Source of the DNA: Neolewinella aurantiaca
GTDB taxonomy: Bacteria > Bacteroidota > Bacteroidia > Chitinophagales > Saprospiraceae
Reading direction: 5' to 3'
Length of the DNA: 64,000 nt
Assembly: GCF_008014675.1 (NCBI RefSeq)
Contig: NZ_VOXD01000002.1
Location: 186,001 to 250,000 of the forward strand
The notes under the pieces: model-generated
What the model was told of the DNA's origin: nothing
The model's database searches: none
What the model saw: only the letters and a program-made list of their open reading frames with translations
Part shown: positions 1 to 64,000 of the stretch, piece after piece
Layout: every line of letters begins with the position of its first letter
How positions within the stretch are numbered: the stretch's first letter is position 1
Made by a program: the position numbers and the translations under genes

Positions 1-157
1 CGGAGTAGCCCTGTCGGTTTTTGAACTGCACAGGGTTGAGAACGGGGATACGGGAAAAACGGAAAGAGTCGCTATTTAGCGATAGCCTGAAAAATCCGAT
101 TCCGTACTGCGTAAAAAAGAAACCGGCGACTCCGATTACGGAGGCGCCGGCAAACAC
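1..157 (-). CDS. Possible 5' part of a membrane-anchored protein, cut by window edge
   Basis: Reading leftwards from a GTG at 157, a frame stays open to the window edge (about 52 codons). It begins with a hydrophobic stretch (FAGASVIGVAGFFFTQYG), then a polar segment ending NPVQFKNRQGYS. A TGA lies a few codons upstream, so the start must be close to here. The layout resembles a signal anchor followed by an exported domain. The family is not recognisable from so little sequence, and the frame could be chance. Confidence 0.35.
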   Translation of the reverse strand, partial: MFAGASVIGVAGFFFTQYGIGFFRLSLNSDSFRFSRIPVLNPVQFKNRQGYS

Positions 158-252
158 ATAATAGGGAAACGTTCATGGGATCAAAAATGGCCTTTCGGCA
201 AGTGGCGTTGGTTGTCTTTTGTGGAGGTACATCGCTTGCGGCGGCAAAGTCT

Positions 253-260
253 TACCTTCG
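253..260 (+). promoter_or_regulatory. Candidate -7 box TACCTTCG ahead of the sigma-factor operon
   Basis: TACCTTCG matches the Bacteroidota -7 element TA-N2-TTTG with one change and lies about 95 nt before the sigma-factor start. No convincing -33 TTG at the usual spacing was seen. The 158-355 stretch otherwise holds no gene. Confidence 0.35.
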
Positions 261-355
261 GACCAGAAAAAAGTAAAAAGTTTTTAGTGCTGCCCTCTGA
301 GTTGAGTCATAAATGGCTCCTTACAGTACTACCGGCTAACCACTATTTATAAAGA

Positions 356-925
356 ATGGCCCGACACTCCGATCATAAATATCTTACAGCATTACGTGAA
401 AACGACTCCCGCTTGCTGGAAGAGTTGTACCGCGAATGCGCGCCTGGCATCATCCGTTGGGTAACGGCAAATAATGGTACAGCGGCCGATGCTGCCGACC
501 TGTTTCAGGAAGCCCTTATCAGCCTGCACCACAGCGCGCATAAACCCGGTTACGAACTGACCTGCCCCATCAATGCGCTCATCTTCACGATCTGCCGTAA
601 CCAGTGGATCAATCAGTTACGTCGTAAAAAAAAGGAATCGGAGGTAAGAATTGTCGAGGCGGAACGATATATACCTGAATCCGCTACGGAGTCGGCCTAT
701 GAGCGCTGGGAGGAGGAACAACTGGAGAAAGAGCAACTGAATACAAGCCTTGCCCAGCTGTCGGCCACCTGCCGCGATCTGCTCCGGTTATTAGGGCGGG
801 GCGTATCGAGTGCTGAAGCAGCTAAAAAACTGGGCATGACGAACGCCAATACGGTGTACCGCCGCAAAAACGCTTGCCTCCAGAGATGGCGGGATTTGTT
901 TGAAGGCATGAATGGATTGAAATGA
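356..925 (+). CDS. ECF-type RNA polymerase sigma factor
   Basis: A 189-residue sigma-70 family protein of ECF size. Region 2 lies at about residues 20-95, with the helix that binds core polymerase and the DLFQEAL and INALIFTICRNQWINQLRRKKK segments. Region 4 lies at about 130-180 and ends in a helix-turn-helix (SSAEAAKKLGMTNANTVYRRKNACLQRW). It should direct polymerase to a small set of promoters. The stop overlaps the next gene's start by 4 nt (ATGA), so the two are translationally coupled. That gene encodes a membrane TPR protein with anti-sigma layout, so this sigma is probably held at the membrane until a signal arrives. The likely targets are its own operon, but no matching promoter motif was identified. 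Confidence 0.88.
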   Translation: MARHSDHKYLTALRENDSRLLEELYRECAPGIIRWVTANNGTAADAADLFQEALISLHHSAHKPGYELTCPINALIFTICRNQWINQLRRKKKESEVRIVEAERYIPESATESAYERWEEEQLEKEQLNTSLAQLSATCRDLLRLLGRGVSSAEAAKKLGMTNANTVYRRKNACLQRWRDLFEGMNGLK

Positions 926-1707
926 AAGAACAGGATTATCTCGACATCGAGGCATATCAGCAGGGGGAACTGCCCTCCGATCAGGTTAAAGCTCTGGTGG
1001 CGCGCGTCACTACAGAACCAGACCTTGCTGCGGTTATGTCTGAGCGGCAATTGCTCAATGATCACCTCCGTGCCACGGCCAAAGAACCCGCACTACGGGA
1101 AACACTGAGCGTGTTGGGCGCAAAATATTTTGCGGATGGAACGGCCCCGAACGGGCAAAACACAACGGCAACGAATAACGAAGCTGTGGTGAAAACATTG
1201 AAACCCCAAAAGAAAAACTGGCTTGTTATCGCAGCGTCGGCAGCGGCAATTCTTCTACTGTTTGTTGTCGGCGGAAAGGTTTTCTTCGGGGAGCAGGACT
1301 CGACGTACGAGCAATTTGCTCAGCACCAGCCCCTCTCGCTCACCGAACGGGGAGACGGTGACAATGGCATCACTCAAGCAGAGGCCGCCTTCAATAATGG
1401 CCGCTACGAAGAAGCTATCCTGCCACTGACAGAATACGTGGAGCTGAACAAAGAAGATGCGCGCGCACGGCTCGCGCTCGGAATATCTTACCTTGAAACA
1501 GGGAACGATGCAGAAGCCATTCGGGTACTTACCGAAGTTGCCGAGACCGGTGGCTCGGTGGCTCCTTACGGTAATTGGTACCTGGCCCTGGCCGCAGTGC
1601 GCAACGACGATAAACCGGCTGCTCTGCGGTACCTCGACCGTATTCCTCCTGGAGATACTTTCCTGGAAGAACGGGTAACGGAGTTGCGACAGGTTGTTGC
1701 GGAGTAG
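922..1707 (+). CDS. Membrane TPR protein, probable anti-sigma partner
   Basis: 261 residues. The N-terminal ~90 residues are soluble and start like many anti-sigma factors (YLDIEAYQQGEL...). A single transmembrane helix follows at about residues 94-114 (WLVIAASAAAILLLFVVGG). The C-terminal part is predicted periplasmic and carries two to three TPR units (residues ~150-255: AEAAFNNGRYEEAILPLTEYVEL, ALGISYLETGNDAEAIRVL). The start overlaps the sigma gene. Cytoplasmic N-terminus, one helix and an outer sensor domain fit a sigma regulator in which the TPRs detect a partner, possibly the downstream CHAT or subtilase protein. No zinc-binding HxxxCxxC motif is seen, so it is not a ZAS-type anti-sigma. 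The role is inferred from position and topology. Confidence 0.75.
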   Translation: MKEQDYLDIEAYQQGELPSDQVKALVARVTTEPDLAAVMSERQLLNDHLRATAKEPALRETLSVLGAKYFADGTAPNGQNTTATNNEAVVKTLKPQKKNWLVIAASAAAILLLFVVGGKVFFGEQDSTYEQFAQHQPLSLTERGDGDNGITQAEAAFNNGRYEEAILPLTEYVELNKEDARARLALGISYLETGNDAEAIRVLTEVAETGGSVAPYGNWYLALAAVRNDDKPAALRYLDRIPPGDTFLEERVTELRQVVAE

Positions 1708-1875
1708 GCGTCGCGGGTTTTCCTCAGTTTTTACCCGGTCTGACTGTAAACAGCTGGCTGGTAACGTTTTTTGTTTCATTTTTTGGCTTTCAAGGGTAAG
1801 AACTGCTTTATAACCTTTATATATGTCTACAGCACCTTAATTTGAGTTTTCCCGGCAATTCTGTAAACGTTCAAC

Positions 1876-3966
1876 ATGAAATCCTTAGTAACTACGCTAA
1901 TCCTCACGGCCTGGATCATGAGCGCTACCCTCAGCGCCCAGTTCTATGCTGAACCGTTCGACGACAACCTCAATGGTTGGGAAGCCGGGGCCATCGGCTT
2001 TGAATTTGACCCCAATGGCGAGGCCGATAACCTGCTGATGTGGGGTCTCCGCACCCGTATTCAGTCCGAATCGCTCGGAGGAGCTATGATTTTTACCGGT
2101 CCGGGAGACTTTGCCCGGGTAACTTCACCAGCGATCCCGCTGCCGGTGCCGGAACTCACAGACTTGTACCTGAGCTTTTACCAGTACTTCGGTACACTGG
2201 GAGGAGGCATGCGCGTATTGGTACAGGGAACCGACGGTGCAACGGTAGATACTGTGCTTCAACAAGGACTTCCGATTGACGGGGAAACCTCAAGCGGCGA
2301 ATATCATCTGATAGACATCAGCGATTTAACCCAATCGGGAGAAATTACGATCCAGTTCTCTATTACCGGAGGGGCCAGTTTCCTGATCATCGATGATGTA
2401 CACCTGTACGACAGTAGACCAGCCCCCGTTACGTTCCCCCGCAATATTGGCGAAGCCCTGACCAGTTTTGGCCTTCCGTTCACCGTTGACTTACAGGGGG
2501 GCGCGGCGGTACCGTTTCAGCTGGTGGCAGATATTGCGCCCGGGTTCACGGAGCTGGAATACGAAGCCTTCCGGAATTTACTGGGCGCAACCGTTGTCCG
2601 TAAATGCGTCTGTGACCGGTTGGAGGTATGGGAAATGCCCGGAGGCCTGTTCTTTGATCCGGCAACCGGTGAGCCGCTCGGCGTCCCCTCGGTGATTCTC
2701 GGTAACACTTTGCCCTCCCAGGGAATGAGCAAAGTCGATGGCCTGGAACTGAACTACTACAACTACAATCAATTGAGCGCAGACCCGGCCTTGCCAAACG
2801 AACCCCTGACCGCCGAAGAGGTTGCTCTTTTCATCCCGGCTCCCACCGATGCCGTAAAAATAGCCATCCTCGATACAGGGATTGACCTGGACCACCCGGA
2901 TCTGAACGGCTACATCTTCAGGGACCCGGACAGCATCGGTGACGAAGTCGACGACGACAGCGATTGCCTGACGGATAATCCTCTTGGATGGAACTATGTC
3001 GATGACAATAATAACCCTAACGACATCAACGGGCACGGAACCCACGTGAGTGGCATCGTGGCGAGGAACCTGAACCTTTGCGATGATTGCGTAGTGCAAA
3101 TGATTCCGTACAAGACGCACAATAACTTTGGCGTAGGTACCCTTTTTGCAACCGCTTGTGCCACCTTGCAGGCGTCTGTTATGGATGGTGCAGACGTGAT
3201 CAACGCCAGTTGGGGCTTTTACGGAGAAGAAGGGAGTGAAATCCTCAAAAACGCAATCGATACGGCCAGGAACTACGGAACCCTGTTCATCGCTGCTGCG
3301 GGGAACGATTCCCTCAACCTGGATTACGATCCCCAATACCCCGCACTGTACGACCTCCACAACGTCGTGGCTGTTGGCGCGCACGATACCATGCCCGGAG
3401 GAATGAGGCCCTACGCTGCTTTTGCTAACTTCAGTTCCGGCGAGGTAGACATAGCCGCTCTTGGGGTAAACGTGGAGAGTTCCATTCCCGGAGGAGGAAC
3501 AGCCCTGAAATCCGGAACATCGATGGCAACACCAGCCGTTGCCGCTGCCGCGTGCCTCTTTGGCTGTGAAAACGGTTTTGACCCCGCCGCAGCACGGGCT
3601 TATATTTTAGATAATGCTTTTAAAGACACAGCATCGGCGGATGTCGTTTTTGAGGGCAGGGCGTTGGACCAATCTGCTTTTTGCAACAAGTCGCCCGAAG
3701 AGGGCGCTGATAATCCGGCTGTTGATTTCAATATTTGCTTCCGCCCGGAGGGTGAGATCATTGACATTATATCCTTTCAGGGGCGTGGCAACACCGTCAT
3801 TGAAGTCTTTAACGTCGAAGGTGGCCTGGTGGCCCGGCAGGAGGTCGGAGAACTTGCCGCCGGAGAGAATCTCGTACTGTCTGTGGAAGGAGCTGCTGCC
3901 GGAATGTACCTGGTTGTGATCACTACCGGGAACCGGGTTTTTACCCAGCGTTTGGTAAAACGGTAG
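1876..3966 (+). CDS. Secreted S8 (subtilisin-like) serine peptidase with T9SS sorting domain
   Basis: 696 residues. A signal peptide (about 1-21, ending TLSAQ) is followed by a ~160-residue beta-rich domain. The subtilase domain then runs from about 325 to 600. The triad is visible: Asp333 (AILDTGIDLDHPDL), His387 (NGHGTHVSG) and Ser549 (SGTSMATPAVAAAA), with the oxyanion Asn near 475 (AAAGND). The C-terminal ~80 residues (IEVFNVEGGLVARQEV...GMYLVVITTGNRVFTQRLVKR) look like a T9SS type A sorting domain, so the enzyme should reach the outer surface or medium. It sits 168 nt after the TPR gene and 21 nt before the CHAT gene, which suggests one operon. Substrate unknown; it may act on the neighbouring CHAT or TPR proteins or on extracellular protein. 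Confidence 0.9.
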   Translation: MKSLVTTLILTAWIMSATLSAQFYAEPFDDNLNGWEAGAIGFEFDPNGEADNLLMWGLRTRIQSESLGGAMIFTGPGDFARVTSPAIPLPVPELTDLYLSFYQYFGTLGGGMRVLVQGTDGATVDTVLQQGLPIDGETSSGEYHLIDISDLTQSGEITIQFSITGGASFLIIDDVHLYDSRPAPVTFPRNIGEALTSFGLPFTVDLQGGAAVPFQLVADIAPGFTELEYEAFRNLLGATVVRKCVCDRLEVWEMPGGLFFDPATGEPLGVPSVILGNTLPSQGMSKVDGLELNYYNYNQLSADPALPNEPLTAEEVALFIPAPTDAVKIAILDTGIDLDHPDLNGYIFRDPDSIGDEVDDDSDCLTDNPLGWNYVDDNNNPNDINGHGTHVSGIVARNLNLCDDCVVQMIPYKTHNNFGVGTLFATACATLQASVMDGADVINASWGFYGEEGSEILKNAIDTARNYGTLFIAAAGNDSLNLDYDPQYPALYDLHNVVAVGAHDTMPGGMRPYAAFANFSSGEVDIAALGVNVESSIPGGGTALKSGTSMATPAVAAAACLFGCENGFDPAAARAYILDNAFKDTASADVVFEGRALDQSAFCNKSPEEGADNPAVDFNICFRPEGEIIDIISFQGRGNTVIEVFNVEGGLVARQEVGELAAGENLVLSVEGAAAGMYLVVITTGNRVFTQRLVKR

Positions 3967-3987
3967 GGTAGGGGCCATTTTTACACC

Positions 3988-6681
3988 ATGAGGCAAAGCT
4001 GGTGGTTGTTTATATGGTCGATATTATTGTGGCCCGTAGGAGTTGTAGTTGGTCAGGATTGTCCGTCTGTAGTTGCAGCGCGTGATTCTATTATCGCTGC
4101 CGCCGACGGCGGCAGTGCCGTTATCAGTTCAATCCGCGAAAACTGCCAGGGAGCTCCTGATTCACTGAGTCGGTTGTACCACGCACTCAGCCTGGCGGCT
4201 TATTATGATCCTTCTGATTTGCCCGCGGCTATAGAGTGGGCCGAAAAGGCACTGGAGGTTCAGCGCAAACTGTACGCTGAAGCCCCCGAAGAACCCCTCG
4301 GGAAGAGCCTTGCCAATCTTGGCTTTTTCTACCGGAAATCAGGCGCTTACACCAGTGCGTTACCTTACCTCAGCGAAGCTGAGGTGGTGTTTACGAAGCT
4401 CGGGAACTGGCGCCGCAGACATAACAACCGGGAAAACATGGTTTACCTGTGGCACGCAACCGGAGACCTGGGACGGGCCGGAGAACTGCTGCCCCGGATG
4501 CTGGCCGAAGCGCGCCAACAGGAGCCTGGCTACAACCGCACCATTGCGGTGGCGGAAACGCTGCGCCTGCTTGGCGTTCAGGCCGACGAAAGTGAAAACC
4601 ACGCCGCGGCGCTCCCTTACCTTCTGGAGGCTTCTCCACTCTTCGCCGAAACCAATGACGTGATGAGCCAGATCGGTACCGATATGGACATCGCCCGGAC
4701 CCTTTACCTGACCAAAGACTACAACGGAGCCCGGCAGAAAGCACAGGAAGTACTTGCGTTTATTGCCCCGTATGATATGCCGTACGAAAAAGCCGTATTG
4801 TACAATCTCCTGAGCCTGATCTATACCGATCAGGGGAAATTTGCACGGGCGGCAGAAATGCTTGAGCCCGGCCTCGAACAGGCTTTGCTGATGGGCAATC
4901 CCAGGGTAGTGGCGTTGCTCTACAACAGCTCGTCGGAACTGGCAATGGCCAGAAAGGACTTCCCCGCGGCCCAAAGGGCCAACATCAGAGCTATCGGAGA
5001 GCTTACGACTGGCTGGACTTACAGTGAGGAATCACCGCTGCCTTCGCCGCCTCAGCTGGCGGCCAGCGAGTTCAAAGTGGACCTGTTCAAATACATTTCT
5101 CATCATGCAAAAGTACTGGCTGAAGGGGGCGAGGACGCAGGTGCAAGGGAAGCTGTCGAAGCAGGGGACGTAACGGCGGATTACCTGCGATCCGATTTTT
5201 CGGGAGAGGTGAGTAAGCTCTTCTGGCGTAAGGAAGCCATGCCGTTGTACGAGCTCGGCATCAGCCTCGCTGCCGCTGCGGGAGATGAGGAAACCTTGCT
5301 TTACCATCTCGAAAAAAGCCGCTCTGTACTTCTGCTGGAGGCCTTGCTCGAGGCCGATCTGCTCGGGCAAATGGATCCCGATCTGGGCACTGAGCTGAGT
5401 GCTTTGGAGGCGGGGTCTCGTGCCGGAGGTGAGTTGTCGGTGGCGGGCAAAGACTCTCTGATCGCCCTGCGGGGGCGCATCGCTGATCAGTACCCCGCCA
5501 CGCGGGAGCTCATCGCCCGCCCCGAAATGGTAAGCCTTTCCGAGGCGAGGGAAAACCTCGCCGCCGGCGGCTGGGACCGGCAGATTCACTTCTTCACCGG
5601 GGCGGAACGAACTTATGCCTTCAGTATCACCGACGAGGAAGTGAAGACCGAAGACCTTGGCCCTTCAACGGATATTGCACCTGCGGTCCGCGCCCTGATG
5701 AGCTTCTTCACCGGCCCGGAGGCCATCGATAAAGATCCGGAGGGCTTTCTTGCCGCGAGCTATAAAGTTTACCGCCTGCTCCTCGAACCGCTTGAGATTG
5801 GGGCAGGCGAAAAACTACTCGTTCTCCCCGACGGATTGCTGGCTTACCTGCCTTTTAACGCCCTGGTTACCGCGGCGGGAGCTGCGGAACTCGGGAGTGC
5901 GCCTTACCTGATCCGGCGCAACCAGGTGAGTTACGCCCAATCGGCTACGGTTCTGGACCGGCAAATGACCGTTGGGGAAGATGGAGCACACGAAAACCTG
6001 GCTTTTGCCCCTTTCGTTACCGCTCTGCCCAACAATACCGCGCCGGCCCTCACTTTCAGTAAAATAGAATTAGAAGGCTTGCAGCGATGGTACGCTGCAA
6101 ACCTGCTTGAAGGCCCCGGGGCTAATCGGTCCGCATTTCTGGAAATGTCCGGAGGGCCCTCCTTGCTCCACCTTTCCACCCACGCATACGCTACCGCCGA
6201 AGCCAACGAACCACCCCGTATTCTCACGGCGGATGCACCCGTTTACCCCGCAGATGTGTACGGCCTGCACCTGAATGCCGATCTGGTGACGCTCTCGGCT
6301 TGCCATTCCAACATCGGTCCGCTGGCCGTAGGGGAAGGCGTGCTCGGGCTGGGCCGGGCTTTCACCGCCGCGGGAGCCCGCGGTGTGGTTGCCAGCCTGT
6401 GGAGCCTGAACGACCGTGCTACTGCAGACATCGTGACTGATTTTTACCGCCAACTCGGTAACGGAGCGACGAAACCACAGGCGCTCCACCAGGCTCAGCT
6501 GGATTATCTGGAACGAAAGGATTTGCCCGGCTACCTGAAATCTCCCTATTACTGGGCGGGGCTCACGTACTATGGCGACGGAGCCGGATTACCGTCAGGG
6601 GGCTGGCCCTGGTGGGCCTGGCTATTGGCCGGGTGCGGAATTGTCCTGGCCGTAGTGGCGATGATCCGTTGGCGGCGCTAA
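3988..6681 (+). CDS. Exported TPR-CHAT (caspase-like) protein with C-terminal membrane anchor
   Basis: 897 residues. A signal peptide (1-22, ending VVVGQ) is followed by about 400 residues of TPR-like helices (residues ~60-350). The C-terminal half is a CHAT domain, the caspase-HetF-associated cysteine protease fold. The catalytic pair is present: His732 in LLHLSTHAYA and Cys772 in VTLSACHSNIGPLAVGEGVLG, followed by the family's RAFTAAGARGVVASLWSLND segment. A final transmembrane helix (about 871-891) ends in WRR, which places the C-terminus in the cytoplasm and the CHAT domain in the periplasm. Known CHAT proteins are mostly cytoplasmic, so this address is notable. It is the last gene of the sigma/TPR/subtilase unit and is probably a protease or scaffold responding to the same signal. 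Confidence 0.88.
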   Translation: MRQSWWLFIWSILLWPVGVVVGQDCPSVVAARDSIIAAADGGSAVISSIRENCQGAPDSLSRLYHALSLAAYYDPSDLPAAIEWAEKALEVQRKLYAEAPEEPLGKSLANLGFFYRKSGAYTSALPYLSEAEVVFTKLGNWRRRHNNRENMVYLWHATGDLGRAGELLPRMLAEARQQEPGYNRTIAVAETLRLLGVQADESENHAAALPYLLEASPLFAETNDVMSQIGTDMDIARTLYLTKDYNGARQKAQEVLAFIAPYDMPYEKAVLYNLLSLIYTDQGKFARAAEMLEPGLEQALLMGNPRVVALLYNSSSELAMARKDFPAAQRANIRAIGELTTGWTYSEESPLPSPPQLAASEFKVDLFKYISHHAKVLAEGGEDAGAREAVEAGDVTADYLRSDFSGEVSKLFWRKEAMPLYELGISLAAAAGDEETLLYHLEKSRSVLLLEALLEADLLGQMDPDLGTELSALEAGSRAGGELSVAGKDSLIALRGRIADQYPATRELIARPEMVSLSEARENLAAGGWDRQIHFFTGAERTYAFSITDEEVKTEDLGPSTDIAPAVRALMSFFTGPEAIDKDPEGFLAASYKVYRLLLEPLEIGAGEKLLVLPDGLLAYLPFNALVTAAGAAELGSAPYLIRRNQVSYAQSATVLDRQMTVGEDGAHENLAFAPFVTALPNNTAPALTFSKIELEGLQRWYAANLLEGPGANRSAFLEMSGGPSLLHLSTHAYATAEANEPPRILTADAPVYPADVYGLHLNADLVTLSACHSNIGPLAVGEGVLGLGRAFTAAGARGVVASLWSLNDRATADIVTDFYRQLGNGATKPQALHQAQLDYLERKDLPGYLKSPYYWAGLTYYGDGAGLPSGGWPWWAWLLAGCGIVLAVVAMIRWRR
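5127..5147 (-). repeat. Dispersed ~20-nt motif, copy 1
   Basis: On the minus strand this matches TGCACCTGCG-NN-CGCGCCC with one change (TGCACCTGCG-TC-CTCGCCC). It lies inside the CHAT gene and is read as GEDAGARE, in the linker between the TPRs and the CHAT domain. Confidence 0.6.
5675..5695 (+). repeat. Dispersed ~20-nt motif, copy 2
   Basis: TTGCACCTGCGGTCCGCGCCC, the consensus with one extra base in the spacer. It lies in the CHAT gene, read IAPAVRAL, in inverted orientation to copy 1 and about 530 nt away. Confidence 0.5.
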
Positions 6682-6750
6682 AGAAGTATTTTGCCCGGAG
6701 AATCCTGTTTGGTTTGCTGCTCAAATAAGTGCCTCCGTGGCTAATTCGAT

Positions 6751-6758
6751 TAACTTTG
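6751..6758 (+). promoter_or_regulatory. -7 box TAACTTTG immediately before the NSS transporter start
   Basis: An exact match to TA-N2-TTTG, 5 nt before ATG 6764. Transcription would begin at or next to the start codon (leaderless), and this supports ATG 6764 over the upstream GTG at 6737, which would lie before the promoter. Confidence 0.6.
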
Positions 6759-6763
6759 CGGCA

Positions 6764-8143
6764 ATGAAATTCACGAAGACAGGCCATATTCTGGCTTCCG
6801 CTGGTGCAGCCATCGGGGTAGCCAACCTTGTAATCTTTCCTTACCGGGTCCACTTTTTCGGTGGCGGTGCCTACTTGTTGGCGTTTGTCGGTTTCACTTT
6901 ACTGATGGGGATTCCGCTGATGGTGCTCGAGAACGCGCTCGGGAAGCGCAGTGGCACCGACGCAGTTGATGCTTTTCGCGGAGAGGGCGATGGCAAAGGC
7001 TGGGCGTGGATAGGCAGGTTGGGCATTGTGACCGCAGTAATGGTGGCCAGTTTTTACCTTGTCCTGGCCGGTTGGACGCTGGACTACGTCTGGCACTATT
7101 TGACCGATTACGAAACCATCGCGGCAAACCACGCCGGGCCAACGTTTGGCGCTGCCATCAGCACTACCGGCAGGGCGTTATTGTTTACCGGTCTGTTTAC
7201 GGCGCTGGTGGCAGTAATTTGTTCGGGCCCGCTGCGTAGCGGAGTGGAGCGGCTGAGCAAACTCGCGATGCCACTGCTTGGCCTGTTGATCATTTTTCTG
7301 GTGATCTCGTTGCCGATTTTACAGCCTGAAGCCGTTGACTACAGCAACCTGTTTCGTTTAGACTGGGATGCTCTGTTCATCCCCACGGAGACGGGGGAAT
7401 TAGGGATATTGCATGCTCTGGGGCAGGCGTTCTTTAGTTTGGGGCTCGGGGCTGCTTCGATGCTGACCTTTGCCACGCACCTTGACCGCAATACCAACGT
7501 GCTGAGCAATGCTCCGATGATTGTTCACCTGGATACGGTAGTGGCGATGCTGGGAGCTATACTGGTGGTTCCGTTACTGGCTAACGTAGAAGGGGATATT
7601 TACAACGGACCACCACTGGTGTTTATCAACCTTGTCGAGATATTTAAAACCTACGGAGCTGTAGGCCAGTGGATCGGGCTGCTCTTTTTTGTACTTCTGG
7701 GGGTTGCAATTCTCACCTCGGCGGTCTCTTTGGTGGAGCCCGCTCTGCGGGCCTTGCAGGCCCAGCGTGGCTGGAGCCGCAGGACTGCGGGCTTATCGCT
7801 CGGTCTGCTCGTATTTGCGCTGTCGGTGCCGGTGGTATTGTCCTGTTCTCCCTCCGGCCCCGGCTGGTTGACAGATTTTGCCGGTATGGGAGGCGCTGAC
7901 CCCAGTATGGGGTACTTCAATTTTCTACTGGAATGGTTCGGGAGTATCTCGTTGCTTATCGGAGGGCTATTACTGTGCCTTTACCTATTGTTCCGCTGGA
8001 CGCTTGATGGGTTCTTTGAAGAGCTGAGTCTTGGTGGTCACGAGGTCTCTCCAAGGTGGAGGTGGCAACTCTCAATTGCATATAAGTATATAATTCCGGT
8101 GGGTATAGGCATCTTATTGGTGGCTAAGCTGTTGGTGCTGTAG
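6764..8143 (+). CDS. Sodium-dependent transporter, SNF/NSS family
   Basis: 459 residues and about 11-12 hydrophobic helices, typical of bacterial neurotransmitter:sodium symporters of the LeuT fold. The N-terminus carries the family signature: HILASAGAAIGVANLVIFPYRVHFFGGGAYLLAF, followed by GIPLMVLENALG. Such proteins bring in amino acids or related compounds with sodium across the inner membrane. Helix 6 shows FFSLGLGAASMLTFATHL, matching the unwound substrate region. The ligand cannot be told from the sequence. The ATG at 6764 is chosen because the family homology starts there and the -7 box lies just upstream. It is transcribed away from, and apparently separately from, the CHAT operon, which ends 83 nt earlier. 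Confidence 0.9.
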   Translation: MKFTKTGHILASAGAAIGVANLVIFPYRVHFFGGGAYLLAFVGFTLLMGIPLMVLENALGKRSGTDAVDAFRGEGDGKGWAWIGRLGIVTAVMVASFYLVLAGWTLDYVWHYLTDYETIAANHAGPTFGAAISTTGRALLFTGLFTALVAVICSGPLRSGVERLSKLAMPLLGLLIIFLVISLPILQPEAVDYSNLFRLDWDALFIPTETGELGILHALGQAFFSLGLGAASMLTFATHLDRNTNVLSNAPMIVHLDTVVAMLGAILVVPLLANVEGDIYNGPPLVFINLVEIFKTYGAVGQWIGLLFFVLLGVAILTSAVSLVEPALRALQAQRGWSRRTAGLSLGLLVFALSVPVVLSCSPSGPGWLTDFAGMGGADPSMGYFNFLLEWFGSISLLIGGLLLCLYLLFRWTLDGFFEELSLGGHEVSPRWRWQLSIAYKYIIPVGIGILLVAKLLVL

Positions 8144-8230
8144 TTGTGAGTTAGCTGAATTTTCATTCTCCATTACCTGTCGGTTCTAAATTCCCTTTTC
8201 ATTTCCAACAATACCCGCAATCTTCTCGAA

Positions 8231-9082
8231 ATGAACCTGGCGATGATCTTCATGGGATCGTCCGGGGCTGTAGGTCGCTACATTCCCCTTGAGCCAGGTC
8301 CTACAATTTGGTGGCGTTGCCTGTTGGCAATGGTCTTGCTGTTTGTGTACTGCAAAGTACGCGGGTTTCAGCTGAAGATCCCCGGTTGGAAGAAGCAGCA
8401 AGCGGTGATTGTTTCGGGTGTTTTATTTGCCAGTCACCTGGTTACCTACTTCTATGCACTGAAACTCTCGAGCGTAGCCATTGGGATGCTTGCGGTGTTT
8501 ACCTACCCGGCTATGACGACCTTGCTGGAGCCCATATTACTCAAACAAAAAATACAGCCCCACCATATTGGTCTGGCGGGCCTCGTACTGGTGGGCGTCT
8601 TCTTTCTCGTTCCGGGCGATGTAGACCTGTCCGACGATACTTTCTTAGGCCTGATGTTTGGTCTTGTATCGGCACTGATTTACTCGCTGCGTAATATTAT
8701 GATGAAAAAGCAGGTGGAGAGTATCCACGGTTCAGTCCTGATGTTCTGGCAAATGCTCGTGGGCGTTGTTGTTGTCGCTCCGGCATTATTCTTCTCTCCC
8801 GGTCTGCCGCCGGTGACCGCAATCCCGTTTCTTGTTAGTCTTGGCCTGATAACCACTGCGATAGGGCATACGCTGTTTTTGGGAAGCTTCAAGCATTTTT
8901 CCATCAGCACGGCTAGTCTTCTCAGTTGCATCCAGCCGGTTTACGGTATTCTGTTGGGTATGCTGATCTTTGGTGAATACCCCGCCTGGACGAGCGTTAT
9001 CGGAGGGGCTCTCATCCTCTCCGCAGTAGTCGTCGAAGCCCGGCAAACTATGGTGAATTCGAAGGTTACAACTAAGGGCTGA
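8231..9082 (+). CDS. EamA/DMT-family transporter
   Basis: About 283 residues and nine to ten hydrophobic helices arranged as two EamA repeats (residues ~1-130 and ~140-275), the layout of drug/metabolite exporters. Features include VAIGMLAVFTYPAMTTLLEPILL in repeat 1 and ISTASLLSCIQPVYGILLGMLIFGEYP in repeat 2. The frame is open upstream to a TGA near 8155, and the residues just before the ATG (NNTRNLLEMNLAM) look like the usual EamA N-terminus. The true start may therefore lie upstream at a non-ATG codon. Substrate unknown. Confidence 0.82.
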   Translation: MNLAMIFMGSSGAVGRYIPLEPGPTIWWRCLLAMVLLFVYCKVRGFQLKIPGWKKQQAVIVSGVLFASHLVTYFYALKLSSVAIGMLAVFTYPAMTTLLEPILLKQKIQPHHIGLAGLVLVGVFFLVPGDVDLSDDTFLGLMFGLVSALIYSLRNIMMKKQVESIHGSVLMFWQMLVGVVVVAPALFFSPGLPPVTAIPFLVSLGLITTAIGHTLFLGSFKHFSISTASLLSCIQPVYGILLGMLIFGEYPAWTSVIGGALILSAVVVEARQTMVNSKVTTKG

Positions 9083-9088
9083 TCGCGA

Positions 9089-9787
9089 TCAATCCGGCAT
9101 TTGCAGCATTTCCCGGCCAGGGCAGGCTTCTTCGCGCGTAAGTGGTTGGTTGTCCGAATCCCAGCAATCTCCGTAGATAGAACAGTAGCAAAAGTCAACA
9201 GCTAAAGTATCCGTTATTTGTTGCCCCGTATTCAGGAGTGTCATATTGATCTTACTCAGAGCTTTCTCTACGGGGGAAAGACTGTCCGTAGTTTCCGGGT
9301 AGAAAACCATTATTTTATACAGTGGGATGGCCTCTCCGGCTGCAAGCACAGAATGTTCCACGGTATGAGACTGTACGGCGTGCAGCACCATGCCTGGATA
9401 TTGGGCGCTCAGATTGGGCAGCAATTCAGCAAGAGAACCGTTGGCTGCGCCAACGGAGAACTCCGTTCCGCTGATGAGCGCCGGCCCAACGCCTTTATTG
9501 GCGAGTGTCGTTTCTATTTCTAAGCCTTTCTCTGTATTCTTCATGGTCACCAGGCTGGCTACATACGGCCAGACTGCTGCCGCTTTCTCTTCCTTCATCA
9601 TTTGTTGCTGATCACGAAGGATTCCCGCTTCGGTGATGGAAATGATGGTACCAACCAGGCTGATCAGAATGGCAACCAATGCCATCCAGAAGGAGGTAGT
9701 TTTTACGGCAGGTTTTTTGGCGGGCATTGCGGGCTGTTTTTCGGATACTGCCGTTAAGAAAAGATATTTGCGCGAGATTTTCTCCAT
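9089..9787 (-). CDS. Small membrane protein of unknown function
   Basis: 232 residues. A basic N-terminus precedes one transmembrane helix at about residues 33-56 (FWMALVAILISLVGTIISIT). A short charged coiled stretch (LRDQQQMMKEEKAAAVWPYV) leads into a beta-rich C-terminal domain of about 160 residues. Helix, then QQQ..KAA.VWPYV, then beta domain is a layout seen in many uncharacterised Bacteroidota proteins. No catalytic motif is visible. It converges with the EamA gene, the two stops being 7 nt apart. Confidence 0.7.
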   Translation of the reverse strand: MEKISRKYLFLTAVSEKQPAMPAKKPAVKTTSFWMALVAILISLVGTIISITEAGILRDQQQMMKEEKAAAVWPYVASLVTMKNTEKGLEIETTLANKGVGPALISGTEFSVGAANGSLAELLPNLSAQYPGMVLHAVQSHTVEHSVLAAGEAIPLYKIMVFYPETTDSLSPVEKALSKINMTLLNTGQQITDTLAVDFCYCSIYGDCWDSDNQPLTREEACPGREMLQMPD

Positions 9788-9837
9788 AAGTCCGGATAAA
9801 GAACTGTCCCATAGCTAAATGTCAACTTCGTAAAACG

Positions 9838-9880
9838 AAAAAGCACCATCCCGGTAACGAAACCGAGACAGCACTTTTTC
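9838..9880 (-). terminator. Possible terminator of the LamG gene
   Basis: An imperfect inverted repeat with A-tract and T-tract ends (AAAAAG...CTTTTT; inner CCGGT/ACCG) about 105 nt downstream of the LamG stop. On the minus strand the stem is followed by TTTTTCGTTTT. Pairing in the middle is weak. Confidence 0.45.
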
Positions 9881-9985
9881 AAAATCAACACTTTTTTACC
9901 GGGCCCGATCACCTCAGGTGATCGTCGCTGGAGCAGAAAGCACCCCCAATGAAGTGGCGTAACCGGGGCAATTAGGCTCTTTTTG

Positions 9986-12900
9986 CTAGAAAATCGTCAC
10001 CCGCTGTGTCATCCGGCCAGTTTTGGTGGCAACGCTGATCAGGTACAACCCTGCCGGGAATTCGCTCACGTCGAACTGTTCAGAGACTGAACCCTGCAGG
10101 TTCAGTGGTCGCGAACTGATCAGTTGTCCGGTCATAGTCCGGACTTCGAGTTGTCCCGTACCGAGAACTTTGGTGGTCAGGATGGCAACCTTCACATGGT
10201 CCGATGCGGGGTTTGGCGAAACGATGAACCGCTCGAGCCCGGCGATGCTGTTGGTGCTCACGGGGGACTCCGTCCGGAACGAGTATGGACCGATCCAGAG
10301 GCTCTGCAGACCAAAATCATCCTCGCAGTTGGACCGTACGTAATACTGGAAGTCGGTACTAGAGGGAAGGAAGGAAAGGTTGAACGTGTCAATGTCAGAG
10401 TTGACAACAATCCCGGTTCCCAGGCTGAAGTTGCTGAAGCCCCACTGGAGATCAAATTGATTAACGGTCTCGGGAGCATCGAAGGCGATGCTTGCGGTGG
10501 TGGGGCCTACTTCGAAGGTGGTGATGTTGGTAGGGGGGCCGCAGGGATCGAGGGTTGCAAACCTGAATGGGCCGGCCCAGGCACTCTTCACATCTCCGTC
10601 GCAGGAGGAACGGACGTAGTAGTCGTAGCTGTTGCTTGCCTCCAGGTTTTCTATTTCGAGCATAGTTTGAGTAACGTCGCTGATGGTGGTACCGGTCCCG
10701 ATCAGGTATCCCGCTGGTCCGTACTCCAGGATATAGCTGTTTGCATCAGCTTCCCAGCTTACGGTCGCGGAGGAAAAGCCTGCAGCAATCAAAGCGAGGT
10801 TGGAAGGTGCAGGGCAGGGCGAAGCGGTAAAGTCGGCCAGGACGATTTCCCGGCGGCTGCCTGCACCTGTCAGCAGGAGTGAATTGTTGCCCGGGTTGCG
10901 TACGGCACCCGATGAGAACCAGGTAGGTACTTCGTTGCTGCCACGGTTGTACAGGTTAAGCGTAGCTTCGGCGGTTACGGCAGCAGGGTCGCCTGCGTAG
11001 TCGTAGGTCAGATCATGAGAGTAGTTTCCTCCTCTGCCGGCCAGAAATGTACCGTAGTAAACACCGTTGTCACCCAGATCGTAGATGCCGTCAGTACTGT
11101 CTGGCTTTGTGTCGACACGGTAAAGGTGCAGCCCGGAGAGCAAGTCGCCCGAAATGTTGTCCAGATTCACAGACCCAAAACCTTCTGCGCCAAGCATAAG
11201 GTTTACACCGTCCCAGTTTTCCGGGTAAATGGTTACGCTTTCGTCGCCCAGGGCTGCGCCGGAGATTATCCGCGATTCTGCGGCGGTAGTGTTTTGGAAA
11301 ATTCCGTGCAATCCGTTGGGGCCGGCGTCGAGTACTTCGTCTCCTTCCGTACGGTCGAGCGGCCAGTAGGCGTAGAGGTCGTCTTCGTCTCCCTCGAGGC
11401 GTTGACACATCAATTCCCGGATCTCCTCAACGGATTTCGCGACTTCCCAGATACGTACTTCGTCGAAAGAACCATCCAGAACAATTTGCTCGTTGTCGTC
11501 TTTGTAAGCTCCAAGTGCGAGCCATGAGTCTGCGTAATCAATGGCTCCTGACTGAGAGGTGGAGGTGCCTTCAAGGATTCCGTTTACGTAGATTCTCTGT
11601 TCGGTACCGTCGTATACGCCCGCGAGGTGAACCCATTCGTTTTCGGCGAAGGTGCTCGTGCTGGACAAATAAGTAAGGCTACTGCCGTTGATTGATTTAA
11701 GGGCGAAGCGCAGCTGTCCTCCGTCGCCGGTTTCGAGGTCAAAACCACGTTCAAAGTTTCCGTTATCCTGCAGGAATCCTACCACACTGTGCCAAATAGT
11801 ATAAGAAGCGGGTTTTACCCAGCACTCCACAGTAATCGCTTCGGTCGGAAGACCGATGCTTTCGGCGCTTACCTTTTGTCCGTCGTTCCCTGAACAGTCG
11901 ACCCAGTCGTCAATACCGTCCATTTTCAGGGCGTTGCCGGGCCCAACCGAGTTGGTGGGTACTTCGGGTTCGCAGCCCGCCGGAGGCGGGCCGGCGGTCC
12001 AGTCGCCGTTGTAAGTTCCGTTGTTCGTTCCGGCAGCATCCAATACGGTGGTTCCGCTGCCTTCATCTGCTTTCCAGTAGTGGAGCAGGTGATCGTATGC
12101 AGGGTGGTCGGTGTCTGCGCCACAGGCGTAGTCGGCAAGGGTGGCCGAGTCCAGCACGGTGGTCCAGTAACGTACTTCAGCTACCTGGCCGGTGAAGTGG
12201 TAATTGCCCGTGCCGTCTGCACCGATGATCAGGTCGAGGTCAGACTCAAGGCTGCCGTCCAGTACCACATCGGTTTCGTCCACGACCACGCCGTCCTGAT
12301 ACAGCTTTTTAGTTCCGTCAGCGTCGTAAGCGATGGCGATGTGGTGCCATTTCTGATCGTTTACTGCGTTGGTGTTCATGTCGATGCGGCCATTTCCCGT
12401 TCCTGCGTTGAAACGCAGGCTGGTCGAATTGCTGTTGCCCGCCAAAATGAAGCCCGGGTTGCTGCCACTGTTCCAGTCTTTATTGGAGATAATGCCCGGG
12501 TCGGCCGACCATCCCGCACTCTTCATGTACAACTCGATGGTGAAGTCGGGCTGGTTATCCAGGTCGAGATCGTTGGCGAGGGTGACCTGATCGTCGCCGT
12601 CCATGTTCAGCGAGTTGAAAGAACTGTCGTTCAGTTCGGTAATGACTACGGTCTGGGTTATTGTGTCACTGCCGCAGGGGCCGTTGACGATGAGTTGAAC
12701 GGTGTACTCGCCCAGTTCGTCGTAGGTGTAAACAGGTTCGCTCAGGGTAGAGGTCTCGCCCGTTCCGAAATCCCAGAGGTAGCTGCTCCCAACTGATGTG
12801 TTGAGGAAAGTAACGGAGGCTCTGTCGATCTCAGGGATGAAGGATGCGGTAGCTTCAACAAAACTGTTGCTGGTCGTCCAGGCAGCGGTGTTCAGCCAGG

Positions 12901-13600
12901 TTGCGTCTTCGTTCCCAACTGCATCAACAGCGGTGTTACCCGTTCCTTCGCCCATCTTCCAGTAGTGGATCAGGTTGTCGTACAGCGCATCACCAGCCGC
13001 AATGCCGGAACACACATCGTACTGATCCGGAGAGACAACGGTGTTGTAAATCCGCACTTCTGCTATTTCGGAAGATGGACCCGTGGAAGAATAGCCGGCG
13101 GAATAATCTCCGGTCCCGTCCATGCCGATGTTGAATGCATGGTCGTTGTTCAGGTCCCCTACACTACTGATGTCGATGCTTTCCACTTCGATGCCGTCCA
13201 GGTAGAGAGTCATCAGGCCGTCGCGGTCGAACGATGCCAAAACGTGGTGCCACAAACCATCGGTGATGTTTCCGGCATCGAGGTCGGCGCGGTTGGTACC
13301 GTCCCCGACGTTTACGTCGATGTTGCCTGCCCCCGGAGAGAGTGCGATGTTGAAACCGGGGTTCGCACCGGCACTCCAGTCTTTGTTGGAAATAATAGCA
13401 GGGTCGCCGTCCCAGCCATCCGTACGTATCCAAAAGCCGATGGAGAAATCCTGGTCGGTCCCGAAGCCTGGTTGCCAGTTCGTCGTCAGGAAATCTGTTC
13501 TGCTGGTCGAACATAGTTGAGCGGCTCCGAAGTCCTGCGCAAACAGGTGCCCGACGGTAACAAAGTACAGCAGTATGAGTAAACACTTGATTGTTCTCAT
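9986..13600 (-). CDS. Secreted multidomain protein: three LamG domains, PKD, FnIII, T9SS sorting domain
   Basis: 1204 residues. A signal peptide (1-21) is followed by LamG 1 (~28-210; FSIGFWIRTDGWDGDPAIISNKDW), PKD (~255-325; YLWDFGTGETSTLSEPVYTY), LamG 2 (~335-520, clearly a paralogue of LamG 1) and LamG 3 (~570-740; ITVECWVKPASYTIWHSVVG). After a linker come two FnIII-like domains (~900-1100; NLALIAAGFSSATVSWEAD) and a T9SS type A domain (~1120-1204; FIVSPNPASDHVKV...GLYLISVATKTGRMTQRV). LamG domains bind glycans or other surface ligands, so this is probably a cell-surface or released binding protein. It has no visible enzyme domain. It is the last gene of the receptor/phosphodiesterase group and may hold the substrate (for example phosphonoglycan or phosphonolipid) near the secreted phosphodiesterase encoded just upstream. 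Confidence 0.88.
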   Translation of the reverse strand: MRTIKCLLILLYFVTVGHLFAQDFGAAQLCSTSRTDFLTTNWQPGFGTDQDFSIGFWIRTDGWDGDPAIISNKDWSAGANPGFNIALSPGAGNIDVNVGDGTNRADLDAGNITDGLWHHVLASFDRDGLMTLYLDGIEVESIDISSVGDLNNDHAFNIGMDGTGDYSAGYSSTGPSSEIAEVRIYNTVVSPDQYDVCSGIAAGDALYDNLIHYWKMGEGTGNTAVDAVGNEDATWLNTAAWTTSNSFVEATASFIPEIDRASVTFLNTSVGSSYLWDFGTGETSTLSEPVYTYDELGEYTVQLIVNGPCGSDTITQTVVITELNDSSFNSLNMDGDDQVTLANDLDLDNQPDFTIELYMKSAGWSADPGIISNKDWNSGSNPGFILAGNSNSTSLRFNAGTGNGRIDMNTNAVNDQKWHHIAIAYDADGTKKLYQDGVVVDETDVVLDGSLESDLDLIIGADGTGNYHFTGQVAEVRYWTTVLDSATLADYACGADTDHPAYDHLLHYWKADEGSGTTVLDAAGTNNGTYNGDWTAGPPPAGCEPEVPTNSVGPGNALKMDGIDDWVDCSGNDGQKVSAESIGLPTEAITVECWVKPASYTIWHSVVGFLQDNGNFERGFDLETGDGGQLRFALKSINGSSLTYLSSTSTFAENEWVHLAGVYDGTEQRIYVNGILEGTSTSQSGAIDYADSWLALGAYKDDNEQIVLDGSFDEVRIWEVAKSVEEIRELMCQRLEGDEDDLYAYWPLDRTEGDEVLDAGPNGLHGIFQNTTAAESRIISGAALGDESVTIYPENWDGVNLMLGAEGFGSVNLDNISGDLLSGLHLYRVDTKPDSTDGIYDLGDNGVYYGTFLAGRGGNYSHDLTYDYAGDPAAVTAEATLNLYNRGSNEVPTWFSSGAVRNPGNNSLLLTGAGSRREIVLADFTASPCPAPSNLALIAAGFSSATVSWEADANSYILEYGPAGYLIGTGTTISDVTQTMLEIENLEASNSYDYYVRSSCDGDVKSAWAGPFRFATLDPCGPPTNITTFEVGPTTASIAFDAPETVNQFDLQWGFSNFSLGTGIVVNSDIDTFNLSFLPSSTDFQYYVRSNCEDDFGLQSLWIGPYSFRTESPVSTNSIAGLERFIVSPNPASDHVKVAILTTKVLGTGQLEVRTMTGQLISSRPLNLQGSVSEQFDVSEFPAGLYLISVATKTGRMTQRVTIF

Positions 13601-13626
13601 GATTATTGTTGAATTAGGGGTGTTGA

Positions 13627-13690
13627 TTGCCAGGGCTCCTCAGATGAACGGGAGCCTGGCAACCACCGGACCAGATGAGTCATCGGGTCC
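13627..13690. repeat. Two hairpins between the phosphodiesterase and LamG genes
   Basis: 13627-13662 pairs TTGCCAGG-GCTCC with GGGAG-CCTGGCAA (one bulge). 13668-13690 is a near-perfect palindrome, GGACC-A-GATGA-G-TCATC-G-GGTCC. Neither has a T tract. They sit in the 122-nt intercistronic gap and may stabilise or process the transcript, giving unequal expression of the two secreted proteins. Confidence 0.55.
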
Positions 13691-13722
13691 TGGATATACT
13701 GGATGAAGAAGAGATTTGTGTG

Positions 13723-14982
13723 CTAACGAAGGATGATCACCCGGTGGCGGAAGGCACGTCCGGAGGTTTCACGTACACCAACGAAGTACATCCCCGCCGG
13801 TACGTCGGAAAGATCGAAGCTGAGTTGCCCTTCGGTACGGGCACTTACTTGTTTGCTGGCAACCGGGCGACCAAGCTGATCAATGATCGTAACACTGGAG
13901 GCAAGGTTGAGCGCAGGGTAGTTTACGGTTACGTTGCGCGAGGTGCTCGGGTTGGGGAATACCTCGAGGCCAGGAAGCTCTTCTACCCGGTTGGCTACCG
14001 AAGTGATGGTGCTGATACTGTCGGGGAGCCAGCTTTTGCCGTCGAGGTCCCAGCGTTCCTGAATGGCAACTCCGGTCATGTCGGCCAGCATCCAGTCCAG
14101 TACTGTTGTTGTGATGTCGGTCAGAACGGGAACCTGTGCGAGTTGGTCGGGGTCCACGGCGTTATCGGGCATCTGGTAAGAACCGGGATCTCCTTCGTCG
14201 GGCAGGGTGACGTTGGGGATGTTGTCTCCGCTGGCGTACCACCAAATGGCCCGTTCGTTGTTGGAGTTGCCGCCGTGGCCAAAGCCCTGGCCTCCGTGGT
14301 CGGTGGTGGAAACGATCATCCAGTCTTCCTGGTCGTAGGTTGGGCGGGCCCGCAGGGCGGCGAGGACTTCGCCGATCTCCTGGTCGACTCCTTCAATAGC
14401 GGTCATGTATCCCGGTACGTCGGGGCTGAAGCCTAAACCGTGGCCGGCAGAGTCGGTCTCGTCGTAGTGGATGAAGAGGAAGTCCAGTTCGGGGTCCAGC
14501 AGCTGGAGTTTGGCGGTCTGGGTCACGAGTCCCTGGCCGAGGTCTCCGGCATCGATTGTCTGGCTCCAGTTGGAGTTGTAAACATTGCCGCCGGCGTTGA
14601 GGTCCGCTTCTCCCATCGGGTTCCAGGTAATGATTTGTACGCACTTAAGGGTGGGATCTGCTTCTCGGAGGCGATTGCTCAGGTAGGGCCAGTCGGCAAA
14701 GTTTGCGCCGGAGTAGCTGTTGTTGGTCACGAGGTGCTTGGCTTCCCAAACGCCGGTCAGCATCGAACTCCACGATGGCCCCGAGCTGGTGATGCCGAGG
14801 TGCCAGGAGTTGTAGGTAGAAATGCCGTTGGCGAACAGCCCGTCCATATTTGGCGTGTTTGCCTGCTGCAATGCGTCCGAACGAACGCCATCGATGCCGA
14901 TGAAAAGCGCTTTGCGCTGCTTTTGCGCGGAGAGTTGGAGCATGAATGCCATCAGGCAAAAGAGGAGTAATAATCTTTTCAT
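13723..14982 (-). CDS. Secreted alkaline-phosphatase-superfamily phosphodiesterase with T9SS domain
   Basis: 419 residues. Signal peptide 1-19, then a type I phosphodiesterase/nucleotide pyrophosphatase fold (~23-320). Two-metal site elements visible: IGIDGVRSDA (metal Asp), SSGPSWSSMLTG (nucleophile Ser/Thr region), HYDETDSAGHG (Asp and His ligands), STTDHGGQGFGHGG (Asp-His and His ligands). Family members hydrolyse phosphodiesters, phosphonate monoesters or phosphonoacetate. The C-terminal ~80 residues (EVFPNPSTSRNVTV...GMYFVGVRETSGRAFRHRV) are a T9SS sorting domain, so the enzyme acts outside the cell. Its neighbours are a TonB receptor and phosphonate-catabolic genes. I infer that it releases a phospho- or phosphono-headgroup from a lipid or glycan for uptake. 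Substrate not shown by sequence. Confidence 0.87.
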   Translation of the reverse strand: MKRLLLLFCLMAFMLQLSAQKQRKALFIGIDGVRSDALQQANTPNMDGLFANGISTYNSWHLGITSSGPSWSSMLTGVWEAKHLVTNNSYSGANFADWPYLSNRLREADPTLKCVQIITWNPMGEADLNAGGNVYNSNWSQTIDAGDLGQGLVTQTAKLQLLDPELDFLFIHYDETDSAGHGLGFSPDVPGYMTAIEGVDQEIGEVLAALRARPTYDQEDWMIVSTTDHGGQGFGHGGNSNNERAIWWYASGDNIPNVTLPDEGDPGSYQMPDNAVDPDQLAQVPVLTDITTTVLDWMLADMTGVAIQERWDLDGKSWLPDSISTITSVANRVEELPGLEVFPNPSTSRNVTVNYPALNLASSVTIIDQLGRPVASKQVSARTEGQLSFDLSDVPAGMYFVGVRETSGRAFRHRVIILR

Positions 14983-15021
14983 GATAATCTTGAATTTACG
15001 AGTAAAGCGATTGATTTTTCA

Positions 15022-15042
15022 GGGGCGCGAACGCCGGTGCAG
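15022..15042 (-). repeat. Dispersed ~20-nt motif, inverted pair left arm
   Basis: Minus-strand CTGCACCGGCG-TT-CGCGCCCC. With the opposite-facing copy at 15099-15117 it makes an inverted pair about 57 nt apart in the gap between the TonB receptor and the phosphodiesterase, as in REP/BIME units. Confidence 0.55.
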
Positions 15043-15098
15043 CGCTGGGGTAGACGGCAGGGGTGAATCCGGTTTTACGCGGCTCTTTATCCCTTCAC

Positions 15099-15117
15099 AC
15101 TGCACCTGCGGTCCCGC
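15099..15117 (+). repeat. Dispersed ~20-nt motif, inverted pair right arm
   Basis: CTGCACCTGCG-GT-CCCGC, directly after the TonB receptor stop codon. It pairs with the copy at 15022-15042. Confidence 0.5.
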
Positions 15118-15118
15118 A

Positions 15119-18109
15119 TTATTTGTCGGAGCCAGCCAGTTGATACGTTATGCTGAGTTGGGCCCGTTGGCCGTAATATTCGGTTTGTACCGGCCGCTCC
15201 CGCCTTCCCCGGTACACCACGTAGGGCGTGTTGAGCAGGTTATTGGCCTCCGCCACCACGCTTAGGCGGGGCGTAAACCGGTAACCTACGGAGGCGTCCA
15301 TATTGAGGGCTTTGCCTACGAAAATGTCGTAGTCCGAATTTTGCTGAATGATGGTGGGCTCACCGGTAACCGGGTCCTGAATAGCGAAGAGGTTGAGTTC
15401 TTCCAGATAGTCGTCCCGGTAACTGATGCCTACGTTAGCGTGTAGTTTTTGGCCGTCGTAGCTGAGGCGGGCGTTGAGCAGGTTGGGCGACTGTCGCGGC
15501 AGTGCCTGCAATTCGTCCCGAGCGTCTATCTCCATCCGCGAGCGGGTATGGGTGTAGTTGAAGGCTACTTCCACATCGCGCAGCGCCGCGGAAATGAAAC
15601 CGAGTTTCTGCGTGGCGGTTAGCTCAAAGCCCGCCAAATGGGCGATCGGGGCGTTTTGGTAACGCTTGGCCGCCAGACCGCCGGGCACGATGAACTGGTT
15701 GGCTTCCGAGGATATGTCCAGCATCTGCGTCTCGAAGCTGGCGAATATGTGATCGGTCACCCGCTTGTAGTACACCGAGGCCATTACCATTCCCTGCAGG
15801 CCGAAGAAGCGCTGAACGGAAAGGTCTCCGTTCCAGGAGAAGGTCGGTTTGAGGTCGGGGTTACCGTACAGGATATGAAAGTGGGTGTAATGAATTTCTG
15901 GTTCCCCCGGCTTCAATTCGTTGAAATTCGGCCGGCGGAAGGAGCGCGATAAGGAGAGGCGGAGTAAGGATTTTTCGGCCAGTTCGTACCGGATGTTTGC
16001 CATCGGCAGCACGGCGCCGTAGTCCCGCTTCAGCCGGGTTTCCTCGATGATGCGTTCGTTGTTGACGATGTCTTCTTTCACCGTGTCTGCCCGGATGTCG
16101 ACCATCGTCTCTTCCCAGCGGATTCCACCGGTGATGGTCAGCCGGTCGTTTATCTCCCATTTGCCCATAGCGTAAGCGGCCATAACGTCCTCTTCGTAGC
16201 GGAACGAGGAGCCGACGAACTGCTTGTAAAACGGGGTTCTCGTACCGAATGGCAGGTATTCCAGGCGGTCACCCAGGCCGGTAACGAAGTTGTCGGTCTG
16301 TGCTTCGGTCAGAAACGGAAAAAGCATCCCCTGGTACGGAGCTCCTATCTCACTCAGGAAGTCGGATCCGTTGCTTACGGCTTCGCCGTTGTAATCTTCG
16401 CTCACGATGACCTCGCGGTCGCGGGGGTTACGCACCCAGGCATCTAGGCCCAATGTCCGTTCGCCGGTTTTTGCCCGGTATTTCGTTCCCAACTTGAAGG
16501 ATTGGCGGCTATTGGGTTTGAAGTTCAGGTCGAGTTGGGCCACCACCGGGTCTTGCTCTACGTGCTGATTGAGCTCAGAGTAGGCTTTACTGAACACGAA
16601 CATGGTGTCGGAGGGCTTCACGGCTACGATGTTGTCGTACGATGGGATCAACTGATCGTAATGGTCTCCGTAGCCTTCTACCGGGCTGTCGATGTCGAGC
16701 AACTTCAGGCGGGTGAAGGCATTGGCAGGGTCGGTAGGGTTGCCATCCCGATCAAGTTGCAGGTAGTCGTTGAAGCGAACCACCTTTTCGAATTCCACAA
16801 CGTGGTAGCCGTTTCTGGCGTCGTTTTCTCCGAAGGGTGCATCGCCGTAGCTGAACCTGTTTCCGTAGGTGGCGACTTTCCAGTTGAGTTGCAACCGCTC
16901 TTTGCCGTGGCGACCGCCAATCTCACCTCCGTACAACCGGTTGTTCAGGATGTTGTGAATGTTCTGCAGCCGGATAGACTGACCTACGCCCGCCACCCAG
17001 TTGAACTGCGTCTTGCGGTTGAATTCATCGTCGTTGGTTACCCCGATAAATCCGGACGTATGGAGTACGTGGTCGTCGGTTATCCGGTAGTCTGCGTACA
17101 GGTTGGCGCCGTAGCTCGTTTTCAGCCCGTCGTACTTGCGCAATTCGAGGCGCTCGATGGAGTGATTGTCGTTTGAGCCGTAGAAGATTTCGTAGTTGTC
17201 GGTCGACCAGTTGCGGCTGAAAACGGATCCTCCCGCCAGTACACCCAGTTTGCCCCCCAGTAAGCGGGTACCGTAGCTGGCCGATCCGTTCCAGATTGGC
17301 TTTCCTGCTTTCAGGTTATAGCCGCTTCCTGCCCGCAGGTCGAGGCTGAAGCCTTCTTCGGGGGCAACGCGGGTAATCAGATTGGCTGTGCCACCAATGG
17401 CGTCCCCCTCCAGATCCGGAGTGAGGCTGATGCTGTTCTCGATGTAGGAGATCAGGCTGGTGGGCAGAACATCGAAGTTCAGCGCCCGGCCAACCATCTC
17501 TTCGTTGGCAATCGGCATTCGGTCTCCGTTTACGAGGGTGCTGCTCCAGTCTACCGGAGTTCCGCGGAAGGAGACGTATTTCCCCTCTCCCTGATCAGAT
17601 TCCAGCACAACGCCGGCCATACGGCCGATGGCTTCACCTGCGTTCTGATCGGGTAGCCGCTGAATGCTTTCTTTACTGATCACGTTCGCGATCCGGTCGG
17701 ATTGCAACATCTGTAGGCGGGATCCGGCTTCTCCGGATCGGTCCAGGGTAGCGTTTACGGTTACGGCGTCCAGCGCGTTGGCCGAGATGCCGAGCTGAAT
17801 AACGCCTAACGAACGATGTTCTCCGCTTTCCAACTCCACCTCCAGGGTGTCGGGTTGGTACCCGATGTAGCTCATCACCAGGCGATGAGTTCCTGCCGGC
17901 AGGTTTTTCAGGATGAAGTTTCCGTCGTAGTCGGTGACGGAACCTGAGCTGGTGTCCTCCAGTAGCACCGATGCGCCAATGAGAACTTCTCCCTCGGCAG
18001 TCAGGGTGCCGGAAACCGTCGCTGTTTGGGCGAAAATAAAACCGGCGGAGAAGAGCCAGAGTAGGGTGGCCAGGCGAAAACGATTACGGTGAAAATCGTT
18101 GAGATGCAT
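15119..18109 (-). CDS. TonB-dependent outer-membrane receptor
   Basis: 996 residues. Signal peptide (1-27), a CarboxypepD-regulatory-like domain (~30-110; VSGTLTAEGEVLIGASVLLEDTSSGSVTDYDGNFILKNLPAG), a plug domain (~125-250; RIANVISKESIQRLPDQNAGEAIGRMAGV...VSFRG) and a 22-strand barrel to the end (closing QRAQLSITYQLAG). It imports a substrate too large or scarce for porins, powered by TonB-ExbB-ExbD. There is no SusD partner, so it is not a standard polysaccharide locus. The 407-nt upstream gap carries the GTTTCC-N5-GGAAAC palindrome also found ahead of the XRE-cupin operon, which links it to the phosphonate genes. The downstream phosphodiesterase and LamG genes face the same way and are probably cotranscribed. 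Confidence 0.92.
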   Translation of the reverse strand: MHLNDFHRNRFRLATLLWLFSAGFIFAQTATVSGTLTAEGEVLIGASVLLEDTSSGSVTDYDGNFILKNLPAGTHRLVMSYIGYQPDTLEVELESGEHRSLGVIQLGISANALDAVTVNATLDRSGEAGSRLQMLQSDRIANVISKESIQRLPDQNAGEAIGRMAGVVLESDQGEGKYVSFRGTPVDWSSTLVNGDRMPIANEEMVGRALNFDVLPTSLISYIENSISLTPDLEGDAIGGTANLITRVAPEEGFSLDLRAGSGYNLKAGKPIWNGSASYGTRLLGGKLGVLAGGSVFSRNWSTDNYEIFYGSNDNHSIERLELRKYDGLKTSYGANLYADYRITDDHVLHTSGFIGVTNDDEFNRKTQFNWVAGVGQSIRLQNIHNILNNRLYGGEIGGRHGKERLQLNWKVATYGNRFSYGDAPFGENDARNGYHVVEFEKVVRFNDYLQLDRDGNPTDPANAFTRLKLLDIDSPVEGYGDHYDQLIPSYDNIVAVKPSDTMFVFSKAYSELNQHVEQDPVVAQLDLNFKPNSRQSFKLGTKYRAKTGERTLGLDAWVRNPRDREVIVSEDYNGEAVSNGSDFLSEIGAPYQGMLFPFLTEAQTDNFVTGLGDRLEYLPFGTRTPFYKQFVGSSFRYEEDVMAAYAMGKWEINDRLTITGGIRWEETMVDIRADTVKEDIVNNERIIEETRLKRDYGAVLPMANIRYELAEKSLLRLSLSRSFRRPNFNELKPGEPEIHYTHFHILYGNPDLKPTFSWNGDLSVQRFFGLQGMVMASVYYKRVTDHIFASFETQMLDISSEANQFIVPGGLAAKRYQNAPIAHLAGFELTATQKLGFISAALRDVEVAFNYTHTRSRMEIDARDELQALPRQSPNLLNARLSYDGQKLHANVGISYRDDYLEELNLFAIQDPVTGEPTIIQQNSDYDIFVGKALNMDASVGYRFTPRLSVVAEANNLLNTPYVVYRGRRERPVQTEYYGQRAQLSITYQLAGSDK

Positions 18110-18170
18110 AAATGGACAGTTGATGGCTTGTGCTTTAAATGATGGGCCGGGAGGGCAAGCGTTTTCCTCG

Positions 18171-18187
18171 CTTTTTCTCTCGGAAAC
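18171..18187. promoter_or_regulatory. Degenerate second copy of the operator ahead of the TonB receptor
   Basis: CTTTTT-CTCTC-GGAAAC: the right half-site matches the operator at 18257-18273 exactly, the left half only in its T run. It lies about 65 nt upstream of the receptor start, closer to the probable promoter than the perfect copy. Weak on its own. Confidence 0.3.
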
Positions 18188-18256
18188 AAAGGTCGATTTG
18201 TGAGGTTAGGCCAGGGTTAAGGCGGCTTCAAATGATCATGTTGTTTTGCTCTGGTT

Positions 18257-18273
18257 GTTTCCTCATCGGAAAC
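18257..18273. promoter_or_regulatory. Palindromic operator GTTTCC-N5-GGAAAC upstream of the TonB receptor
   Basis: GTTTCC-TCATC-GGAAAC. The symmetry extends to 8-bp arms (TTGTTTCC/GGAAACAA). The same 17-bp layout occurs at 22662-22678, upstream of the XRE-cupin regulator gene. Two perfect copies in the two control regions of one locus make a specific binding site for that regulator likely. The rest of the 18110-18516 gap shows no gene. Confidence 0.65.
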
Positions 18274-18516
18274 AAAAGGCGCGGCATGAGCCGGTGGCGT
18301 CTGATTGTCAGTAAAGGATGAATTGGCTCTCGGCTAATAACTCGGTCAGGGTTTCCATTGAGGCAACCCGGGCGGCCATTGTTAACCACGCTGAGTCTGC
18401 GCCTGCGCTCCGGTGGTTACAATCCGGTAAGCGGAACAACGGGACCTCGGAAATTCAGCCGCATTTCCGGCCAGATTCCGGCCCTGTACTTGCCACCGGC
18501 CGGAATATTCGGTGTT

Positions 18517-19203
18517 TTACGCATCAGCCTCCAGCAAGGCTCCCAGTTCGTCTACTACCATATCCGGATCTGCCCGCCAAAGTTGCTCCGCGGTTTGTGC
18601 GCCGGTGGTCACGCCTGCGGTGAAGCCGCAGCCGGCATGCTTACCTTCCAGAATGTCGATGGCAGAATCGCCTACTTTTCCCACGTGAGCAGGAACGCTG
18701 ATGCCGGTTTTTTCCATTGCCAGTAAAATCATGTCTGGGTGAGGGCGGCCACGATCGACGTCTGAAGCCGTAACGAGTACGTCGTATTCTTTGCCTGCAG
18801 ACCAGCCCATTTTGGCGAGTAACATTTCGGCTGTCGGCCGGTCATAACCTGTATTCAGGGCTATGCGGACGCCGTCGGAACGGAGCTTTGCCAAGAAGTC
18901 TTCCGAGCCGGGGTAGGGGGTTACGGGAGAAGAAGCATAGGCTTCTTCCAGAAGAGAGCGGAAATCAGCGTGAATGCGTTCTGCGGTTCCTTCGGAATCC
19001 GGAGTGTCCGGGAAGAAAGTCTTCAGAACGTCGCGGGTGGCTTGCAGTTTTTCCTTACCCGCCCCGTGTTCGAGCACATCCTCGAGCGTAAGGTCGGTGA
19101 AGCCAGCACGGATGAATGCCTTGCACAGGGTTTTGTACACCAGGTTGTTTTCGTTTACGGTGGTGCCGGCCATGTCGAAGACAAAGAGTTCGATAGAATT
19201 CAT
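18517..19203 (-). CDS. Phosphonatase-like HAD hydrolase (PhnX-related, TIGR03351 type)
   Basis: 228 residues. The HAD nucleophile motif is DMAGTTV (Asp10), the DxAGT form typical of phosphonoacetaldehyde hydrolase rather than the usual DxDGT. A cap domain follows (~20-85) with Lys50/Lys52 in GAGKEKLQATRDVL, near where PhnX has its Schiff-base lysine. Motif 2 is ALNTGYDR. The usual motif-3 lysine appears to be an arginine (VDRGRPHPDM). Motif 4 is KVGDSAIDILEGKHAGC. By family knowledge these enzymes cleave the C-P bond of phosphonoacetaldehyde or a close analogue. The neighbouring FAD oxidase would supply the aldehyde substrate. It is the last gene of the operon starting at 22554. Confidence 0.87.
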   Translation of the reverse strand: MNSIELFVFDMAGTTVNENNLVYKTLCKAFIRAGFTDLTLEDVLEHGAGKEKLQATRDVLKTFFPDTPDSEGTAERIHADFRSLLEEAYASSPVTPYPGSEDFLAKLRSDGVRIALNTGYDRPTAEMLLAKMGWSAGKEYDVLVTASDVDRGRPHPDMILLAMEKTGISVPAHVGKVGDSAIDILEGKHAGCGFTAGVTTGAQTAEQLWRADPDMVVDELGALLEADA

Positions 19204-19332
19204 GAATAATTTTTAGGTAATGCTGTTTGGCAATGAATAGGTTGGTACGTGCGGGGAGGAGGAAGGAGTAAGTCCTCCCTGCGCTATTTCCCCTCTGAAT
19301 TGCTGCCCCGTTGGCGGGGTCAGGATAAAACG

Positions 19333-20532
19333 CTAAGCGTTTTGTGCCTGAAATTGGTTGGTCTCCGCTTGGGCGAAAAGTGCGGCGATATGCGCTTCGG
19401 CGTAGCCGGGCCCGGCAGTCATTCCTTTGCCGCCGATTCCAGTAACAATATGGATGCGTTCGGCAATCGTTTCGTGGAAGATATCTTGGGTTGCGCATTG
19501 AGAGTAGTACCCGGACCATGCGCGCCGGATGGTGTAATCGGGGAGGTCGAAAATTTTCCCGGCTTCTTTGATCATGTAGTCGTTTACGTTGGTGTAAAGG
19601 TCGAAGCTCAGCTCGTCGACACTGGCCGCAGGAGCGTATTCGTGGCTGTCGCCGATGATGTAAGAGCCGTCCGGGCACTGTTTGAAGAGGATGTGGATGC
19701 TCCATTTCTTCCAGAATGCTTGGGGATCTTCCGCTGCTTTTACGGCAGACCAGGACGGGCATTCCGTGAAGGCTTCGTACCTCCGGATGCTCAGCCCGGT
19801 CAGGATATTCCCTGGTACTTCAGGGCCGTTATCGGGGAGGGTTTGCATCATCTGTAACTTCACCAGCACGAGGTCGCTGGCGGCAAACCGCTCGGGGAAT
19901 AAGGTTTTGAATTCACCGCCTGAGCAGACGATAACCTGATCGGCGGTATAGACTTCACCTTTTGCGTCCGTTGCCTGCACCTGCGCTCCGTCGCCCGTAT
20001 CTACTACCCGCAAATCCCGGATCAGGGTTTGGGGATGGTATTCGAGGCCCTGTTGTTCGGTGAGGTAGCCGAGCACGAGGTGGATCATTTCCCGGGCTTC
20101 TACGGTCACTTCTTCGGGGAAGTAAAGTCCGCCAACACAGTAATCGGCCCGCAGGCCGGGGTATTTTGCCAGGCATTTTTCCTTGTTCAGAAGTTCGCTG
20201 TGGTAACCGTTGGCGCGGTTGATCTCCCAGAGCTCTTCCAATAACTGCCACTCTTCGGCGTTGGACGCAATATAGACCGAGCCGTTTTGGCGCAGGGTGA
20301 TGTCCGTTTTCTGCTGCAGGGCTTTGTAGATTTCTAAACTGCGGCGGCCGTAGGCCTGCCATTTCGGGACCATCCCGGAAGGGACAACCTGCCCGAAGTT
20401 ACGTACACTCGCATCGCGGGGCGCGGCGTTGCGCTCGCACAAACGAACGCTCAGCCCTTGCTCGAGTGCAGCTTTGGCGTGAAAGGTTCCCAGCGTACCG
20501 GCACCGATGATTAGTAAGTCTGTATGTTTCAT
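19333..20532 (-). CDS. FAD-dependent amine oxidase of the phosphonate-linked TIGR03364 type
   Basis: About 399 residues. The Rossmann FAD site is at the N-terminus (DLLIIGAGTLGTFHAKAALEQG, then LCERN), so the ATG at 20532 is chosen over the longer frame from 20661. It belongs to the DAO/glycine-oxidase-like flavoproteins; the C-terminal FAD motif is HIVTGIGGKGMTAGPGYAEAHIAA. The family found beside phosphonatase-like hydrolases is thought to oxidise an aminophosphonate (AEP or N-methyl-AEP type) to the phosphonoaldehyde. That fits the next gene, a PhnX-like hydrolase 129 nt downstream. The exact substrate is inferred. Product ammonia or methylamine would be a nitrogen source. Confidence 0.85.
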   Translation of the reverse strand: MKHTDLLIIGAGTLGTFHAKAALEQGLSVRLCERNAAPRDASVRNFGQVVPSGMVPKWQAYGRRSLEIYKALQQKTDITLRQNGSVYIASNAEEWQLLEELWEINRANGYHSELLNKEKCLAKYPGLRADYCVGGLYFPEEVTVEAREMIHLVLGYLTEQQGLEYHPQTLIRDLRVVDTGDGAQVQATDAKGEVYTADQVIVCSGGEFKTLFPERFAASDLVLVKLQMMQTLPDNGPEVPGNILTGLSIRRYEAFTECPSWSAVKAAEDPQAFWKKWSIHILFKQCPDGSYIIGDSHEYAPAASVDELSFDLYTNVNDYMIKEAGKIFDLPDYTIRRAWSGYYSQCATQDIFHETIAERIHIVTGIGGKGMTAGPGYAEAHIAALFAQAETNQFQAQNA

Positions 20533-20584
20533 CCTTAATTGTTTTTTGATGGAGATGACGCCCTCTGTTACCACACCGACTTCC

Positions 20585-20606
20585 GGGCGCGGACGCTGGT
20601 GCAAAG
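20585..20606 (-). repeat. Dispersed ~20-nt motif in the MFS/oxidase gap
   Basis: Minus-strand CTTTGCACCAGCG-TC-CGCGCCC, one change from consensus, in the 125-nt gap between the carrier and oxidase genes. Confidence 0.6.
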
Positions 20607-20657
20607 AATGGATCAGAAAGGCCGCGCCAGGAGACGGGTAAGCATGACGTTTCGGAC

Positions 20658-21977
20658 TCAAGTGCCTGGTATCGGTTCTGCGGTGGTGAAATCATGATCG
20701 GTCGTCCCCAGTTTTCGCTCAAACGACCACCAGCTGAAGAGGGCAAAGACCAAACCTGCCAAGCCCGCTACGTAAGCAAGGCCGACAAAAAAGCCCAGCC
20801 AGCTGACCGCTAAGCCTCCCGTGTTTTTTACCAGTAGCACGCCCACACTTCCCGCATAGCCACTTGCGTCGGCAACGTAAATCAGGAAGCCGGCGGTGGC
20901 AACTTCGCGGAAGGCACCGATGAGCCGGTCGAAGTAAATTGCATTGAGGGGAACGTAGCCCAGGTACAGGCCCAGGCCCACCAGCACCATCCAGTATGCG
21001 CCGTCGAGTCGGCCAGCAGAAAAGGCCAGTGTCGACAGAAGGATCAACAGGGTTGATCCCACAATGAGGCCGTGGTAATAGCGCAGGGCAACGCGGTTAC
21101 TGCTGATGAAATAACCTGCTACGAGGGTTCCCAGGGTGAGGATCGCTATTGGCAGTTCTGCCAGGGTGAAGACCGCCGGTGCATCGCCGTATCCCAGGGC
21201 CGCCCAGAGCTCGGCGGCGAAGTTGTCGCGGACATCCCGGAAAGCAGTAATAAGTACGTAATAGAGCACAATCCCAACCAGGCCCGGTCCGAGGCGACGA
21301 AGCAGGTTCCGCCGGTCAGCTCCGCTCATGGGGGCGCGCTTGCTGCGCGCCAGTTCGTCGTTGCGGGTAGGCGGTGGCAAGCGGTAGAGCCAGTAGATGA
21401 ACCCCATCAGGGGCAGAAAGAACAGTGCTCCGGTAATAGCTGGCATCCAGAACATACCCGCCAGTGGCGGTCCGGTCCAGATGTCCTGCATGATCCAGGC
21501 ACCAACGCTTTTCACCGCGCCGCTGCTGACGATAAAGCTGACGCAAAGCATCGCCGATAGGATTTCGGTTGTCCGTCTGCCTTCAAGGTAACTGAACACA
21601 ATGCCCCAGATCATTCCAAGCGGCAGTCCGTTGAGGAACAGCATCGGCAGGGCCAACCAGTGGTTGCCCACCAACCCGAAGCCGACCAGGGCCAGTTCTG
21701 CGAATACGATCAGACTAAGAAACAGCAACGCCCGCTGTCCGGATCGCAGTTCCGCAATCACCTTGATTCCGATAAATTTGGACAGGGCGTAGCCGATCAC
21801 TTGTGCAATCACCAACGCGACCTTGAAGTCGATTCCCCCGATGTCGTCGGCACCGGCAAAAGTGGCGGCCGTGAAGGGCTTGCGGAAGGCGTACATGCAG
21901 AAGTAAGCCCCGAAGGCCGCGAAGCCCGCTCCGAAGGTGAGGCCCCAGCGGGGTGTGGTTCGCTCGGGCTTATTCAT
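20658..21977 (-). CDS. DUF5690/MFS carrier related to organophosphate antiporters
   Basis: 439 residues and about 12 hydrophobic helices. The first helix holds YFCMYAFRKPFTAATF, which recalls the Y-x-x-Y-x-x-R-K-x-F signature of GlpT/UhpT organophosphate:phosphate antiporters, whose conserved arginine binds phosphate. It is of the length and type annotated as DUF5690 in Bacteroidota. The start overlaps the end of the XRE-cupin gene by 8 nt, so it is in the same operon. Given the oxidase and phosphonatase-like hydrolase downstream, I infer that it carries an aminophosphonate across the inner membrane. The assignment as a phosphonate carrier is inference. Confidence 0.78.
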   Translation of the reverse strand: MNKPERTTPRWGLTFGAGFAAFGAYFCMYAFRKPFTAATFAGADDIGGIDFKVALVIAQVIGYALSKFIGIKVIAELRSGQRALLFLSLIVFAELALVGFGLVGNHWLALPMLFLNGLPLGMIWGIVFSYLEGRRTTEILSAMLCVSFIVSSGAVKSVGAWIMQDIWTGPPLAGMFWMPAITGALFFLPLMGFIYWLYRLPPPTRNDELARSKRAPMSGADRRNLLRRLGPGLVGIVLYYVLITAFRDVRDNFAAELWAALGYGDAPAVFTLAELPIAILTLGTLVAGYFISSNRVALRYYHGLIVGSTLLILLSTLAFSAGRLDGAYWMVLVGLGLYLGYVPLNAIYFDRLIGAFREVATAGFLIYVADASGYAGSVGVLLVKNTGGLAVSWLGFFVGLAYVAGLAGLVFALFSWWSFERKLGTTDHDFTTAEPIPGT

Positions 21978-22554
21978 CTTTCAGGAGGGTGTCGTGGATG
22001 TAAACCACCAGCATCCGTGCGGGGGCATCGCCCCGGTTGTGAGGCACGTGGGGAATGCGCCCGTCGTAAAAGAGGCTGTCTCCGGGCGCCAGTTTCAGCG
22101 TGTCTTCCCCGATTTCGTAATCGAGGTAACCACTGAGCATATACTTGTATTCGTAGGCAGCGGTGGTAACTTTTTCCCTGCTCGACCCGGGCTCGATTTC
22201 CAGAATGACGGCCCGCAGGGCGAAGTCTTTGGCATCGCCTTCGAGCAACTGAAGATAGTCGAATCCCCGGCTTGCCAGCTCGCGCTCCAGCGGGCGGGCA
22301 TCTTCATGCGTGCGGTGGGTGTAGGGTGGTGGGGCTTCAAACCGAACACCCCGGAAGAAGCTTTCGGCGTCTTCGTCCAGAGCCCGCAGAATCGCAAACA
22401 AAACGGGGAGGGTAGGAATGATGCGTCCGGTTTCCACCTTGGAGATGGTACCCTTGGTGAGGCCGGCAGCCTCAGCAACGCTTTGTTGAGAGAGGCGCTG
22501 CGCACGGCGCAAATCGCGGAGCCGGGGCCCTATGTCTAGTAAGTTTGCTTCCAT
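21970..22554 (-). CDS. XRE-family regulator with cupin domain
   Basis: 194 residues. An N-terminal helix-turn-helix (~8-62; LRDLRRAQRLSQQSVAEAAGLTKGTISKVETGRIIPTLPVLFAILRAL) is joined to a C-terminal cupin domain (~115-190; SREKVTTAAYEYKYMLSGYLDYEIGEDTLKLAPGDSLFYDGRIPHVPHN). Such proteins act as repressors or activators that sense a small molecule or metal in the cupin. ATG 22554 is preferred because the conserved helix-turn-helix starts soon after. It heads the operon with the MFS carrier, FAD oxidase and phosphonatase-like hydrolase. A perfect palindrome lies about 108 nt upstream, so it probably controls itself and the TonB receptor gene. Confidence 0.88.
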   Translation of the reverse strand: MEANLLDIGPRLRDLRRAQRLSQQSVAEAAGLTKGTISKVETGRIIPTLPVLFAILRALDEDAESFFRGVRFEAPPPYTHRTHEDARPLERELASRGFDYLQLLEGDAKDFALRAVILEIEPGSSREKVTTAAYEYKYMLSGYLDYEIGEDTLKLAPGDSLFYDGRIPHVPHNRGDAPARMLVVYIHDTLLKDE

Positions 22555-22661
22555 TTGTAGCCACAATGATAGTGGCAACTATCCCCCGGAACCAAGCAGA
22601 AAACCTCCGGGAAGGAAGGCTTCACGAGAACTTAAACCGGGGGTAACAAACCGAAACAAAA

Positions 22662-22678
22662 GTTTCCTTCCTGGAAAC
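22662..22678. promoter_or_regulatory. Palindromic operator GTTTCC-N5-GGAAAC upstream of the XRE-cupin operon
   Basis: GTTTCC-TTCCT-GGAAAC, perfect 6-bp arms with a 5-nt spacer, matching the site at 18257-18273. An overlapping GAAAC-AAAA-GTTTC symmetry begins at 22653. Position is consistent with autoregulation by the XRE-cupin protein. Confidence 0.65.
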
Positions 22679-22802
22679 ATGTCCGAACGGATAAAACGAC
22701 TACGCAGGGCCACCCGACGGCAGAAACAGGGGGCGGGTTGACTCGAACCCATTCAGGGTTCTCAACTTCAAGGCTGCAAAAACAAAGTCTTCCTCCCTCT
22801 TT

Positions 22803-24164
22803 TTAAAAGGCTGAGGTAGCGCCAACCTTAACCGGCAGCCGCAGGGTGAACGTAGCACCTTTACCTGGGATGCCGTCGGCTTCAATCACACCGTTGAGGT
22901 TACGGACGATGCGGTGAACGGAAGCGAGGCCCACACCGGTACCCGGGATGTCGTTGTCTACGTACAGGCGGCTGAAGAGTTTGAACAGCTTATCGGCGTA
23001 AGCAGGATCGAAACCGATCCCGTTGTCGGAGAAGGAAATAATGTGCTGGGCTTCCTGCAGGTAATAGCGGATGTTGACCACCGCGCGCGGCTCGTTGCTG
23101 GAGTATTTAACGGCGTTGGAGAGCAGATTCTGGAGTACCTGCTCGATGAGGTCCGCGTCGGTCTCGATGATTGGGAACTTGTCGTGCTCAATGATCAGTT
23201 CCGGAGCCTGATGCTCGGTCTGGCGCGTTTTGCTGATCAGTTCGGTCAGCATCTCTTCGATGTTAACCGGAGCGATCCTCGGAACGTAATTCTGGTTTTT
23301 ACTCAGTTTGAGGAGGCCATCGATCATTTTGCCGAGTTTCTCGGCGGATTGTTCAACGTAACCGAGGTAAAGATTCCGCTCTTCAGTGGGGCCGTCTTCC
23401 TCGCGGATGGCTTCGGCAAAACTGGCAATGTGGCGTACGGGAGCACGCAGATCGTGCGCTACGCTGTACATGAACGCCTTTAGTTCTTCGTTGACGGCCC
23501 GGCGTTGTGCTTCCAGTAGTTTGACGTCGTGGATGTCCAGAATCAGGCCGATAATCTGCTCGGGGCCAGCTTCGGGCTGGTAGCGTTTTGCGCTGGCGCG
23601 GAACCAGCGGTAGTCGCCCTGTTGATTGAGGTAACGGAACTCGAGGTGGGTACCCGGACCGGTAATGAATATGTTTTCGGGAATGGGCTTTCGGCTGGGG
23701 AGAGAAAGTACGCTTTGGGCGTCCGTCGTGGAAGCCTGAGCCTCCGGGGTGGGCTGGGTTTCGTTTTCGGGGAAGTCCGTTGTTTGGGCGCTGACGCTGG
23801 TGCCGGGTTCGTTCTCCTGAGCAACCGTGTCTCTTACCGGCTTACGCATGGCTGCAAACTCGAGAGCCCGATCAAGATCATCCGGATGGATTTGTTCGAG
23901 GAACTGGCGGTAGGAGTGTGGCATCCCAATGTCTCCGTAGCCAAGGATTTCAGCGAGCTGCTCAGAAATCCACATGTAATCACCAGCGATATTCTGCCGT
24001 ACAAAGATGCCGCCTTCGGCAGCCTCCGTGATCTCTGACACGATGAAATTGAAACGGCGTACTTCCGCCAAATGTAGGTTTGCTTCGGCCTGAGCGACGC
24101 TTAATTGACGGGTTAGACTCCGTATTAAATCGTCTTTCTCATTACCGGTGAGAGAAGTCGTCAT
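22803..24164 (-). CDS. PAS-domain sensor histidine kinase, soluble
   Basis: About 453 residues from ATG 24164; the frame extends to 24212 but the first 16 codons look non-coding. A coiled N-terminus leads into a PAS region (~35-110 and ~150-235; GDYRWFRASAKRYQPEAGPEQIIGLILDIHDVKLLEAQ), split by a low-complexity Glu/Thr/Pro insert around 120-165. HisKA follows (MYSVAHDLRAPVRHIASF, phospho-accepting His), then HATPase_c with N box (LIEQVLQNLLSNAVKYS), G1 (FSDNGIGFD) and G2 (GTGVGLASVHRIV). No transmembrane helix is seen, so it senses a cytoplasmic signal. No response regulator is adjacent. It is downstream of, and faces the same way as, the phosphonate operon promoter region but reads away from it. 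Confidence 0.9.
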   Translation of the reverse strand: MTTSLTGNEKDDLIRSLTRQLSVAQAEANLHLAEVRRFNFIVSEITEAAEGGIFVRQNIAGDYMWISEQLAEILGYGDIGMPHSYRQFLEQIHPDDLDRALEFAAMRKPVRDTVAQENEPGTSVSAQTTDFPENETQPTPEAQASTTDAQSVLSLPSRKPIPENIFITGPGTHLEFRYLNQQGDYRWFRASAKRYQPEAGPEQIIGLILDIHDVKLLEAQRRAVNEELKAFMYSVAHDLRAPVRHIASFAEAIREEDGPTEERNLYLGYVEQSAEKLGKMIDGLLKLSKNQNYVPRIAPVNIEEMLTELISKTRQTEHQAPELIIEHDKFPIIETDADLIEQVLQNLLSNAVKYSSNEPRAVVNIRYYLQEAQHIISFSDNGIGFDPAYADKLFKLFSRLYVDNDIPGTGVGLASVHRIVRNLNGVIEADGIPGKGATFTLRLPVKVGATSAF

Positions 24165-24597
24165 TATGGGTGTTGATAAAATCCGAAAACAATGGTTACG
24201 CCCTGGCATCAAATAACAGGAACTTAGCGCAAAGCTCCGGGTTTCAGGAATGGGCCTGGCTTTTGCCCGTGATCAACGACCGGCTCGGGGGGGGAGACAA
24301 TCCTTAACGTATGGGTGAGGTCGGCTGAATAAGACCTGAAGGTTTAGTTTTCAATGACTAGGATAAACCACAAAGAGAGAATACACGAATGTAGTAATTC
24401 TTAAATCGTTTTATTGTGAAAGTGGACGGGCGTTTAGGATACGGAGGAGGTTTAAGGGAGAGTGGTACGTCGATGTGCCGTTGGGCGGCCAAACGGCTAA
24501 CTGGTGATTGCCGCAGCGGGCAGTGAAAGGCCGCCCTGCAGCAGGCTGTACGACTTCAGAGCAGGCAGCGCTGCATCCAAATCATTTACTCAGGTGT
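24165..24597. other. Intergenic stretch without a recognised gene
   Basis: About 430 nt between divergent genes (histidine kinase and flavoprotein). It holds a G8 run near 24284 and an A/T-rich patch around 24370-24420, presumably promoter DNA for the kinase. No ORF with coding character or RNA gene was seen. Confidence 0.4.
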
Positions 24598-24605
24598 TAC
24601 CTTCG
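24598..24605 (+). promoter_or_regulatory. -7 box TACCTTCG immediately before the HI0933-like gene
   Basis: It ends 4 nt before ATG 24610, so the message is probably leaderless. This rules against the longer frame starting at 24508. Confidence 0.55.
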
Positions 24606-24609
24606 CCCT

Positions 24610-25842
24610 ATGCCAGCATCAACCCTGATCATCGGCGGCGGAGCCGCCGGTTTTTTCTCCGCTATTCACCGGGCCGCGAACTACCCCGACGAGCAAATAA
24701 CCATTCTGGAACGGGGGAAATCCGTTTTGGGAAAAGTCCGTATCTCCGGAGGCGGACGCTGTAACGTTACCCACGCCTGCTGGGACCCGCGCGAACTGGT
24801 CAAGTTTTACCCCCGGGGCGCCAAAGAACTACTGGGACCGTTCAATACTTTCGCCTGCGGAGACACTATGGGGTGGTTCTCAGACCGTGGAGTGGAACTG
24901 AAAATCGAAGACGATGGCCGGATCTTCCCCGTTTCGGATTCGTCGCAGTCTATCATCGATTGCCTCTGGAACACCGCCAAAGGCGCTGGCGTAAAGGTGC
25001 TCACTAAAACCCGCGTTACCGGGATTATTGCTCCCTCAACCACCCCTGAACCTGCTGCCGGGCCCCGGCAGTGGACGGTAAAATCCGGAGAGCGAACTTT
25101 CCTTGCTGACCGCCTCATCGTCACCTCCGGCAGCAACCCTGCCGTTTGGAAGATGCTCGCAGAACTGGGGCACACCATCGTACCCGCCGTCCCGAGCCTC
25201 TTCGCTTTCGATACGAAAGATACCCGACTGCGCGACCTCTCCGGCATCAGCGTGCCATGGGCTCAGCTCAACATCAAGGGGGATAAGCTGAAGGCCGAAG
25301 GGCCGCTGCTCATCACCCACCGCGGCCTCTCCGGGCCCGCCGTGCTGCGCCTCTCCGCATGGGGCGCCCGCCTCCTGGCGCCGCGCAAATACAACTTCGA
25401 ACTCACCGTAAACTGGCTCGCCATGCGCGCAACCGACGTGGAAGATCAGCTCGATGAACTGAAGGCCGCAGAAGCCAAACGCCAGATCGGTACCCGGGCT
25501 TGTTTCGACCTCTCGGCCCGCCTCTGGAAATCACTGGTCAATGCCGCCGGCATCCCGGCAGATCAGCAATGGAGCCAACTGAGCAAACGCCAGCGGACGG
25601 CGCTCACCGAACAGCTCACCAACGGGCGCTTTCACATCACCGGAAAATCTACCAACAAAGATGAGTTCACCACCGCAGGAGGTGTCGATCTCCGCGAGGT
25701 AGATTTCAAGTCTTTCCGTTCCAAAGTTCACCCAACGCTCCATCTGGCGGGGGAGGTGCTGGATATAGATGCAATCACCGGAGGGTTCAACTTTCAGGCC
25801 GCCTGGACGGGAGGGGTGATGATCGGTAAGGCTGGAAAATGA
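24610..25842 (+). CDS. HI0933/YhiN-family NAD(P)/FAD-dependent flavoprotein
   Basis: 410 residues. The N-terminus is an FAD-binding motif (STLIIGGGAAGFFSAIHRA) followed by GKVRISGGGRCNVTHA, the signature of the HI0933/YhiN (BaiN-like) family. A C-terminal ITGGFNFQAAWTGGVMIGK completes FAD binding. Between them lies the family-specific insert domain (~190-330). These are cytosolic flavoproteins; a bile-acid-related reductase (BaiN) is known in gut bacteria, but most members have no assigned reaction. The gene stands alone, facing a convergent sodium symporter gene. Confidence 0.88.
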   Translation: MPASTLIIGGGAAGFFSAIHRAANYPDEQITILERGKSVLGKVRISGGGRCNVTHACWDPRELVKFYPRGAKELLGPFNTFACGDTMGWFSDRGVELKIEDDGRIFPVSDSSQSIIDCLWNTAKGAGVKVLTKTRVTGIIAPSTTPEPAAGPRQWTVKSGERTFLADRLIVTSGSNPAVWKMLAELGHTIVPAVPSLFAFDTKDTRLRDLSGISVPWAQLNIKGDKLKAEGPLLITHRGLSGPAVLRLSAWGARLLAPRKYNFELTVNWLAMRATDVEDQLDELKAAEAKRQIGTRACFDLSARLWKSLVNAAGIPADQQWSQLSKRQRTALTEQLTNGRFHITGKSTNKDEFTTAGGVDLREVDFKSFRSKVHPTLHLAGEVLDIDAITGGFNFQAAWTGGVMIGKAGK

Positions 25843-25886
25843 CGTCCGACCGGCTACTGTGGGGCGGCCTGCCCGGCTCCACAAAC

Positions 25887-27467
25887 TCACTCTGCATCCT
25901 GCGGCCCCGCCCGGAAAATTCGTGAAACGACAACGATTGCGGTAAGGCCTGAAACCATCGCCAGCGTCCGGAACGGGAAATCATCCGAATAAGGCAGGTA
26001 GGCAGGAATACCAAGTGTATCGTCTCCTCCTCCAAACCGCAGGAAAGCCGCGATCAGGAAACCCGCCAGCGCGCCGTAGCTGTTGGCCTTCGGATCAAAT
26101 AAAGCACATACCAGAGCCGGGAACAGGAGGCAGTAAACGAAGTCGGAACACAAAAACCAGAGTGCATATACGCTGCTGACCTTGAACGCGATCAGCGTGG
26201 CCGCTACGCCTACGATCCAGATGCACCGTTGGATCAGTTTCGCCAGTTTGGTGTCGGGCAGACCGGGATCAACCAAGGGCCGGTAAACGTTCCAGATGCC
26301 CATGCTCGAAGCCGAAAGTACACTGCTGTCTACACTCGACATCACGGCCGCAGCAACTGCGCCCAGACCAATTACGGATACCCACGGATTGGTAAGGTAG
26401 CGTACCACCCAGGGTAGGGTAGCGGAAGCGTTTTCGGGCCCGCCGGCTTCTACCAAAGACCAGTCCATCGTTGCCGAAACCATCCCGATGATTACCGGCG
26501 CAACGGCAGCCAGTACGCAGATGAAGCCAGCTATAATACTAAGCCGAACGGCCGTTTTCTCGTCTTGCGAAGCAAGCACCCGTTGGAAGTATACCTGCCA
26601 CGGAATACCGCCGAAGATGAGGAGTAAAGCGTAATCCCACCACGTCCAGTAACTCCCGCCGAGGGCTTCGCGGCTGGGAAACGGGCTGGCGGCAGCTCCG
26701 AATTTCTCCTGATACGCCGCCCAGGTGGCCCCCAGGCCACCGGTATACTCGAGCGCAAAGGGAACGATGATGGCGAGGCCAAGCAGAAGAATGGCAATCT
26801 GTACCACATCGGTGAGGGCAACGGCCCATAAACCGCCGAGGGCGGTGTAGGCGATAGCGATGGTTGCCGAAAGGAGGATAGAAGTTTCAAGGTCGATGCC
26901 CAGTACGGTAGAAAACGTAGCGCCGAGCGCCGTGAGGATCGCAGCGGTCCAGAACAACTCTCCGGTGAGGGCGGGAAGGAAGAGGACAGCGGTCATTTTT
27001 TTTCCGTAGCGCTCTTCCAGAGGATCCAGCATCGTCCGGTAGCGCCGCCGGCGCATCGTGCGGGCAAAGAACAAACCACCAATCACCAGGCTGAGGGCGT
27101 AGCCCCAGGGAGCTTGCACCCACACCAGGCCCTGGGTGGCGGTGTACTCCGCGGTTCCATTGATGAAACCGCCACCGACCCAGGTGGCACTCATGGTGAA
27201 AATGGCGATCCAGACGGGGAGGTTGCGGCCGGCGAGCATGAGGCCGTCGGCATCGTTTTCCTCCGCCTTTTTTCGATTAGCGGCCCGCGCACCAACGTAG
27301 TAGATCACGGCGTAGAAAGCGGACATACTGACGAAGGCAGGCCAGTTGACCGGGTCGCCAAGGTACCACAGGTAAGCGGCAGCGGCGGTAAGAAGAGCAA
27401 GAAGGAGGAGTAAGGGGCGCAAAGGGAGAGGGGGTCTGGTCTTAGAGTCTGGCGTAATGTACTGCAA
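25887..27467 (-). CDS. Sodium:solute symporter (SSS family)
   Basis: 526 residues and about 13-14 hydrophobic helices. SSS features include SATWVGGGFINGTAEYTATQGLVWVQAPWGYALSLVIGG near the N-terminus, AYTALGGLWAVALTDVVQIAILLLG in the sodium-motif region, and AAVMSSVDSSVLSASSMGIWNVYRPL in helix 8, where sodium-binding Ser residues lie. It is of the choline/proline/high-affinity-choline-like subgroup, but the substrate is not determinable. The stop is 44 nt from the convergent flavoprotein gene's stop, and QueE lies 26 nt upstream on the same strand, so QueE and the symporter may share a transcript. Confidence 0.88.
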   Translation of the reverse strand: MQYITPDSKTRPPLPLRPLLLLLALLTAAAAYLWYLGDPVNWPAFVSMSAFYAVIYYVGARAANRKKAEENDADGLMLAGRNLPVWIAIFTMSATWVGGGFINGTAEYTATQGLVWVQAPWGYALSLVIGGLFFARTMRRRRYRTMLDPLEERYGKKMTAVLFLPALTGELFWTAAILTALGATFSTVLGIDLETSILLSATIAIAYTALGGLWAVALTDVVQIAILLLGLAIIVPFALEYTGGLGATWAAYQEKFGAAASPFPSREALGGSYWTWWDYALLLIFGGIPWQVYFQRVLASQDEKTAVRLSIIAGFICVLAAVAPVIIGMVSATMDWSLVEAGGPENASATLPWVVRYLTNPWVSVIGLGAVAAAVMSSVDSSVLSASSMGIWNVYRPLVDPGLPDTKLAKLIQRCIWIVGVAATLIAFKVSSVYALWFLCSDFVYCLLFPALVCALFDPKANSYGALAGFLIAAFLRFGGGDDTLGIPAYLPYSDDFPFRTLAMVSGLTAIVVVSRIFRAGPQDAE

Positions 27468-27493
27468 GACTGTAAGAGTAACAGCCCGTCAGG

Positions 27494-28135
27494 CTATTCT
27501 ATTCCCATTATTTTGTGTGTTTGCAAACTGACGCGCCACTGGGGGTGCTCCATGCAGTAGGCCACCGTTGCGGTGGTGTTGTCGCGCCCGGTCTCATCTT
27601 TGGGTTGCAGGAAGAAGTGCTGAAAGTTGAGCTGCGTAAAACGTTCCGGCTGGGCATCGGCTTCGGTTTGGGGGTATACGAGTTTGAGTTCGTCACCGCC
27701 GGCAACGACAAGGCCGGCGTCGGCTTTAGGACTTACGCAAACCCAGTCGATTTCCGACGGGACAGGGATGGTCCCGTTGGTTTCTACAGCAACTTCAAAA
27801 CCGCGCTTGTGCAGCGCGTCGATCAGAGGTTCGTCGAGTTGCAGTAGTGGTTCACCCCCGGTGCAAACCACGTATGGTTTTCCCCCGCCGGGCCAAAGGC
27901 CCAGCACCAGATCGGCGCACTGATCTAGGGTGTAGCGCCCGCCGTTGGTGCCGTTGGTGCCGATGAAGTCTGTGTCGCAGAATTTGCAGACGGCGGAGTG
28001 GCGGTCTTCCTCGCGGCCACTCCAGAGGTTACAGCCGGTGAAGCGCAAAAACACGGCGGCACGGCCCGCCTGAGCACCTTCGCCCTGGAGCGTGTAAAAG
28101 GCTTCTTTGATTTTGTAGGTACGTTCGGATGACAT
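27494..28135 (-). CDS. queE: 7-carboxy-7-deazaguanine synthase
   Basis: 213 residues, a small radical-SAM enzyme that makes CDG from 6-carboxy-tetrahydropterin in the queuosine/7-deazapurine pathway. The N-terminal IKEAFYTLQGEGAQAGRAAVFLRFTGCNLW is diagnostic. The iron-sulfur ligands have the CX14CX2C spacing (C-NLWSGREEDRHSAV-C-KF-C) seen in one class of QueE instead of the common CX3CX2C. VVCTGGEPLLQ binds SAM, and a late VSPKAD is also family-typical. TACCTTCG at about 28158-28165 on this strand gives a normal short leader. No other que gene is in the window. Confidence 0.93.
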   Translation of the reverse strand: MSSERTYKIKEAFYTLQGEGAQAGRAAVFLRFTGCNLWSGREEDRHSAVCKFCDTDFIGTNGTNGGRYTLDQCADLVLGLWPGGGKPYVVCTGGEPLLQLDEPLIDALHKRGFEVAVETNGTIPVPSEIDWVCVSPKADAGLVVAGGDELKLVYPQTEADAQPERFTQLNFQHFFLQPKDETGRDNTTATVAYCMEHPQWRVSLQTHKIMGIE

Positions 28136-28174
28136 TCTTCTTGGGGGATTGGCGCGCGAAGGTACGGCGCATTT

Positions 28175-28194
28175 GGGCGCGGTCGCAGGTGCAG
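28175..28194 (-). repeat. Dispersed ~20-nt motif upstream of queE
   Basis: Minus-strand CTGCACCTGCG-AC-CGCGCCC, a perfect match to the consensus, directly upstream of the queE promoter box. Confidence 0.65.
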
Positions 28195-28251
28195 GGAGTG
28201 GTTAAGGGCTTTGTTCCTAAACGAAAAGATGGCTGTTCCGCCTGGCTCGGT

Positions 28252-28623
28252 TCAATCCTCGATGAGTTCGGTGAAGAACTCGCTGGTGCCGCTCGCCGAG
28301 CGGCTTATGCGCAGGGTCCATTTCCCTTCGGGTATCGGTGCGGGTTGGACGCAGTTTTGGAAGCCTCCGGTGATTCCGCCCGTGCCAACCAGTTGGGCTT
28401 CCAGTTGGAAATTGCACTCGTCGGCTCCGTCGAAACGTTGATACCTGGTTTTCTTACCGGGTCGAAGGCGGTTTTCCTCTCCCTTCTCTACTCCTGAATT
28501 GTAGGACCAGGTAAGGTCGCGTAGTTCGTTGTCCAGTTCATTCTGTACCCGGATGCGGGTGCCGGAGGTGTCTCCGCAGGAGGATACCAGACAAATAAAA
28601 ACCAGGAAGATTAGATGTCGCAC
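28252..28623 (-). CDS. Small lipoprotein of unknown function
   Basis: 123 residues. A lipoprotein signal peptide with lipobox LVSSC (Cys16) precedes a ~105-residue domain starting TRIRVQNELDNELRDLTWSYNSG and ending in WTLRISRSASGTSEFFTELIED. Two further cysteines (ECNF, QNCVQ) could form a disulfide. The pattern suggests a small beta-sandwich anchored in the outer or inner membrane. Family not recognised. Confidence 0.7.
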   Translation of the reverse strand: MRHLIFLVFICLVSSCGDTSGTRIRVQNELDNELRDLTWSYNSGVEKGEENRLRPGKKTRYQRFDGADECNFQLEAQLVGTGGITGGFQNCVQPAPIPEGKWTLRISRSASGTSEFFTELIED

Positions 28624-28741
28624 AGGTGACGGTTGGAGGATGATGCAAGGGGTTGGAGGCCAAACGATTCAACGGTTCGTCGGCTGGTCCTATTGTCTCC
28701 GCTGCAACCATTATATTACGGCCCATTAACCAAAATCCAGA

Positions 28742-31700
28742 ATGAAAAACTTATCCCTCACCCTGCTTTGCTGGGCCTTGCTTTGCACCTGCGTCAGCGC
28801 CCAGTCGCTCTACTTCGCTGACCACCCGGCACTTAGCCCCGACGGCGAAACGCTGGTTTTCTCCTACAACGGCGACTTATGGAAGGTTCCTTCTGCCGGG
28901 GGAGCGGCCAACCGCATTACCGCCCTCGACGGAGCCGAAAGCCACCCAAGGATTTCGCCAGACGGTAAATGGCTGGCCTTCACCTCCGGCCAGTACGGCA
29001 ACGCCGATGTTTACGTGACCCCGCTGGCTGGCGGAGAAATCACGCAACTCACTTACCACCAGGCTGCCGACCAGGTCGCAAACTGGAGCTGGGACAGTAA
29101 AACAATTTACTTCACCTCGAGCCGGTACAACCGAATGGCAACCTTTACGGTACCGGTAACCGGAGGGACGCCGAAGCGCCTGATGCCGCATTACTTCAAC
29201 ATCGCTCACAACGTGGTTCCGCTGCCCGGCAGCGATGATTTCCTGTTCAACGAGACCTGGGAAAGCAGCAACTTTACCCACCGTAAGGGATATAAAGGGC
29301 CTTACAACCCCGACTTGAAACGCTACGACCCGAAAGTCAATAAGGTGACCCAACTCACCAAATGGGAAGGCAAGGACATGTGGCCGATGGCCGACCGCAA
29401 AGGCAATATTTTCTTTGTTTCGGACCGCGACAACGGAGAGTACAACCTGTACAGCCTGAACTCAGATGGAAAGATTAAGCGCCTGACCAAGTATGCTACT
29501 TCAGTCTTCAGCCCCAGCCTCAGCGCCGACGGAAGCAAGATCGCTTACGTCCGGGATTACCAGCTGGAGGTCTACGACGTTGCTTCGGGGCGCAGTAAAG
29601 TGGTTCCCGTTTCGCTCAATTCTTTCGTCGGGCTGGCTAAGACAGCCGACTTTAAGACCGGAGGAAACCTTGATTACTTCGACGTGGCGCGTGACGGCAA
29701 AAAGCTGGCAGCGGTCTCCCGCGGCGAGCTTTTCGTTTCCGACATGGAGGGCGAGTTCGTTCGCCAGATCATGACTGGTCCGGGACGGGTGATGGAGGTT
29801 AAATGGCTCAAAGACGGTAAAACACTGGTGTTTACACAGACCTACAATGGCTACCAAAACCTTTACACCGTAAGTGCTGACGGTACGGGAGAACCCACCC
29901 GCCGCACTTCGGATACGCGTAACAACCGTAACCTGGAAATGAGCCACGATACCAGCCGGGTAGCTTACCTGAGCGGCCGCGACGAAGTACGGGTGATGGA
30001 CCTCGATGACTTCAGCGCCGAAACCGTCGCCAAACAGGAAGTATGGTTCCGGGGATCCATCCCACGCTGGTCGCCCGACGACCGGTACCTGATGTTTACC
30101 GGTTACCTCGATTTCGAAGAAGATATCTTTTTGGTGGACACCGAAAACGGAAACGAACTGATGAACCTCACCCAAACCGGGGTTACCGAAACTGATCCCG
30201 TCTGGAGCCCGGACGGGAAGTACATCTATTTCAGCTCGTCCCCTCACGTGCCGAGCTACCCGCGGGGTGGCGGAAACGTGGACCTCTGGCGCCTGCCGCT
30301 GTATAAATTCGATGAACCGCACCGGTCGGATAAGTTCGATCAGCTTTTCGCAGAGGAGGACAAGAAGAAAGGTAAAAAGGATTCGGTTGTTGTCCGGATT
30401 GAAGCGGAAGGGATCATGGAACGGATCGAACGCGTAGGGCCTTCCTTTGGTAGTCAGAGCGGAGCCTTTGTAGTGGAGGACGACGACAAAACCATCGTTT
30501 TCTATGGTTCTAACCATGAAGGCTCCCGTGCATTGTACATGACAACTTACGAGCCGTTCGAATCGCCCAAAACGATGATGTTCAAAGGCCGGGGAGTAGG
30601 CAACGCCACCGACCTGGTGGAAGTAAAAGGAAAGTACTACCTGCTGGGCAGCGGTAACGTTCAGAAACTGAACGTGGGGCAGAAAAAGTTCGACGCCATT
30701 GAAGTAAAGCACACCTTCCGCCGGGCCCTCGGCCCGGAGTTCGAACAGATGTTCTACGAGACCTGGGCAAATATGGAAGAGAACTTTTACGATGAAAACT
30801 TCCACGGAGTAGACTGGCAGGGTATGCGGGATCGTTACGCCGCCTTCCTGCCATACATCACCAATCGTGCCGACTTGCGGCGACTGACCAACGACCTCCT
30901 CGGCGAACTCAACACTTCTCACTTCGGCTTCTCCTCGCGGGGAAAGGAGGAAAGTACAAAGCAGGGCGCAAGGAGCCTCGCGCTCGGTTTAGCGTACGAC
31001 CAGAACGACCCATACCGCATCGCTTCGATTATCACAGACGGGCCTGCGGACCGTAATGACGTAGACCTGATGGCCGGAGACCGGATAACTGCAATCGACG
31101 GAATCCCCGTGGAGCAAACCGTAAACAGAGAGTCGTACCTGAGCCGGCCGAGCATCGACGGTTCCGTCTCCCTGACGGTAGAGCGAAACGGACAGGTCGT
31201 AAGTACCAGTTTACACCCGACGAGCTATACGAGCGAACGGACCAACCGCTACGATGAATGGGTGGATACGAATCAGCGTACAGTAGATGAAAAGACGGAC
31301 AAGAAGATTGCCTACGTACACATGAAAAATATGACCGGCGGTCAGCTGGATGCTTTCATGAGTGAAATGGTATCTGAGGGGCACCAACGGCAGGGCCTGA
31401 TCCTGGATTTACGGTACAATACGGGCGGCAACGTTCACGATGCTGTCCTGAACTTCCTGAGTCAGCGGCCTTACCTGAAGTGGCAGTACCGCGCCGGACA
31501 GCGGGCCAACCAACCTAACTTTGCACCTGCTGGCCAGCCCATCATTCTGATGATTAACGAGCAGAGTCTTTCGGATGCCGAGATGACTGCTGCCGGGTTC
31601 AAGGAACTCGGTTTGGGAACTATCGTTGGAACTCCGACTTACCGCTGGATCATTTTTACCTCCGGTAAGGGACTGGTGGATGGCTCTTTCTACCGCCTCC

Positions 31701-31858
31701 CGAGCTGGGGAACTTATACCCTGGACGGCAAAAATCTGGAGAAAACCGGGGTGGAACCCGATGTCCGGATCGATAATACCGCCGCCGACCGGGCCACGGG
31801 CAAAGATCCACAGCTGATGAAAGCCATCGAACTGGCCCTGAAAGGGCTGGACCGTTAA
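28742..31858 (+). CDS. Tricorn-like S41 peptidase with beta-propeller
   Basis: 1038 residues. A signal peptide (1-20, ending SAQ) is followed by two blocks of TolB/WD40-like propeller blades (~25-330 and ~335-560; repeats such as HPRISPDGKWLAFTSG and DPVWSPDGKYIYFSS). A helical core domain (~670-740), a PDZ domain (~755-830; ITDGPADRNDVDLMAGDRITAIDG) and the S41 catalytic domain (~840-1035) follow. The nucleophile Ser is in NEQSLSDAEMTAAGF; RYNTGGNVHDA lies before it. Tricorn proteins take peptides from upstream proteases and cut them further. With an export signal this one acts in the periplasm, probably in oligopeptide degradation. It stands alone. Confidence 0.92.
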   Translation: MKNLSLTLLCWALLCTCVSAQSLYFADHPALSPDGETLVFSYNGDLWKVPSAGGAANRITALDGAESHPRISPDGKWLAFTSGQYGNADVYVTPLAGGEITQLTYHQAADQVANWSWDSKTIYFTSSRYNRMATFTVPVTGGTPKRLMPHYFNIAHNVVPLPGSDDFLFNETWESSNFTHRKGYKGPYNPDLKRYDPKVNKVTQLTKWEGKDMWPMADRKGNIFFVSDRDNGEYNLYSLNSDGKIKRLTKYATSVFSPSLSADGSKIAYVRDYQLEVYDVASGRSKVVPVSLNSFVGLAKTADFKTGGNLDYFDVARDGKKLAAVSRGELFVSDMEGEFVRQIMTGPGRVMEVKWLKDGKTLVFTQTYNGYQNLYTVSADGTGEPTRRTSDTRNNRNLEMSHDTSRVAYLSGRDEVRVMDLDDFSAETVAKQEVWFRGSIPRWSPDDRYLMFTGYLDFEEDIFLVDTENGNELMNLTQTGVTETDPVWSPDGKYIYFSSSPHVPSYPRGGGNVDLWRLPLYKFDEPHRSDKFDQLFAEEDKKKGKKDSVVVRIEAEGIMERIERVGPSFGSQSGAFVVEDDDKTIVFYGSNHEGSRALYMTTYEPFESPKTMMFKGRGVGNATDLVEVKGKYYLLGSGNVQKLNVGQKKFDAIEVKHTFRRALGPEFEQMFYETWANMEENFYDENFHGVDWQGMRDRYAAFLPYITNRADLRRLTNDLLGELNTSHFGFSSRGKEESTKQGARSLALGLAYDQNDPYRIASIITDGPADRNDVDLMAGDRITAIDGIPVEQTVNRESYLSRPSIDGSVSLTVERNGQVVSTSLHPTSYTSERTNRYDEWVDTNQRTVDEKTDKKIAYVHMKNMTGGQLDAFMSEMVSEGHQRQGLILDLRYNTGGNVHDAVLNFLSQRPYLKWQYRAGQRANQPNFAPAGQPIILMINEQSLSDAEMTAAGFKELGLGTIVGTPTYRWIIFTSGKGLVDGSFYRLPSWGTYTLDGKNLEKTGVEPDVRIDNTAADRATGKDPQLMKAIELALKGLDR
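28781..28803 (+). repeat. Dispersed ~20-nt motif in the tricorn signal peptide
   Basis: CTTTGCACCTGCG-TC-AGCGCCC, one change, read LCTCVSAQ, i.e. exactly the end of the signal peptide and its cleavage site. Confidence 0.55.
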
Positions 31859-31957
31859 TGCCCGCTACCGATTAAACAGCGTTCGCAGATTCAGGCATCC
31901 GGTAGTTTGTACCGGGGAAGTATGCCTGAATCTGTGTTTGCGTTAAAACAACCTGCG

Positions 31958-32497
31958 ATGATTGAAATAAAAACAGCCCTCTCTTCGGTCCGGGAAGATC
32001 TGGAGGTCTACGCCGGAGTTTACCATAACGTCTTCCTCGTAAAGAAATCCGCTGTCGGGGAACTACTGAAGCGGGAGAAAAACGCGACCCGGATAATTTT
32101 TAGCATCAACGGAAAGGGGAGAATACACCGGGCACTATCGCCTTCGGGAGACGGGGAATACTTCATTCTCATTAATCAGGATATCGTTAAGCAGTACCAA
32201 CTTGAGCCGGGAGAGGAGGTGAGCCTGCAAATCCTGCCCGACGACAGCGAGTACGGAATGCCATTACCCGAAGAACTCGCCGAGCTCTGGTCGGTGGATG
32301 AAGCGGCTTATACCGTATTTCATAAGTTGACACCCGGTAAACAGCGTGGGCTCATCTATCAGGTCAGTAAGCCGAAAGGCGCCGCTACCCGGATTAAAAA
32401 AGCCGTCCAGATATGTGAGTACCTTAAGAGCGTAAACGGGAAGCTCGATCAAAAAGAGCTGAACGCATACATGAAGGCGGATAACGAAAACTGGTAA
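31958..32497 (+). CDS. DUF1905/YdeI-OmpD-associated family protein
   Basis: About 179 residues from ATG 31958 (an upstream ATG at 31922 is possible). The N-terminal half (~1-95) is a DUF1905-type beta-barrel, recognised by NVFLVKKSAVGELLKREKNATRIIFSINGKGRIHRALSPSG followed by INQDIVKQYQLEPGEEV. The C-terminal part (~115-170; FHKLTPGKQRGLIYQVSKPKGAATRIKKAVQICEYL) is the YdeI helical segment called bacteriocin-protection/OmpD-associated. Cytosolic. Molecular function in the family is not established. Confidence 0.82.
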   Translation: MIEIKTALSSVREDLEVYAGVYHNVFLVKKSAVGELLKREKNATRIIFSINGKGRIHRALSPSGDGEYFILINQDIVKQYQLEPGEEVSLQILPDDSEYGMPLPEELAELWSVDEAAYTVFHKLTPGKQRGLIYQVSKPKGAATRIKKAVQICEYLKSVNGKLDQKELNAYMKADNENW

Positions 32498-32573
32498 CTG
32501 TTCGTCTGCTTTTAGGCTGACGGAGCACGGCTGAAACACGAAGATCAGCAGTTTAAAGACTGCCGAACGTTGT

Positions 32574-32581
32574 TAACTTGC
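32574..32581 (+). promoter_or_regulatory. -7 box TAACTTGC immediately before yigZ-like gene
   Basis: 4 nt before ATG 32586, a slightly degenerate member of the TA-N2-TTTG set; probable leaderless start. Confidence 0.45.
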
Positions 32582-32585
32582 GGCC

Positions 32586-33242
32586 ATGTCCGAATCCCCA
32601 GATTTCTACACCATTCCCGCCCGCGCCTCCGAGGGTGAATTCCGAGACCGTGGAAGCAAATTCGTTGCTGCTTTGCGCCATGTCCGCAACGAAGAAGAAG
32701 CCCTGGCGGTAGTGGAAGAACAAGCAAAATTGCACTTCAAGTGCAATCACCATTGCTACGCTTACCGGCTGGGGCCCGGCCAGGATCGTTGGCGCGCCAA
32801 CGACGACGGAGAACCCTCGGGGACCGCGGGCAAACCAATCATGGGGCAGATCGATAAAGCAGGCTGGAGCGACGTTGTGATAGTAGTAAGCCGGTATTGG
32901 GGCGGTACCAAGCTGGGTGCTTCAGGATTGATCAATGCCTACCGCGAAGCAGCCCGCCTTGCCATCGAAGCCGGCGAGAGTACCCTGCAGCCACTCACAA
33001 CCGAGGTCGTCCTCCGGTTCGGTTACGAGCTGATGAGCCCGGTGATGTCCGCTCTGTCTTCGCTTGAACTGGAAATGGCAGAGCAGGACTTCGGTGCATC
33101 GGCGGTCGTTAAACTCGACTTGCCCCGCAGCACTGTTCCGTCTACGGTCCGCGCGCTCAAGGCTTCCATCGGAGGAGTGTACCTTGAAGAGGTGGACGAA
33201 GAGTATGAAGTGGAGGGTCTCGAACTCGAAGTGGTGGCCTGA
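32586..33242 (+). CDS. YigZ/IMPACT family protein
   Basis: 218 residues. The N-terminal UPF0029/Impact domain (~1-115) shows the family signature GSKFVAALRHV, CNHHCYAYRLG, RWRANDDGEPSGTAGKPIMGQI, VVIVVSRYWGGTKLGASGLINAYREAA. A smaller C-terminal ferredoxin-like domain (~140-205, DUF1949 type) follows. Members are linked to translation control in eukaryotes (IMPACT), but the bacterial role is unsettled. Confidence 0.92.
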   Translation: MSESPDFYTIPARASEGEFRDRGSKFVAALRHVRNEEEALAVVEEQAKLHFKCNHHCYAYRLGPGQDRWRANDDGEPSGTAGKPIMGQIDKAGWSDVVIVVSRYWGGTKLGASGLINAYREAARLAIEAGESTLQPLTTEVVLRFGYELMSPVMSALSSLELEMAEQDFGASAVVKLDLPRSTVPSTVRALKASIGGVYLEEVDEEYEVEGLELEVVA

Positions 33243-33618
33243 GGGGAAGTCAGAAGAGAGATTTGATGCAGGGCCCGAAGGAAGAGAGCCGCAGCCTCAG
33301 GCTGCGTTGTCAGGTTCAATGGCTGCAGCCGGATAGGCAATGCTCTTTTTAGTTTTGGCTTTTGGCACCATGAGGCCTTTTGTGATAATTGTTCCAGGGC
33401 CAATCAATTGGCCCACCCGTACTGTCTCCTGGCCAGCGGATCAGACATTGCCCTAAAAACCAATGCATTGCACCTGCCTGCGGGCATATGCTGAAATTGA
33501 ACACGTAGAAATCCCTCACAAGACCTATATTGAAGCAAAAATATCCCGAAGGGAGCGTCGTTAAGGCGTTCAGTTCTCTCGTGTAAACCAATTTACTTAA
33601 CCAATAAATCCCTAGCAT
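33243..33618. other. Intergenic stretch without a recognised gene
   Basis: 376 nt between YigZ-like and Sua5-like genes. It holds short palindromes (GCAGCCTCAGGCTGC near 33291; GGGCCAATCAATTGGCCC near 33392) and a partial copy of the dispersed motif near 33468-33487 (TTGCACCTGCCTGCGGGC). An antisense frame runs through it into the Sua5-like gene but has no coding character. Confidence 0.4.
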
Positions 33619-34230
33619 ATGCTCGTGTCTATCCACCCCGATAATCCCCAACCCAAACTGATCCAGCAAATGGTGGACATCCTTGAAGAAGGAGGCGTCA
33701 TCATTTACCCTACAGACACAGTTTACGGCATCGGTTGCGACATCACCAACAAAAAAGCCGTAGAACGGGTGGCCCGGATCAGAGGCCTCGATCCCGCCAA
33801 GGCGATGTTCAGCTTCATCTGCCAGGACATCAGCCAGGTGACGGATTACTCCAAGACAATCAACAACGACGTTTTCCGGGTGATGAAACACAACCTCCCC
33901 GGTCCGTTTACTTTCATCCTGAACAGCAACAACAAAACACCGAAAATCCTGAAAAACCGTAAGGAAACCATCGGGGTCCGTATCATCGACAACAACATCG
34001 TGGACGCCCTGGTACGCGGGCTCGGGCGACCAATCCTCACCGCCTCAGTGAAGGCAGAAGACGAAGTGGCGGAGTACTACACCGACCCTCACGAAATTTA
34101 CGATAAACTGGGCAAGCAGGTTGATGCTGTCATCGACGGCGGGCCTGGCGGAAACGTTGCCAGTACGGTCATTGTGTGTACAGGCGACGAGGCGGAACTA
34201 TACCGCGAAGGCGCCGGAGTCCTTAAATAG
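33619..34230 (+). CDS. Threonylcarbamoyl-AMP synthase-like protein (Sua5/YciO/YrdC)
   Basis: 203 residues, a single YrdC domain without the Sua5 C-terminal extension. Hallmarks: EEGGVIIYPTDTVYGIGCDITNKKAVERVARIRG, then AKAMFSFICQDISQVTDYS, LPGPFTFIL, ETIGVRI and RPILTASV. YrdC proteins bind the threonyl-adenylate used for the t6A37 tRNA modification. The MFSFICQDIS wording is closer to the YciO subgroup, whose activity is weaker or uncertain, so an essential t6A role is not assured. Confidence 0.88.
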   Translation: MLVSIHPDNPQPKLIQQMVDILEEGGVIIYPTDTVYGIGCDITNKKAVERVARIRGLDPAKAMFSFICQDISQVTDYSKTINNDVFRVMKHNLPGPFTFILNSNNKTPKILKNRKETIGVRIIDNNIVDALVRGLGRPILTASVKAEDEVAEYYTDPHEIYDKLGKQVDAVIDGGPGGNVASTVIVCTGDEAELYREGAGVLK

Positions 34231-34251
34231 GCTGTATCCAGCAAATAAATC

Positions 34252-34296
34252 ACCATCAGACCGTTAGCGCTATCCTTGTGCTAACGGTCTGATGGT
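34252..34296 (+). repeat. 17-bp perfect inverted repeat downstream of the Sua5-like gene
   Basis: ACCATCAGACCGTTAGC pairs with its exact complement across an 11-nt loop. There is no T tract after it. It lies 22 nt past the stop codon and 41 nt before the DksA-like start. It may be a rho-dependent or stem-only terminator, an mRNA 3' stabiliser, or a hairpin controlling the next gene. Confidence 0.6.
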
Positions 34297-34336
34297 ATAA
34301 CACGATAGCAGTAAGCGTCGGAGAAACAACTATACC

Positions 34337-34663
34337 ATGATCGATAAGGCCCTTCTCGCCCAAAAACTGACCGAGCAAATCACCCTGACCGAAACCAAAA
34401 TTGCGGGCTTCGAGGAAATGTCTGCCCCCGTTACGCCCGACGATGCGATCGGGCGCGTCTCCCGCATGGATGCGATCAACAATAAAGCAGTACAGGAAGC
34501 TGCGCTGGCCAAAGCCCGCGAAAAGCTGACCAAGTTGAAAGTAATGCAGGCCAACCTCGATGATCCTAAACTGGGCTTATGCAAACGCTGCGGCCGGCCA
34601 ATCCCGATGGGCCGGCTGGTTCTGATGCCCGAGAGTTCTTTGTGTGTCAGGTGTAGCCGTTGA
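34337..34663 (+). CDS. TraR/DksA-type zinc-finger protein
   Basis: 108 residues. A helical N-terminus, with ETKIAGFEEMSAPVTPDDAIGRVSRMDAINNKAVQEAALAKAREKLTKL typical of small DksA-like proteins, leads to a four-cysteine zinc site (CKRCGRPIPMGRLVLMPESSLCVRC). Proteins of this type bind the RNA polymerase secondary channel and modulate initiation or stress responses. It lacks the longer coiled coil of classical DksA, so its effect may differ. Confidence 0.85.
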   Translation: MIDKALLAQKLTEQITLTETKIAGFEEMSAPVTPDDAIGRVSRMDAINNKAVQEAALAKAREKLTKLKVMQANLDDPKLGLCKRCGRPIPMGRLVLMPESSLCVRCSR

Positions 34664-34779
34664 TTTTCCCCAAACCATTTCGTTTGAGCTAGAGTTTGTT
34701 GACTGAGCGACAGAGGATGTCCTCTTGGTGAGAACCCTTGCGGGCCTGCTCCCGTTTCGCTAATAAACTCCAAATCAGT

Positions 34780-35868
34780 ATGAAAACCACCAAATTATTA
34801 TCCTCTCACCGCATCGGAAATACCGAACTTAAAAACCGGGTCGTGATGGCCCCGCTCACCCGCAGTCGGGCGATAGACAATGTTCCGAACGATCTCATGG
34901 CTACTTACTACAGTCAACGCGCGGGTGCAGGGCTGATTATTACCGAAGGAACCTCTCCCAGTGCCAACGGTCTGGGTTACCCTCGCATTCCGGGATGTTA
35001 TTCCGACGATCAGGTTGCCGGATGGCGCCAGGTAACCGATGCCGTACACGAAAAAGGCGGAAAGATTTTTTTACAGATTATGCATTGCGGCCGGGTGGCC
35101 CATCCCGACAATATCCCCGCCGGAGGAGAAATGATGGCACCCAGCGCTGTAGCGCTCCAGAATACGAAAATGTACGTGGACGGAAAGGGGGAGTTGGAAA
35201 TTCCGCTGGCGAAGCCCATGACGATCAACGATATTACCGAAACCGTAGCTGAATACACCAACTGCGCAAAAATGGCCATCGAGGCTGGTTTCGATGGGGT
35301 AGAGCTACACGCCGCCAATGGTTATTTGCTCGAGCAGTTCATCAATCCTGGTAGTAACCAACGGACAGATCAGTTCGGCGGCAGCACCGGGAACCGGCTT
35401 CGCTTTGTCCGGAATGTAACCGAAGCAGTAGTGACGGCTATTGGTGCAGACCGGGTAGGCATGCGTATTTCGCCCTATGGCGTTTTTGGGGAGATGTCGG
35501 CTTACGAAGGAGTGGAAGCAGATTACACACAATTGGCAGAGATGCTCAACGAAATTGGCCTGGTTTACCTTCATTTGGTAGACCACAGCGCATTGGGGAC
35601 GCCCGCAGTGCCCGATTCCATCAAACGTAAGTTACGCGAAACATTCAGGGGCACTTTTATCCTTTCCGGAGGCTACGATGCCGGACGGGCAGAAAAAGAT
35701 CTTACCGAGGACCGTGGAGATCTGGTAGCTTTCGGCCGGCCCTTTATAGCGAACCCGGACCTGGTGGAACGCATGGAAAAAGATGCACCACTCAATCTGC
35801 CTGATCCATCCACTTTCTACACGCCCGGTGCGGAGGGCTACACCGATTATCCGTTTCTGGAAGCGTAA
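34780..35868 (+). CDS. Old Yellow Enzyme family ene-reductase
   Basis: About 362 residues from ATG 34780; the frame extends to 34738 without family similarity. OYE hallmarks: LKNRVVMAPLTRSRA (FMN loop), YYSQRAGAGLIITEGTSPSANGLGYPRIPG, LQIMHCGRVAHPDN (the usual HxGR), FDGVELHAANGYLLEQFINPGSNQRTDQFGGS, and VAFGRPFIANPDLVERM. These FMN enzymes use NADPH to reduce activated C=C bonds or nitro groups (NemA/OPR-like), mostly in detoxification of electrophiles. Cytosolic and monocistronic, followed by a strong terminator. Confidence 0.92.
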   Translation: MKTTKLLSSHRIGNTELKNRVVMAPLTRSRAIDNVPNDLMATYYSQRAGAGLIITEGTSPSANGLGYPRIPGCYSDDQVAGWRQVTDAVHEKGGKIFLQIMHCGRVAHPDNIPAGGEMMAPSAVALQNTKMYVDGKGELEIPLAKPMTINDITETVAEYTNCAKMAIEAGFDGVELHAANGYLLEQFINPGSNQRTDQFGGSTGNRLRFVRNVTEAVVTAIGADRVGMRISPYGVFGEMSAYEGVEADYTQLAEMLNEIGLVYLHLVDHSALGTPAVPDSIKRKLRETFRGTFILSGGYDAGRAEKDLTEDRGDLVAFGRPFIANPDLVERMEKDAPLNLPDPSTFYTPGAEGYTDYPFLEA

Positions 35869-35966
35869 CTCAGGCTGACCAACAATCTTCGGAGGAGTAG
35901 GAGGAAGCAGAAAACATGTAACTCTTCTGGCTCTGGATAAATAATGTTTAACTAACCATTCTTCTG

Positions 35967-36017
35967 GCGTTCAGCGCCTGGCTGCCATCTTACCAGCCGG
36001 GAGCTGAACGCTTTTTT
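35967..36017 (+). terminator. Rho-independent terminator of the ene-reductase gene
   Basis: GCGTTCAGC pairs with GCTGAACGC, with an inner CCTGGCT/AGCCGGG stem, followed by six T residues. It lies about 100 nt past the ene-reductase stop. Confidence 0.85.
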
Positions 36018-36500
36018 GTAAATGACCACAGTGCCTTGTTCCAACGCCTGCAAAATGCGGCAGCGCTACCACTACATTCTGTCTCCCAGTCACTAGAGCC
36101 TGAAGTAGAGATGGCTGTCAACCTCATGCAGGTTGAAACAAGTTATGTCAACTACCCGCCGGCCGGGGATTTTTAACTGTCAACCTATTTTAGGACGAGT
36201 CATGACGATAGTGCCTTGCTCCAACGCCTGGAACGCCACCAATGCCTGCAAAATGCGGCAGCACTACCCACTACATTCTGTCCCCCAGTCACTAAAGCCT
36301 GAAGTAGAGATGGCTGTCAACCTCATGCAGGTTGAAACAAGTTATGTCAACTACCCGTCGGTCGGGGGGGGGGGGGAACTGTCAACCTATTTTAGGACGA
36401 GTCATGACCACAGTGCCTTGCTCCAGCGCCTGAAACGCCTCCAATGCCTACAAAATGCGGCAGCACTACCCACTACATTCTACCCACTACCCACTACCCA
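36018..36500. repeat. Tandem repeat block, units of ~180-200 bp, with G13 tract
   Basis: Three copies of a unit beginning GTGCCTTG are found at 36031, 36211 and 36413 (steps of 180 and 202). Each contains AATGCGGCAGC-CTACC-ACTACATTCT, and the first two also a GAAGTAGAGATGGCTGTCAACC stretch and a GAAACAAGTTATGTCAACTACC segment. A run of 13 G at 36364-36376 interrupts copy two. The last copy ends in CTACCCACTA repeated several times and abuts the stop codon of the TPR gene. The region has no credible coding frame. The CTACCCACTA/TGCGGCAG words recur at 42.1, 42.7 and 49.9 kb. Confidence 0.75.
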
Positions 36501-36827
36501 CTACAAAAAGTCCTCCTCGTCCCCCAGTTCCATCCGTGCACCGGCCAGTTCGCTCATGGCGTGTCGTTCGCCGAGCCGTTTGGTTACGCTGATTCCTTCG
36601 GAGTAAACTTTCCAGGCTTCTGTTTGCTCTTCCAACCGCTCGAGGGTTTTACCGAGGTGGTAGTAAGTCCCGACGTATTCGGGCTGATCGGCAATAATGC
36701 CTTCGTAAATTTTCTTTGCACCTGCGTCATCGCCCTCTTTTTCGTGCTCCTTGGCAAGGGCAAATCGAAGAAAGGCATCGGTGGGGGAATCGGCCAGCAT
36801 AGCCTGAATCTGTGCTTTACGCGACAT
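36501..36827 (-). CDS. Small TPR protein
   Basis: 108 residues with two to three TPR helices pairs (DAFLRFALAKEHEKEGDDAGAKKIYEGIIADQPEYVGTYYHLGKTLERLEEQTEAWKVYSEGI). No signal peptide, so cytosolic. It probably serves as a protein-binding adaptor. The start overlaps the region just before the divergent lipoprotein gene, so the two share a compact control region. Confidence 0.8.
   Translation of the reverse strand: MSRKAQIQAMLADSPTDAFLRFALAKEHEKEGDDAGAKKIYEGIIADQPEYVGTYYHLGKTLERLEEQTEAWKVYSEGISVTKRLGERHAMSELAGARMELGDEEDFL
36714..36736 (+). repeat. Dispersed ~20-nt motif in the TPR gene
   Basis: CTTTGCACCTGCG-TC-ATCGCCC, one to two changes, read on the gene strand as GDDAGAKK, the turn between two TPR helices. 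Confidence 0.5.
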
Positions 36828-36877
36828 TTATTGGTATTTTGATTCGTTGGTATCTTGGCAACAACATTTACCTGCTT

Positions 36878-37519
36878 ATGGTCCAACGATTGATCGTTTT
36901 TTTACTTTTTCTGACGGCTTGCTCGGGCAATCGGCCAGATGTCCTGCTGGACAACAGCGTCGTGTCAGTAGTACGCCAGCCACTTCCCGATAATTTCGAT
37001 GCCCGGGCGTTTCAGCAGTACAACCACAAGCCGGGCAGGGTAGTGCTGAACGGAGGAGCCGTTGCAATCATAGGCCATTTGGCGGGCACGCAGGTGCAAT
37101 GGCTGCAATCCGAAGAGGCAGAGTTCCTTAACCAGAGCCTTGTTGTCGTTCCCAAGGTTGGGCGTACACCAGAAGACCCCGAAGTACTCTCCAACCTGCT
37201 GGAGGCACTCGACGCCAAACTAGTCGAAACCGGTGATACGAACCAGTACGTTTTCCTCCGCTCAGCCGGTCTGAAGGAGGATATTGTTCTTTCCACCAGC
37301 TTGCAGGAAACCGGAATGACCCAAAACGCAGCCCTCTACCAATTCGACACAGCCGGTGTTCATCTGATGAACAACACCGGTATACCGTTGCGAATGGATC
37401 AGGAGGTGATCGATTTTTACCTGCCGGCGCTGGTCGAATTTTATGGCGAAGGGATTGATTCCGTCGACTTCTGGCTAGAGGTCCGGCCATACGTTGGAGT
37501 GCGGTTAGTGAGGAATTAA
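36878..37519 (+). CDS. Lipoprotein of unknown function
   Basis: 213 residues from ATG 36878. Lipobox FLTAC at Cys15-16, then SGNRPDVLLDNS. The mature part is mostly beta/turn with no known motif; late segments read GIDSVDFWLEVRPYVGVRLVRN. Divergent from the TPR gene. Family not recognised; likely a membrane-anchored periplasmic protein. Confidence 0.65.
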   Translation: MVQRLIVFLLFLTACSGNRPDVLLDNSVVSVVRQPLPDNFDARAFQQYNHKPGRVVLNGGAVAIIGHLAGTQVQWLQSEEAEFLNQSLVVVPKVGRTPEDPEVLSNLLEALDAKLVETGDTNQYVFLRSAGLKEDIVLSTSLQETGMTQNAALYQFDTAGVHLMNNTGIPLRMDQEVIDFYLPALVEFYGEGIDSVDFWLEVRPYVGVRLVRN

Positions 37520-37605
37520 TAATGTTTAAACTCGCAACGTCGCCCCGCCACTTAAAACTAAATCTTTACAACTCATTATCTGTTAATGCAGGTACAGACA
37601 TTATT

Positions 37606-37689
37606 GGGCGCAAACCAGATTGTCGCGATTGCTCCTCCCAAGCGTAGCGACGTGGGGAGGTTGGGGGAGCGATAATCTGGTTTGCGCCC
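37606..37689. repeat. Long inverted-repeat element (MITE-like)
   Basis: Arms 37606-37626 and 37669-37689 are inverted copies of GGGCGCAAACCAGATT-TCGC with one mismatch. Inside, GCTCCTCCCAA and TTGGGGGAGC give a second nested stem. The whole can fold into one long hairpin. It fills the lipoprotein-folC gap without coding potential. No clear target-site duplication was seen. Confidence 0.6.
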
Positions 37690-37745
37690 CGCATTATTAT
37701 GCCTGATAACTTTACAAAGCGCTAAATCAAGCAAGCCTTCCGGAC

Positions 37746-39050
37746 ATGACCTACGAACAAACACTGGACTATCTTTTTACCCAACTCCCCATGTACCAGC
37801 GAGCGGGAGCAACGGCGATGAAAAAAGACCTGACCAATATCCGGGCTCTTTTGGAATGGCTCGGCAATCCTCACGAACAGCTCAAGTGTGTCCATGTAGC
37901 GGGTACGAATGGCAAAGGAACCACCTGCCACTTACTCGCAGCTGCGCTGCAGGCCCACGGCCAGACCGTCGGAATGTACACCAGCCCGCACTACAAAGAC
38001 TTCCGTGAACGGATCAAGATCAACGCCGAGTTCATCTCCGAAGAAGCCGTAACCGACTTCGTAGAGCGCCTCCGGGCATCGGACCTCAGCATCGAGCCGA
38101 GCTTTTTCGAGATCACCGTGGCAATGGCCTTCGATTATTTCGCGAAGCAGCAACCGGATTGGTGCATTATCGAAGTGGGGCTGGGCGGCCGGCTTGATAG
38201 CACCAACGTCATCACTCCGGTTCTTTCCGTGATCACCAACATCGGCTTCGATCACACCCAGTTCCTGGGGGAGACATTGCCCGAAATCGCGGGCGAGAAA
38301 GGTGGTATCATCAAACCCGGAGTCCCGGTGGTTATCGGCGAAACCCAGGATGAAACCACACCCGTATTCAAGGAACTCGCGCGGACCAACCGGAGCCAGA
38401 TAATCTTTGCCGATCAGGCCTACGATGTTTACCTCGTAGGGATGCGCGGGATGGACAACCTCAAGTACTTCTCCATCGGGCTGCCCGGCGCCGAGGCCGG
38501 CCTGATTATTGGTACCGACCTCGACGGGCCTCACCTGAGCAAAAATATGCTCACGGCCTACGCCGCGTTGTTGCTTCTTCACGGTAATGGGTTTGAGGTA
38601 AGCGGAAAATCAGTACAGTTTGGCTGGAAACAGGTAGCCGAACTCACTTATTACGTCGGTCGCTGGCAAATACTTCAGCAGCGAACCCCCTTTTGTATTG
38701 CGGACAGTGCCCATAATACCGAGGGGCTGGTTCCGGTAATAAAGCGTCTGGTCGCACTGGAGAAGCCGCTGCATATTGTCCTCGGCGTTGTGAACGACAA
38801 AGACCTGACCAAGGCCCTGCCACTCTTTCCTCAGGACGCAACCTACTACTTCGTAAAGGCCGATATCCCGCGCGGGCTACCTGCAGAAAAACTGCGGGCT
38901 ACAGCTGCCGAATACGGACTGAAGGGCAGTACTTATTCCTCCGTTGCCGAAGGCTACGGGCAAGCAAAGCTGAAGGCGCGTTCGGACAAAGATTCAGAGG
39001 GGGTGGTGTTTGTAGGTGGCAGCATCTTCACGGTAGCGGAAGTGCTGTGA
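37746..39050 (+). CDS. folC: Bifunctional dihydrofolate synthase/folylpolyglutamate synthase
   Basis: 434 residues of the Mur-ligase fold. The P-loop is HVAGTNGKGTTCHLLAAAL (~42-60), followed by GMYTSPHYKDFRERIKIN. EVGLGGRLDSTN and TNIGFDHTQFLG are the family-specific motifs, and GEKGGIIKPGVPVVIGE is also conserved. The C-terminal domain contains FCIADSAHNTEGL and HIVLGVVNDKD. It adds glutamate to dihydropteroate and folates in the cytosol. It stands alone and converges with fabH. Confidence 0.93.
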   Translation: MTYEQTLDYLFTQLPMYQRAGATAMKKDLTNIRALLEWLGNPHEQLKCVHVAGTNGKGTTCHLLAAALQAHGQTVGMYTSPHYKDFRERIKINAEFISEEAVTDFVERLRASDLSIEPSFFEITVAMAFDYFAKQQPDWCIIEVGLGGRLDSTNVITPVLSVITNIGFDHTQFLGETLPEIAGEKGGIIKPGVPVVIGETQDETTPVFKELARTNRSQIIFADQAYDVYLVGMRGMDNLKYFSIGLPGAEAGLIIGTDLDGPHLSKNMLTAYAALLLLHGNGFEVSGKSVQFGWKQVAELTYYVGRWQILQQRTPFCIADSAHNTEGLVPVIKRLVALEKPLHIVLGVVNDKDLTKALPLFPQDATYYFVKADIPRGLPAEKLRATAAEYGLKGSTYSSVAEGYGQAKLKARSDKDSEGVVFVGGSIFTVAEVL

Positions 39051-39062
39051 TGTTACATCCCA

Positions 39063-39104
39063 CAAAATAAAAAGCGGAACCACCAGCTCTGCCGGTAGTT
39101 CCGC
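39063..39104 (-). terminator. Rho-independent terminator of fabH
   Basis: On the minus strand an 11-bp stem (GCGGAACTACC/GGTGGTTCCGC, one G-T pair) is followed by TTTTTATTTTG. It also sits 24 nt past folC and may act for both convergent genes. Confidence 0.8.
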
Positions 39105-39156
39105 TTCCACGATAAGTTTCCGAAATGCGGTAACTAAATCGCTTATCGCATATCGA

Positions 39157-40248
39157 TCAGTCTCGTCCCCATTTCAGCACAACAGCTCCCCAGGTGAATC
39201 CGGCGCCGAAGGCGGCGAGGACGACGTTGTCGCCCTTTTTGATCTTTCCTTCGTCCCGTGCTTCGCTGAGCGCGATCGGGATGGAAGCTGCAGTAGTGTT
39301 ACCGTAGCGCATGATGTTGTTGTACACCTGGTCGTCTTTAAGCCCCATAGTGTTGGCCACGAACTGGTTGATGCGCAGGTTAGCCTGGTGAGGGATCAGC
39401 ATGTCGAGATCACTGACCTCCATACCGGCTTTGGTGAGTGTTTCCATGATCACCTCGGGGAACTTCCGCACGGCCATCTTGAATACCGCTTGTCCTTCCA
39501 TGTACGGGAAGATACGGTTGTTGTCGATCATGTTCTGGTTGAAGAAGTAACCGCCGTAACCCTCATCGTTGAGCTTCTCGGAGTAGTCTACGTCGAAACC
39601 TTCGATGGCGTATTTCTCCAGGAAATAACCGCCGTGGGCACCGGGGTACATGTAGCTCAGTTTCTCGGCGTAAGTACCGTCTGAGTGCATGCTGGTCGCC
39701 TGAACGGCTACCGATTCGTCCTCGGTTGCTTCAACGATCACAGCACCTGCGCCATCGCCAAAGATGACGGAAACGTTGCGGCCACGGGTGGTGAAATCCA
39801 GTCCGACGGAGTGAACCTCTGCACCAACAAGAAGTACTTTCTTCGCCATGCCGCATTTGATGTAAGCATCGGCGGTAGTAAGACCGTAAATGAAGCCCGA
39901 ACACTGGGCACGGATGTCGAGTGCCGCAATTTCTGTCTTGGCGATACCAAGCTCACGCTGCAGCAGTACGCCTGCTCCCGGGAAGTAGTAATCGGGACTT
40001 AGCGTAGCGAAGATGATCAGGTCGATGTCTTCCTTGTTGATGCCAGCGTCGGCAATTGCCTTAAGGCTGGCCTCGAGAGCGAGGGTGGAAGTGGTCTCTT
40101 TCCCCTTAGTAATGTAACGACGTTCTTCGATTCCGGTCCGCTCACGGATCCATTCATCGCTTGTTTCCATTACCTTGGTCAGGTCTTGGTTGGTCACCAC
40201 GTTTTTAGGTACGTAATGGCCAATTCCCGTAATTGTACTGTATGGCAT
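39157..40248 (-). CDS. fabH: 3-oxoacyl-ACP synthase III
   Basis: 363 residues. The condensing-enzyme triad is Cys116 (DIRAQCSGFIYG), His in LIPHQANLRI and Asn in RYGNTTAASIP. The N-terminus (TGIGHYVPKNVVTNQDLTKVMETSDEWIRERTGIEERRY) is diagnostic. It joins acetyl-CoA to malonyl-ACP to start fatty-acid synthesis. It is about 45 residues longer than E. coli FabH because of an insert near residues 205-245 (YPGAHGGYFLEKYAIEGFDV...), common in Bacteroidota paralogues, which may widen starter choice. TACCTTAG lies upstream on this strand. Confidence 0.92.
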   Translation of the reverse strand: MPYSTITGIGHYVPKNVVTNQDLTKVMETSDEWIRERTGIEERRYITKGKETTSTLALEASLKAIADAGINKEDIDLIIFATLSPDYYFPGAGVLLQRELGIAKTEIAALDIRAQCSGFIYGLTTADAYIKCGMAKKVLLVGAEVHSVGLDFTTRGRNVSVIFGDGAGAVIVEATEDESVAVQATSMHSDGTYAEKLSYMYPGAHGGYFLEKYAIEGFDVDYSEKLNDEGYGGYFFNQNMIDNNRIFPYMEGQAVFKMAVRKFPEVIMETLTKAGMEVSDLDMLIPHQANLRINQFVANTMGLKDDQVYNNIMRYGNTTAASIPIALSEARDEGKIKKGDNVVLAAFGAGFTWGAVVLKWGRD

Positions 40249-40377
40249 AATCTGGCTTTAAACAGTTAAGTGGCCGCTAAGGTAGGACTTTTGAATAGGG
40301 TGACAAGAGTTTATCTTAAATGAGGGCGAATTTTCGCTGTTTATATCTCGCATTTTGGGAGCTGTACACTCTTTTTC

Positions 40378-40399
40378 GGGCGCGACCGCAGGTGCAAAG
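40378..40399 (-). repeat. Dispersed ~20-nt motif, perfect copy in intergenic DNA
   Basis: Minus-strand CTTTGCACCTGCG-GT-CGCGCCC, full consensus, in the gap between fabH and the glycosyltransferase gene. The gap otherwise shows nothing but promoter DNA. Confidence 0.65.
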
Positions 40400-40523
40400 C
40401 TCGTTTTGGTGGCAGGGCAGGGGACGGGGCGGTGGCCTGCCGGATGACGGCTGGAATGTCCCCATATCAACACCTTATTTTTACAGTTGTACAGTATTCC
40501 GGCACAACTAATATTCTATTTCC

Positions 40524-40531
40524 TACCTTCG
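40524..40531 (+). promoter_or_regulatory. -7 box TACCTTCG immediately before the glycosyltransferase gene
   Basis: 5 nt before GTG 40537, supporting that codon as a leaderless start. Confidence 0.5.
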
Positions 40532-40536
40532 CCTTC

Positions 40537-41625
40537 GTGAAATTTGGAACAAAACCGCTGGATATGGTCATCATTGGGCGCTCGATCCTTTCTTCCGTTG
40601 GCAACCCAACGGCGGAACTGTATCGTGGGCTGATCAATGAGTTGGCCCAGCGCGGCCACCGTACCACTTTTCTGGAGTTTCATGAACCCGGCAAGAAGTA
40701 TGTCCGGGATATGCTGAAATCACCCTACTGCGAAGTATGGACTTACGCATCCACCGATCAGCTCGTTGCCGAATACGGCTATGCGATTCAGAGCGCTGAT
40801 GTAGTGCTGATGGGAAGCATGGTGAACGATACCAACAGGATTGCCGAATGGATCGCCGAGGAAGCCCGCGGCGTTACCGTCTACTACGATACCAACCTGA
40901 GCGCCACCATCGATCACCTGCAGTGCCGGCAGGATAATTCTGCCTTCTGCCTCTCAGCCGATAATCTCCGGCATTTTAACCTCTTCCTGTCTACCACCGG
41001 TGGGCCGTTTCTGGAGAACCTGGCCAAAACGTACGAAATCAGCAACGCGCGCGCCCTTTACGAAAGCGTTGATCCGTACAGCTTCTACCGTACGGATACC
41101 GACAAGCACTACGATTTGGGCTTTATCGGTAATTTTAAAAACGACCGCGAAGAGTTACTCAACTCGATGCTATTGGGGCCCGCCCGCTATACGCCTAACC
41201 GCAAGTTTTCTCTGGCCGGCAGCGGATACAACAGGGTCGACTGGCCACGAAACCTCACTTACCTGGAGTACCTGCCCGAGACGAACCTCGTAGATTTTTA
41301 TAACCGTCAGCATTGCTCTCTTGTACTTAGTCGAGCGGACCGCAAGCGGATGGGCTATACTCCTACGCGTCGCTTGCTTGCCGCAGCAGCCTGCGGCGTT
41401 CCGGTCCTGACCGACAACTGGGATGGCATTGACTTTTTCTTCGAGCCGCACCGCGAGGTGTTCTGCGTCAACGATGAGCAGGATGTTTTAGCTGTACTTT
41501 ACGGTAAAGAGGAGGGCCTGCGCCAAAAGATTGGCCACGACGCCCGTAAACGTATTCTGGAGCAGCATACCACCGGACATCGGGCAGAACAGTTGCTAAG
41601 TTACCTCGCGGAAATCACCGATTAA
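40537..41625 (+). CDS. CgeB-like glycosyltransferase family protein
   Basis: About 363 residues from GTG 40537 (ATG 40564 is also possible). Rossmann-like N-terminus MVIIGRSILSSVGNPTAELYRGLINELAQRGHRTTFLE. The C-terminal CgeB/spore-maturation-like glycosyltransferase region has YDLGFIGNFKNDREELLNSML, NLTYLEYLPETNLVDFYNRQHCSLVLSRADRKRMGYTPTRRLLAAAACGVPVLTDNWDGIDFFFEPHREVF. This is a GT-B fold layout, probably nucleotide-sugar dependent. The acceptor is unknown and no polysaccharide genes are adjacent. Confidence 0.82.
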   Translation: MKFGTKPLDMVIIGRSILSSVGNPTAELYRGLINELAQRGHRTTFLEFHEPGKKYVRDMLKSPYCEVWTYASTDQLVAEYGYAIQSADVVLMGSMVNDTNRIAEWIAEEARGVTVYYDTNLSATIDHLQCRQDNSAFCLSADNLRHFNLFLSTTGGPFLENLAKTYEISNARALYESVDPYSFYRTDTDKHYDLGFIGNFKNDREELLNSMLLGPARYTPNRKFSLAGSGYNRVDWPRNLTYLEYLPETNLVDFYNRQHCSLVLSRADRKRMGYTPTRRLLAAAACGVPVLTDNWDGIDFFFEPHREVFCVNDEQDVLAVLYGKEEGLRQKIGHDARKRILEQHTTGHRAEQLLSYLAEITD

Positions 41626-41680
41626 AAACAGAGGAAAAGATACCGCTGATATCAGCGGTCAGCAGAGAGGGCCGGAAGCA

Positions 41681-42076
41681 TTAGTCTTCCTCGGCCGCCA
41701 ATACTCCATTGATTCCCAGACGCATCGCCATATCCATTACTGTTACAACGCCTTCAACGGGGGCTTCCTTATCGGGAGATATGAACATGGAGTAATTCCC
41801 TCCGGCTTTACCGGATAGGGTACTTTCAAGTTCTGTTACGGAAATCCGCTTCCGGTTGAAGAAGAAATTCCCGTTTTGGTCGATGCGGACGTCATCCAGC
41901 TTTTGGTTGGAGGAGGTTGTCGGGGAGTCAGAACGCCCGGGCAACTTCAGGTTCAGGGCATTAGGGGATACTACCGACGAAGTCAGCATAAAGAAAATGA
42001 GCAACAGAAAGATAATGTCCGTCAGCGAGGACATATTGAATTCTGCGGTTACTTTGGAGCGTTTCTTCAGAGCCAT
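41681..42076 (-). CDS. ExbD/TolR-type biopolymer transport protein (copy 1)
   Basis: 131 residues: cytoplasmic N-terminus, one helix (~15-37; SSLTDIIFLLLIFFMLTS with the proton-carrying Asp20) and a periplasmic domain (~45-130). It works with ExbB to drive TonB using the proton gradient. The first 33 residues are identical to the second ExbD just upstream, then the two diverge sharply. Third gene of exbB-exbD2-exbD1. Confidence 0.9.
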   Translation of the reverse strand: MALKKRSKVTAEFNMSSLTDIIFLLLIFFMLTSSVVSPNALNLKLPGRSDSPTTSSNQKLDDVRIDQNGNFFFNRKRISVTELESTLSGKAGGNYSMFISPDKEAPVEGVVTVMDMAMRLGINGVLAAEED

Positions 42077-42232
42077 TGGTAGTTGGTATTATAGTGGGTA
42101 GTGGGTAGCGCTACCGCAGTTTGTTGGCGTTGGGATATTCTTTACAGGGTTTAGCGTGGCGGTTGTATTAGCTGAGGTTCATCCTCTGGCTGCCTGCAAC
42201 GTGCGGTAACACTATCCACTACTTACTCCCCA
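42077..42232. repeat. CTACCCACTA-family repeats in the exbD-exbD gap
   Basis: On the plus strand the gap begins with TAGTGGGTAGTGGGTAGCGCTACCGCAG (inverse orientation) and ends with CAACGTGCGGTAACACTATCCACTACTTACTCCCC (direct orientation). The two inverted blocks frame the space between both exbD genes and can pair. They share words with the 36 kb and 50 kb arrays. Confidence 0.65.
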
Positions 42233-42631
42233 TTATCCCCTCGGTTGGGTTGCAATAATCGCCCGTGCTTTTTGGCTGGCCGCCAGCTTCATCAAAGGGC
42301 TGATGCGGCTGAAGGGCACGCCCGTTTCGGCAACAATGGTTACGGTTGCATCTTCTACGTTGCCCGCCTGGCCAAGCGCATCTGTTACGGCCTGATTGAT
42401 GGCGGAACCTCGTACCTCGACGTTATTTACCGAAGTAGTGCCGTCTTTTTCCAGCTGAACTACAATGTTTGTGGGCGCAACGGTCTGGCTGTCCGAAATA
42501 GGCAGGTCAAAAGGTTTGATCTGCACGATGTTGGACGTCAGCATAAAGAAAATGAGCAACAGAAAGATGATGTCCGTCAGAGAGGACATGTTGAATTCTG
42601 CGGTTACTTTAGAGCGTTTCTTCAGAGCCAT
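42233..42631 (-). CDS. ExbD/TolR-type biopolymer transport protein (copy 2)
   Basis: 132 residues with the same layout as copy 1: helix ~15-37 with Asp20, then a periplasmic domain (KPFDLPISDSQTVAPTNIVVQLEKDGTTSVNNVEVRGSAINQAVTDAL...). It lies between exbB and the other exbD. Two ExbD paralogues per ExbB are common in Bacteroidota. Confidence 0.9.
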   Translation of the reverse strand: MALKKRSKVTAEFNMSSLTDIIFLLLIFFMLTSNIVQIKPFDLPISDSQTVAPTNIVVQLEKDGTTSVNNVEVRGSAINQAVTDALGQAGNVEDATVTIVAETGVPFSRISPLMKLAASQKARAIIATQPRG

Positions 42632-42798
42632 AATGTAGTAGGTAGTAGGTAGTGGACAGTGCTACCGCATTTTGGAGTTGTGGGAGAGTGGTGGATACTG
42701 GAGTATTGAGAGAAGAATTCAGAGAGGTAAGTTGTAGTGCAGAAGCTACGCTGTAGCGTGCACTTCGGGAAATACCTTCTGTATCTACTTACCATCCA
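42632..42798. repeat. CTACCCACTA-family repeats in the exbB-exbD gap
   Basis: The gap opens with GTAGTAGGTAGTAGGTAGTGG-ACAGTGCTACCGCATTTTGG in inverse orientation. It closes with CTACTTACCATCCACTATCCC in direct orientation next to the exbB stop. The arrangement mirrors the exbD-exbD gap. A GAAGCTACGCTGTAGC hairpin lies near 42740. Confidence 0.6.
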
Positions 42799-43503
42799 CT
42801 ATCCCGGTTCCTGCAGCAGGTCCATGAACTCAGTAGTCGTCCGTTCGATCTTGTAAACAACGCGGTCTACGGAGGCAACAAGCAGGTTGTAACCAACGAA
42901 GGCCAGGATACCGATAAAGAGACCTGCAGCCGTTGTCAGGAGGGCAGAGTAGATGCCACCAGCGAGAACGTCGGGAGTGATGTTATCGGCAGTAGACATT
43001 TCGTAGAAGGCGGAGATCATACCCGTTACGGTACCAAAGAAGCCAATCATGGGCGCCGCACCAGCGATACTGGCCAGCGTGCTGAGGCCTTTTTCGAGGC
43101 GGAAGATTTCCAGGTTGCCGACGTTCTCAACGGCAGCGTCGATGTCGCGCAGCGGGCGACCGATGCGTTGGAGGCCTTTATCGACCATGCGGGCAACGGG
43201 GCTGTCGGTTGTGGTGCAGAGGGCGCGGGCGTTGGCCATATTGCCGGAGGAGATTTCCATGCGGATGCGGTCCATGAAGCCCTGATCTTCCCGGCCGGCG
43301 GCTTTGATGGTGGTGTAGCGCTCTACAAAAATATAGAGGCCGACAATGAAGAGAACCAGCAAAATCAAAACAATAGCAATGGACAGGTAGCCGGAATCCA
43401 TCAATACACTCAGGAGATTGTCGCTCTCAACAACGGGTTCCGTTTGGTCCATCTCTAGTTCGGGAGTCTGGAAGAGGAAGAAATTCAAAAAGGTCAGTAA
43501 CAT
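42799..43503 (-). CDS. exbB: ExbB/TolQ/MotA-family proton channel protein
   Basis: About 234 residues from ATG 43503 (frame extends to 43536). Three transmembrane helices: ~40-62 (LSIAIVLILLVLFIVGLYIFVERY), ~145-170 (ASIAGAAPMIGFFGTVTGMISAFYEM, the ExbB signature) and ~185-210 (GGIYSALLTTAAGLFIGILAFVGYNLLV). It forms the inner-membrane motor with the two downstream ExbD proteins and powers TonB-dependent receptors such as the one at 15-18 kb. No tonB gene is in the window. Confidence 0.9.
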   Translation of the reverse strand: MLLTFLNFFLFQTPELEMDQTEPVVESDNLLSVLMDSGYLSIAIVLILLVLFIVGLYIFVERYTTIKAAGREDQGFMDRIRMEISSGNMANARALCTTTDSPVARMVDKGLQRIGRPLRDIDAAVENVGNLEIFRLEKGLSTLASIAGAAPMIGFFGTVTGMISAFYEMSTADNITPDVLAGGIYSALLTTAAGLFIGILAFVGYNLLVASVDRVVYKIERTTTEFMDLLQEPG

Positions 43504-43937
43504 TTGGGCGTATTTAGCGATTGCAAAACGCGACAACCCCGCTTTTCGTATGTGCGAAGGCGAAGAGGCGTGTAATCAGGTGGGCTAAGGTAGGGATTGA
43601 GGTGGTTTTACGCTCCGGTTTTTACCGGAGGCCCGGGATTTTTTCCGGAGGGCAAACAATCATGAACCCAATTTGCGGGTGCTTTATGGCTGATTATGCC
43701 TCTGGTGCCTCCCCGGTCAGGTTTTTATATCCGGTACGAGCTGGCACCTGAACGGGTGGATAATCAGATATTGCAGACCGTTTCCTAAACGGAACAGACC
43801 ACTAAACGGATTAACGTTGCTTCTTCGTGGCAACTAAGGGGAGATGCCGTAAATTTACAATTACAGCTCATGATAAAAACCAGGGGGACGAAGGGCAGCT
43901 ATAGTGAGCTGTTTCTCTGTCCCTACAGAACAACACG
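43504..43937. other. Intergenic stretch without a recognised gene
   Basis: 434 nt between divergent exbB and the M4 peptidase. A perfect 7-bp hairpin with a T4 loop (CTCCGGT-TTTT-ACCGGAG) lies at 43613-43630, and TAAATTTA at about 43850 may be part of the peptidase promoter. Several ATG frames are open here, but none shows coding character. Confidence 0.4.
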
Positions 43938-46742
43938 ATGAAGCACATTTTTTTTCTCCTTCTGTTGCTTTGCGGCGGTTCAACCTTTGCTCAGCCTGAA
44001 AGTAAAGTTGCCAACGCCCGTAAGGCGCTGGTGGCCGCAAACGCTGTATGGCAAAGCGAAACGCCACGCTATGCTTCTTTGCGTTTCGAAAATCCGCTCG
44101 CCCTGCCCGCCGCAGACCGGGCTGCGGCTGCCGACCTTTTTCTGGATACCTACGGCCCTGCGTTCAACCTGACCGATACGCTACAGCCCCGGCTGTTGCG
44201 GGAAACGAAAGGGGTAGACGGGCGGTTTTACCGCCGCTATCAGGTGGTCCGCAACGAGGTGCCCGTGCTCGGCGCCGAGTTCACCGTCGAGTTGTCGGCC
44301 GGAGGAGCTATCCGTGGCTTCAGCGGGACTTTGCCCTCATCAACCTTCCTTGCACCTGCGGCTGCGCCAATTGGTCATTCCACCCCGGTCAATTTCTCTG
44401 ATTTCGCCCGGGCAACGCTCCTTGCCGAACACCCACAGGCAATGCAGTGGACCGTGCACGAAGAGAACGCCGCGTGGACCCGCCAAAACCCCTGGAAGAA
44501 CCAACCAAGAGATGCGTTTCGCCTGACCCGGGCCTTCCGTGTGAGCGAGCCAGCCGGAAGCCACGAAGAAATGGTTTATCTCGATGCCGGATCGGGCCGT
44601 TTGGTTTTTCGCCATACCCTGACCTGCAGCCTGAACCGCAGCTTGTTTCACCGCAATACCGCAAGCTATAATATCGTCTGGCAGGAAGGCGATCCTTTCC
44701 CCGGCAGCCTGAATGACGAGGATCAGGAAATGTTGTTGGCTACCGCTGAAACCTACAACCTCTTTGCCCGGACTTTCTCCCGGAACAGCTACGATGACGA
44801 AAACGGAAAGATGCAGGGGGTAACCAACGCACTTCTTTTCAACTGCCCCAACGCCAGTGCGGGCGGTGACGTTGTACGGCATTGTACGGGAGTCGTTGCC
44901 GACGACGTGGTCGCCCACGAATGGAGCCACAACTATACCAACTCGATGAACGGCCTGCTCTACGCCTACGAAAGCGGAGCTATCAACGAGGCCATCGCCG
45001 ACATATTCGGGGAATGTGTAGACCTGCTGAACGGCCGTGACAACGACGCAGGAACCCACCTGGCCCGCACCGGATGCAACGATGGCAGCTCCCGCTGGTT
45101 GATCGGCGAAGACATAACCGCCGTAGATACAGCCCTTAGGGATCTCTGGCTCCCGGAGTGCAAAAATGATCCGTCCGACAAAGAAAGTGACAATTATTCC
45201 TGCGAGGGAGCAACGGAGGATTATGGAGGTGTGCATACCAACTCAGGGCTGGTAAACCGGGCCTTCACGCTCCTGACCGACGGCGGAATCCTCAACGGCG
45301 ATACGATCCGGGCCATAGGCATGACCCGGGCGCTTCACCTCTTCCAGCACGCCAACGCCAACTACGTTACCCGCGTTACGGATTTTTTCGCTTTCGGTGA
45401 TATGCTGATCCGTTCGGCCGAAGACCTCATCGACGTCCCGCTGCCCGAACTTACCCTGTTGGACTTGCCGGCAATGACCTCTCCTGATGTCTTTACCAGA
45501 GACGAGGTAAGGGAGGTGATCAAAGCCGTACGGGCCACCCAACTGCAGGAAGAAAGACCGTGCATAGAACTCCCGACCCTCCTGCAGAACCCGCCGGAGC
45601 CTTGTGCGATAGCCATAGGCGGATATTTCAGTGCTGTATTTCACGAAGGGTGGGAGAGAGGCCTGGCAGCCTGGGATACCACCGAACGACCCACCAACGC
45701 CGCCACCTGGGACCCCAAACCCTGGCGAACAACGGTAAGCCTGCCGGATGGCCGGCCGGGAGCCGGAGCATTCGCTCCGAACCCGCGCGCAGGAAATTGC
45801 CGGGACGACTTTGACAACGGCCGCGCTGACCTTACCAGTCCGGTCATCAGCCTGCCGGTGGAAGAAACAGAGTTCGTTCTCACCTTCGATCATTACTACG
45901 CGATCCAGAAAGACTACGACGGCGGGTTCCTTTTTATGTCCCGGAACGGGGGAGGATTCCTCCTGATCCAAAATCAGCACTTCCTGTACAATGGCTACGA
46001 CGGGCAGCTGCAGAGCATAATCAATAACGATAATCCGCTGGCCGGCCGCCGTGCGTTCAACGGAGCCGACCTGAACAGCACCTCGGGCACCTGGGGGCAA
46101 AGTATTGTAGACCTCACCGCCGCAGGAGCCGAACCGGGCGACGACATCCGCTTACGCTGGACGATGAGCCACGATGGTTGCGACGGCTGGTTGGGCTGGT
46201 TCCTCGATGACGTGCACGTGGGCTTCTGTGGGCTTACGGCCTTGCCGGTAGACTTACTGCACTTCACCGCCCGGGGCGGTAAGGACCGCGTTGACCTCTC
46301 CTGGGCAACAACAGAAGAGCAGAACAATGCCGGCTTTTATGTAGAGCGACGCGCTGAGGGCGAAACGGGCTTCCGGGAGCTTGGCTTCGTTGCTCAGGGG
46401 CAGGAGTACACCTTTGCGGATCAGGAAGTTTTACCGGGCAAAACCTACGTCTATCGTTTGCGGCAAACAGACACTGACGGTTCCTACACCTGTTCCCGGC
46501 TGGTTTCGGCGCGGACGCAGGATGCAGAGAAGGGTTTATCGGCCTGGCCTAATCCCGTACGCAACGTTCTCTACGTCCGCGCCGGGACAACCGCTGAAAC
46601 GGCCAGCCTCTATGATGTGAAGGGCCGGGTGGTCCGAAAAATCGCGTTGAACAACGGTTTTGCTGAGGTGGATGTAATCACACTTAAGCAGGGCGTTTAC
46701 TTCCTCCGGGTAGGTGATTTGGTGGATAAAATAATCCGCTAA
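43938..46742 (+). CDS. Secreted M4 (thermolysin-type) metallopeptidase with T9SS sorting domain
   Basis: 934 residues. Signal peptide (1-18), FTP/PepSY-like propeptide (~40-200), and a catalytic domain (~230-515) with zinc site HEWSH (His327, Glu328, His331) and Glu351 in ESGAINEAIADIFGE. The active-site His comes later in YGGVHTNSGLVNRAF. A MAM- or jelly-roll-like domain follows (~540-760), then a FnIII-like segment (VDLSWATTEEQNNAGFYVERR) and a T9SS domain (AWPNPVRNVLYVRAG...GVYFLRVGDLVDKIIR). It degrades extracellular protein and is activated by removal of the propeptide. Monocistronic. Confidence 0.92.
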   Translation: MKHIFFLLLLLCGGSTFAQPESKVANARKALVAANAVWQSETPRYASLRFENPLALPAADRAAAADLFLDTYGPAFNLTDTLQPRLLRETKGVDGRFYRRYQVVRNEVPVLGAEFTVELSAGGAIRGFSGTLPSSTFLAPAAAPIGHSTPVNFSDFARATLLAEHPQAMQWTVHEENAAWTRQNPWKNQPRDAFRLTRAFRVSEPAGSHEEMVYLDAGSGRLVFRHTLTCSLNRSLFHRNTASYNIVWQEGDPFPGSLNDEDQEMLLATAETYNLFARTFSRNSYDDENGKMQGVTNALLFNCPNASAGGDVVRHCTGVVADDVVAHEWSHNYTNSMNGLLYAYESGAINEAIADIFGECVDLLNGRDNDAGTHLARTGCNDGSSRWLIGEDITAVDTALRDLWLPECKNDPSDKESDNYSCEGATEDYGGVHTNSGLVNRAFTLLTDGGILNGDTIRAIGMTRALHLFQHANANYVTRVTDFFAFGDMLIRSAEDLIDVPLPELTLLDLPAMTSPDVFTRDEVREVIKAVRATQLQEERPCIELPTLLQNPPEPCAIAIGGYFSAVFHEGWERGLAAWDTTERPTNAATWDPKPWRTTVSLPDGRPGAGAFAPNPRAGNCRDDFDNGRADLTSPVISLPVEETEFVLTFDHYYAIQKDYDGGFLFMSRNGGGFLLIQNQHFLYNGYDGQLQSIINNDNPLAGRRAFNGADLNSTSGTWGQSIVDLTAAGAEPGDDIRLRWTMSHDGCDGWLGWFLDDVHVGFCGLTALPVDLLHFTARGGKDRVDLSWATTEEQNNAGFYVERRAEGETGFRELGFVAQGQEYTFADQEVLPGKTYVYRLRQTDTDGSYTCSRLVSARTQDAEKGLSAWPNPVRNVLYVRAGTTAETASLYDVKGRVVRKIALNNGFAEVDVITLKQGVYFLRVGDLVDKIIR
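44349..44368 (+). repeat. Dispersed ~20-nt motif in the M4 peptidase propeptide
   Basis: CTTGCACCTGCG-GC-TGCGCC, one to two changes, read LAPAAAPIG, a Pro/Ala-rich linker in the propeptide. Confidence 0.45.
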
Positions 46743-46761
46743 GCTAGTCGTATGGCGCTCG

Positions 46762-46802
46762 TGCCGGGGCCTGCAGCAGAAATCTGATGCTACGCCCCGG
46801 CA
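46762..46802 (+). terminator. Inverted repeat after the M4 peptidase
   Basis: TGCCGGGGC pairs with GCCCCGGCA around a 23-nt loop, 20 nt past the stop. No T tract follows, so termination is only likely, not certain. Confidence 0.45.
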
Positions 46803-46910
46803 TAAATGGCCGGTGACCGGCAGGAAAAGCGAAGACCCGACACAACCTAAAATTATCCGGTTCGTTAGTATCCTGGGCTGTCGTACCTTCGGCCTCCCCT
46901 AAAAGCGCTT

Positions 46911-48263
46911 ATGGATACTTTAATTACCATCGGACAACTGGTCCTCAGTTTGTCTATTCTGATTGTCTTACACGAGTTTGGCCACTTTCTGCCAGCCCGC
47001 CTGTTCGGAACCCGGGTAGAGAAATTCTACCTTTTCTTCGACCCTTACTTCAGCCTGTTCAAAAAACAGATAGGGGAAACGGAGTACGGAATTGGCTGGT
47101 TGCCGCTCGGCGGCTACGTGAAGATCAGTGGTATGATCGATGAAAGCTTCGATACCGAGCAAATGGAATCGGAGCCGCAGGAATGGGAGTTTCGCTCCAA
47201 GCCGGCGTGGCAACGCCTCATCATCATGCTGGGCGGTGTAACGGTCAACTTCATCCTGGGTTTCCTGATCTACGCCATGGTCCTCTTCGCCTACGGCGAA
47301 GAATACCTGCCGGCTAAGAACGCCACCGCAGGGATTGCGGTAGACAGCCTTGGCCAGGAAATGGGCTTCCTCTCGGGAGACATGATCCTCAAGATCGGAG
47401 AGGAGGATTTTGAACGCTTCAACGATCGGGCAGTCCTTCGCGCCGTAGCCATCAACAATGTTCGTGACATTACGATAGAGCGTGGCGGAGCCACGCAGAA
47501 ACTCGAAATCGAGAACAAATGGGCCGACATCCTGACCCGTCACGAAAACAAGACCGAACGCCTGTTTACACCCCGGATTCCTTTCGTGGTAGGAGCAGTA
47601 CTGGAAGGTGGCCCAGGTGATAAGGCTGGCCTCAAAATCGAAGACCGCATTGTCAGTGTAGATGGCACACCTACGCCTTACTTTGATCAGTTTACGGACA
47701 TCGTAAAGGGTAAAAAGAACCAAACCTTCACCATCGGGGTGAAGAGTAAAGACAGCGAAACCATCCGGGAGGTAAAAGTTACCACCAACGAGAATGGCCT
47801 GATCAGGACCAACCCCGCACCACCAGCTTACAGCTACGATACTGAACGGACCGAATACGGCTTCCTGGAATCTTTCCCCGCTGGTTACAACCAGGGCGTC
47901 CGCTTCCTGGGTGATCAGTTCAGCGCCTTCGGGCAGATGTTCAAAGGCAATATCAAGGTTACGGAGAGTCTCGGCGGCTTCGCCAGTATCGGTTCTATGT
48001 TCGGTAAAACCTGGGTGTGGGAACGGTTCTGGTACATGACCGCATCGTTATCGCTGATCCTTGCCTTTATGAACCTCCTGCCTATCCCGGCACTCGACGG
48101 TGGACACGTGATGTTCCTGCTCTACGAAGTGGTGACCGGCCGCAAGCCGAGTGACAAGTTCATGGAATACGCCACCATGGTAGGCTTCGTCATCGTTCTC
48201 GGTTTGGTGGTGCTCGCCAACGGGCTCGATATCTGGCGTGGCATCCAAAGCTGGTTTGGCTAG
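46911..48263 (+). CDS. rseP: RIP-type membrane zinc metalloprotease
   Basis: 450 residues. HEFGH (His21, Glu22, His25) lies in the first helix and LLPIPALDGGH in the penultimate one, the site-2 protease zinc site. Two PDZ-like segments lie between (~130-170 and ~225-285; VGAVLEGGPGDKAGLKIEDRIVSVDG), plus a re-entrant GGVTVNFILGFLIYAMV helix. It cuts membrane-embedded segments, classically of anti-sigma factors, after a first periplasmic cut. It could act on the TPR anti-sigma candidate at 922-1707, though no sequence proves that. TACCTTCG at about 46884 gives a short leader. Confidence 0.93.
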   Translation: MDTLITIGQLVLSLSILIVLHEFGHFLPARLFGTRVEKFYLFFDPYFSLFKKQIGETEYGIGWLPLGGYVKISGMIDESFDTEQMESEPQEWEFRSKPAWQRLIIMLGGVTVNFILGFLIYAMVLFAYGEEYLPAKNATAGIAVDSLGQEMGFLSGDMILKIGEEDFERFNDRAVLRAVAINNVRDITIERGGATQKLEIENKWADILTRHENKTERLFTPRIPFVVGAVLEGGPGDKAGLKIEDRIVSVDGTPTPYFDQFTDIVKGKKNQTFTIGVKSKDSETIREVKVTTNENGLIRTNPAPPAYSYDTERTEYGFLESFPAGYNQGVRFLGDQFSAFGQMFKGNIKVTESLGGFASIGSMFGKTWVWERFWYMTASLSLILAFMNLLPIPALDGGHVMFLLYEVVTGRKPSDKFMEYATMVGFVIVLGLVVLANGLDIWRGIQSWFG

Positions 48264-48327
48264 AAAGTTGATTGGTAAAGACCACCTCCTGACGAATCAT
48301 TAATATCTGAATATACCATTCCTGACA

Positions 48328-48527
48328 TGCCTCCCCCTCTGCCGGGCAGGGCTAACGCACAGGATTCGATTTTAAGCTTTTAGCTCGAAATGATAGTCAC
48401 CGCTAACAGCTTGCAACCCAAAACGCGTAGCGTTTTCACGAGCCCCTCCCCCGCGGGGCGGGGTTGGGGTTTAACACGACTTAAAAATCCTATGCGTTAG
48501 CCCTGCTTCTACCGGGGGAGGGGGGAT
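48328..48527. mobile_element. MITE-like inverted-repeat element upstream of hscB
   Basis: Imperfect terminal inverted repeats of about 45 bp. Their best-matching cores are 48346-48366 and 48486-48506 (GCAGGGCTAACGCA-AGGATT, one difference), followed outward by CCCCTC/GAGGGG tracts. The ~120-bp centre contains ACGCGTAGCGT and a CCCCTCCCCCGCGGGGCGGGG hairpin. There is no coding frame and no clear target duplication. The element ends only 23 nt before the hscB start, so it probably carries or displaces that gene's promoter. Confidence 0.6.
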
Positions 48528-48549
48528 GGGAGAGAGAAAAACGACAACC

Positions 48550-49068
48550 ATGACCAACTACTTCGATTTCTTCAACCTCCCCGTTTCACCCCGGATAGAT
48601 CAGAAAGCACTGAAACGGCAGTTCTACGCGAACAGCAAACGGTTTCACCCCGATTTCCACACCCTGGCCGAAGAGGACGCAAGAGAAGAAGCCCTCGAGC
48701 AGTCTACTATCAACAACCAGGGCTATAAAATTCTGGCCGATGACGATCGTCGGCTGAAGCACCTCCTCGACCTGAAGGGCGTGCTCGGCGAAGAAGGAAG
48801 CAACAAAATGCCTCAGGCATTTCTGATGGAGATGATGGACATCAACGAAGCCCTGATGGAGCTTCAGTTCGAAGACGATCCGACAGCCCGCGCTAAAGTT
48901 GATGAAATGATCGCAAGTCTCGAAGCCGATTTTGACAGTGAGGTGGCCGAAGTCCTGAACCACTACGACGACGCTACCGTTTCCACAACCGAACTCGAAA
49001 AGCTCAAGGATTACTACCTCAAAAAGCGTTACCTGCGCCGGTTGAAACAACAATCACCGGAAGTGTAA
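48550..49068 (+). CDS. hscB: Fe-S cluster co-chaperone HscB
   Basis: 172 residues from ATG 48550 (an in-frame ATG at 48526 lies in the repeat element). N-terminal J domain (~1-70) with NYFDFFNLPVSPRIDQKALKRQFYANSKRFHPDF, containing the HPD motif, and NQGYKILADDDRRLKHLLDLKGV. The C-terminal three-helix domain (~85-170) binds IscU-type scaffolds. It delivers the scaffold to an Hsp70 for iron-sulfur cluster transfer. No hscA or isc genes are next to it. Confidence 0.88.
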   Translation: MTNYFDFFNLPVSPRIDQKALKRQFYANSKRFHPDFHTLAEEDAREEALEQSTINNQGYKILADDDRRLKHLLDLKGVLGEEGSNKMPQAFLMEMMDINEALMELQFEDDPTARAKVDEMIASLEADFDSEVAEVLNHYDDATVSTTELEKLKDYYLKKRYLRRLKQQSPEV

Positions 49069-49132
49069 CCTACGGGAAGCAAAATCCTGCCGCTCCGACT
49101 CCAAAGATCAAACTGACCAACGCTTACTAAGA

Positions 49133-49891
49133 ATGCTAATCCTCCTTTCCCCCGCCAAGACTCTTGATATGACGCCGGTAGCTACTCCTGCTACCCAGCC
49201 CCGCCTGTTGAAGGACACCGAGCAATTGGCCAAAGTATTGAGAAAGCAGTCGCGGGCAGATCTGCAAGACCTGATGCACATAAGCGAAAAACTCGCAGAC
49301 CTCAACTACCAGCGTAATCAGGAATTCAGCCTGCCGTTTACCGACAGCAACGCCAAGCCCGCAGGGCTTGCTTTCCGGGGCGACGTCTACCAGGGGCTGG
49401 AAATGGAAAGCCTTTCCGAAGCAGAGGCAGCGTTCGCTAACGAGCAAATCCGGATACTTTCCGGTCTTTACGGGATACTCCGCCCCAATGACCTCATGCA
49501 GGCCTACCGCCTCGAGATGGGCACCAAACTAAAAACCCGCCGCGGCGGAAACCTCTACGAATTCTGGGGAGATCGAATTACGAAGGTCCTCAACGAGGAC
49601 ATCACCGAAGGCAACCACGACCTTGTGCTCAACCTTGCGAGCCAGGAGTATTTCAAGAGTGTCAATACAAAAAAACTCGGCACCCGCCTGCTGACCGCTC
49701 ATTTCAAAGAAGCTCACAACGGTAAGTTCCGGGTTGTTGCTTTTAACGCTAAGCGCGCCCGTGGCCGCATGGCCAACCTGATCACCCGGGAAGGAATAAC
49801 CTCCGCAGAACCCCTCAAGGAACTGGTCGTCAACGACTACGTCTTTAATCCCGAACTGAGTACGGAGAACGATTGGGTGTACAGCAAGTAA
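49133..49891 (+). CDS. yaaA: Peroxide stress protein YaaA (DUF328/UPF0246)
   Basis: 252 residues. The family N-terminus MLILLSPAKTLDM is intact, followed by PFTDSNAKPAGLAFRGDVYQGL, RILSGLYGILRPNDLMQAYRLEMGTKL, NLASQEYFKSV and FKEAHNGKFRVVAFNAKRARGRMANLI. In E. coli YaaA lowers intracellular iron during peroxide stress and binds DNA. Its stop leads directly into a 55-bp tandem repeat array. Confidence 0.92.
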   Translation: MLILLSPAKTLDMTPVATPATQPRLLKDTEQLAKVLRKQSRADLQDLMHISEKLADLNYQRNQEFSLPFTDSNAKPAGLAFRGDVYQGLEMESLSEAEAAFANEQIRILSGLYGILRPNDLMQAYRLEMGTKLKTRRGGNLYEFWGDRITKVLNEDITEGNHDLVLNLASQEYFKSVNTKKLGTRLLTAHFKEAHNGKFRVVAFNAKRARGRMANLITREGITSAEPLKELVVNDYVFNPELSTENDWVYSK

Positions 49892-49918
49892 GTGGTGTCA
49901 ATCAGCAAAGCGATCCCG

Positions 49919-50296
49919 TGTGCGGCAGCCACTACCCGCTACATTCTACGCTCTACCCACTAGCTTTCTCCAACGTGCGGCAGCCACTACCCGCTACATT
50001 CTACCCACTACCGTCTAGTCTCCTCCAACGTGCGGCAGCCACTACCCGCTACATTCTACCCACTACCGTCTAGCCTTCTCCAACGTGCGGCAGCCACTAC
50101 CCGCTACATTCTACCCACTACCGTCTAGTCTCCTCCAACGTGCGGCAGCCACTACCTGCTACATTCTACCCACTACCTACTAGCCTTCTTCAACGTGCGG
50201 CAGCCACTACCCGCTACATTCTACCCACTACCGTCTAGTCTCCTCCAACGTGCGGCAGCCACTACCCGCTACATTCTACGCTCTACCCACTAGCCT
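49919..50296. repeat. Seven-copy tandem array with exact 55-bp period
   Basis: TGCGGCAGCCACTACC starts at 49921, 49976, 50031, 50086, 50141, 50196 and 50251, each step exactly 55. Units run TGCGGCAGCC-ACTACCCGCT-ACATTCTACC-CACTACC... to CTCCAACG. Unit ends alternate between GTCTAGTCTCCTCCAACG and TAGCCTTCTCCAACG, so the array partly grew as 110-bp pairs. Units are contiguous with no unique spacers, so this is not CRISPR. The array lies between the convergent yaaA and the 50297 gene and abuts the latter's stop codon. Confidence 0.9.
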
Positions 50297-50785
50297 CTAC
50301 GCACTCTTCTTCTTGACCTTCAGCCGAACAGATCCTGGCACACACGGGCCGAACTTACTGTTGCCCCACCACGGGCCGTGCAGCGTCATTCCTTCGGCGG
50401 TATAGCCAACGCGGAGTTCGTACATCTTCATGCACCACGACAGGTCTTCGGGCTTCTGAGACCGCAGAATTTCCGTTTCCGTGAGCTTCCATGACCCGTT
50501 GGGGAGTTCAAAGCCGCTTAGTTTCATTTCCGCCCATATTTCTCCTAACTGCACGTGGGCCGTGCCGTGCAGAAAAATGCCGTTCTGCCAGAGTTGCATC
50601 GTAAACTCAAAGCGGTCTGCGATGCCACCTTCATTTTGGAGCAACTCTCCCGTCCAGATACCCGTCAGACTCATTTGGGGGCGCGAGCGCAGGTGCGAGG
50701 GAAGTTCTTTAGAAGGCAAAGGCTGCTGACCAAAAACAGGAAGGCAGTAAAAGAGGATCAGTAAAAACAGGGCTGTAAGACGCAT
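50297..50785 (-). CDS. Exported protein of unknown function
   Basis: 162 residues with a signal peptide (1-19, ending VFGQ). The mature part has a beta-rich look: SLTGIWTGELLQNEGGIADRFEFTMQLWQNGIFLHGTAHVQLG...AEMKLSGFELPNGSWKLTETEIL, a pattern of a small lipocalin-like or calycin barrel. Two cysteines (LSWCMKM, FGPCVPG). The C-terminus LKVKKKSA is basic. No family assigned. Confidence 0.65.
   Translation of the reverse strand: MRLTALFLLILFYCLPVFGQQPLPSKELPSHLRSRPQMSLTGIWTGELLQNEGGIADRFEFTMQLWQNGIFLHGTAHVQLGEIWAEMKLSGFELPNGSWKLTETEILRSQKPEDLSWCMKMYELRVGYTAEGMTLHGPWWGNSKFGPCVPGSVRLKVKKKSA
50679..50699 (-). repeat. Dispersed ~20-nt motif in the 50297 gene
   Basis: Minus-strand CTCGCACCTGCG-CT-CGCGCCC, one change, read SHLRSRPQ just after the signal peptide. 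Confidence 0.5.
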
Positions 50786-50900
50786 AGAGCGAAGATAATT
50801 CTAAAATTATCAGTTTTTTTTCTTCAACAGGCCACGCTCCTGATTTTAACGGTGTCTTATGAGTGAATACCGAGTTGATTTTTTAGAGCGAAATTGTACA

Positions 50901-50936
50901 AACGCCCGGCCCGCATTGCGGACCGGGCGTTTTTTT
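50901..50936. terminator. Hairpin with T7 tail between the 50297 gene and the OmpA-family gene
   Basis: AACGCCCGG-C-CCGC pairs with GCGG-A-CCGGGCGTT around ATT, followed on the plus strand by seven T residues. On the minus strand it would be a second stop signal after the ompA-like gene. Confidence 0.75.
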
Positions 50937-50942
50937 GTCCCT

Positions 50943-50981
50943 GAAAAAGAAGCTCCCCGTCGGCGTTTGCCGACGAGGAGC
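50943..50981 (-). terminator. Rho-independent terminator of the OmpA-family gene
   Basis: On the minus strand GCTCC-T-CGTCGGC pairs with GCCGACG-G-GGAGC around AAAC and is followed by TTCTTTTT. It lies 51 nt past the ompA-like stop. Confidence 0.75.
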
Positions 50982-51031
50982 CTGAAATTTACCCGCCGCG
51001 CCGTAGCGGGCGGGGTTCATGGGATTAATTC

Positions 51032-52585
51032 TTAGAATCCTCCACGGCCGTTGTTGGCACCGGCAGGAGCAGGATCATCGGAAGCACCAGCGTCAGCAGA
51101 AAGGAATTCTACCCGACGGTTGACGTACGACTTGTCCAGAGGAACAATAGCGTTGTCTTCGCCGCGGTACTGCAAAACAAGGTTGCTACGGCTGATGCCG
51201 TGCTGGTTCACGAGGTGATCAACTACAGCCTTAGCGCGGCGGTAAGAGAGTACTTCGTTGTTAGAAGAGTTTCCGGTACGGTCGGTGTAGCCACGGATAA
51301 CCATACGCATGCCAGGGTTACCTTCAAGTACGCGGGCAACGCTGGAGAGCGTACCGTAATCGGAGTACTTAACGGTTGACTGACCGAGTGGGAAGTAGAT
51401 CATAGGAAGGAAGATCTCGCCACGCTCGGTACGAACGGTGGTAGTGCCTGCCTGGTCACCTGCTTTCATGCGGGCGATGGAAGCATCGATCATTTCCTGT
51501 ACGCGGTCTTCAGTAATCGGCTTGTCGTTGCGGTTCATCACTACGCCGTTTGCGTCGACTTGCTCGCCGGCACGGGGAGGGAAGAAAGGCTCGAGATCTT
51601 TGTAGTCAGGAACGCCATCTTTGTCGCTGTCCAGTACGCGGCCTTTTGTATCAACAGGAACTCCAGCAGGAGTATTGGCTTCCTGGTCAATTGCGTCTAC
51701 AACACCGTCACCGTCAGAGTCTTTGGTGGCGTCGTCAACTTTGCTGCTCATGCGGTCCAGTTCGTCACGAACGGGCGTAAAGGCGTTGGTCCAGTACAGT
51801 GGCTCGCTCTTGGTCGCAGAATTACCGATGTTGAAGTTGAGGCTCAACGCTCCGATGTTTTGGATGTCACGGAAGTTACCCGCTTCGTCGTAGCCATCGA
51901 GAGCATCAGCACGCTTGCCGAAAGGAACGAAGGTCTGGAATTCAGCACCAATGTTGAATCTTGGGCTCACACGGAAGGTAATACCTGCACCTGCAGAAGC
52001 ATGGAGGGTAAGGGCATCATCAAGTTCCAGATTACGGGTGCCGAAGGGGCGGTCGTTGGCCTGGCGCTCACCTGATACCTTATGACCACCTGCACCAAGT
52101 AAAGCGTACAGGTTGATCTTGCGGGTTTCGCCGCTAAAACGGAAGTTGTTGAGGGTAACAACCACCGAGCCGGTAGCACTGAGCCAGGTGTTCTCGAACT
52201 GACGGGTCATGTTGTCATTTATGCCCTCGTTAGAAGCGTAGAGCCCGTCGAGGCGCAGAGAGAACAGGTGGTCGAGTGCTTTACGAAAATGGATACCTAC
52301 ACCGAAGCCTGCTTCAGGGTTTACATCGCCAGCAATAAATGCGTAAGCAGGGCGGATACCAAACTCAAGCATGGAACCTTTCGAAGCAGAAGTACTGGAC
52401 GGGGTTTGATCGTCCATCATCTCTTCGTCCATCTTCATATCTTTCTTGGAAAGATCTTCAATGGTCATGTCTGTTGTTTCAACAGCTTCAGTATCGTTGG
52501 TAGCCGGAACGGGAGTACCCTGGGAAAAGAGGCCGCCGGAAAAGGCCATCATGAGGCCGAGTAGGGAAAGTTTCAATACTTTCAT
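51032..52585 (-). CDS. OmpA-family outer-membrane protein
   Basis: 517 residues. Signal peptide (1-22), a Met/Asp-rich stretch (~35-65), an eight-strand beta-barrel (~70-260), calcium-binding thrombospondin-type-3 repeats (~285-345; DSDGDGVVDAIDQEAN, DSDKDGVPDYKDLEPF) and an OmpA peptidoglycan-binding domain (~390-500; FPLGQSTVKYSDYGTLSSVARVL...RMVIRGYTDRTGNSSNNEVLSYRRAKAVVDHLV). It links the outer membrane to the cell wall, and its abundance is suggested by tandem terminators. A 296-nt upstream gap is A/T-rich near 52740-52830. Confidence 0.92.
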   Translation of the reverse strand: MKVLKLSLLGLMMAFSGGLFSQGTPVPATNDTEAVETTDMTIEDLSKKDMKMDEEMMDDQTPSSTSASKGSMLEFGIRPAYAFIAGDVNPEAGFGVGIHFRKALDHLFSLRLDGLYASNEGINDNMTRQFENTWLSATGSVVVTLNNFRFSGETRKINLYALLGAGGHKVSGERQANDRPFGTRNLELDDALTLHASAGAGITFRVSPRFNIGAEFQTFVPFGKRADALDGYDEAGNFRDIQNIGALSLNFNIGNSATKSEPLYWTNAFTPVRDELDRMSSKVDDATKDSDGDGVVDAIDQEANTPAGVPVDTKGRVLDSDKDGVPDYKDLEPFFPPRAGEQVDANGVVMNRNDKPITEDRVQEMIDASIARMKAGDQAGTTTVRTERGEIFLPMIYFPLGQSTVKYSDYGTLSSVARVLEGNPGMRMVIRGYTDRTGNSSNNEVLSYRRAKAVVDHLVNQHGISRSNLVLQYRGEDNAIVPLDKSYVNRRVEFLSADAGASDDPAPAGANNGRGGF

Positions 52586-52868
52586 AAGGTCAGTTATGTA
52601 GATTAGTTCTTGGAATGGGATTAAAAGCTGGGTGAATCCAGATCACGTACGACAAAGCTAACTGATCCGGATTGAACCGTGAACGGTAGGGTTTTGCGAA
52701 GGAACGGTATATTTTTGAGTGAGAATGTACATTTTTCGCACTTCAAAGGTAGTAGTTGTTTTTGAAACGCTAGCACTTTTTAATCAAACGGATATAATTT
52801 TTTTTCGTATTAGTAAAAAATTACATCCGTTTTCCCGTCAGAAAAGTGGCCTTTTCCCGCTCCTTAAC

Positions 52869-52876
52869 TACCTTCG
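52869..52876 (+). promoter_or_regulatory. -7 box TACCTTCG immediately before the arginase-fold gene
   Basis: 5 nt before ATG 52882; it fixes that start and predicts a leaderless mRNA. Confidence 0.55.
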
Positions 52877-52881
52877 GCCTT

Positions 52882-53961
52882 ATGTATGAGCCTTGGTTAA
52901 AAGCCGCCGATAAACCTTCTCCAGCCCTGCCTTCGTATAGCTTTGGCAAGCACCTGCGCCCCCGCGCCCGGAAAATTGCCGTCGCAATCATTGGTATAGA
53001 CGCTGAAGTGGCAAAAAAGACACGTGAACACCTTTTTTCTACCAGTTGGGCCTTCGGCAAGCTGGTGGTAAGAGATCTTGGTAATTTACGAAAAACTTCT
53101 CCGGATTTTGTCATTCCTCTCCTGCGCGAACTCCATACTGCAGGGATTACGCCTGTACTCATCGGAGCTTCCTCCTCTGCTTTTACGGCTCAGTACCTTG
53201 CCTTCGCTGAATTGAACCGCCAGGTGAGTTTATTGAACATCGATCGGAGTATTAAACTCAATCCCGTAGGCGAAAGCGGAGAAGTTTTAGACAATGCAGT
53301 CCATAATAAGGGGCGTCGTCGCTTCCATCTCTCCCATTTAGGGGCTCAACAACACCTCGTTGATCCCGCAATATTTGACCTCTTCAATGCTCAGGCGTAC
53401 GAAGCAATTAGCCTCGGTCCTGCGCGCAGCAGCATCCCGGCGCTGGAACCTCTACTGCGCGATGCGGATTTGGTGGGCCTGAATATTGAGTCGATCAACT
53501 ATCACGAAGCCCCGGCCCGCGCCGGACTCCACCCCAGCGGCTTTTCGTTACAGGAAGCTTCTCAGTTGGCTTATTATGCCGGTAACTCCGACAAGCTGAG
53601 CAGCTTTGGCCTCTACGGCCTGGATCCTGAAGCGGGCAGCGAACGCGATGCCGAGCTTTCAGCTGCGGCGTACGCTCAGCTCATTTGGTATTTCCTGCAA
53701 GGTTTTAGCCGCAGGCAGGGAGACTTCCCCGCATCGAGTACTGGCATGCTCGAGTACCTGGTTGACATCGATGATTTCGACAAGCTCACCTTCTGGCGCT
53801 CGCCCCGCAGCAACCGCTGGTGGGTTCAGGTACCGGCCAGCAACAAAAAGGGAGAAGAACGTCACCGGCTGGTTCCCTGCCGGTACGAGGATTACTTGGA
53901 GGCCAGCAGTAAACAAACACTGCCCGACCGCCTGATGGCGGCTTTCCGCAGGTACGTCTAA
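52882..53961 (+). CDS. Arginase-fold protein lacking the metal-binding motifs
   Basis: 359 residues. It has the ureohydrolase layout: AVAIIGIDAEVAKKTREHL, RDLGNL, ITPVLIGASSSAFTAQYLAF, VSLLNIDRSIKL, ADLVGLNIESINYHEAPARAGLHPSGFSLQEASQLAYYAGNSDKLSSFGLYGLDPE. In real arginases/formimidoylglutamases the positions read GGDHS, DAHxD and SxDxDxxDP, whose His and Asp bind two Mn ions. Here they read GASSS, NIDRS and NIESINYHE. It is therefore probably not a ureohydrolase but a binding or regulatory protein of the same fold. Databases often call this Bacteroidota family formimidoylglutamase. Confidence 0.82.
   Translation: MYEPWLKAADKPSPALPSYSFGKHLRPRARKIAVAIIGIDAEVAKKTREHLFSTSWAFGKLVVRDLGNLRKTSPDFVIPLLRELHTAGITPVLIGASSSAFTAQYLAFAELNRQVSLLNIDRSIKLNPVGESGEVLDNAVHNKGRRRFHLSHLGAQQHLVDPAIFDLFNAQAYEAISLGPARSSIPALEPLLRDADLVGLNIESINYHEAPARAGLHPSGFSLQEASQLAYYAGNSDKLSSFGLYGLDPEAGSERDAELSAAAYAQLIWYFLQGFSRRQGDFPASSTGMLEYLVDIDDFDKLTFWRSPRSNRWWVQVPASNKKGEERHRLVPCRYEDYLEASSKQTLPDRLMAAFRRYV
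52950..52969 (+). repeat. Dispersed ~20-nt motif variant in the arginase-fold gene
   Basis: GCACCTGCG-CCCC-CGCGCCC, the consensus with a 4-nt instead of 2-nt spacer, read KHLRPRAR before the first core strand. Confidence 0.4.
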
Positions 53962-53967
53962 AACGAC

Positions 53968-54007
53968 AATCGAGTTGTCCCGGCCTTCTGGCTAAAACAA
54001 CTCGATT
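53968..54007. repeat. 11-bp perfect inverted repeat after the arginase-fold gene
   Basis: AATCGAGTTGT pairs with ACAACTCGATT across an 18-nt loop, just past the stop and between convergent genes. No T tract. Confidence 0.5.
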
Positions 54008-54128
54008 GGTAGAAATACAGACTTGAAGGTATAGCTGGCTTGAATAACTGACCGTAGGTGATAGCCGCCACGACGTGTGATCCGCCACTCGTGTTACCCA
54101 CCGTCATCACTCTGCTGTTCAGACTGAT

Positions 54129-55673
54129 TTACTTCTTGATCCCCAGTACGCCCAACAGGCCACGGGTGAACTCCCGGGCAATTGTGCGTCCAATTTGCCG
54201 TGTCGTGGTGTTGTTCATGATCTGCTCAAAGGTGGATTTTTCCGCCCGACGGCGAGAGGTAGATTTTTTAGCTTTCGCTTTTTGCTTCTCCATCTCTTCC
54301 TTGTGCTCTGCCTTTGCTGCTGCTGCCATTTTTTCCTCGAGCATCTCGTAGGCACTCTCACGGTCAACGTCCTTATTGTATTTTTTAACGAGCGGACTGC
54401 GCTTCACGATGTCATTTATTTCAGACTCAGAGAGTACATCCATACGGCTTTCAGGAGCGCGCAGCATTGTGCGAACGAGCGGGGTAGGGCGCCCCTTTCG
54501 GTCCAGCGCCGTTACAAACGCCTCTCCTGTCCCTAGTTCGGTCAGGGTTTGGTCTACATCGTAAAAATCGGTCAGGGGGTAGTTCTCACTGGCCAGTTTG
54601 ATTGCTTTGCGGTCTTTAGCGGTAAAGGCACGAAGCGCGTGCTGCACCTTAAGGCCCAGCTGACCGAGGATGTCGCTCGGGATATCGGCCGGGTTCTGGG
54701 TAACGAAGAATAGCCCGACTCCTTTGGAGCGGATAAGTTTGATGATGGCCTCGAGCTGATCGAGCAGGGCATCGGTTGCCTCCTCAAAAACGAGGTGGGC
54801 TTCGTCGATAAAGATGACCAGTTTGGGCCGGTCGAGATCTCCTTCTTCGGGGAAGGTGGCGTAAACTTCGGCCAACATCTGTAGCATGAAGGTAGAGAAA
54901 AGCTTAGGCTTGTCCTGCACGTCGGTAAGACGAAGGATGGATACTATGCCCCGTCCCAGTTCATCGATCCGGGTGAGGTCGTTGACGTCAAAGCTGGTTT
55001 CCCCAAAGAACTGCTCTGCGCCCTGAGTTTCCAGTTCAACAATCCGGCGCATAATCGCGCCGGTGCTGGCAGTGCTGATCCGTCCGTAGTCCGCTTCGAT
55101 CTCTTCTTTCCCTTCGCCGGTAATCCACTGCAGAATTTTACGGAAGTCCTTGAGGTCAAGGAGAGGCAATGCGTTTTCTTCTGCGTACTTGAAGGCTACC
55201 GCCACGATACCACTCTGGGTATCGTTGAGGTCGAGCATTTTAGAGAAAAGAACCGGGCCGAACTCCACAACGGTAGCGCGCAGGCGTGCGCCGGGCTCAT
55301 CACTTAATGACAGCAGTTCAACGGGGCTTGCGCCAGCGGTGAAGGGAATACCAATGGCTTCGTGGCGTTCGTCAATTTTAGGATGGCCACCGCTGGCGAC
55401 GGCAATTCCGGAGAGGTCTCCCTTGATGTCCATCAGCAAACTCGGAACTCCTTCGCGGCTGAGCTGCTCCGCAATAATTTGCAGTGTTTTGGTTTTTCCC
55501 GTACCGGTTGCTCCCGCAATAAGCCCGTGCCGGTTAAGTGTTCCTAACGGGATTCTAACGAGAGAATTGGTCAGTGTTTCTTCACCGAGCATTGCTCCGC
55601 CAAGTACAAAACTTGGGTTTTCAAAAGTATAGCCTTCTTCTATCGATTGGCGAAATTGGTCCTGATTGGCCAT
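54129..55673 (-). CDS. HerA-like ATPase (DUF853 family)
   Basis: 514 residues. Walker A GATGTGKT at residues 54-61 and Walker B KLVIFIDEAHLVFEEA (~285-300), with downstream KGVGLFFVTQNPADIPSDILGQLGLKVQHALRAFTAKD (sensor and arginine finger region). The C-terminal ~90 residues are a charged helical tail (EEKMAAAAKAEHKEEMEKQKAKAKKSTSRRRAEKS). This FtsK/HerA superfamily member is widespread in bacteria; its E. coli relative YjgR has no settled role. A nuclease gene lies upstream on the same strand (183-nt gap) but encodes a membrane-anchored, exported enzyme, so joint action is doubtful. Confidence 0.88.
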   Translation of the reverse strand: MANQDQFRQSIEEGYTFENPSFVLGGAMLGEETLTNSLVRIPLGTLNRHGLIAGATGTGKTKTLQIIAEQLSREGVPSLLMDIKGDLSGIAVASGGHPKIDERHEAIGIPFTAGASPVELLSLSDEPGARLRATVVEFGPVLFSKMLDLNDTQSGIVAVAFKYAEENALPLLDLKDFRKILQWITGEGKEEIEADYGRISTASTGAIMRRIVELETQGAEQFFGETSFDVNDLTRIDELGRGIVSILRLTDVQDKPKLFSTFMLQMLAEVYATFPEEGDLDRPKLVIFIDEAHLVFEEATDALLDQLEAIIKLIRSKGVGLFFVTQNPADIPSDILGQLGLKVQHALRAFTAKDRKAIKLASENYPLTDFYDVDQTLTELGTGEAFVTALDRKGRPTPLVRTMLRAPESRMDVLSESEINDIVKRSPLVKKYNKDVDRESAYEMLEEKMAAAAKAEHKEEMEKQKAKAKKSTSRRRAEKSTFEQIMNNTTTRQIGRTIAREFTRGLLGVLGIKK

Positions 55674-55856
55674 GGGGTCTTATTATTTTAAAGGACGTAA
55701 GTTAGGAATCATCCGGAGGTTAGACGGTAAATTAGTGCGAAGAGTCACTAGAACTGTGATCCGGAGCACAATTGGTGGTAAGGGGCGTCGGCCGTTCAAT
55801 AAGCCGGATTTTCTTTCCGGCATGACAACTGTTAAATCTAGCGCGCCGCTAAGCTG

Positions 55857-56762
55857 TTATTTTACGTTGTTCCAGCTATTGATCCGCCTGTCAAATTTCT
55901 TTTTGCTGAATGGCCACAGGTCCGGGTTGCCGGTGGCTTCCAGCCGTTCTTCTACGTCTGCGGGCATGAGTTGCGCAAAGAAGTTGATATTGGTAATCCG
56001 TTCTACGTCATCAATGCTCATCGCGTATTTCGGCAGCGGATCGAAGCTGATCTCGTTGGGGATCACGAAGCCGATTCCTTTTTGTTCGGGGTCGTCGAGG
56101 TCAAGCAGGACTTTAAAGTAGGCCGCAGGTACGGCAATGCGGTTGGCCCGGCCAATTGTTCCCTTGGGCTCTTCGGTCATCACCGGTCCAGTAACCACGT
56201 AGAGACGCTTGAATCGGTTGGCCCAGTCGCGGGTCAGTTCTTCTAATTCACGCCAGACCCCCTGGTTGAACTGCCGGGCCTGAGGGCTGATGTTGGAGAG
56301 GTAAAAGGTCTCTCGGGCCTGAGCATCGTTCCAGGCAAAGTCGGCGAAGGGCGCTAAATGACCACGGTCGTAACCCGAGCCGCGGTAGTCGCTGTCTGTG
56401 GCTGAGCCGGTACTCACGTTCGGGTCTGTTTTGAAGTTTCTGGGGCGCTCTCCCCATTGCTGTTGCAGGTTGTTGCGCTCCAGAATGTAGGCCACCCATT
56501 CGGCCTGTTCCCAGTCTTCGTCATAACTGAGACTGAAGCCCTCGTAATCGATCCGTTCTCCACGCGTGCCGGTAGGGGTGAAGTATTCCTCGCCGGCATA
56601 ATCTACCCGGTCATTGACGACGGCGCCTGCATCTTCTCCCGAAAACGCCCCGAAGAAGTATGCCAGGGCGGCCAGCAGAGCACCGAATATGCCTACTTTA
56701 GTGATCATGCCGCCGCTGGCGGCGGAGCCTTGAGACTGGTGGTTTCTACGTAGTTTAGCCAT
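55857..56762 (-). CDS. Membrane-anchored DNA/RNA non-specific endonuclease
   Basis: 301 residues from ATG 56762. One N-terminal helix (~20-40; ITKVGIFGALLAALAYFFGAF) anchors or exports it. The nuclease domain (~60-290) has the catalytic DRGHLAP motif (GYDRGHLAPFADFAWN) and the magnesium-binding Asn region (ETFYLSNISPQARQFNQGVWRELEELTRDWA), then KRLYVVTGPVM and PAAYFKVLLD. It is of the NucA/EndoG type with His as general base, probably degrading nucleic acid in the periplasm or outside for nutrients or DNA uptake control. No inhibitor gene is adjacent. Confidence 0.9.
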   Translation of the reverse strand: MAKLRRNHQSQGSAASGGMITKVGIFGALLAALAYFFGAFSGEDAGAVVNDRVDYAGEEYFTPTGTRGERIDYEGFSLSYDEDWEQAEWVAYILERNNLQQQWGERPRNFKTDPNVSTGSATDSDYRGSGYDRGHLAPFADFAWNDAQARETFYLSNISPQARQFNQGVWRELEELTRDWANRFKRLYVVTGPVMTEEPKGTIGRANRIAVPAAYFKVLLDLDDPEQKGIGFVIPNEISFDPLPKYAMSIDDVERITNINFFAQLMPADVEERLEATGNPDLWPFSKKKFDRRINSWNNVK

Positions 56763-56766
56763 GCGG

Positions 56767-56774
56767 GCAAGATA
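56767..56774 (-). promoter_or_regulatory. -7 box TATCTTGC immediately before the nuclease gene
   Basis: 4 nt before ATG 56762 on this strand; one change from TA-N2-TTTG. Confidence 0.4.
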
Positions 56775-56839
56775 TGCCAAATTTTGTTAGATGGGGTAGT
56801 TCGCCTGTCTCTTTTGTTAGATAATGTGGGCTTTACGAG

Positions 56840-59800
56840 CTACCCCAACCGCTTCATTCTGAATACCAGCGTATAACCCGCCCGATCGTCGATGGTGATC
56901 TCACCTTTCAGCCGCTTGGCGCGCATCCGCATATTGTCTTTTCCCTGGCCGGTTTTCTGGGCGCGGACGCGGGTGCCAAGAGAGGTTTGAGAGCCGGGCT
57001 CGATGGCCTCCGCCGGCTTCCCGTTGTCACGGATGAATAGTTCGAAGTGCTGCGCAAACTGCTCGACCTCAATGTCTACCTTGGTCGCGTTACTGTGGCG
57101 GGCGATGTTGTTGATGGCTTCTTTGAAGATAAAGTACAAATCCTGCCGGATGTTGCCGGCCAGTTCCTTGTCTTTGTCAAAGCCGGAGGCTTTGAAGTCA
57201 TACCGGATATCCAGAGGGTGCAATACTTCGTCGGCGTGCTCCTGCATCCGCTGCAATAGGTTGCCGATCGTGTCTCGCCGCGAGTCGATACTCCAGATCA
57301 CGTCCGACATTTTGGACATCGCACTGCGTCCGGCTTCGCCGACAGTGTGCAGGCGGGCCTGCAGCTTTTCGTCGTCCGTTTTGTTCTTCAATAACTCGGC
57401 CTGGAGGGTAATGCCAGCCAGCAGGCCGGACACTTCATCGTGAATGTCGGCGCTCAGTTGGGTCCGGAGTTGCTCATTGCGCAGTCGCTCCCGCAATTTA
57501 GCCTGGAGGATGTAAAAGATGAGCCCGGCGAAGGCCAGCACGCTAAGAATCTGAAACCAGCGCCGTTCAACGAGGTATTGCCGGACGTTGAGCGAGAGAG
57601 TACGCTCGCTCTCACCGTAGTTGCCGTTGGCCCCCGCTCCCTGAATATGGAGCAGGTAGCGTCCTGAACGCAGGTTGTTGAACCGGATGGTCCGCTCGTT
57701 AACCAGCGGAACCCAGTCGTCGTTGAAGCCCTCAAGCCGGTACCTGAACTGGCTGCTGTTAGGCAGCTGCCCCGCGGGCAGCGCAAAGGATATAGCGATA
57801 CTCTTTTCACCCGCCAGAACGGTTACTTCTTCCAGGCTGCTGAGGCTGTTGACCAGCGTCCGCTCGCTGTTGCGCCCGAGTATGCTCACCTCGGTAAGCA
57901 TTACGTCGGAGCCGGCGGTGCTGGAAGACAGGTCTTCCTCCCTGAAGGTAGTTAGTCCGTTTACGCCTCCGAAGTAGTAGCGGCCGTCTTTCCCCCGCAG
58001 GTTACTCAGCGGAAGGAACTCGTCGTTGCTTAGTCCGTCTTCGCGGTAGTAGCGACGGAAAGAGCTACCGTCTTCGCCTCCGGGTTTGTAGGTGAGCCCG
58101 TTCTCGGTACTCAGCCATAACCCTCCGGAAGAATCGGGAACAATGCCGTAGACCAGACTGCTGGAAAGGCCTTCCCGCCGGCCGAAGTGTGTAGCCTCTC
58201 CGGTCAGAGGATGATAATTGACCAGGCCGGCGTCGGTGCCCAGCCACCAGTCCTCGGAATTCGCCTGATAGATGGAAAAGATGGACTCAGGTCCGTGGAC
58301 ATTGCTTCCCGCAACCTCCTTTGCACCCGCGTCTGCGCCCGAAAAATCAGCATGCTCCGTGATGCTGAGGTCCTTCAGGTCGAGGGCAAGAACACCGCGT
58401 TTGTCGGTTCCAATCAGTAATTCACCATCCTGGCCTGTGGCCAGGCAGTTGAGCCGGAAGCCCGAAAGCACAGACTCTCCGGTAGTAGGGAGGGTTACCG
58501 GTTGAGATTGTTTTGTCTCGGGGTCGAAGCGTACGAGCATCCCTACTACCCGCGGGTCGGTAACGGCAAGGTATAACTTACCGTCGGCTCCCATTACCAT
58601 GTCCTGAGGCGCATGGTTAAGCCGGAACTTCTGTGCTGTTTTCAGCGCTATGTCGTAGCGGAACAGCAAGCCTCCTTTCTGGAGGTTCATGGGTTGCGCG
58701 CAGCCCCAGATGGCGTTTCGGGCGGCGTCGTACACCAGCGCAGTACCTGACCTGAAACCGATGGTTTTGGTACTGTCCTGAGCATCGGTAAGGGTAAGAG
58801 TGTCGAGTTTCAACGATTCGGGATTCATCCGGTATACGGCACCGTCTTCTTCCATTATGTAGACTTTCCCGTCGTTGGCTTCAGCCATTCCCCGCAGGCG
58901 ATTGGGGAAAATGTCGCCGTCTTCGGTTTGCTCCAGAAAAGTGGCGACGGAGTTGTCGTACCGCTCCACCACGCCCAGACCTTCGCGGAGACCCAGGTAA
59001 ATGGTTTCCCGGAAATCTACCGCAGCAACGGCGGAAACGGACCGCTCGGTTGGCAACGGTTTCTCGAAGACGCTGAATTTTCCTTCGGTATCGACCAGGG
59101 CGTATTCATCGGGGAAGCCCCGCCCCAGGATGTCTTCGGTGGCCGGCATGATGATCTGGCCCAGCTGGTCGTGATACATGGTAGGGTAGCGCATACCGGA
59201 ATTGTCGGTATTTACCGGTACCGGTTCCTGATCGGGGTCGGGGAACCATGAGAACAGCGGGATGCCACCCCGGAAACTTACGTACACGCTCCCGTCAGCG
59301 GCTTCTGCGAAAGTGTAAAACCGCCTGAGATCGGAACGTTGCCCGAAAGGATTACCGTAGGATTTGCCTGTGGCACTGATGTGCCGGAAGCCATGCTCTT
59401 CGTCAAAAAGCAAAAACTGGCCACTGCTGTGTACCAATAATGCTACCTGGGGCGTCAGGGTTGTCCAGGCGTCGGAGGGCTCGTGGTAAATGGGCGTAAA
59501 GGTTTTACTCTCTACCTCGGCGTTGGGCGTGTATTCGTAAAGGAAAGTACCTTCCGTACCGATGGTTACCACAAAGGTGCGGCCGAGGGTATCCGTAGCG
59601 ATGGCCCGCGGGTAGCCGAGTACACCCGTGCTGGGCGCGAGGCGGACCTGCTCTACGCTGAAGTCTTTGGGGTCCAACCGGTCGAAGTAGCCGTAAAAAT
59701 CCTGAAAAGTAACGATGAATTTACCCTCGTTGTCTTCGCATACTCCGGCAATCGCACTCCGGCTAAGTCCGGGTTTAGAGGCTGATCGTTCTCCGATACG

Positions 59801-60010
59801 GCGAAAGCGCAGCCCGTCGAACCTGTTGAGCCCGTCCATCGTAGAAACCCACAGGAAGCCGTCGCTTCCCATGTGGAGGTCGTTGATCTCGCGCGTACTG
59901 AGCCCGTCGTTTACGGTGAAGTACTCGATGCGCAATGGCTGTGCACTGAGCAGGAGCGAACAGGCGAGCAGAGAGAACAGCAATGTCGGTTTAAGGATTC
60001 GTAACAGCAC
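56840..60010 (-). CDS. Large sensor histidine kinase with two-component propeller and Y_Y_Y domain
   Basis: 1056 residues from a GTG at 60010. Signal peptide (1-23), then ~650 residues of propeller repeats (starting YFTVNDGLSTREINDLHMGSDGFLWVSTMDGLNRFDG; later SLVYGIVPDSSGGLWLSTENGLTYKP), a Y_Y_Y domain (~735-805; FRYRLEGFNDDWVPLVNERTIRFNNLRSGRYLLHIQG) and one transmembrane helix (~820-840). The cytoplasmic part has HisKA_3 (LSADIHDEVSGLLAGITLQAELL) and HATPase_c (FKEAINNIARHSNA, IRDNGKP). It is NarL-type without receiver or AraC domain. No LuxR regulator is adjacent. The ATP lid has an unusual insert (PAEAIEPGSQTSLGTRVRAQKTGQGKDNM) partly made by the dispersed motif. Confidence 0.9.
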   Translation of the reverse strand: MLLRILKPTLLFSLLACSLLLSAQPLRIEYFTVNDGLSTREINDLHMGSDGFLWVSTMDGLNRFDGLRFRRIGERSASKPGLSRSAIAGVCEDNEGKFIVTFQDFYGYFDRLDPKDFSVEQVRLAPSTGVLGYPRAIATDTLGRTFVVTIGTEGTFLYEYTPNAEVESKTFTPIYHEPSDAWTTLTPQVALLVHSSGQFLLFDEEHGFRHISATGKSYGNPFGQRSDLRRFYTFAEAADGSVYVSFRGGIPLFSWFPDPDQEPVPVNTDNSGMRYPTMYHDQLGQIIMPATEDILGRGFPDEYALVDTEGKFSVFEKPLPTERSVSAVAAVDFRETIYLGLREGLGVVERYDNSVATFLEQTEDGDIFPNRLRGMAEANDGKVYIMEEDGAVYRMNPESLKLDTLTLTDAQDSTKTIGFRSGTALVYDAARNAIWGCAQPMNLQKGGLLFRYDIALKTAQKFRLNHAPQDMVMGADGKLYLAVTDPRVVGMLVRFDPETKQSQPVTLPTTGESVLSGFRLNCLATGQDGELLIGTDKRGVLALDLKDLSITEHADFSGADAGAKEVAGSNVHGPESIFSIYQANSEDWWLGTDAGLVNYHPLTGEATHFGRREGLSSSLVYGIVPDSSGGLWLSTENGLTYKPGGEDGSSFRRYYREDGLSNDEFLPLSNLRGKDGRYYFGGVNGLTTFREEDLSSSTAGSDVMLTEVSILGRNSERTLVNSLSSLEEVTVLAGEKSIAISFALPAGQLPNSSQFRYRLEGFNDDWVPLVNERTIRFNNLRSGRYLLHIQGAGANGNYGESERTLSLNVRQYLVERRWFQILSVLAFAGLIFYILQAKLRERLRNEQLRTQLSADIHDEVSGLLAGITLQAELLKNKTDDEKLQARLHTVGEAGRSAMSKMSDVIWSIDSRRDTIGNLLQRMQEHADEVLHPLDIRYDFKASGFDKDKELAGNIRQDLYFIFKEAINNIARHSNATKVDIEVEQFAQHFELFIRDNGKPAEAIEPGSQTSLGTRVRAQKTGQGKDNMRMRAKRLKGEITIDDRAGYTLVFRMKRLG
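56959..56979 (-). repeat. Dispersed ~20-nt motif in the kinase ATP lid
   Basis: Minus-strand TTGGCACCCGCG-TC-CGCGCCC, one to two changes, read GTRVRAQ inside a loop insert of the HATPase domain. Confidence 0.5.
58319..58340 (+). repeat. Dispersed ~20-nt motif in a propeller loop of the kinase
   Basis: CTTTGCACCCGCG-TC-TGCGCCC, two changes, read on the gene strand as SGADAGAKE, a loop between blades. Confidence 0.45.
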
Positions 60011-60014
60011 TTCG

Positions 60015-60022
60015 CAAAGGTA
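60015..60022 (-). promoter_or_regulatory. -7 box TACCTTTG immediately before the sensor kinase
   Basis: An exact TA-N2-TTTG match 4 nt before GTG 60010; supports the GTG as a leaderless start. Confidence 0.55.
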
Positions 60023-60045
60023 GCGAAGTGAGCGTATACTGTTTC

Positions 60046-60837
60046 TCAGAGTGAATTGCGGAGCAATTCGGTCAGCCGTGCTTCCGAGATGCCCCGTTCC
60101 AGTTCTCCCGCCCGGGCAAAGGAAATCCTGCCGGTTTCTTCGGATACGATGAAGCAGGCCACGTCTATTTTTTCCGATACGCCTACCGCTGCCCGGTGCC
60201 GAAGACCGACGCTTTTGGGCAAATCGGTGTTTTCCGAAACGGGAAGGATTGCGCTGGCCCGCGAGATGCGACCGTCCTGAATGACCACTGCACCGTCGTG
60301 GAGCGGGCTTTCTTTATGGAAGATGCTTACCAATAGTCCGTAGCTGATCTCGGCGTTCAGAGACGTCCCTCCGGTTATGATCGTGTCGGGGTCGGCATCT
60401 TTGGTCACCACTAGCAGCGCGCCGGTTTTAGCCCCAGCCATTTTCAGGAACGCCCGGCGGATTTCGTCGATTTCCGGTCCTGCTTCTTCGTCTACCTCCC
60501 GGCCCAGCAGGCGGTTCCAGACGGAATCGCGCTGCCGCAGGGTCGAGTTGCCGAGCAGGAGCAGGAACCGACGTACCTCGGGTTGGAAAATGATGATAAG
60601 ACTAACGAAGCCGATGTTGATGAACTGGTACAGAATACTACTCAGCAAGTCCATCCCCAGGGCCTGAAAGGCCTGGTAGCTAAGGAACAGCAGCATCATC
60701 CCCACAAAAATGTTGAGGGCAATACTACCGCGCAGGATCCGGTACAACTGGTAGAGCAGCACCCCTACGATGAAAACATCGAAGAGGTCCCAGATATCTA
60801 CTTCCAGAAAGCCTATGTTGAAAAGGAGCGTTGGCAT
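60046..60837 (-). CDS. cdaA: Diadenylate cyclase (CdaA type)
   Basis: 263 residues from ATG 60837 (the frame begins 3 codons earlier at TTG). Three N-terminal transmembrane helices (~15-95) precede the DAC domain (~105-255), with the two conserved active-site motifs HDGAVVIQDGRI (DGA) and GLRHRAAVGVSE (RHR). It makes c-di-AMP from two ATP at the inner membrane, controlling potassium and osmotic balance and cell-wall stress. No CdaR or GlmM gene is next to it. It is divergent from the coiled-coil protein gene with only 51 nt between starts. Confidence 0.93.
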   Translation of the reverse strand: MPTLLFNIGFLEVDIWDLFDVFIVGVLLYQLYRILRGSIALNIFVGMMLLFLSYQAFQALGMDLLSSILYQFINIGFVSLIIIFQPEVRRFLLLLGNSTLRQRDSVWNRLLGREVDEEAGPEIDEIRRAFLKMAGAKTGALLVVTKDADPDTIITGGTSLNAEISYGLLVSIFHKESPLHDGAVVIQDGRISRASAILPVSENTDLPKSVGLRHRAAVGVSEKIDVACFIVSEETGRISFARAGELERGISEARLTELLRNSL

Positions 60838-60843
60838 CGTTGG

Positions 60844-60851
60844 CAAAGGTA
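60844..60851 (-). promoter_or_regulatory. -7 box TACCTTTG immediately before cdaA
   Basis: 6 nt before ATG 60837 on this strand. It faces the oppositely directed box at 60877; the two promoters overlap in 50 nt. Confidence 0.6.
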
Positions 60852-60876
60852 GCGGTTAGTACTGAATGCTAACTAC

Positions 60877-60884
60877 TACCTTTG
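60877..60884 (+). promoter_or_regulatory. -7 box TACCTTTG immediately before the 60889 gene
   Basis: 4 nt before ATG 60889. With the cdaA box this makes a compact divergent pair of leaderless promoters. Confidence 0.6.
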
Positions 60885-60888
60885 CAGT

Positions 60889-62061
60889 ATGCAATCAGTA
60901 GATAAATTAGGTGTCGTAATATTGGTACTGCTGTTCTGGGCGGGGACGCAGGTGCAGTGTGCGGGGCAGGAGTTGAGGACCAACTCCGCCGGAGAGAAAA
61001 TCATCGTTTATCCTGACGGATCAGCCCGGTACTTCAACGACCTGACCCTGATTGATGAACAGCAAAAAGACTCGGCGGGCGCTGCCTACCCGGTGGTGAA
61101 AGTTGTCATTGAGCCGCTCAGTGGTGGGGTAGACCCTACCATTGCGGACCTTAAGGCCATCGCTGAACGTAAACTTCAGCTCGCCCGGGAAGCCGAAACA
61201 CTGGCCCGGGCCCGGGCTACTGCCGCTCTCAACAACCGGGTCGCGCTGGAGCGCGACCTCGAAGCCGCGCGCCTGGCCGGCCGGGCCGAAGAGGTAGCGG
61301 CGCTGCAGCGCCGCCTCCAACTTACCCGCCAGGTAGAGGCCGATGCGCTTAACGAGCGCACTGCAGCCGAGCAACGCGCGGCCTCGGCGAACGTCGTTGT
61401 CGCTGAAGGCCGCTACGTGGATGCCTACAACGAAGCTCGCCGCAAAGAAAGAGAAGGCCCCGCTGCGCCAAAACCCGCAAACCGTACCGAGAAAGACCTC
61501 AAAATGCTCTTCCCGGCAGCGCCTGTGTTTAGTGGTTTTGGCGAAGCGGCGGGCAGAATTCCCGTCAGCGAGCCACCGCCTTGTACCAATAACCTGCCGG
61601 CTCAGCGTATGGGTGGCCCCAGGCCGGTAACCTATCCTACCTTGTTCTTTACGCATACCGACGAAAATCTCCGCCCCTTTCTCGACGGGAAGGAATACCT
61701 GCGGGCCACTGCCTGGACGAGCCGCGATGATCGCGGAGACCGCTACCTCCACGTACGCTACACTTTTGCCAACCCTAATGTGCTCACTTCATACGGCTAC
61801 CTGGCTCAGAATTCAAGCCTGAGTCTGCACCTGCTCAATGGCCGCCACCTGAGCCTGCAGGCTGCGCGGGAAGCCGTCGGAATCATCGATCACGGTCGCC
61901 GGGAAGTGAATTACGACGTCACTTACCTGCTGCCGCGCGGGGCAGCAGCCGAGTTGCGTAACCAGGCACTCGATTACGTTCGGGTATTCTGGTCTTCCGG
62001 TTTTGAGCAGTACGAGGTCTACCAGGTAGAGGTACTGCGGCAGCTGATGGAATGTCTATAG
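60889..62061 (+). CDS. Exported coiled-coil protein of unknown function
   Basis: 390 residues. Signal peptide (1-27) and then a short motif common in Bacteroidota exported proteins (RTNSAGEKIIVYPDGSARYFND). A long alanine/arginine-rich helix follows (~88-190; AERKLQLAREAETLARARATAALNNRVALERDLEAARLAGRAEEVAALQRRL), which should form a coiled coil. A C-terminal beta domain (~250-385) starts RPVTYPTLFFTHTDENLRPFLDGKEYL. No family is recognised. Divergent from cdaA, so the two may respond to the same conditions. Confidence 0.72.
   Translation: MQSVDKLGVVILVLLFWAGTQVQCAGQELRTNSAGEKIIVYPDGSARYFNDLTLIDEQQKDSAGAAYPVVKVVIEPLSGGVDPTIADLKAIAERKLQLAREAETLARARATAALNNRVALERDLEAARLAGRAEEVAALQRRLQLTRQVEADALNERTAAEQRAASANVVVAEGRYVDAYNEARRKEREGPAAPKPANRTEKDLKMLFPAAPVFSGFGEAAGRIPVSEPPPCTNNLPAQRMGGPRPVTYPTLFFTHTDENLRPFLDGKEYLRATAWTSRDDRGDRYLHVRYTFANPNVLTSYGYLAQNSSLSLHLLNGRHLSLQAAREAVGIIDHGRREVNYDVTYLLPRGAAAELRNQALDYVRVFWSSGFEQYEVYQVEVLRQLMECL
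60938..60957 (-). repeat. Dispersed ~20-nt motif in a signal peptide
   Basis: Minus-strand CTGCACCTGCG-TC-CCCGCCC, one change, read WAGTQVQCAGQ, the end of the signal peptide of the 60889 protein. Confidence 0.55.
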
Positions 62062-62071
62062 GCTGGTTTGC

Positions 62072-62677
62072 TTACTGGATGGAGTCTTTGGCCATACCGC
62101 CGTCTGTAGCGTTGAGGCGCGTCAGAACTTCTGCTGTGATGTCGTAGCTGTCGCGTGCCACGAGCACGCCGCCTCCGCCACCCTCATTGAGGATGTAGTC
62201 ATAGCCTTTCTCTTCCTGCAGCTCTTCGAGGATTTCCTTTACCCGTTCGCCGAACTGTTGCTGAAGGCGCATCTGGTCCTCCTGAATACTGGCCAGCGCG
62301 AGGTCGCGCTGCTGCATGATTTCCTGCTCTTTGCCGCCCAGACGCTGCTGTTCGTTCTGGATCATCTTAGGCGTCATCTCTCCGCGCTGAATCTTGTTCT
62401 GGATGCGCTGCATCTCGCTCTGGAGGCTGGCCATTTGTTTCTGGATATTATCGTCGGCAGCCTGGACGTTCTCCTGCAAGCGCTCGAGTTCGGTGGCCAG
62501 ATCGGTGTAGCCAGCCTGGAGACTGTCGAGCCGGACAAAAACGATCTTCGGGCCGTCCGCTTTCGCAGATGTAGTGGTGGTTGAAGTCGCACCTCCTTCC
62601 TGTGCCTGGCAGCCAGCAAAGGCGAGGGCGGTGGTGATCAGAAAAGAGAAAGAAATAAGTCTGGCAATGCCGGTCAT
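62072..62677 (-). CDS. OmpH/Skp-family protein, predicted lipoprotein
   Basis: About 201 residues from ATG 62677 (frame to 62713). Lipobox AFAGC near residue 22, then the Skp-type fold: KIVFVRLDSLQAGYTDLATELERL, a long coiled coil (NVQAADDNIQKQMASLQSEMQRIQNKIQRGEMTPKMIQNEQQRLGGKEQEIMQQRDLALASIQEDQMRLQQQFGERVKEIL) and YDYILNEGGGGGVLVARDSYDITAEVL. Skp is a periplasmic holdase for outer-membrane proteins; the lipid anchor would tether this one. TATCTTTG at 62695-62702 gives a 17-nt leader. Confidence 0.87.
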   Translation of the reverse strand: MTGIARLISFSFLITTALAFAGCQAQEGGATSTTTTSAKADGPKIVFVRLDSLQAGYTDLATELERLQENVQAADDNIQKQMASLQSEMQRIQNKIQRGEMTPKMIQNEQQRLGGKEQEIMQQRDLALASIQEDQMRLQQQFGERVKEILEELQEEKGYDYILNEGGGGGVLVARDSYDITAEVLTRLNATDGGMAKDSIQ

Positions 62678-62927
62678 AATTGTAATTTTGCGCAAAGATA
62701 GGCAGGGATACAAGAATTGCCCCTCTTTCCTGTAACTCTCAGTTTCTGTAACGAACCCGTTTAAATTTTTTCAACTGACTTTTCAGCGTCTCACTTGAGG
62801 GTGCGGGCTACACCCCAAACGGTTCCGGCGCGACGCCCGGGTATGCTCGTTGCCACTCACCGCCGTGCCGGGGAAGAGCAGCAAAGTCAGGTCCTGAAAT
62901 TTGAAGGGACTCAATTTTGTCCTTGCA

Positions 62928-63866
62928 ATGTCCAAACAACAATGGCTGATCATATCAGCATTCGCGATAACCTATTTTGTGTGGGGGTCAACTTACCTCG
63001 CCAACAAATGGGCCATCGATACGCTGCCGCCCTTCGGCATGTGTGGCGTTCGTTTCCTGATCGCTGGCTCTTTGCTTTACGGCTTGTCGTTTCTGGCGGG
63101 AGACAAAACAAGGCCTACCCGCAAACAGTGGGTCAACTCGGGCTATATGGGCTTTATGTTCCTGACGCTTGGCGTCGGAATAGTGGTGTGGGCCCAACAG
63201 TGGATGGACTCCAGCATAACGGCCTTACTGGTGGCCTTTCAGCCGTTGCTCGTGATGTTCATCATGTGGGGACTGTTCAAGAGCAGGCCTCCGGGTAAGG
63301 CTTTCTTGGGTGCGGCAATAAGCATTGTCGGCATGGGATTACTAATCGGCCAGCCACAACTGGTTTCCGGACGAAACGAAATAATTGCGCTCGTCGCGGT
63401 GCTTTTTTCGGTCTCCATCTGGGCGCTGGCGATGACGCTTAACCCCCGCCTGGATACGGGGAAGAATAACTTCAGATCTACAGCCATGCAGATGTTGGTG
63501 GGCGGAGCACTAGCCATGCTGCTTAGTCTCTGCTTAGGAGAGTGGGTTGGCTGGACGGCAGAAGGACTCAGTTGGAAATCCATCGGCTCGCTGAGTTACC
63601 TGATCATCTTCGGGGCGATAGTCGCATTTTCGGCGTTCAACTTTCTTATGAAGAACGTGGCTCCCGAAAAAGCAGCAACTGGAACTTATGTCAATCCCGT
63701 TGTAGCGATGGTGCTGGGGGCGTTTCTCAATCAGGAAGCAGTTACGCTACAGTCGGTTGTGGCGGGTGCTGTTCTCATCACTGGGGTTTACTTTATCAAT
63801 TCTTCGCGCAGCCAGGCTATTCCTGCGAACAGAGAAGAGCAGGGCGAGGCCGCAGGTGCAGTGTAA
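62928..63866 (+). CDS. EamA/DMT-family transporter
   Basis: 312 residues from ATG 62928. Ten hydrophobic helices in two EamA repeats (~5-140 and ~160-300), with the classic N-terminus AFAITYFVWGSTYLANKWAIDTLPPFGMCGVRFLIAG and late NVAPEKAATGTYVNPVVAMVLGAFLNQEAVTLQSVVAGAVLITGVYFIN. This is the RhaT/YedA-like subgroup of inner-membrane metabolite exporters. Substrate unknown. The last codons (GEAAGAV) are formed by the dispersed motif. Confidence 0.9.
   Translation: MSKQQWLIISAFAITYFVWGSTYLANKWAIDTLPPFGMCGVRFLIAGSLLYGLSFLAGDKTRPTRKQWVNSGYMGFMFLTLGVGIVVWAQQWMDSSITALLVAFQPLLVMFIMWGLFKSRPPGKAFLGAAISIVGMGLLIGQPQLVSGRNEIIALVAVLFSVSIWALAMTLNPRLDTGKNNFRSTAMQMLVGGALAMLLSLCLGEWVGWTAEGLSWKSIGSLSYLIIFGAIVAFSAFNFLMKNVAPEKAATGTYVNPVVAMVLGAFLNQEAVTLQSVVAGAVLITGVYFINSSRSQAIPANREEQGEAAGAV
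63842..63862 (-). repeat. Dispersed ~20-nt motif, inverted pair left arm
   Basis: Minus-strand CTGCACCTGCG-GC-CTCGCCC, one change, overlapping the C-terminus of the EamA gene. It faces the copy at 63900 across about 38 nt. Confidence 0.55.
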
Positions 63867-63899
63867 GTTATCGGGAAAGCACGTTGCCCGTCAACTGTT

Positions 63900-63920
63900 C
63901 TTTGCACCTGCGGGCGCGCC
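63900..63920 (+). repeat. Dispersed ~20-nt motif, inverted pair right arm
   Basis: CTTTGCACCTGCG-GG-CGCGCC, near-consensus. With 63842-63862 it can form a hairpin flanking the stop codon of the EamA gene. Confidence 0.6.
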
Positions 63921-63942
63921 GTAAAAGGACCCGGGGTAGAGA

Positions 63943-64000
63943 CTAAACCTCCACGTCTGCTCCCGGCTCAATGCCAACGTTCAGGACCTTGATCACAAAA
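63943..64000 (-). CDS. Possible 3' end of a gene cut by the window edge
   Basis: On the minus strand a frame enters from the edge and ends VIKVLNVGIEPGADVEV-stop at 63943. The wording looks protein-like, but 18 codons are too few to name a family. Confidence 0.3.
   Translation of the reverse strand, partial: FVIKVLNVGIEPGADVEV

Follow-up and report, generated by a model that had tools for sequence, protein, structure and literature searches.

The window (the whole 64-kb stretch of Neolewinella aurantiaca DNA analysed here) carries an ECF sigma factor, a single-pass membrane protein, an S8 subtilase with a T9SS tail and an exported TPR-CHAT protein, all encoded by intact open reading frames (Table 1). 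We propose that this unit is an envelope-sensing switch, in which the CHAT protein would cut the linker of the anti-sigma factor and free the sigma factor, with the subtilase as an output or accessory; this reading is put forward with a confidence just short of even. The first-pass annotation had named the same four genes, including the 4-nt overlap of the sigma and membrane-protein genes, as well as residues Asp333, His387 and Ser549 of the subtilase and His732 and Cys772 of the CHAT protein, and all of these were recovered as described. Its suggestion of a sigma switch gated by a protease is still the most plausible reading of the four genes, which are conserved together. It had passed over the C-terminal transmembrane anchor of the CHAT protein, the anti-sigma-like domain at the N terminus of the membrane protein and the second unit of the genome.

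Table 1. Positions of the genes and sequence elements of the unit within the window.
Feature	Position	Strand	Basis
Conserved block GGGAAACGTTCATGGGAT upstream of class-I sigma genes	164..181	+	pattern search, genus genomes
Promoter-like element ATCG-N17-TTACC	231..256	+	possibly promoter of sigma gene
ECF sigma factor	356..925	+	Sigma70_r2 and TIGR02937 profiles
Membrane anti-sigma-like protein	922..1707	+	AlphaFold2 model, TPR families, linkage to sigma
Arg143-Gly144 codons, juxtamembrane linker of anti-sigma	1348..1353	+	proposed cleavage site, alignment of 54
S8 subtilase	1876..3966	+	Pfam, NCBIfam, triad alignment
Exported TPR-CHAT protein	3988..6681	+	Pfam CHAT, AlphaFold2, dyad, hydropathy

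Conservation and linkage of the genes

A sigma/anti-sigma pair lies no more than 6 kb from the CHAT gene in 45 of the 79 cases fetched within the order and in 62 of 82 named Bacteroidota loci picked by similarity. The complete co-directional order of all four families, whose conserved synteny the earlier annotation had proposed to count, was found in 9/79 and 17/82 of these, respectively. The pair adjoins the CHAT gene in three arrangements (upstream on the same strand, upstream on the opposite strand and downstream on the opposite strand), and hence the sigma-CHAT link survives rearrangement; the core of the unit is sigma, anti-sigma and CHAT. Directly upstream of CHAT, an S8 gene is present in 26 of 98 sigma-linked units, and the gene at this position otherwise varies. 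Counting any sigma gene up to 6 kb away, 50 of the 79 CHAT genes had one, compared with approximately 0.086 expected per CHAT gene (P ~1e-33, an only indicative value that treats related loci as independent and takes sigma density from one genome). The N. aurantiaca genome itself (6.0 Mb) holds 35 Sigma70_r2, 12 S8 and 7 CHAT matches, with a sigma gene near two of the seven CHAT genes, and a second such unit is located elsewhere in it (G000:C2, L041). Bacteroidota genomes often carry several CHAT genes.

In the 27 S8-bearing units, distances calculated pairwise for each of the four proteins correlate with one another (r 0.62-0.80). Twelve of these units share their genome with at least one other unit of the set, and for none of the four proteins was the closest relative found in a unit of the same genome. 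S8 and CHAT genes also adjoin each other, in varying order, in six loci of the genus (L152-L157) with no recognised sigma/anti-sigma pair close by. We rejected these as a further sigma/anti-sigma class, given that the three inspected (L153, L155 and L157) have another divergent pair, composed of a small membrane protein and a sugar-isomerase-like protein (the latter recognised by eye).

The CHAT protein, the membrane protein and its linker

The CHAT domain (residues 593-864) was recognised as a CHAT peptidase by PF12770 (174.6 bits, E 4e-51) and follows an N-terminal signal-peptide-like segment and a TPR superhelix; a C-terminal helix (875-896) is read as transmembrane, and the AlphaFold2 model reached a pLDDT of 91.7 and a pTM of 0.88. 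Of 50 CHAT proteins near a sigma gene, 38 have hydrophobic segments at both the N and the C terminus, as judged by hydropathy; for the window's protein, a periplasmic location with an inner-membrane anchor is predicted. Its His/Cys dyad (codons 6181-6183 and 6301-6303) is invariant in 79/79 sequences of the order and 54/54 of a Bacteroidota set, the window being included in both. In Foldseek searches, Csx29 structures were nearest (8eey, E 4e-16), followed by DdvA and separase, the full-length similarity being moderate (TMq 0.45 for 8eey and 0.33 for DdvA, 8rot). By sequence, the window's CHAT domain alone found neither 8eey nor 8rot, and a 40-member CHAT-domain profile run against PDB sequences gave DdvA (8rot, E 2e-5) as its best match, with His and Cys aligned.

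The sigma factor belongs to the ECF superfamily according to TIGR02937 (64.4 bits, cut-off 42.9) and matches PF04542 (Sigma70_r2; 34.2 bits, E 2e-8, cut-off 24), its region 4 being weak by itself (PF08281, E 0.08). The membrane protein was modelled with a helical domain (1-70), a helix read as transmembrane (95-121) and a TPR domain (150-260; AlphaFold2, mean pLDDT 86; TPR_16 in Pfam, E 8e-9). In 59 of 65 cases, the gene of a family member is the one that immediately follows sigma, and an NCBIfam anti-sigma profile matches 37 of 54 members at E<=0.05; the window's protein scores 15.8 bits on the anti-sigma model NF052375, against a cut-off of 100. For its N-terminal domain, PDB searches returned chance-like matches and no anti-sigma match, and Pfam likewise none (zf-HC2 occurs in just 9 of 47 members). 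Of 1109 Foldseek matches, the 50 listed were largely titled TPR proteins, none being named anti-sigma; an HxxxCxxC zinc motif was absent from all 102 sigma/anti-sigma pairs. Since the modelled N-terminal domain is accompanied by gene linkage, binding of the sigma factor by this protein is likely, and it probably holds sigma in check.

Between the transmembrane helix and the TPR domain, the linker is conserved around position 143, which is basic in 44 of 54 sequences (R 37, K 7, M 7, S 2, Q 1) and is followed by G 34, S 15, T 2, N 1 and two gaps. The ten non-basic cases comprise Met in L179, L181 and five short-S8 units of the genus, Ser in both Chitinophaga sequences and Gln in L185. A profile of 70 distinct linkers, which excluded the units of the genus as well as six Lewinella-like or Phaeodactylibacter loci, gave at least 10.3 bits for 17 of 20 genus units and more than 2.3 bits for 2 of 23 comparison proteins, with low scores for L048, L055 and L062; a broader profile (78 units, with a handful of loci under Lewinella names and some linkers present more than once) recovered 18/20 and 2/23. 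The motif also occurs with no adjacent CHAT gene in L330 (from the same genome) and L343, and it is lacking in L338-L341, yet CHAT lies approximately 3-9 kb away there. Judged from these loci, the linker motif is a mark of the anti-sigma family, not of CHAT as such. By its fold and by established knowledge, CHAT ranks beside a group of clan CD peptidases. For these, namely clostripain, paracaspase, metacaspase, gingipain, separase and PrtH, Arg and/or Lys is listed at P1 (PMC4357240). CHAT need not follow a strict P1 rule, because in an alanine scan of Csx30 no residue proved essential for cutting by Csx29.

The subtilase and the upstream elements

The subtilase (Peptidase_S8, E 2e-39 in Pfam) comprises an N-terminal extension, a catalytic domain (325-585) and a type A sorting tail (631-696), which falls under the Pfam cut-off (Por_Secre_tail, E 1e-4, 22.7 bits, cut-off 27) and exceeds that of NCBIfam (31.5 bits, cut-off 23), marking it as a T9SS substrate; its Asp/His/Ser triad is invariant in 17 aligned S8 sequences, the window's included. 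The tail should carry it across the outer membrane, whereas the CHAT protein and the anti-sigma TPR domain are predicted to be periplasmic. The short S8 proteins of other units have no such tail. S8 directly ahead of CHAT recurs in several CHAT clades that stand apart from one another (the S8 label changes 15 times, compared with 34 on average after shuffling). Since S8 is missing directly upstream of CHAT in 72 of 98 sigma-linked units and the window's S8 is T9SS-tailed, it is not a constant part, and we rejected it as the main switch protease. The linker would most likely be cut by CHAT and not by the subtilase.

We also discarded the idea of a phage defence island: for the four proteins, the PADLOC hits comprised a generic model of subtilases and, on sigma, a weak match to CARF, and the neighbours look like housekeeping genes (three downstream proteins scanned, upstream genes by eye). 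Among 17 S8 proteins from units, 5 are matched at E<=0.001 by IteS, an NCBIfam model of an anti-phage S8, and the unit may have a defence role.

Upstream of the sigma gene, the block GGGAAACGTTCATGGGAT was found with at most one mismatch in 6 of 21 genomes of the genus, each time ahead of a class-I sigma gene and in single copy, except for a second, one-mismatch copy in G150; it occurs once in the window at up to three mismatches and is absent from the class-I unit of G147 (L047). The pattern ATC[AG]-N17-TTACC precedes 15 of 111 sigma genes and 1 of 697 other first genes, in counts whose set overlaps the discovery set, and was not seen ahead of anti-sigma (0/109), S8/CHAT first (0/100) or other CHAT-operon first genes (0/75). 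With the spacing relaxed to N16-18, the corresponding counts were 16/111 for sigma, 6/697 for other first genes, 0/109, 1/100 and 0/75. This element is possibly the promoter of the sigma gene; its longer form has a single exact match in the genome, at the sigma gene itself. A genome-wide regulon could not be drawn from the pattern: when a single mismatch at most was allowed, it had 52 matches, compared with 25 for the backward control.

A candidate switch and its relation to known systems

In the proposed switch, the cytoplasmic helical domain of the anti-sigma would hold the ECF sigma factor, and its periplasmic TPR domain would meet the TPR-CHAT protein, itself anchored alongside in the inner membrane, its catalytic domain on the periplasmic side. 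An envelope signal would trigger the CHAT protein, which would cut the juxtamembrane linker on the C-terminal side of Arg143, a position held by Lys in class-II units. The anti-sigma stump would then fall to general proteolysis within the membrane and in the cytoplasm, and the freed sigma would raise its own operon, in this genus including the subtilase and CHAT. The subtilase would be a secreted, interchangeable output or accessory. It is conceivable, if unlikely, that CHAT and its secreted partner are instead outputs acting on the envelope or on foreign proteins, the anti-sigma sensing the envelope itself and being cut by another site-1 protease. One transcript could span the four genes in the window's order, the sole recognised promoter-like element stands ahead of sigma, and secreted partners differ between units, all of which suits such outputs; however, the near absence of the element ahead of S8/CHAT and other CHAT-operon first genes gives no sign there of CHAT as a sigma target, although most sigma genes lack it too, and in DdvA the CHAT domain is part of the anti-sigma itself.

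That DdvA is the best PDB sequence match of the CHAT profile might suggest a split DdvA, with CHAT as a scaffold that senses a ligand and binds or frees the anti-sigma uncut, but the invariance of the catalytic His and Cys, which align in DdvA too, would be needless in a pure scaffold, and we find this improbable. Much the same holds for a relay of two proteases, in which the subtilase would mature or trigger CHAT, or the reverse, before the anti-sigma or another target is cut, as in caspase cascades: the recurrence of S8 ahead of CHAT in separate clades and the S8-CHAT neighbours of L152-L157 speak for it, whereas the frequent lack of S8 beside CHAT and the T9SS tail, absent from the short S8 proteins, speak against it.

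The earlier remark that no system of this four-gene make-up was known is mistaken as to the principle: with Csx29/Craspase and the anti-sigma DdvA as the nearest folds, coupling of CHAT to ECF sigma control is already known. In Craspase, the TPR-CHAT protease Csx29 is coupled to Csx30, an inhibitor of an ECF sigma factor (PMC10028731). The window's unit shares with it a TPR-CHAT protease, an ECF sigma and a protein that probably inhibits it (likened to Csx30 by role only), but Csx29 is triggered by target RNA via Cas7-11, whereas export and a membrane anchor are predicted for the window's CHAT protein. Type III-E CASP is defined by a Cas7-11 effector and a CRISPR array, and the unit was not assigned to it: RAMP-family genes were absent from the window's contig (the genome's two matches, of 228 and 524 aa, lie in separate frames on another contig, C26), and we found no direct repeats of at least 20 bp within 120 bp in positions 1-20000 and no Rfam match in positions 1-16000 of the window. 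DdvA of Myxococcus xanthus, a CHAT-domain protein titled 'transmembrane anti-sigma factor DdvA' in the PDB entry 8rot, is the anti-sigma of DdvS, which controls a defence island. It likewise joins a transmembrane anti-sigma of an ECF sigma to a CHAT domain, but as one fused protein, unlike the two of the window (anti-sigma-TM-TPR and SP-TPR-CHAT-TM), whose separate reading frames place the unit outside the DdvA type.

From RseA/DegS/RseP, the unit differs in that a cysteine protease is encoded beside the sigma/anti-sigma pair; DegS is a serine protease. There too, one protease makes the first cut in a membrane anti-sigma and others finish (PMC10028731). CalpL/CalpT/CalpS likewise releases an ECF sigma through an anti-sigma-cutting protease, but with a Lon-SAVED protease triggered by cA4 (PMC11417357). 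Literature searches, with subscription papers mostly outside their coverage, returned no paper on this Bacteroidota unit; a term search of eLife.52696 gave one mention of subtilisin and none of CHAT, sigma factor or anti-sigma.

Our collective analyses suggest that in this unit, which recurs in many Bacteroidota, proteolysis on the outer side of the inner membrane may switch genes on; for testing, the unit offers a defined candidate cleavage site, together with a catalytic residue and a reporter. We further speculate, considering it rather doubtful, that a Bacteroidota-wide family of periplasmic, separase-like CHAT proteins is dedicated to ECF anti-sigmas and cuts them at the conserved juxtamembrane basic residue, with Craspase and DdvA as special cases. 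If true, the partnership of CHAT and anti-sigma would be older and commoner, captured by CRISPR in Craspase and fused in DdvA, and such units could be the origin of the CHAT-sigma logic that both use. An everyday bacterial job of caspase/separase-like proteolysis would then be, in Bacteroidota, to convert an envelope signal into transcription.

Locus and conservation of the gene order

The window corresponds to G000:C17:186001-250000 of a 6.0 Mb genome, its first base lying 355 bases ahead of the sigma gene, and its named close relatives belong to Lewinella/Neolewinella. Open reading frame, profile and residue checks bore out the four reading frames and the active-site residues described in the first-pass annotation. 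The genes upstream of the unit are housekeeping-like, as judged from protein starts. Downstream of the CHAT gene lie genes for a sodium symporter family protein and an EamA transporter; thus, the CHAT gene appears to be the last of the unit. A second unit in the same genome (L041) carries a shorter S8 subtilase.

Within the genus, 9 of 21 genomes hold relatives of the window S8 that align along most of its sequence, at 13 places in all; a CHAT gene followed next in all 13, and a co-directional anti-sigma gene preceded in 12. With the window CHAT as query, 84 of 149 genomes of the order were matched. From the matches listed, 80 neighbourhoods were picked by hand, with preference for strong hits and long contigs, and labelled with local profiles, by which one (L043) lacked CHAT, leaving 79 CHAT genes. 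A sigma gene lay within 6 kb of 50 of these and a sigma/anti-sigma pair within 6 kb of 45, while S8 was directly upstream of 11 and the full window gene order was present at 9. The corresponding counts among the 82 CHAT genes of 80 named loci were 65, 62, 28 and 17, fractions that give no estimate for CHAT genes at large, since the named loci are the top 80 among 165 confirmed relatives, picked by similarity to the CHAT of four-gene units, and share genomes with the order set. The full order reaches Phaeodactylibacter luteus and two Chitinophaga, and in six Flavobacteriaceae-type loci (L180, L182, L187, L188, L190 and L193) S8 and then CHAT face a convergent anti-sigma/sigma pair. In six genus loci (L152-L157), S8 and CHAT genes occur together in varying order, with no sigma/anti-sigma pair recognised close by; the S8 of L153 has a lipobox-like start, and in L153, L155 and L157 the two genes adjoin those for a sugar-isomerase-like protein and a small membrane protein.

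Variable neighbours and correlated distances

The comparison drew on 98 sigma-linked units, no two of them with identical CHAT C-termini. As one sigma pair is in a few cases common to more than one unit, the distinct anti-sigmas number 94. The immediate upstream neighbour of CHAT was S8 in 26 units, the anti-sigma in 4 and another protein in 40, with none close by in 28. Ten upstream neighbours, picked by hand, were scanned for domains: four (L186, L192, L215 and L179) are secreted PKD-DUF7619-DUF7849 proteins encoded directly upstream of CHAT, and the others comprise an M16 peptidase, a TPR histidine kinase directly upstream of CHAT (L220), the S8 of L230, a PPC-domain protein and two without a match. 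DUF7849 may be functionally tied to the CHAT family of these units, and the histidine kinase is possibly another signal input.

When 163 CHAT domains were placed on a tree with FastTree, sigma linkage required 29 changes (shuffled mean 50) and S8 linkage 15 (shuffled mean 34). Distance correlations were 0.34-0.45 among sigma, anti-sigma and CHAT in all 98 units; among all four proteins in the 27 units with S8 they reached 0.62-0.80, values that linked inheritance alone would also give. In 11 of these 27 units, all four proteins pointed to the same nearest relative, and in none was the nearest relative another unit of the same genome.

Protein anatomy and the anti-sigma linker

The model of the window membrane protein has four N-terminal helices (block-mean pLDDT 90-98 at residues 1-50 and 81-83 at 51-70), a helix at 95-121 read as a TM segment, and a TPR domain; basic residues ahead of the TM segment suggest that the N-terminus is inside. 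Of 102 sigma/anti-sigma pairs, 52 have overlapping reading frames, and in 18 the overlap is 4 nt. The window CHAT model is confident (pLDDT 91.7), and its nearest Foldseek match is Csx29 (E 4e-16, TMq 0.45), followed by DdvA (E 9e-13, TMq 0.33) and separase. As a lone sequence query the window CHAT domain matched neither DdvA nor Craspase; a profile of 40 CHAT domains ranked DdvA highest (E 2e-5), ahead of Craspase (E 0.0015 and weaker). Hydropathy revealed N-terminal hydrophobic segments in 64 and C-terminal ones in 70 of the 79 CHAT proteins of the order set, which suggests that the enzyme is periplasmic and anchored in the inner membrane.

The anti-sigmas share a motif type, L-Y-x-x-[F/Y]-...-[R/K]-[G/S], in the TM-TPR linker. 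In 54 aligned sequences, column 143 is Arg in 37, Lys in 7, Met in 7, Ser in 2 and Gln in 1; column 144 is Gly in 34, Ser in 15, Thr in 2, Asn in 1 and a gap in 2. Arg or Lys at P1 is common in clan CD (PMC4357240); for the cleavage of Csx30 by Csx29, however, no Csx30 residue is essential. A linker profile, built from 70 distinct linkers of other taxa with six Lewinella-like or Phaeodactylibacter loci excluded from training, matched 17 of 20 genus units vs 2 of 23 comparison proteins, the latter being 16 TM proteins beside other own-genome sigma genes and 7 anti-sigmas from other genus genomes, a set that leaves aside sigma loci with no downstream TM protein. Both matching comparison proteins are anti-sigma family members with no adjacent CHAT; hence, the motif marks the anti-sigma family and not CHAT presence as such. 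One of the two, the own-genome anti-sigma of L330, carries the full motif, and its contig bears a CHAT gene at a distance of about 15 kb. In L338-L341, where a CHAT gene is about 3-9 kb distant, related anti-sigmas have a differing linker (R then E, Q or D).

Upstream elements and relation to known systems

The pattern ATC[AG]-N17-TTACC, common to Lewinella and Flavobacteriaceae, precedes 15 of 111 sigma genes vs 1 of 697 other first genes, a count that is not independent because the pattern was discovered on an overlapping set; at control spacings of 12, 22 and 25 the ATC..TTACC pattern preceded 1, 1 and 3 of the 111. The N17 spacing fits a -35/-10 pair. In six of the 21 genus genomes, a class-I sigma gene is preceded by a second conserved block. 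Elsewhere in the own genome, a copy of the promoter-like pattern with one mismatch lies on the strand opposite two RAMP-family (type III CRISPR-like) matches, quite possibly by chance.

Positions of individual features
Feature	Location	Coordinates
Second upstream block, 18 bp	window	164-181
RAMP-family matches (two)	G000:C26	52625-54988
Promoter-like pattern, one mismatch	G000:C26	54104-54129
TPR histidine kinase gene	L220	3694-5742
Locus L330	G000:C11	46000-55500
Anti-sigma of L330	L330	2182

The same CHAT-sigma logic is already known from Craspase, and DdvA suggests a fused form of it; the periplasmic two-protein form was not found for Bacteroidota in the literature open to search. A first cut made by CHAT would be the best single mechanism, although we put forward this proposed cleavage tentatively, at slightly short of even chances. 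Linkage and protein anatomy together make it very probable that sigma, anti-sigma and CHAT constitute an envelope module.
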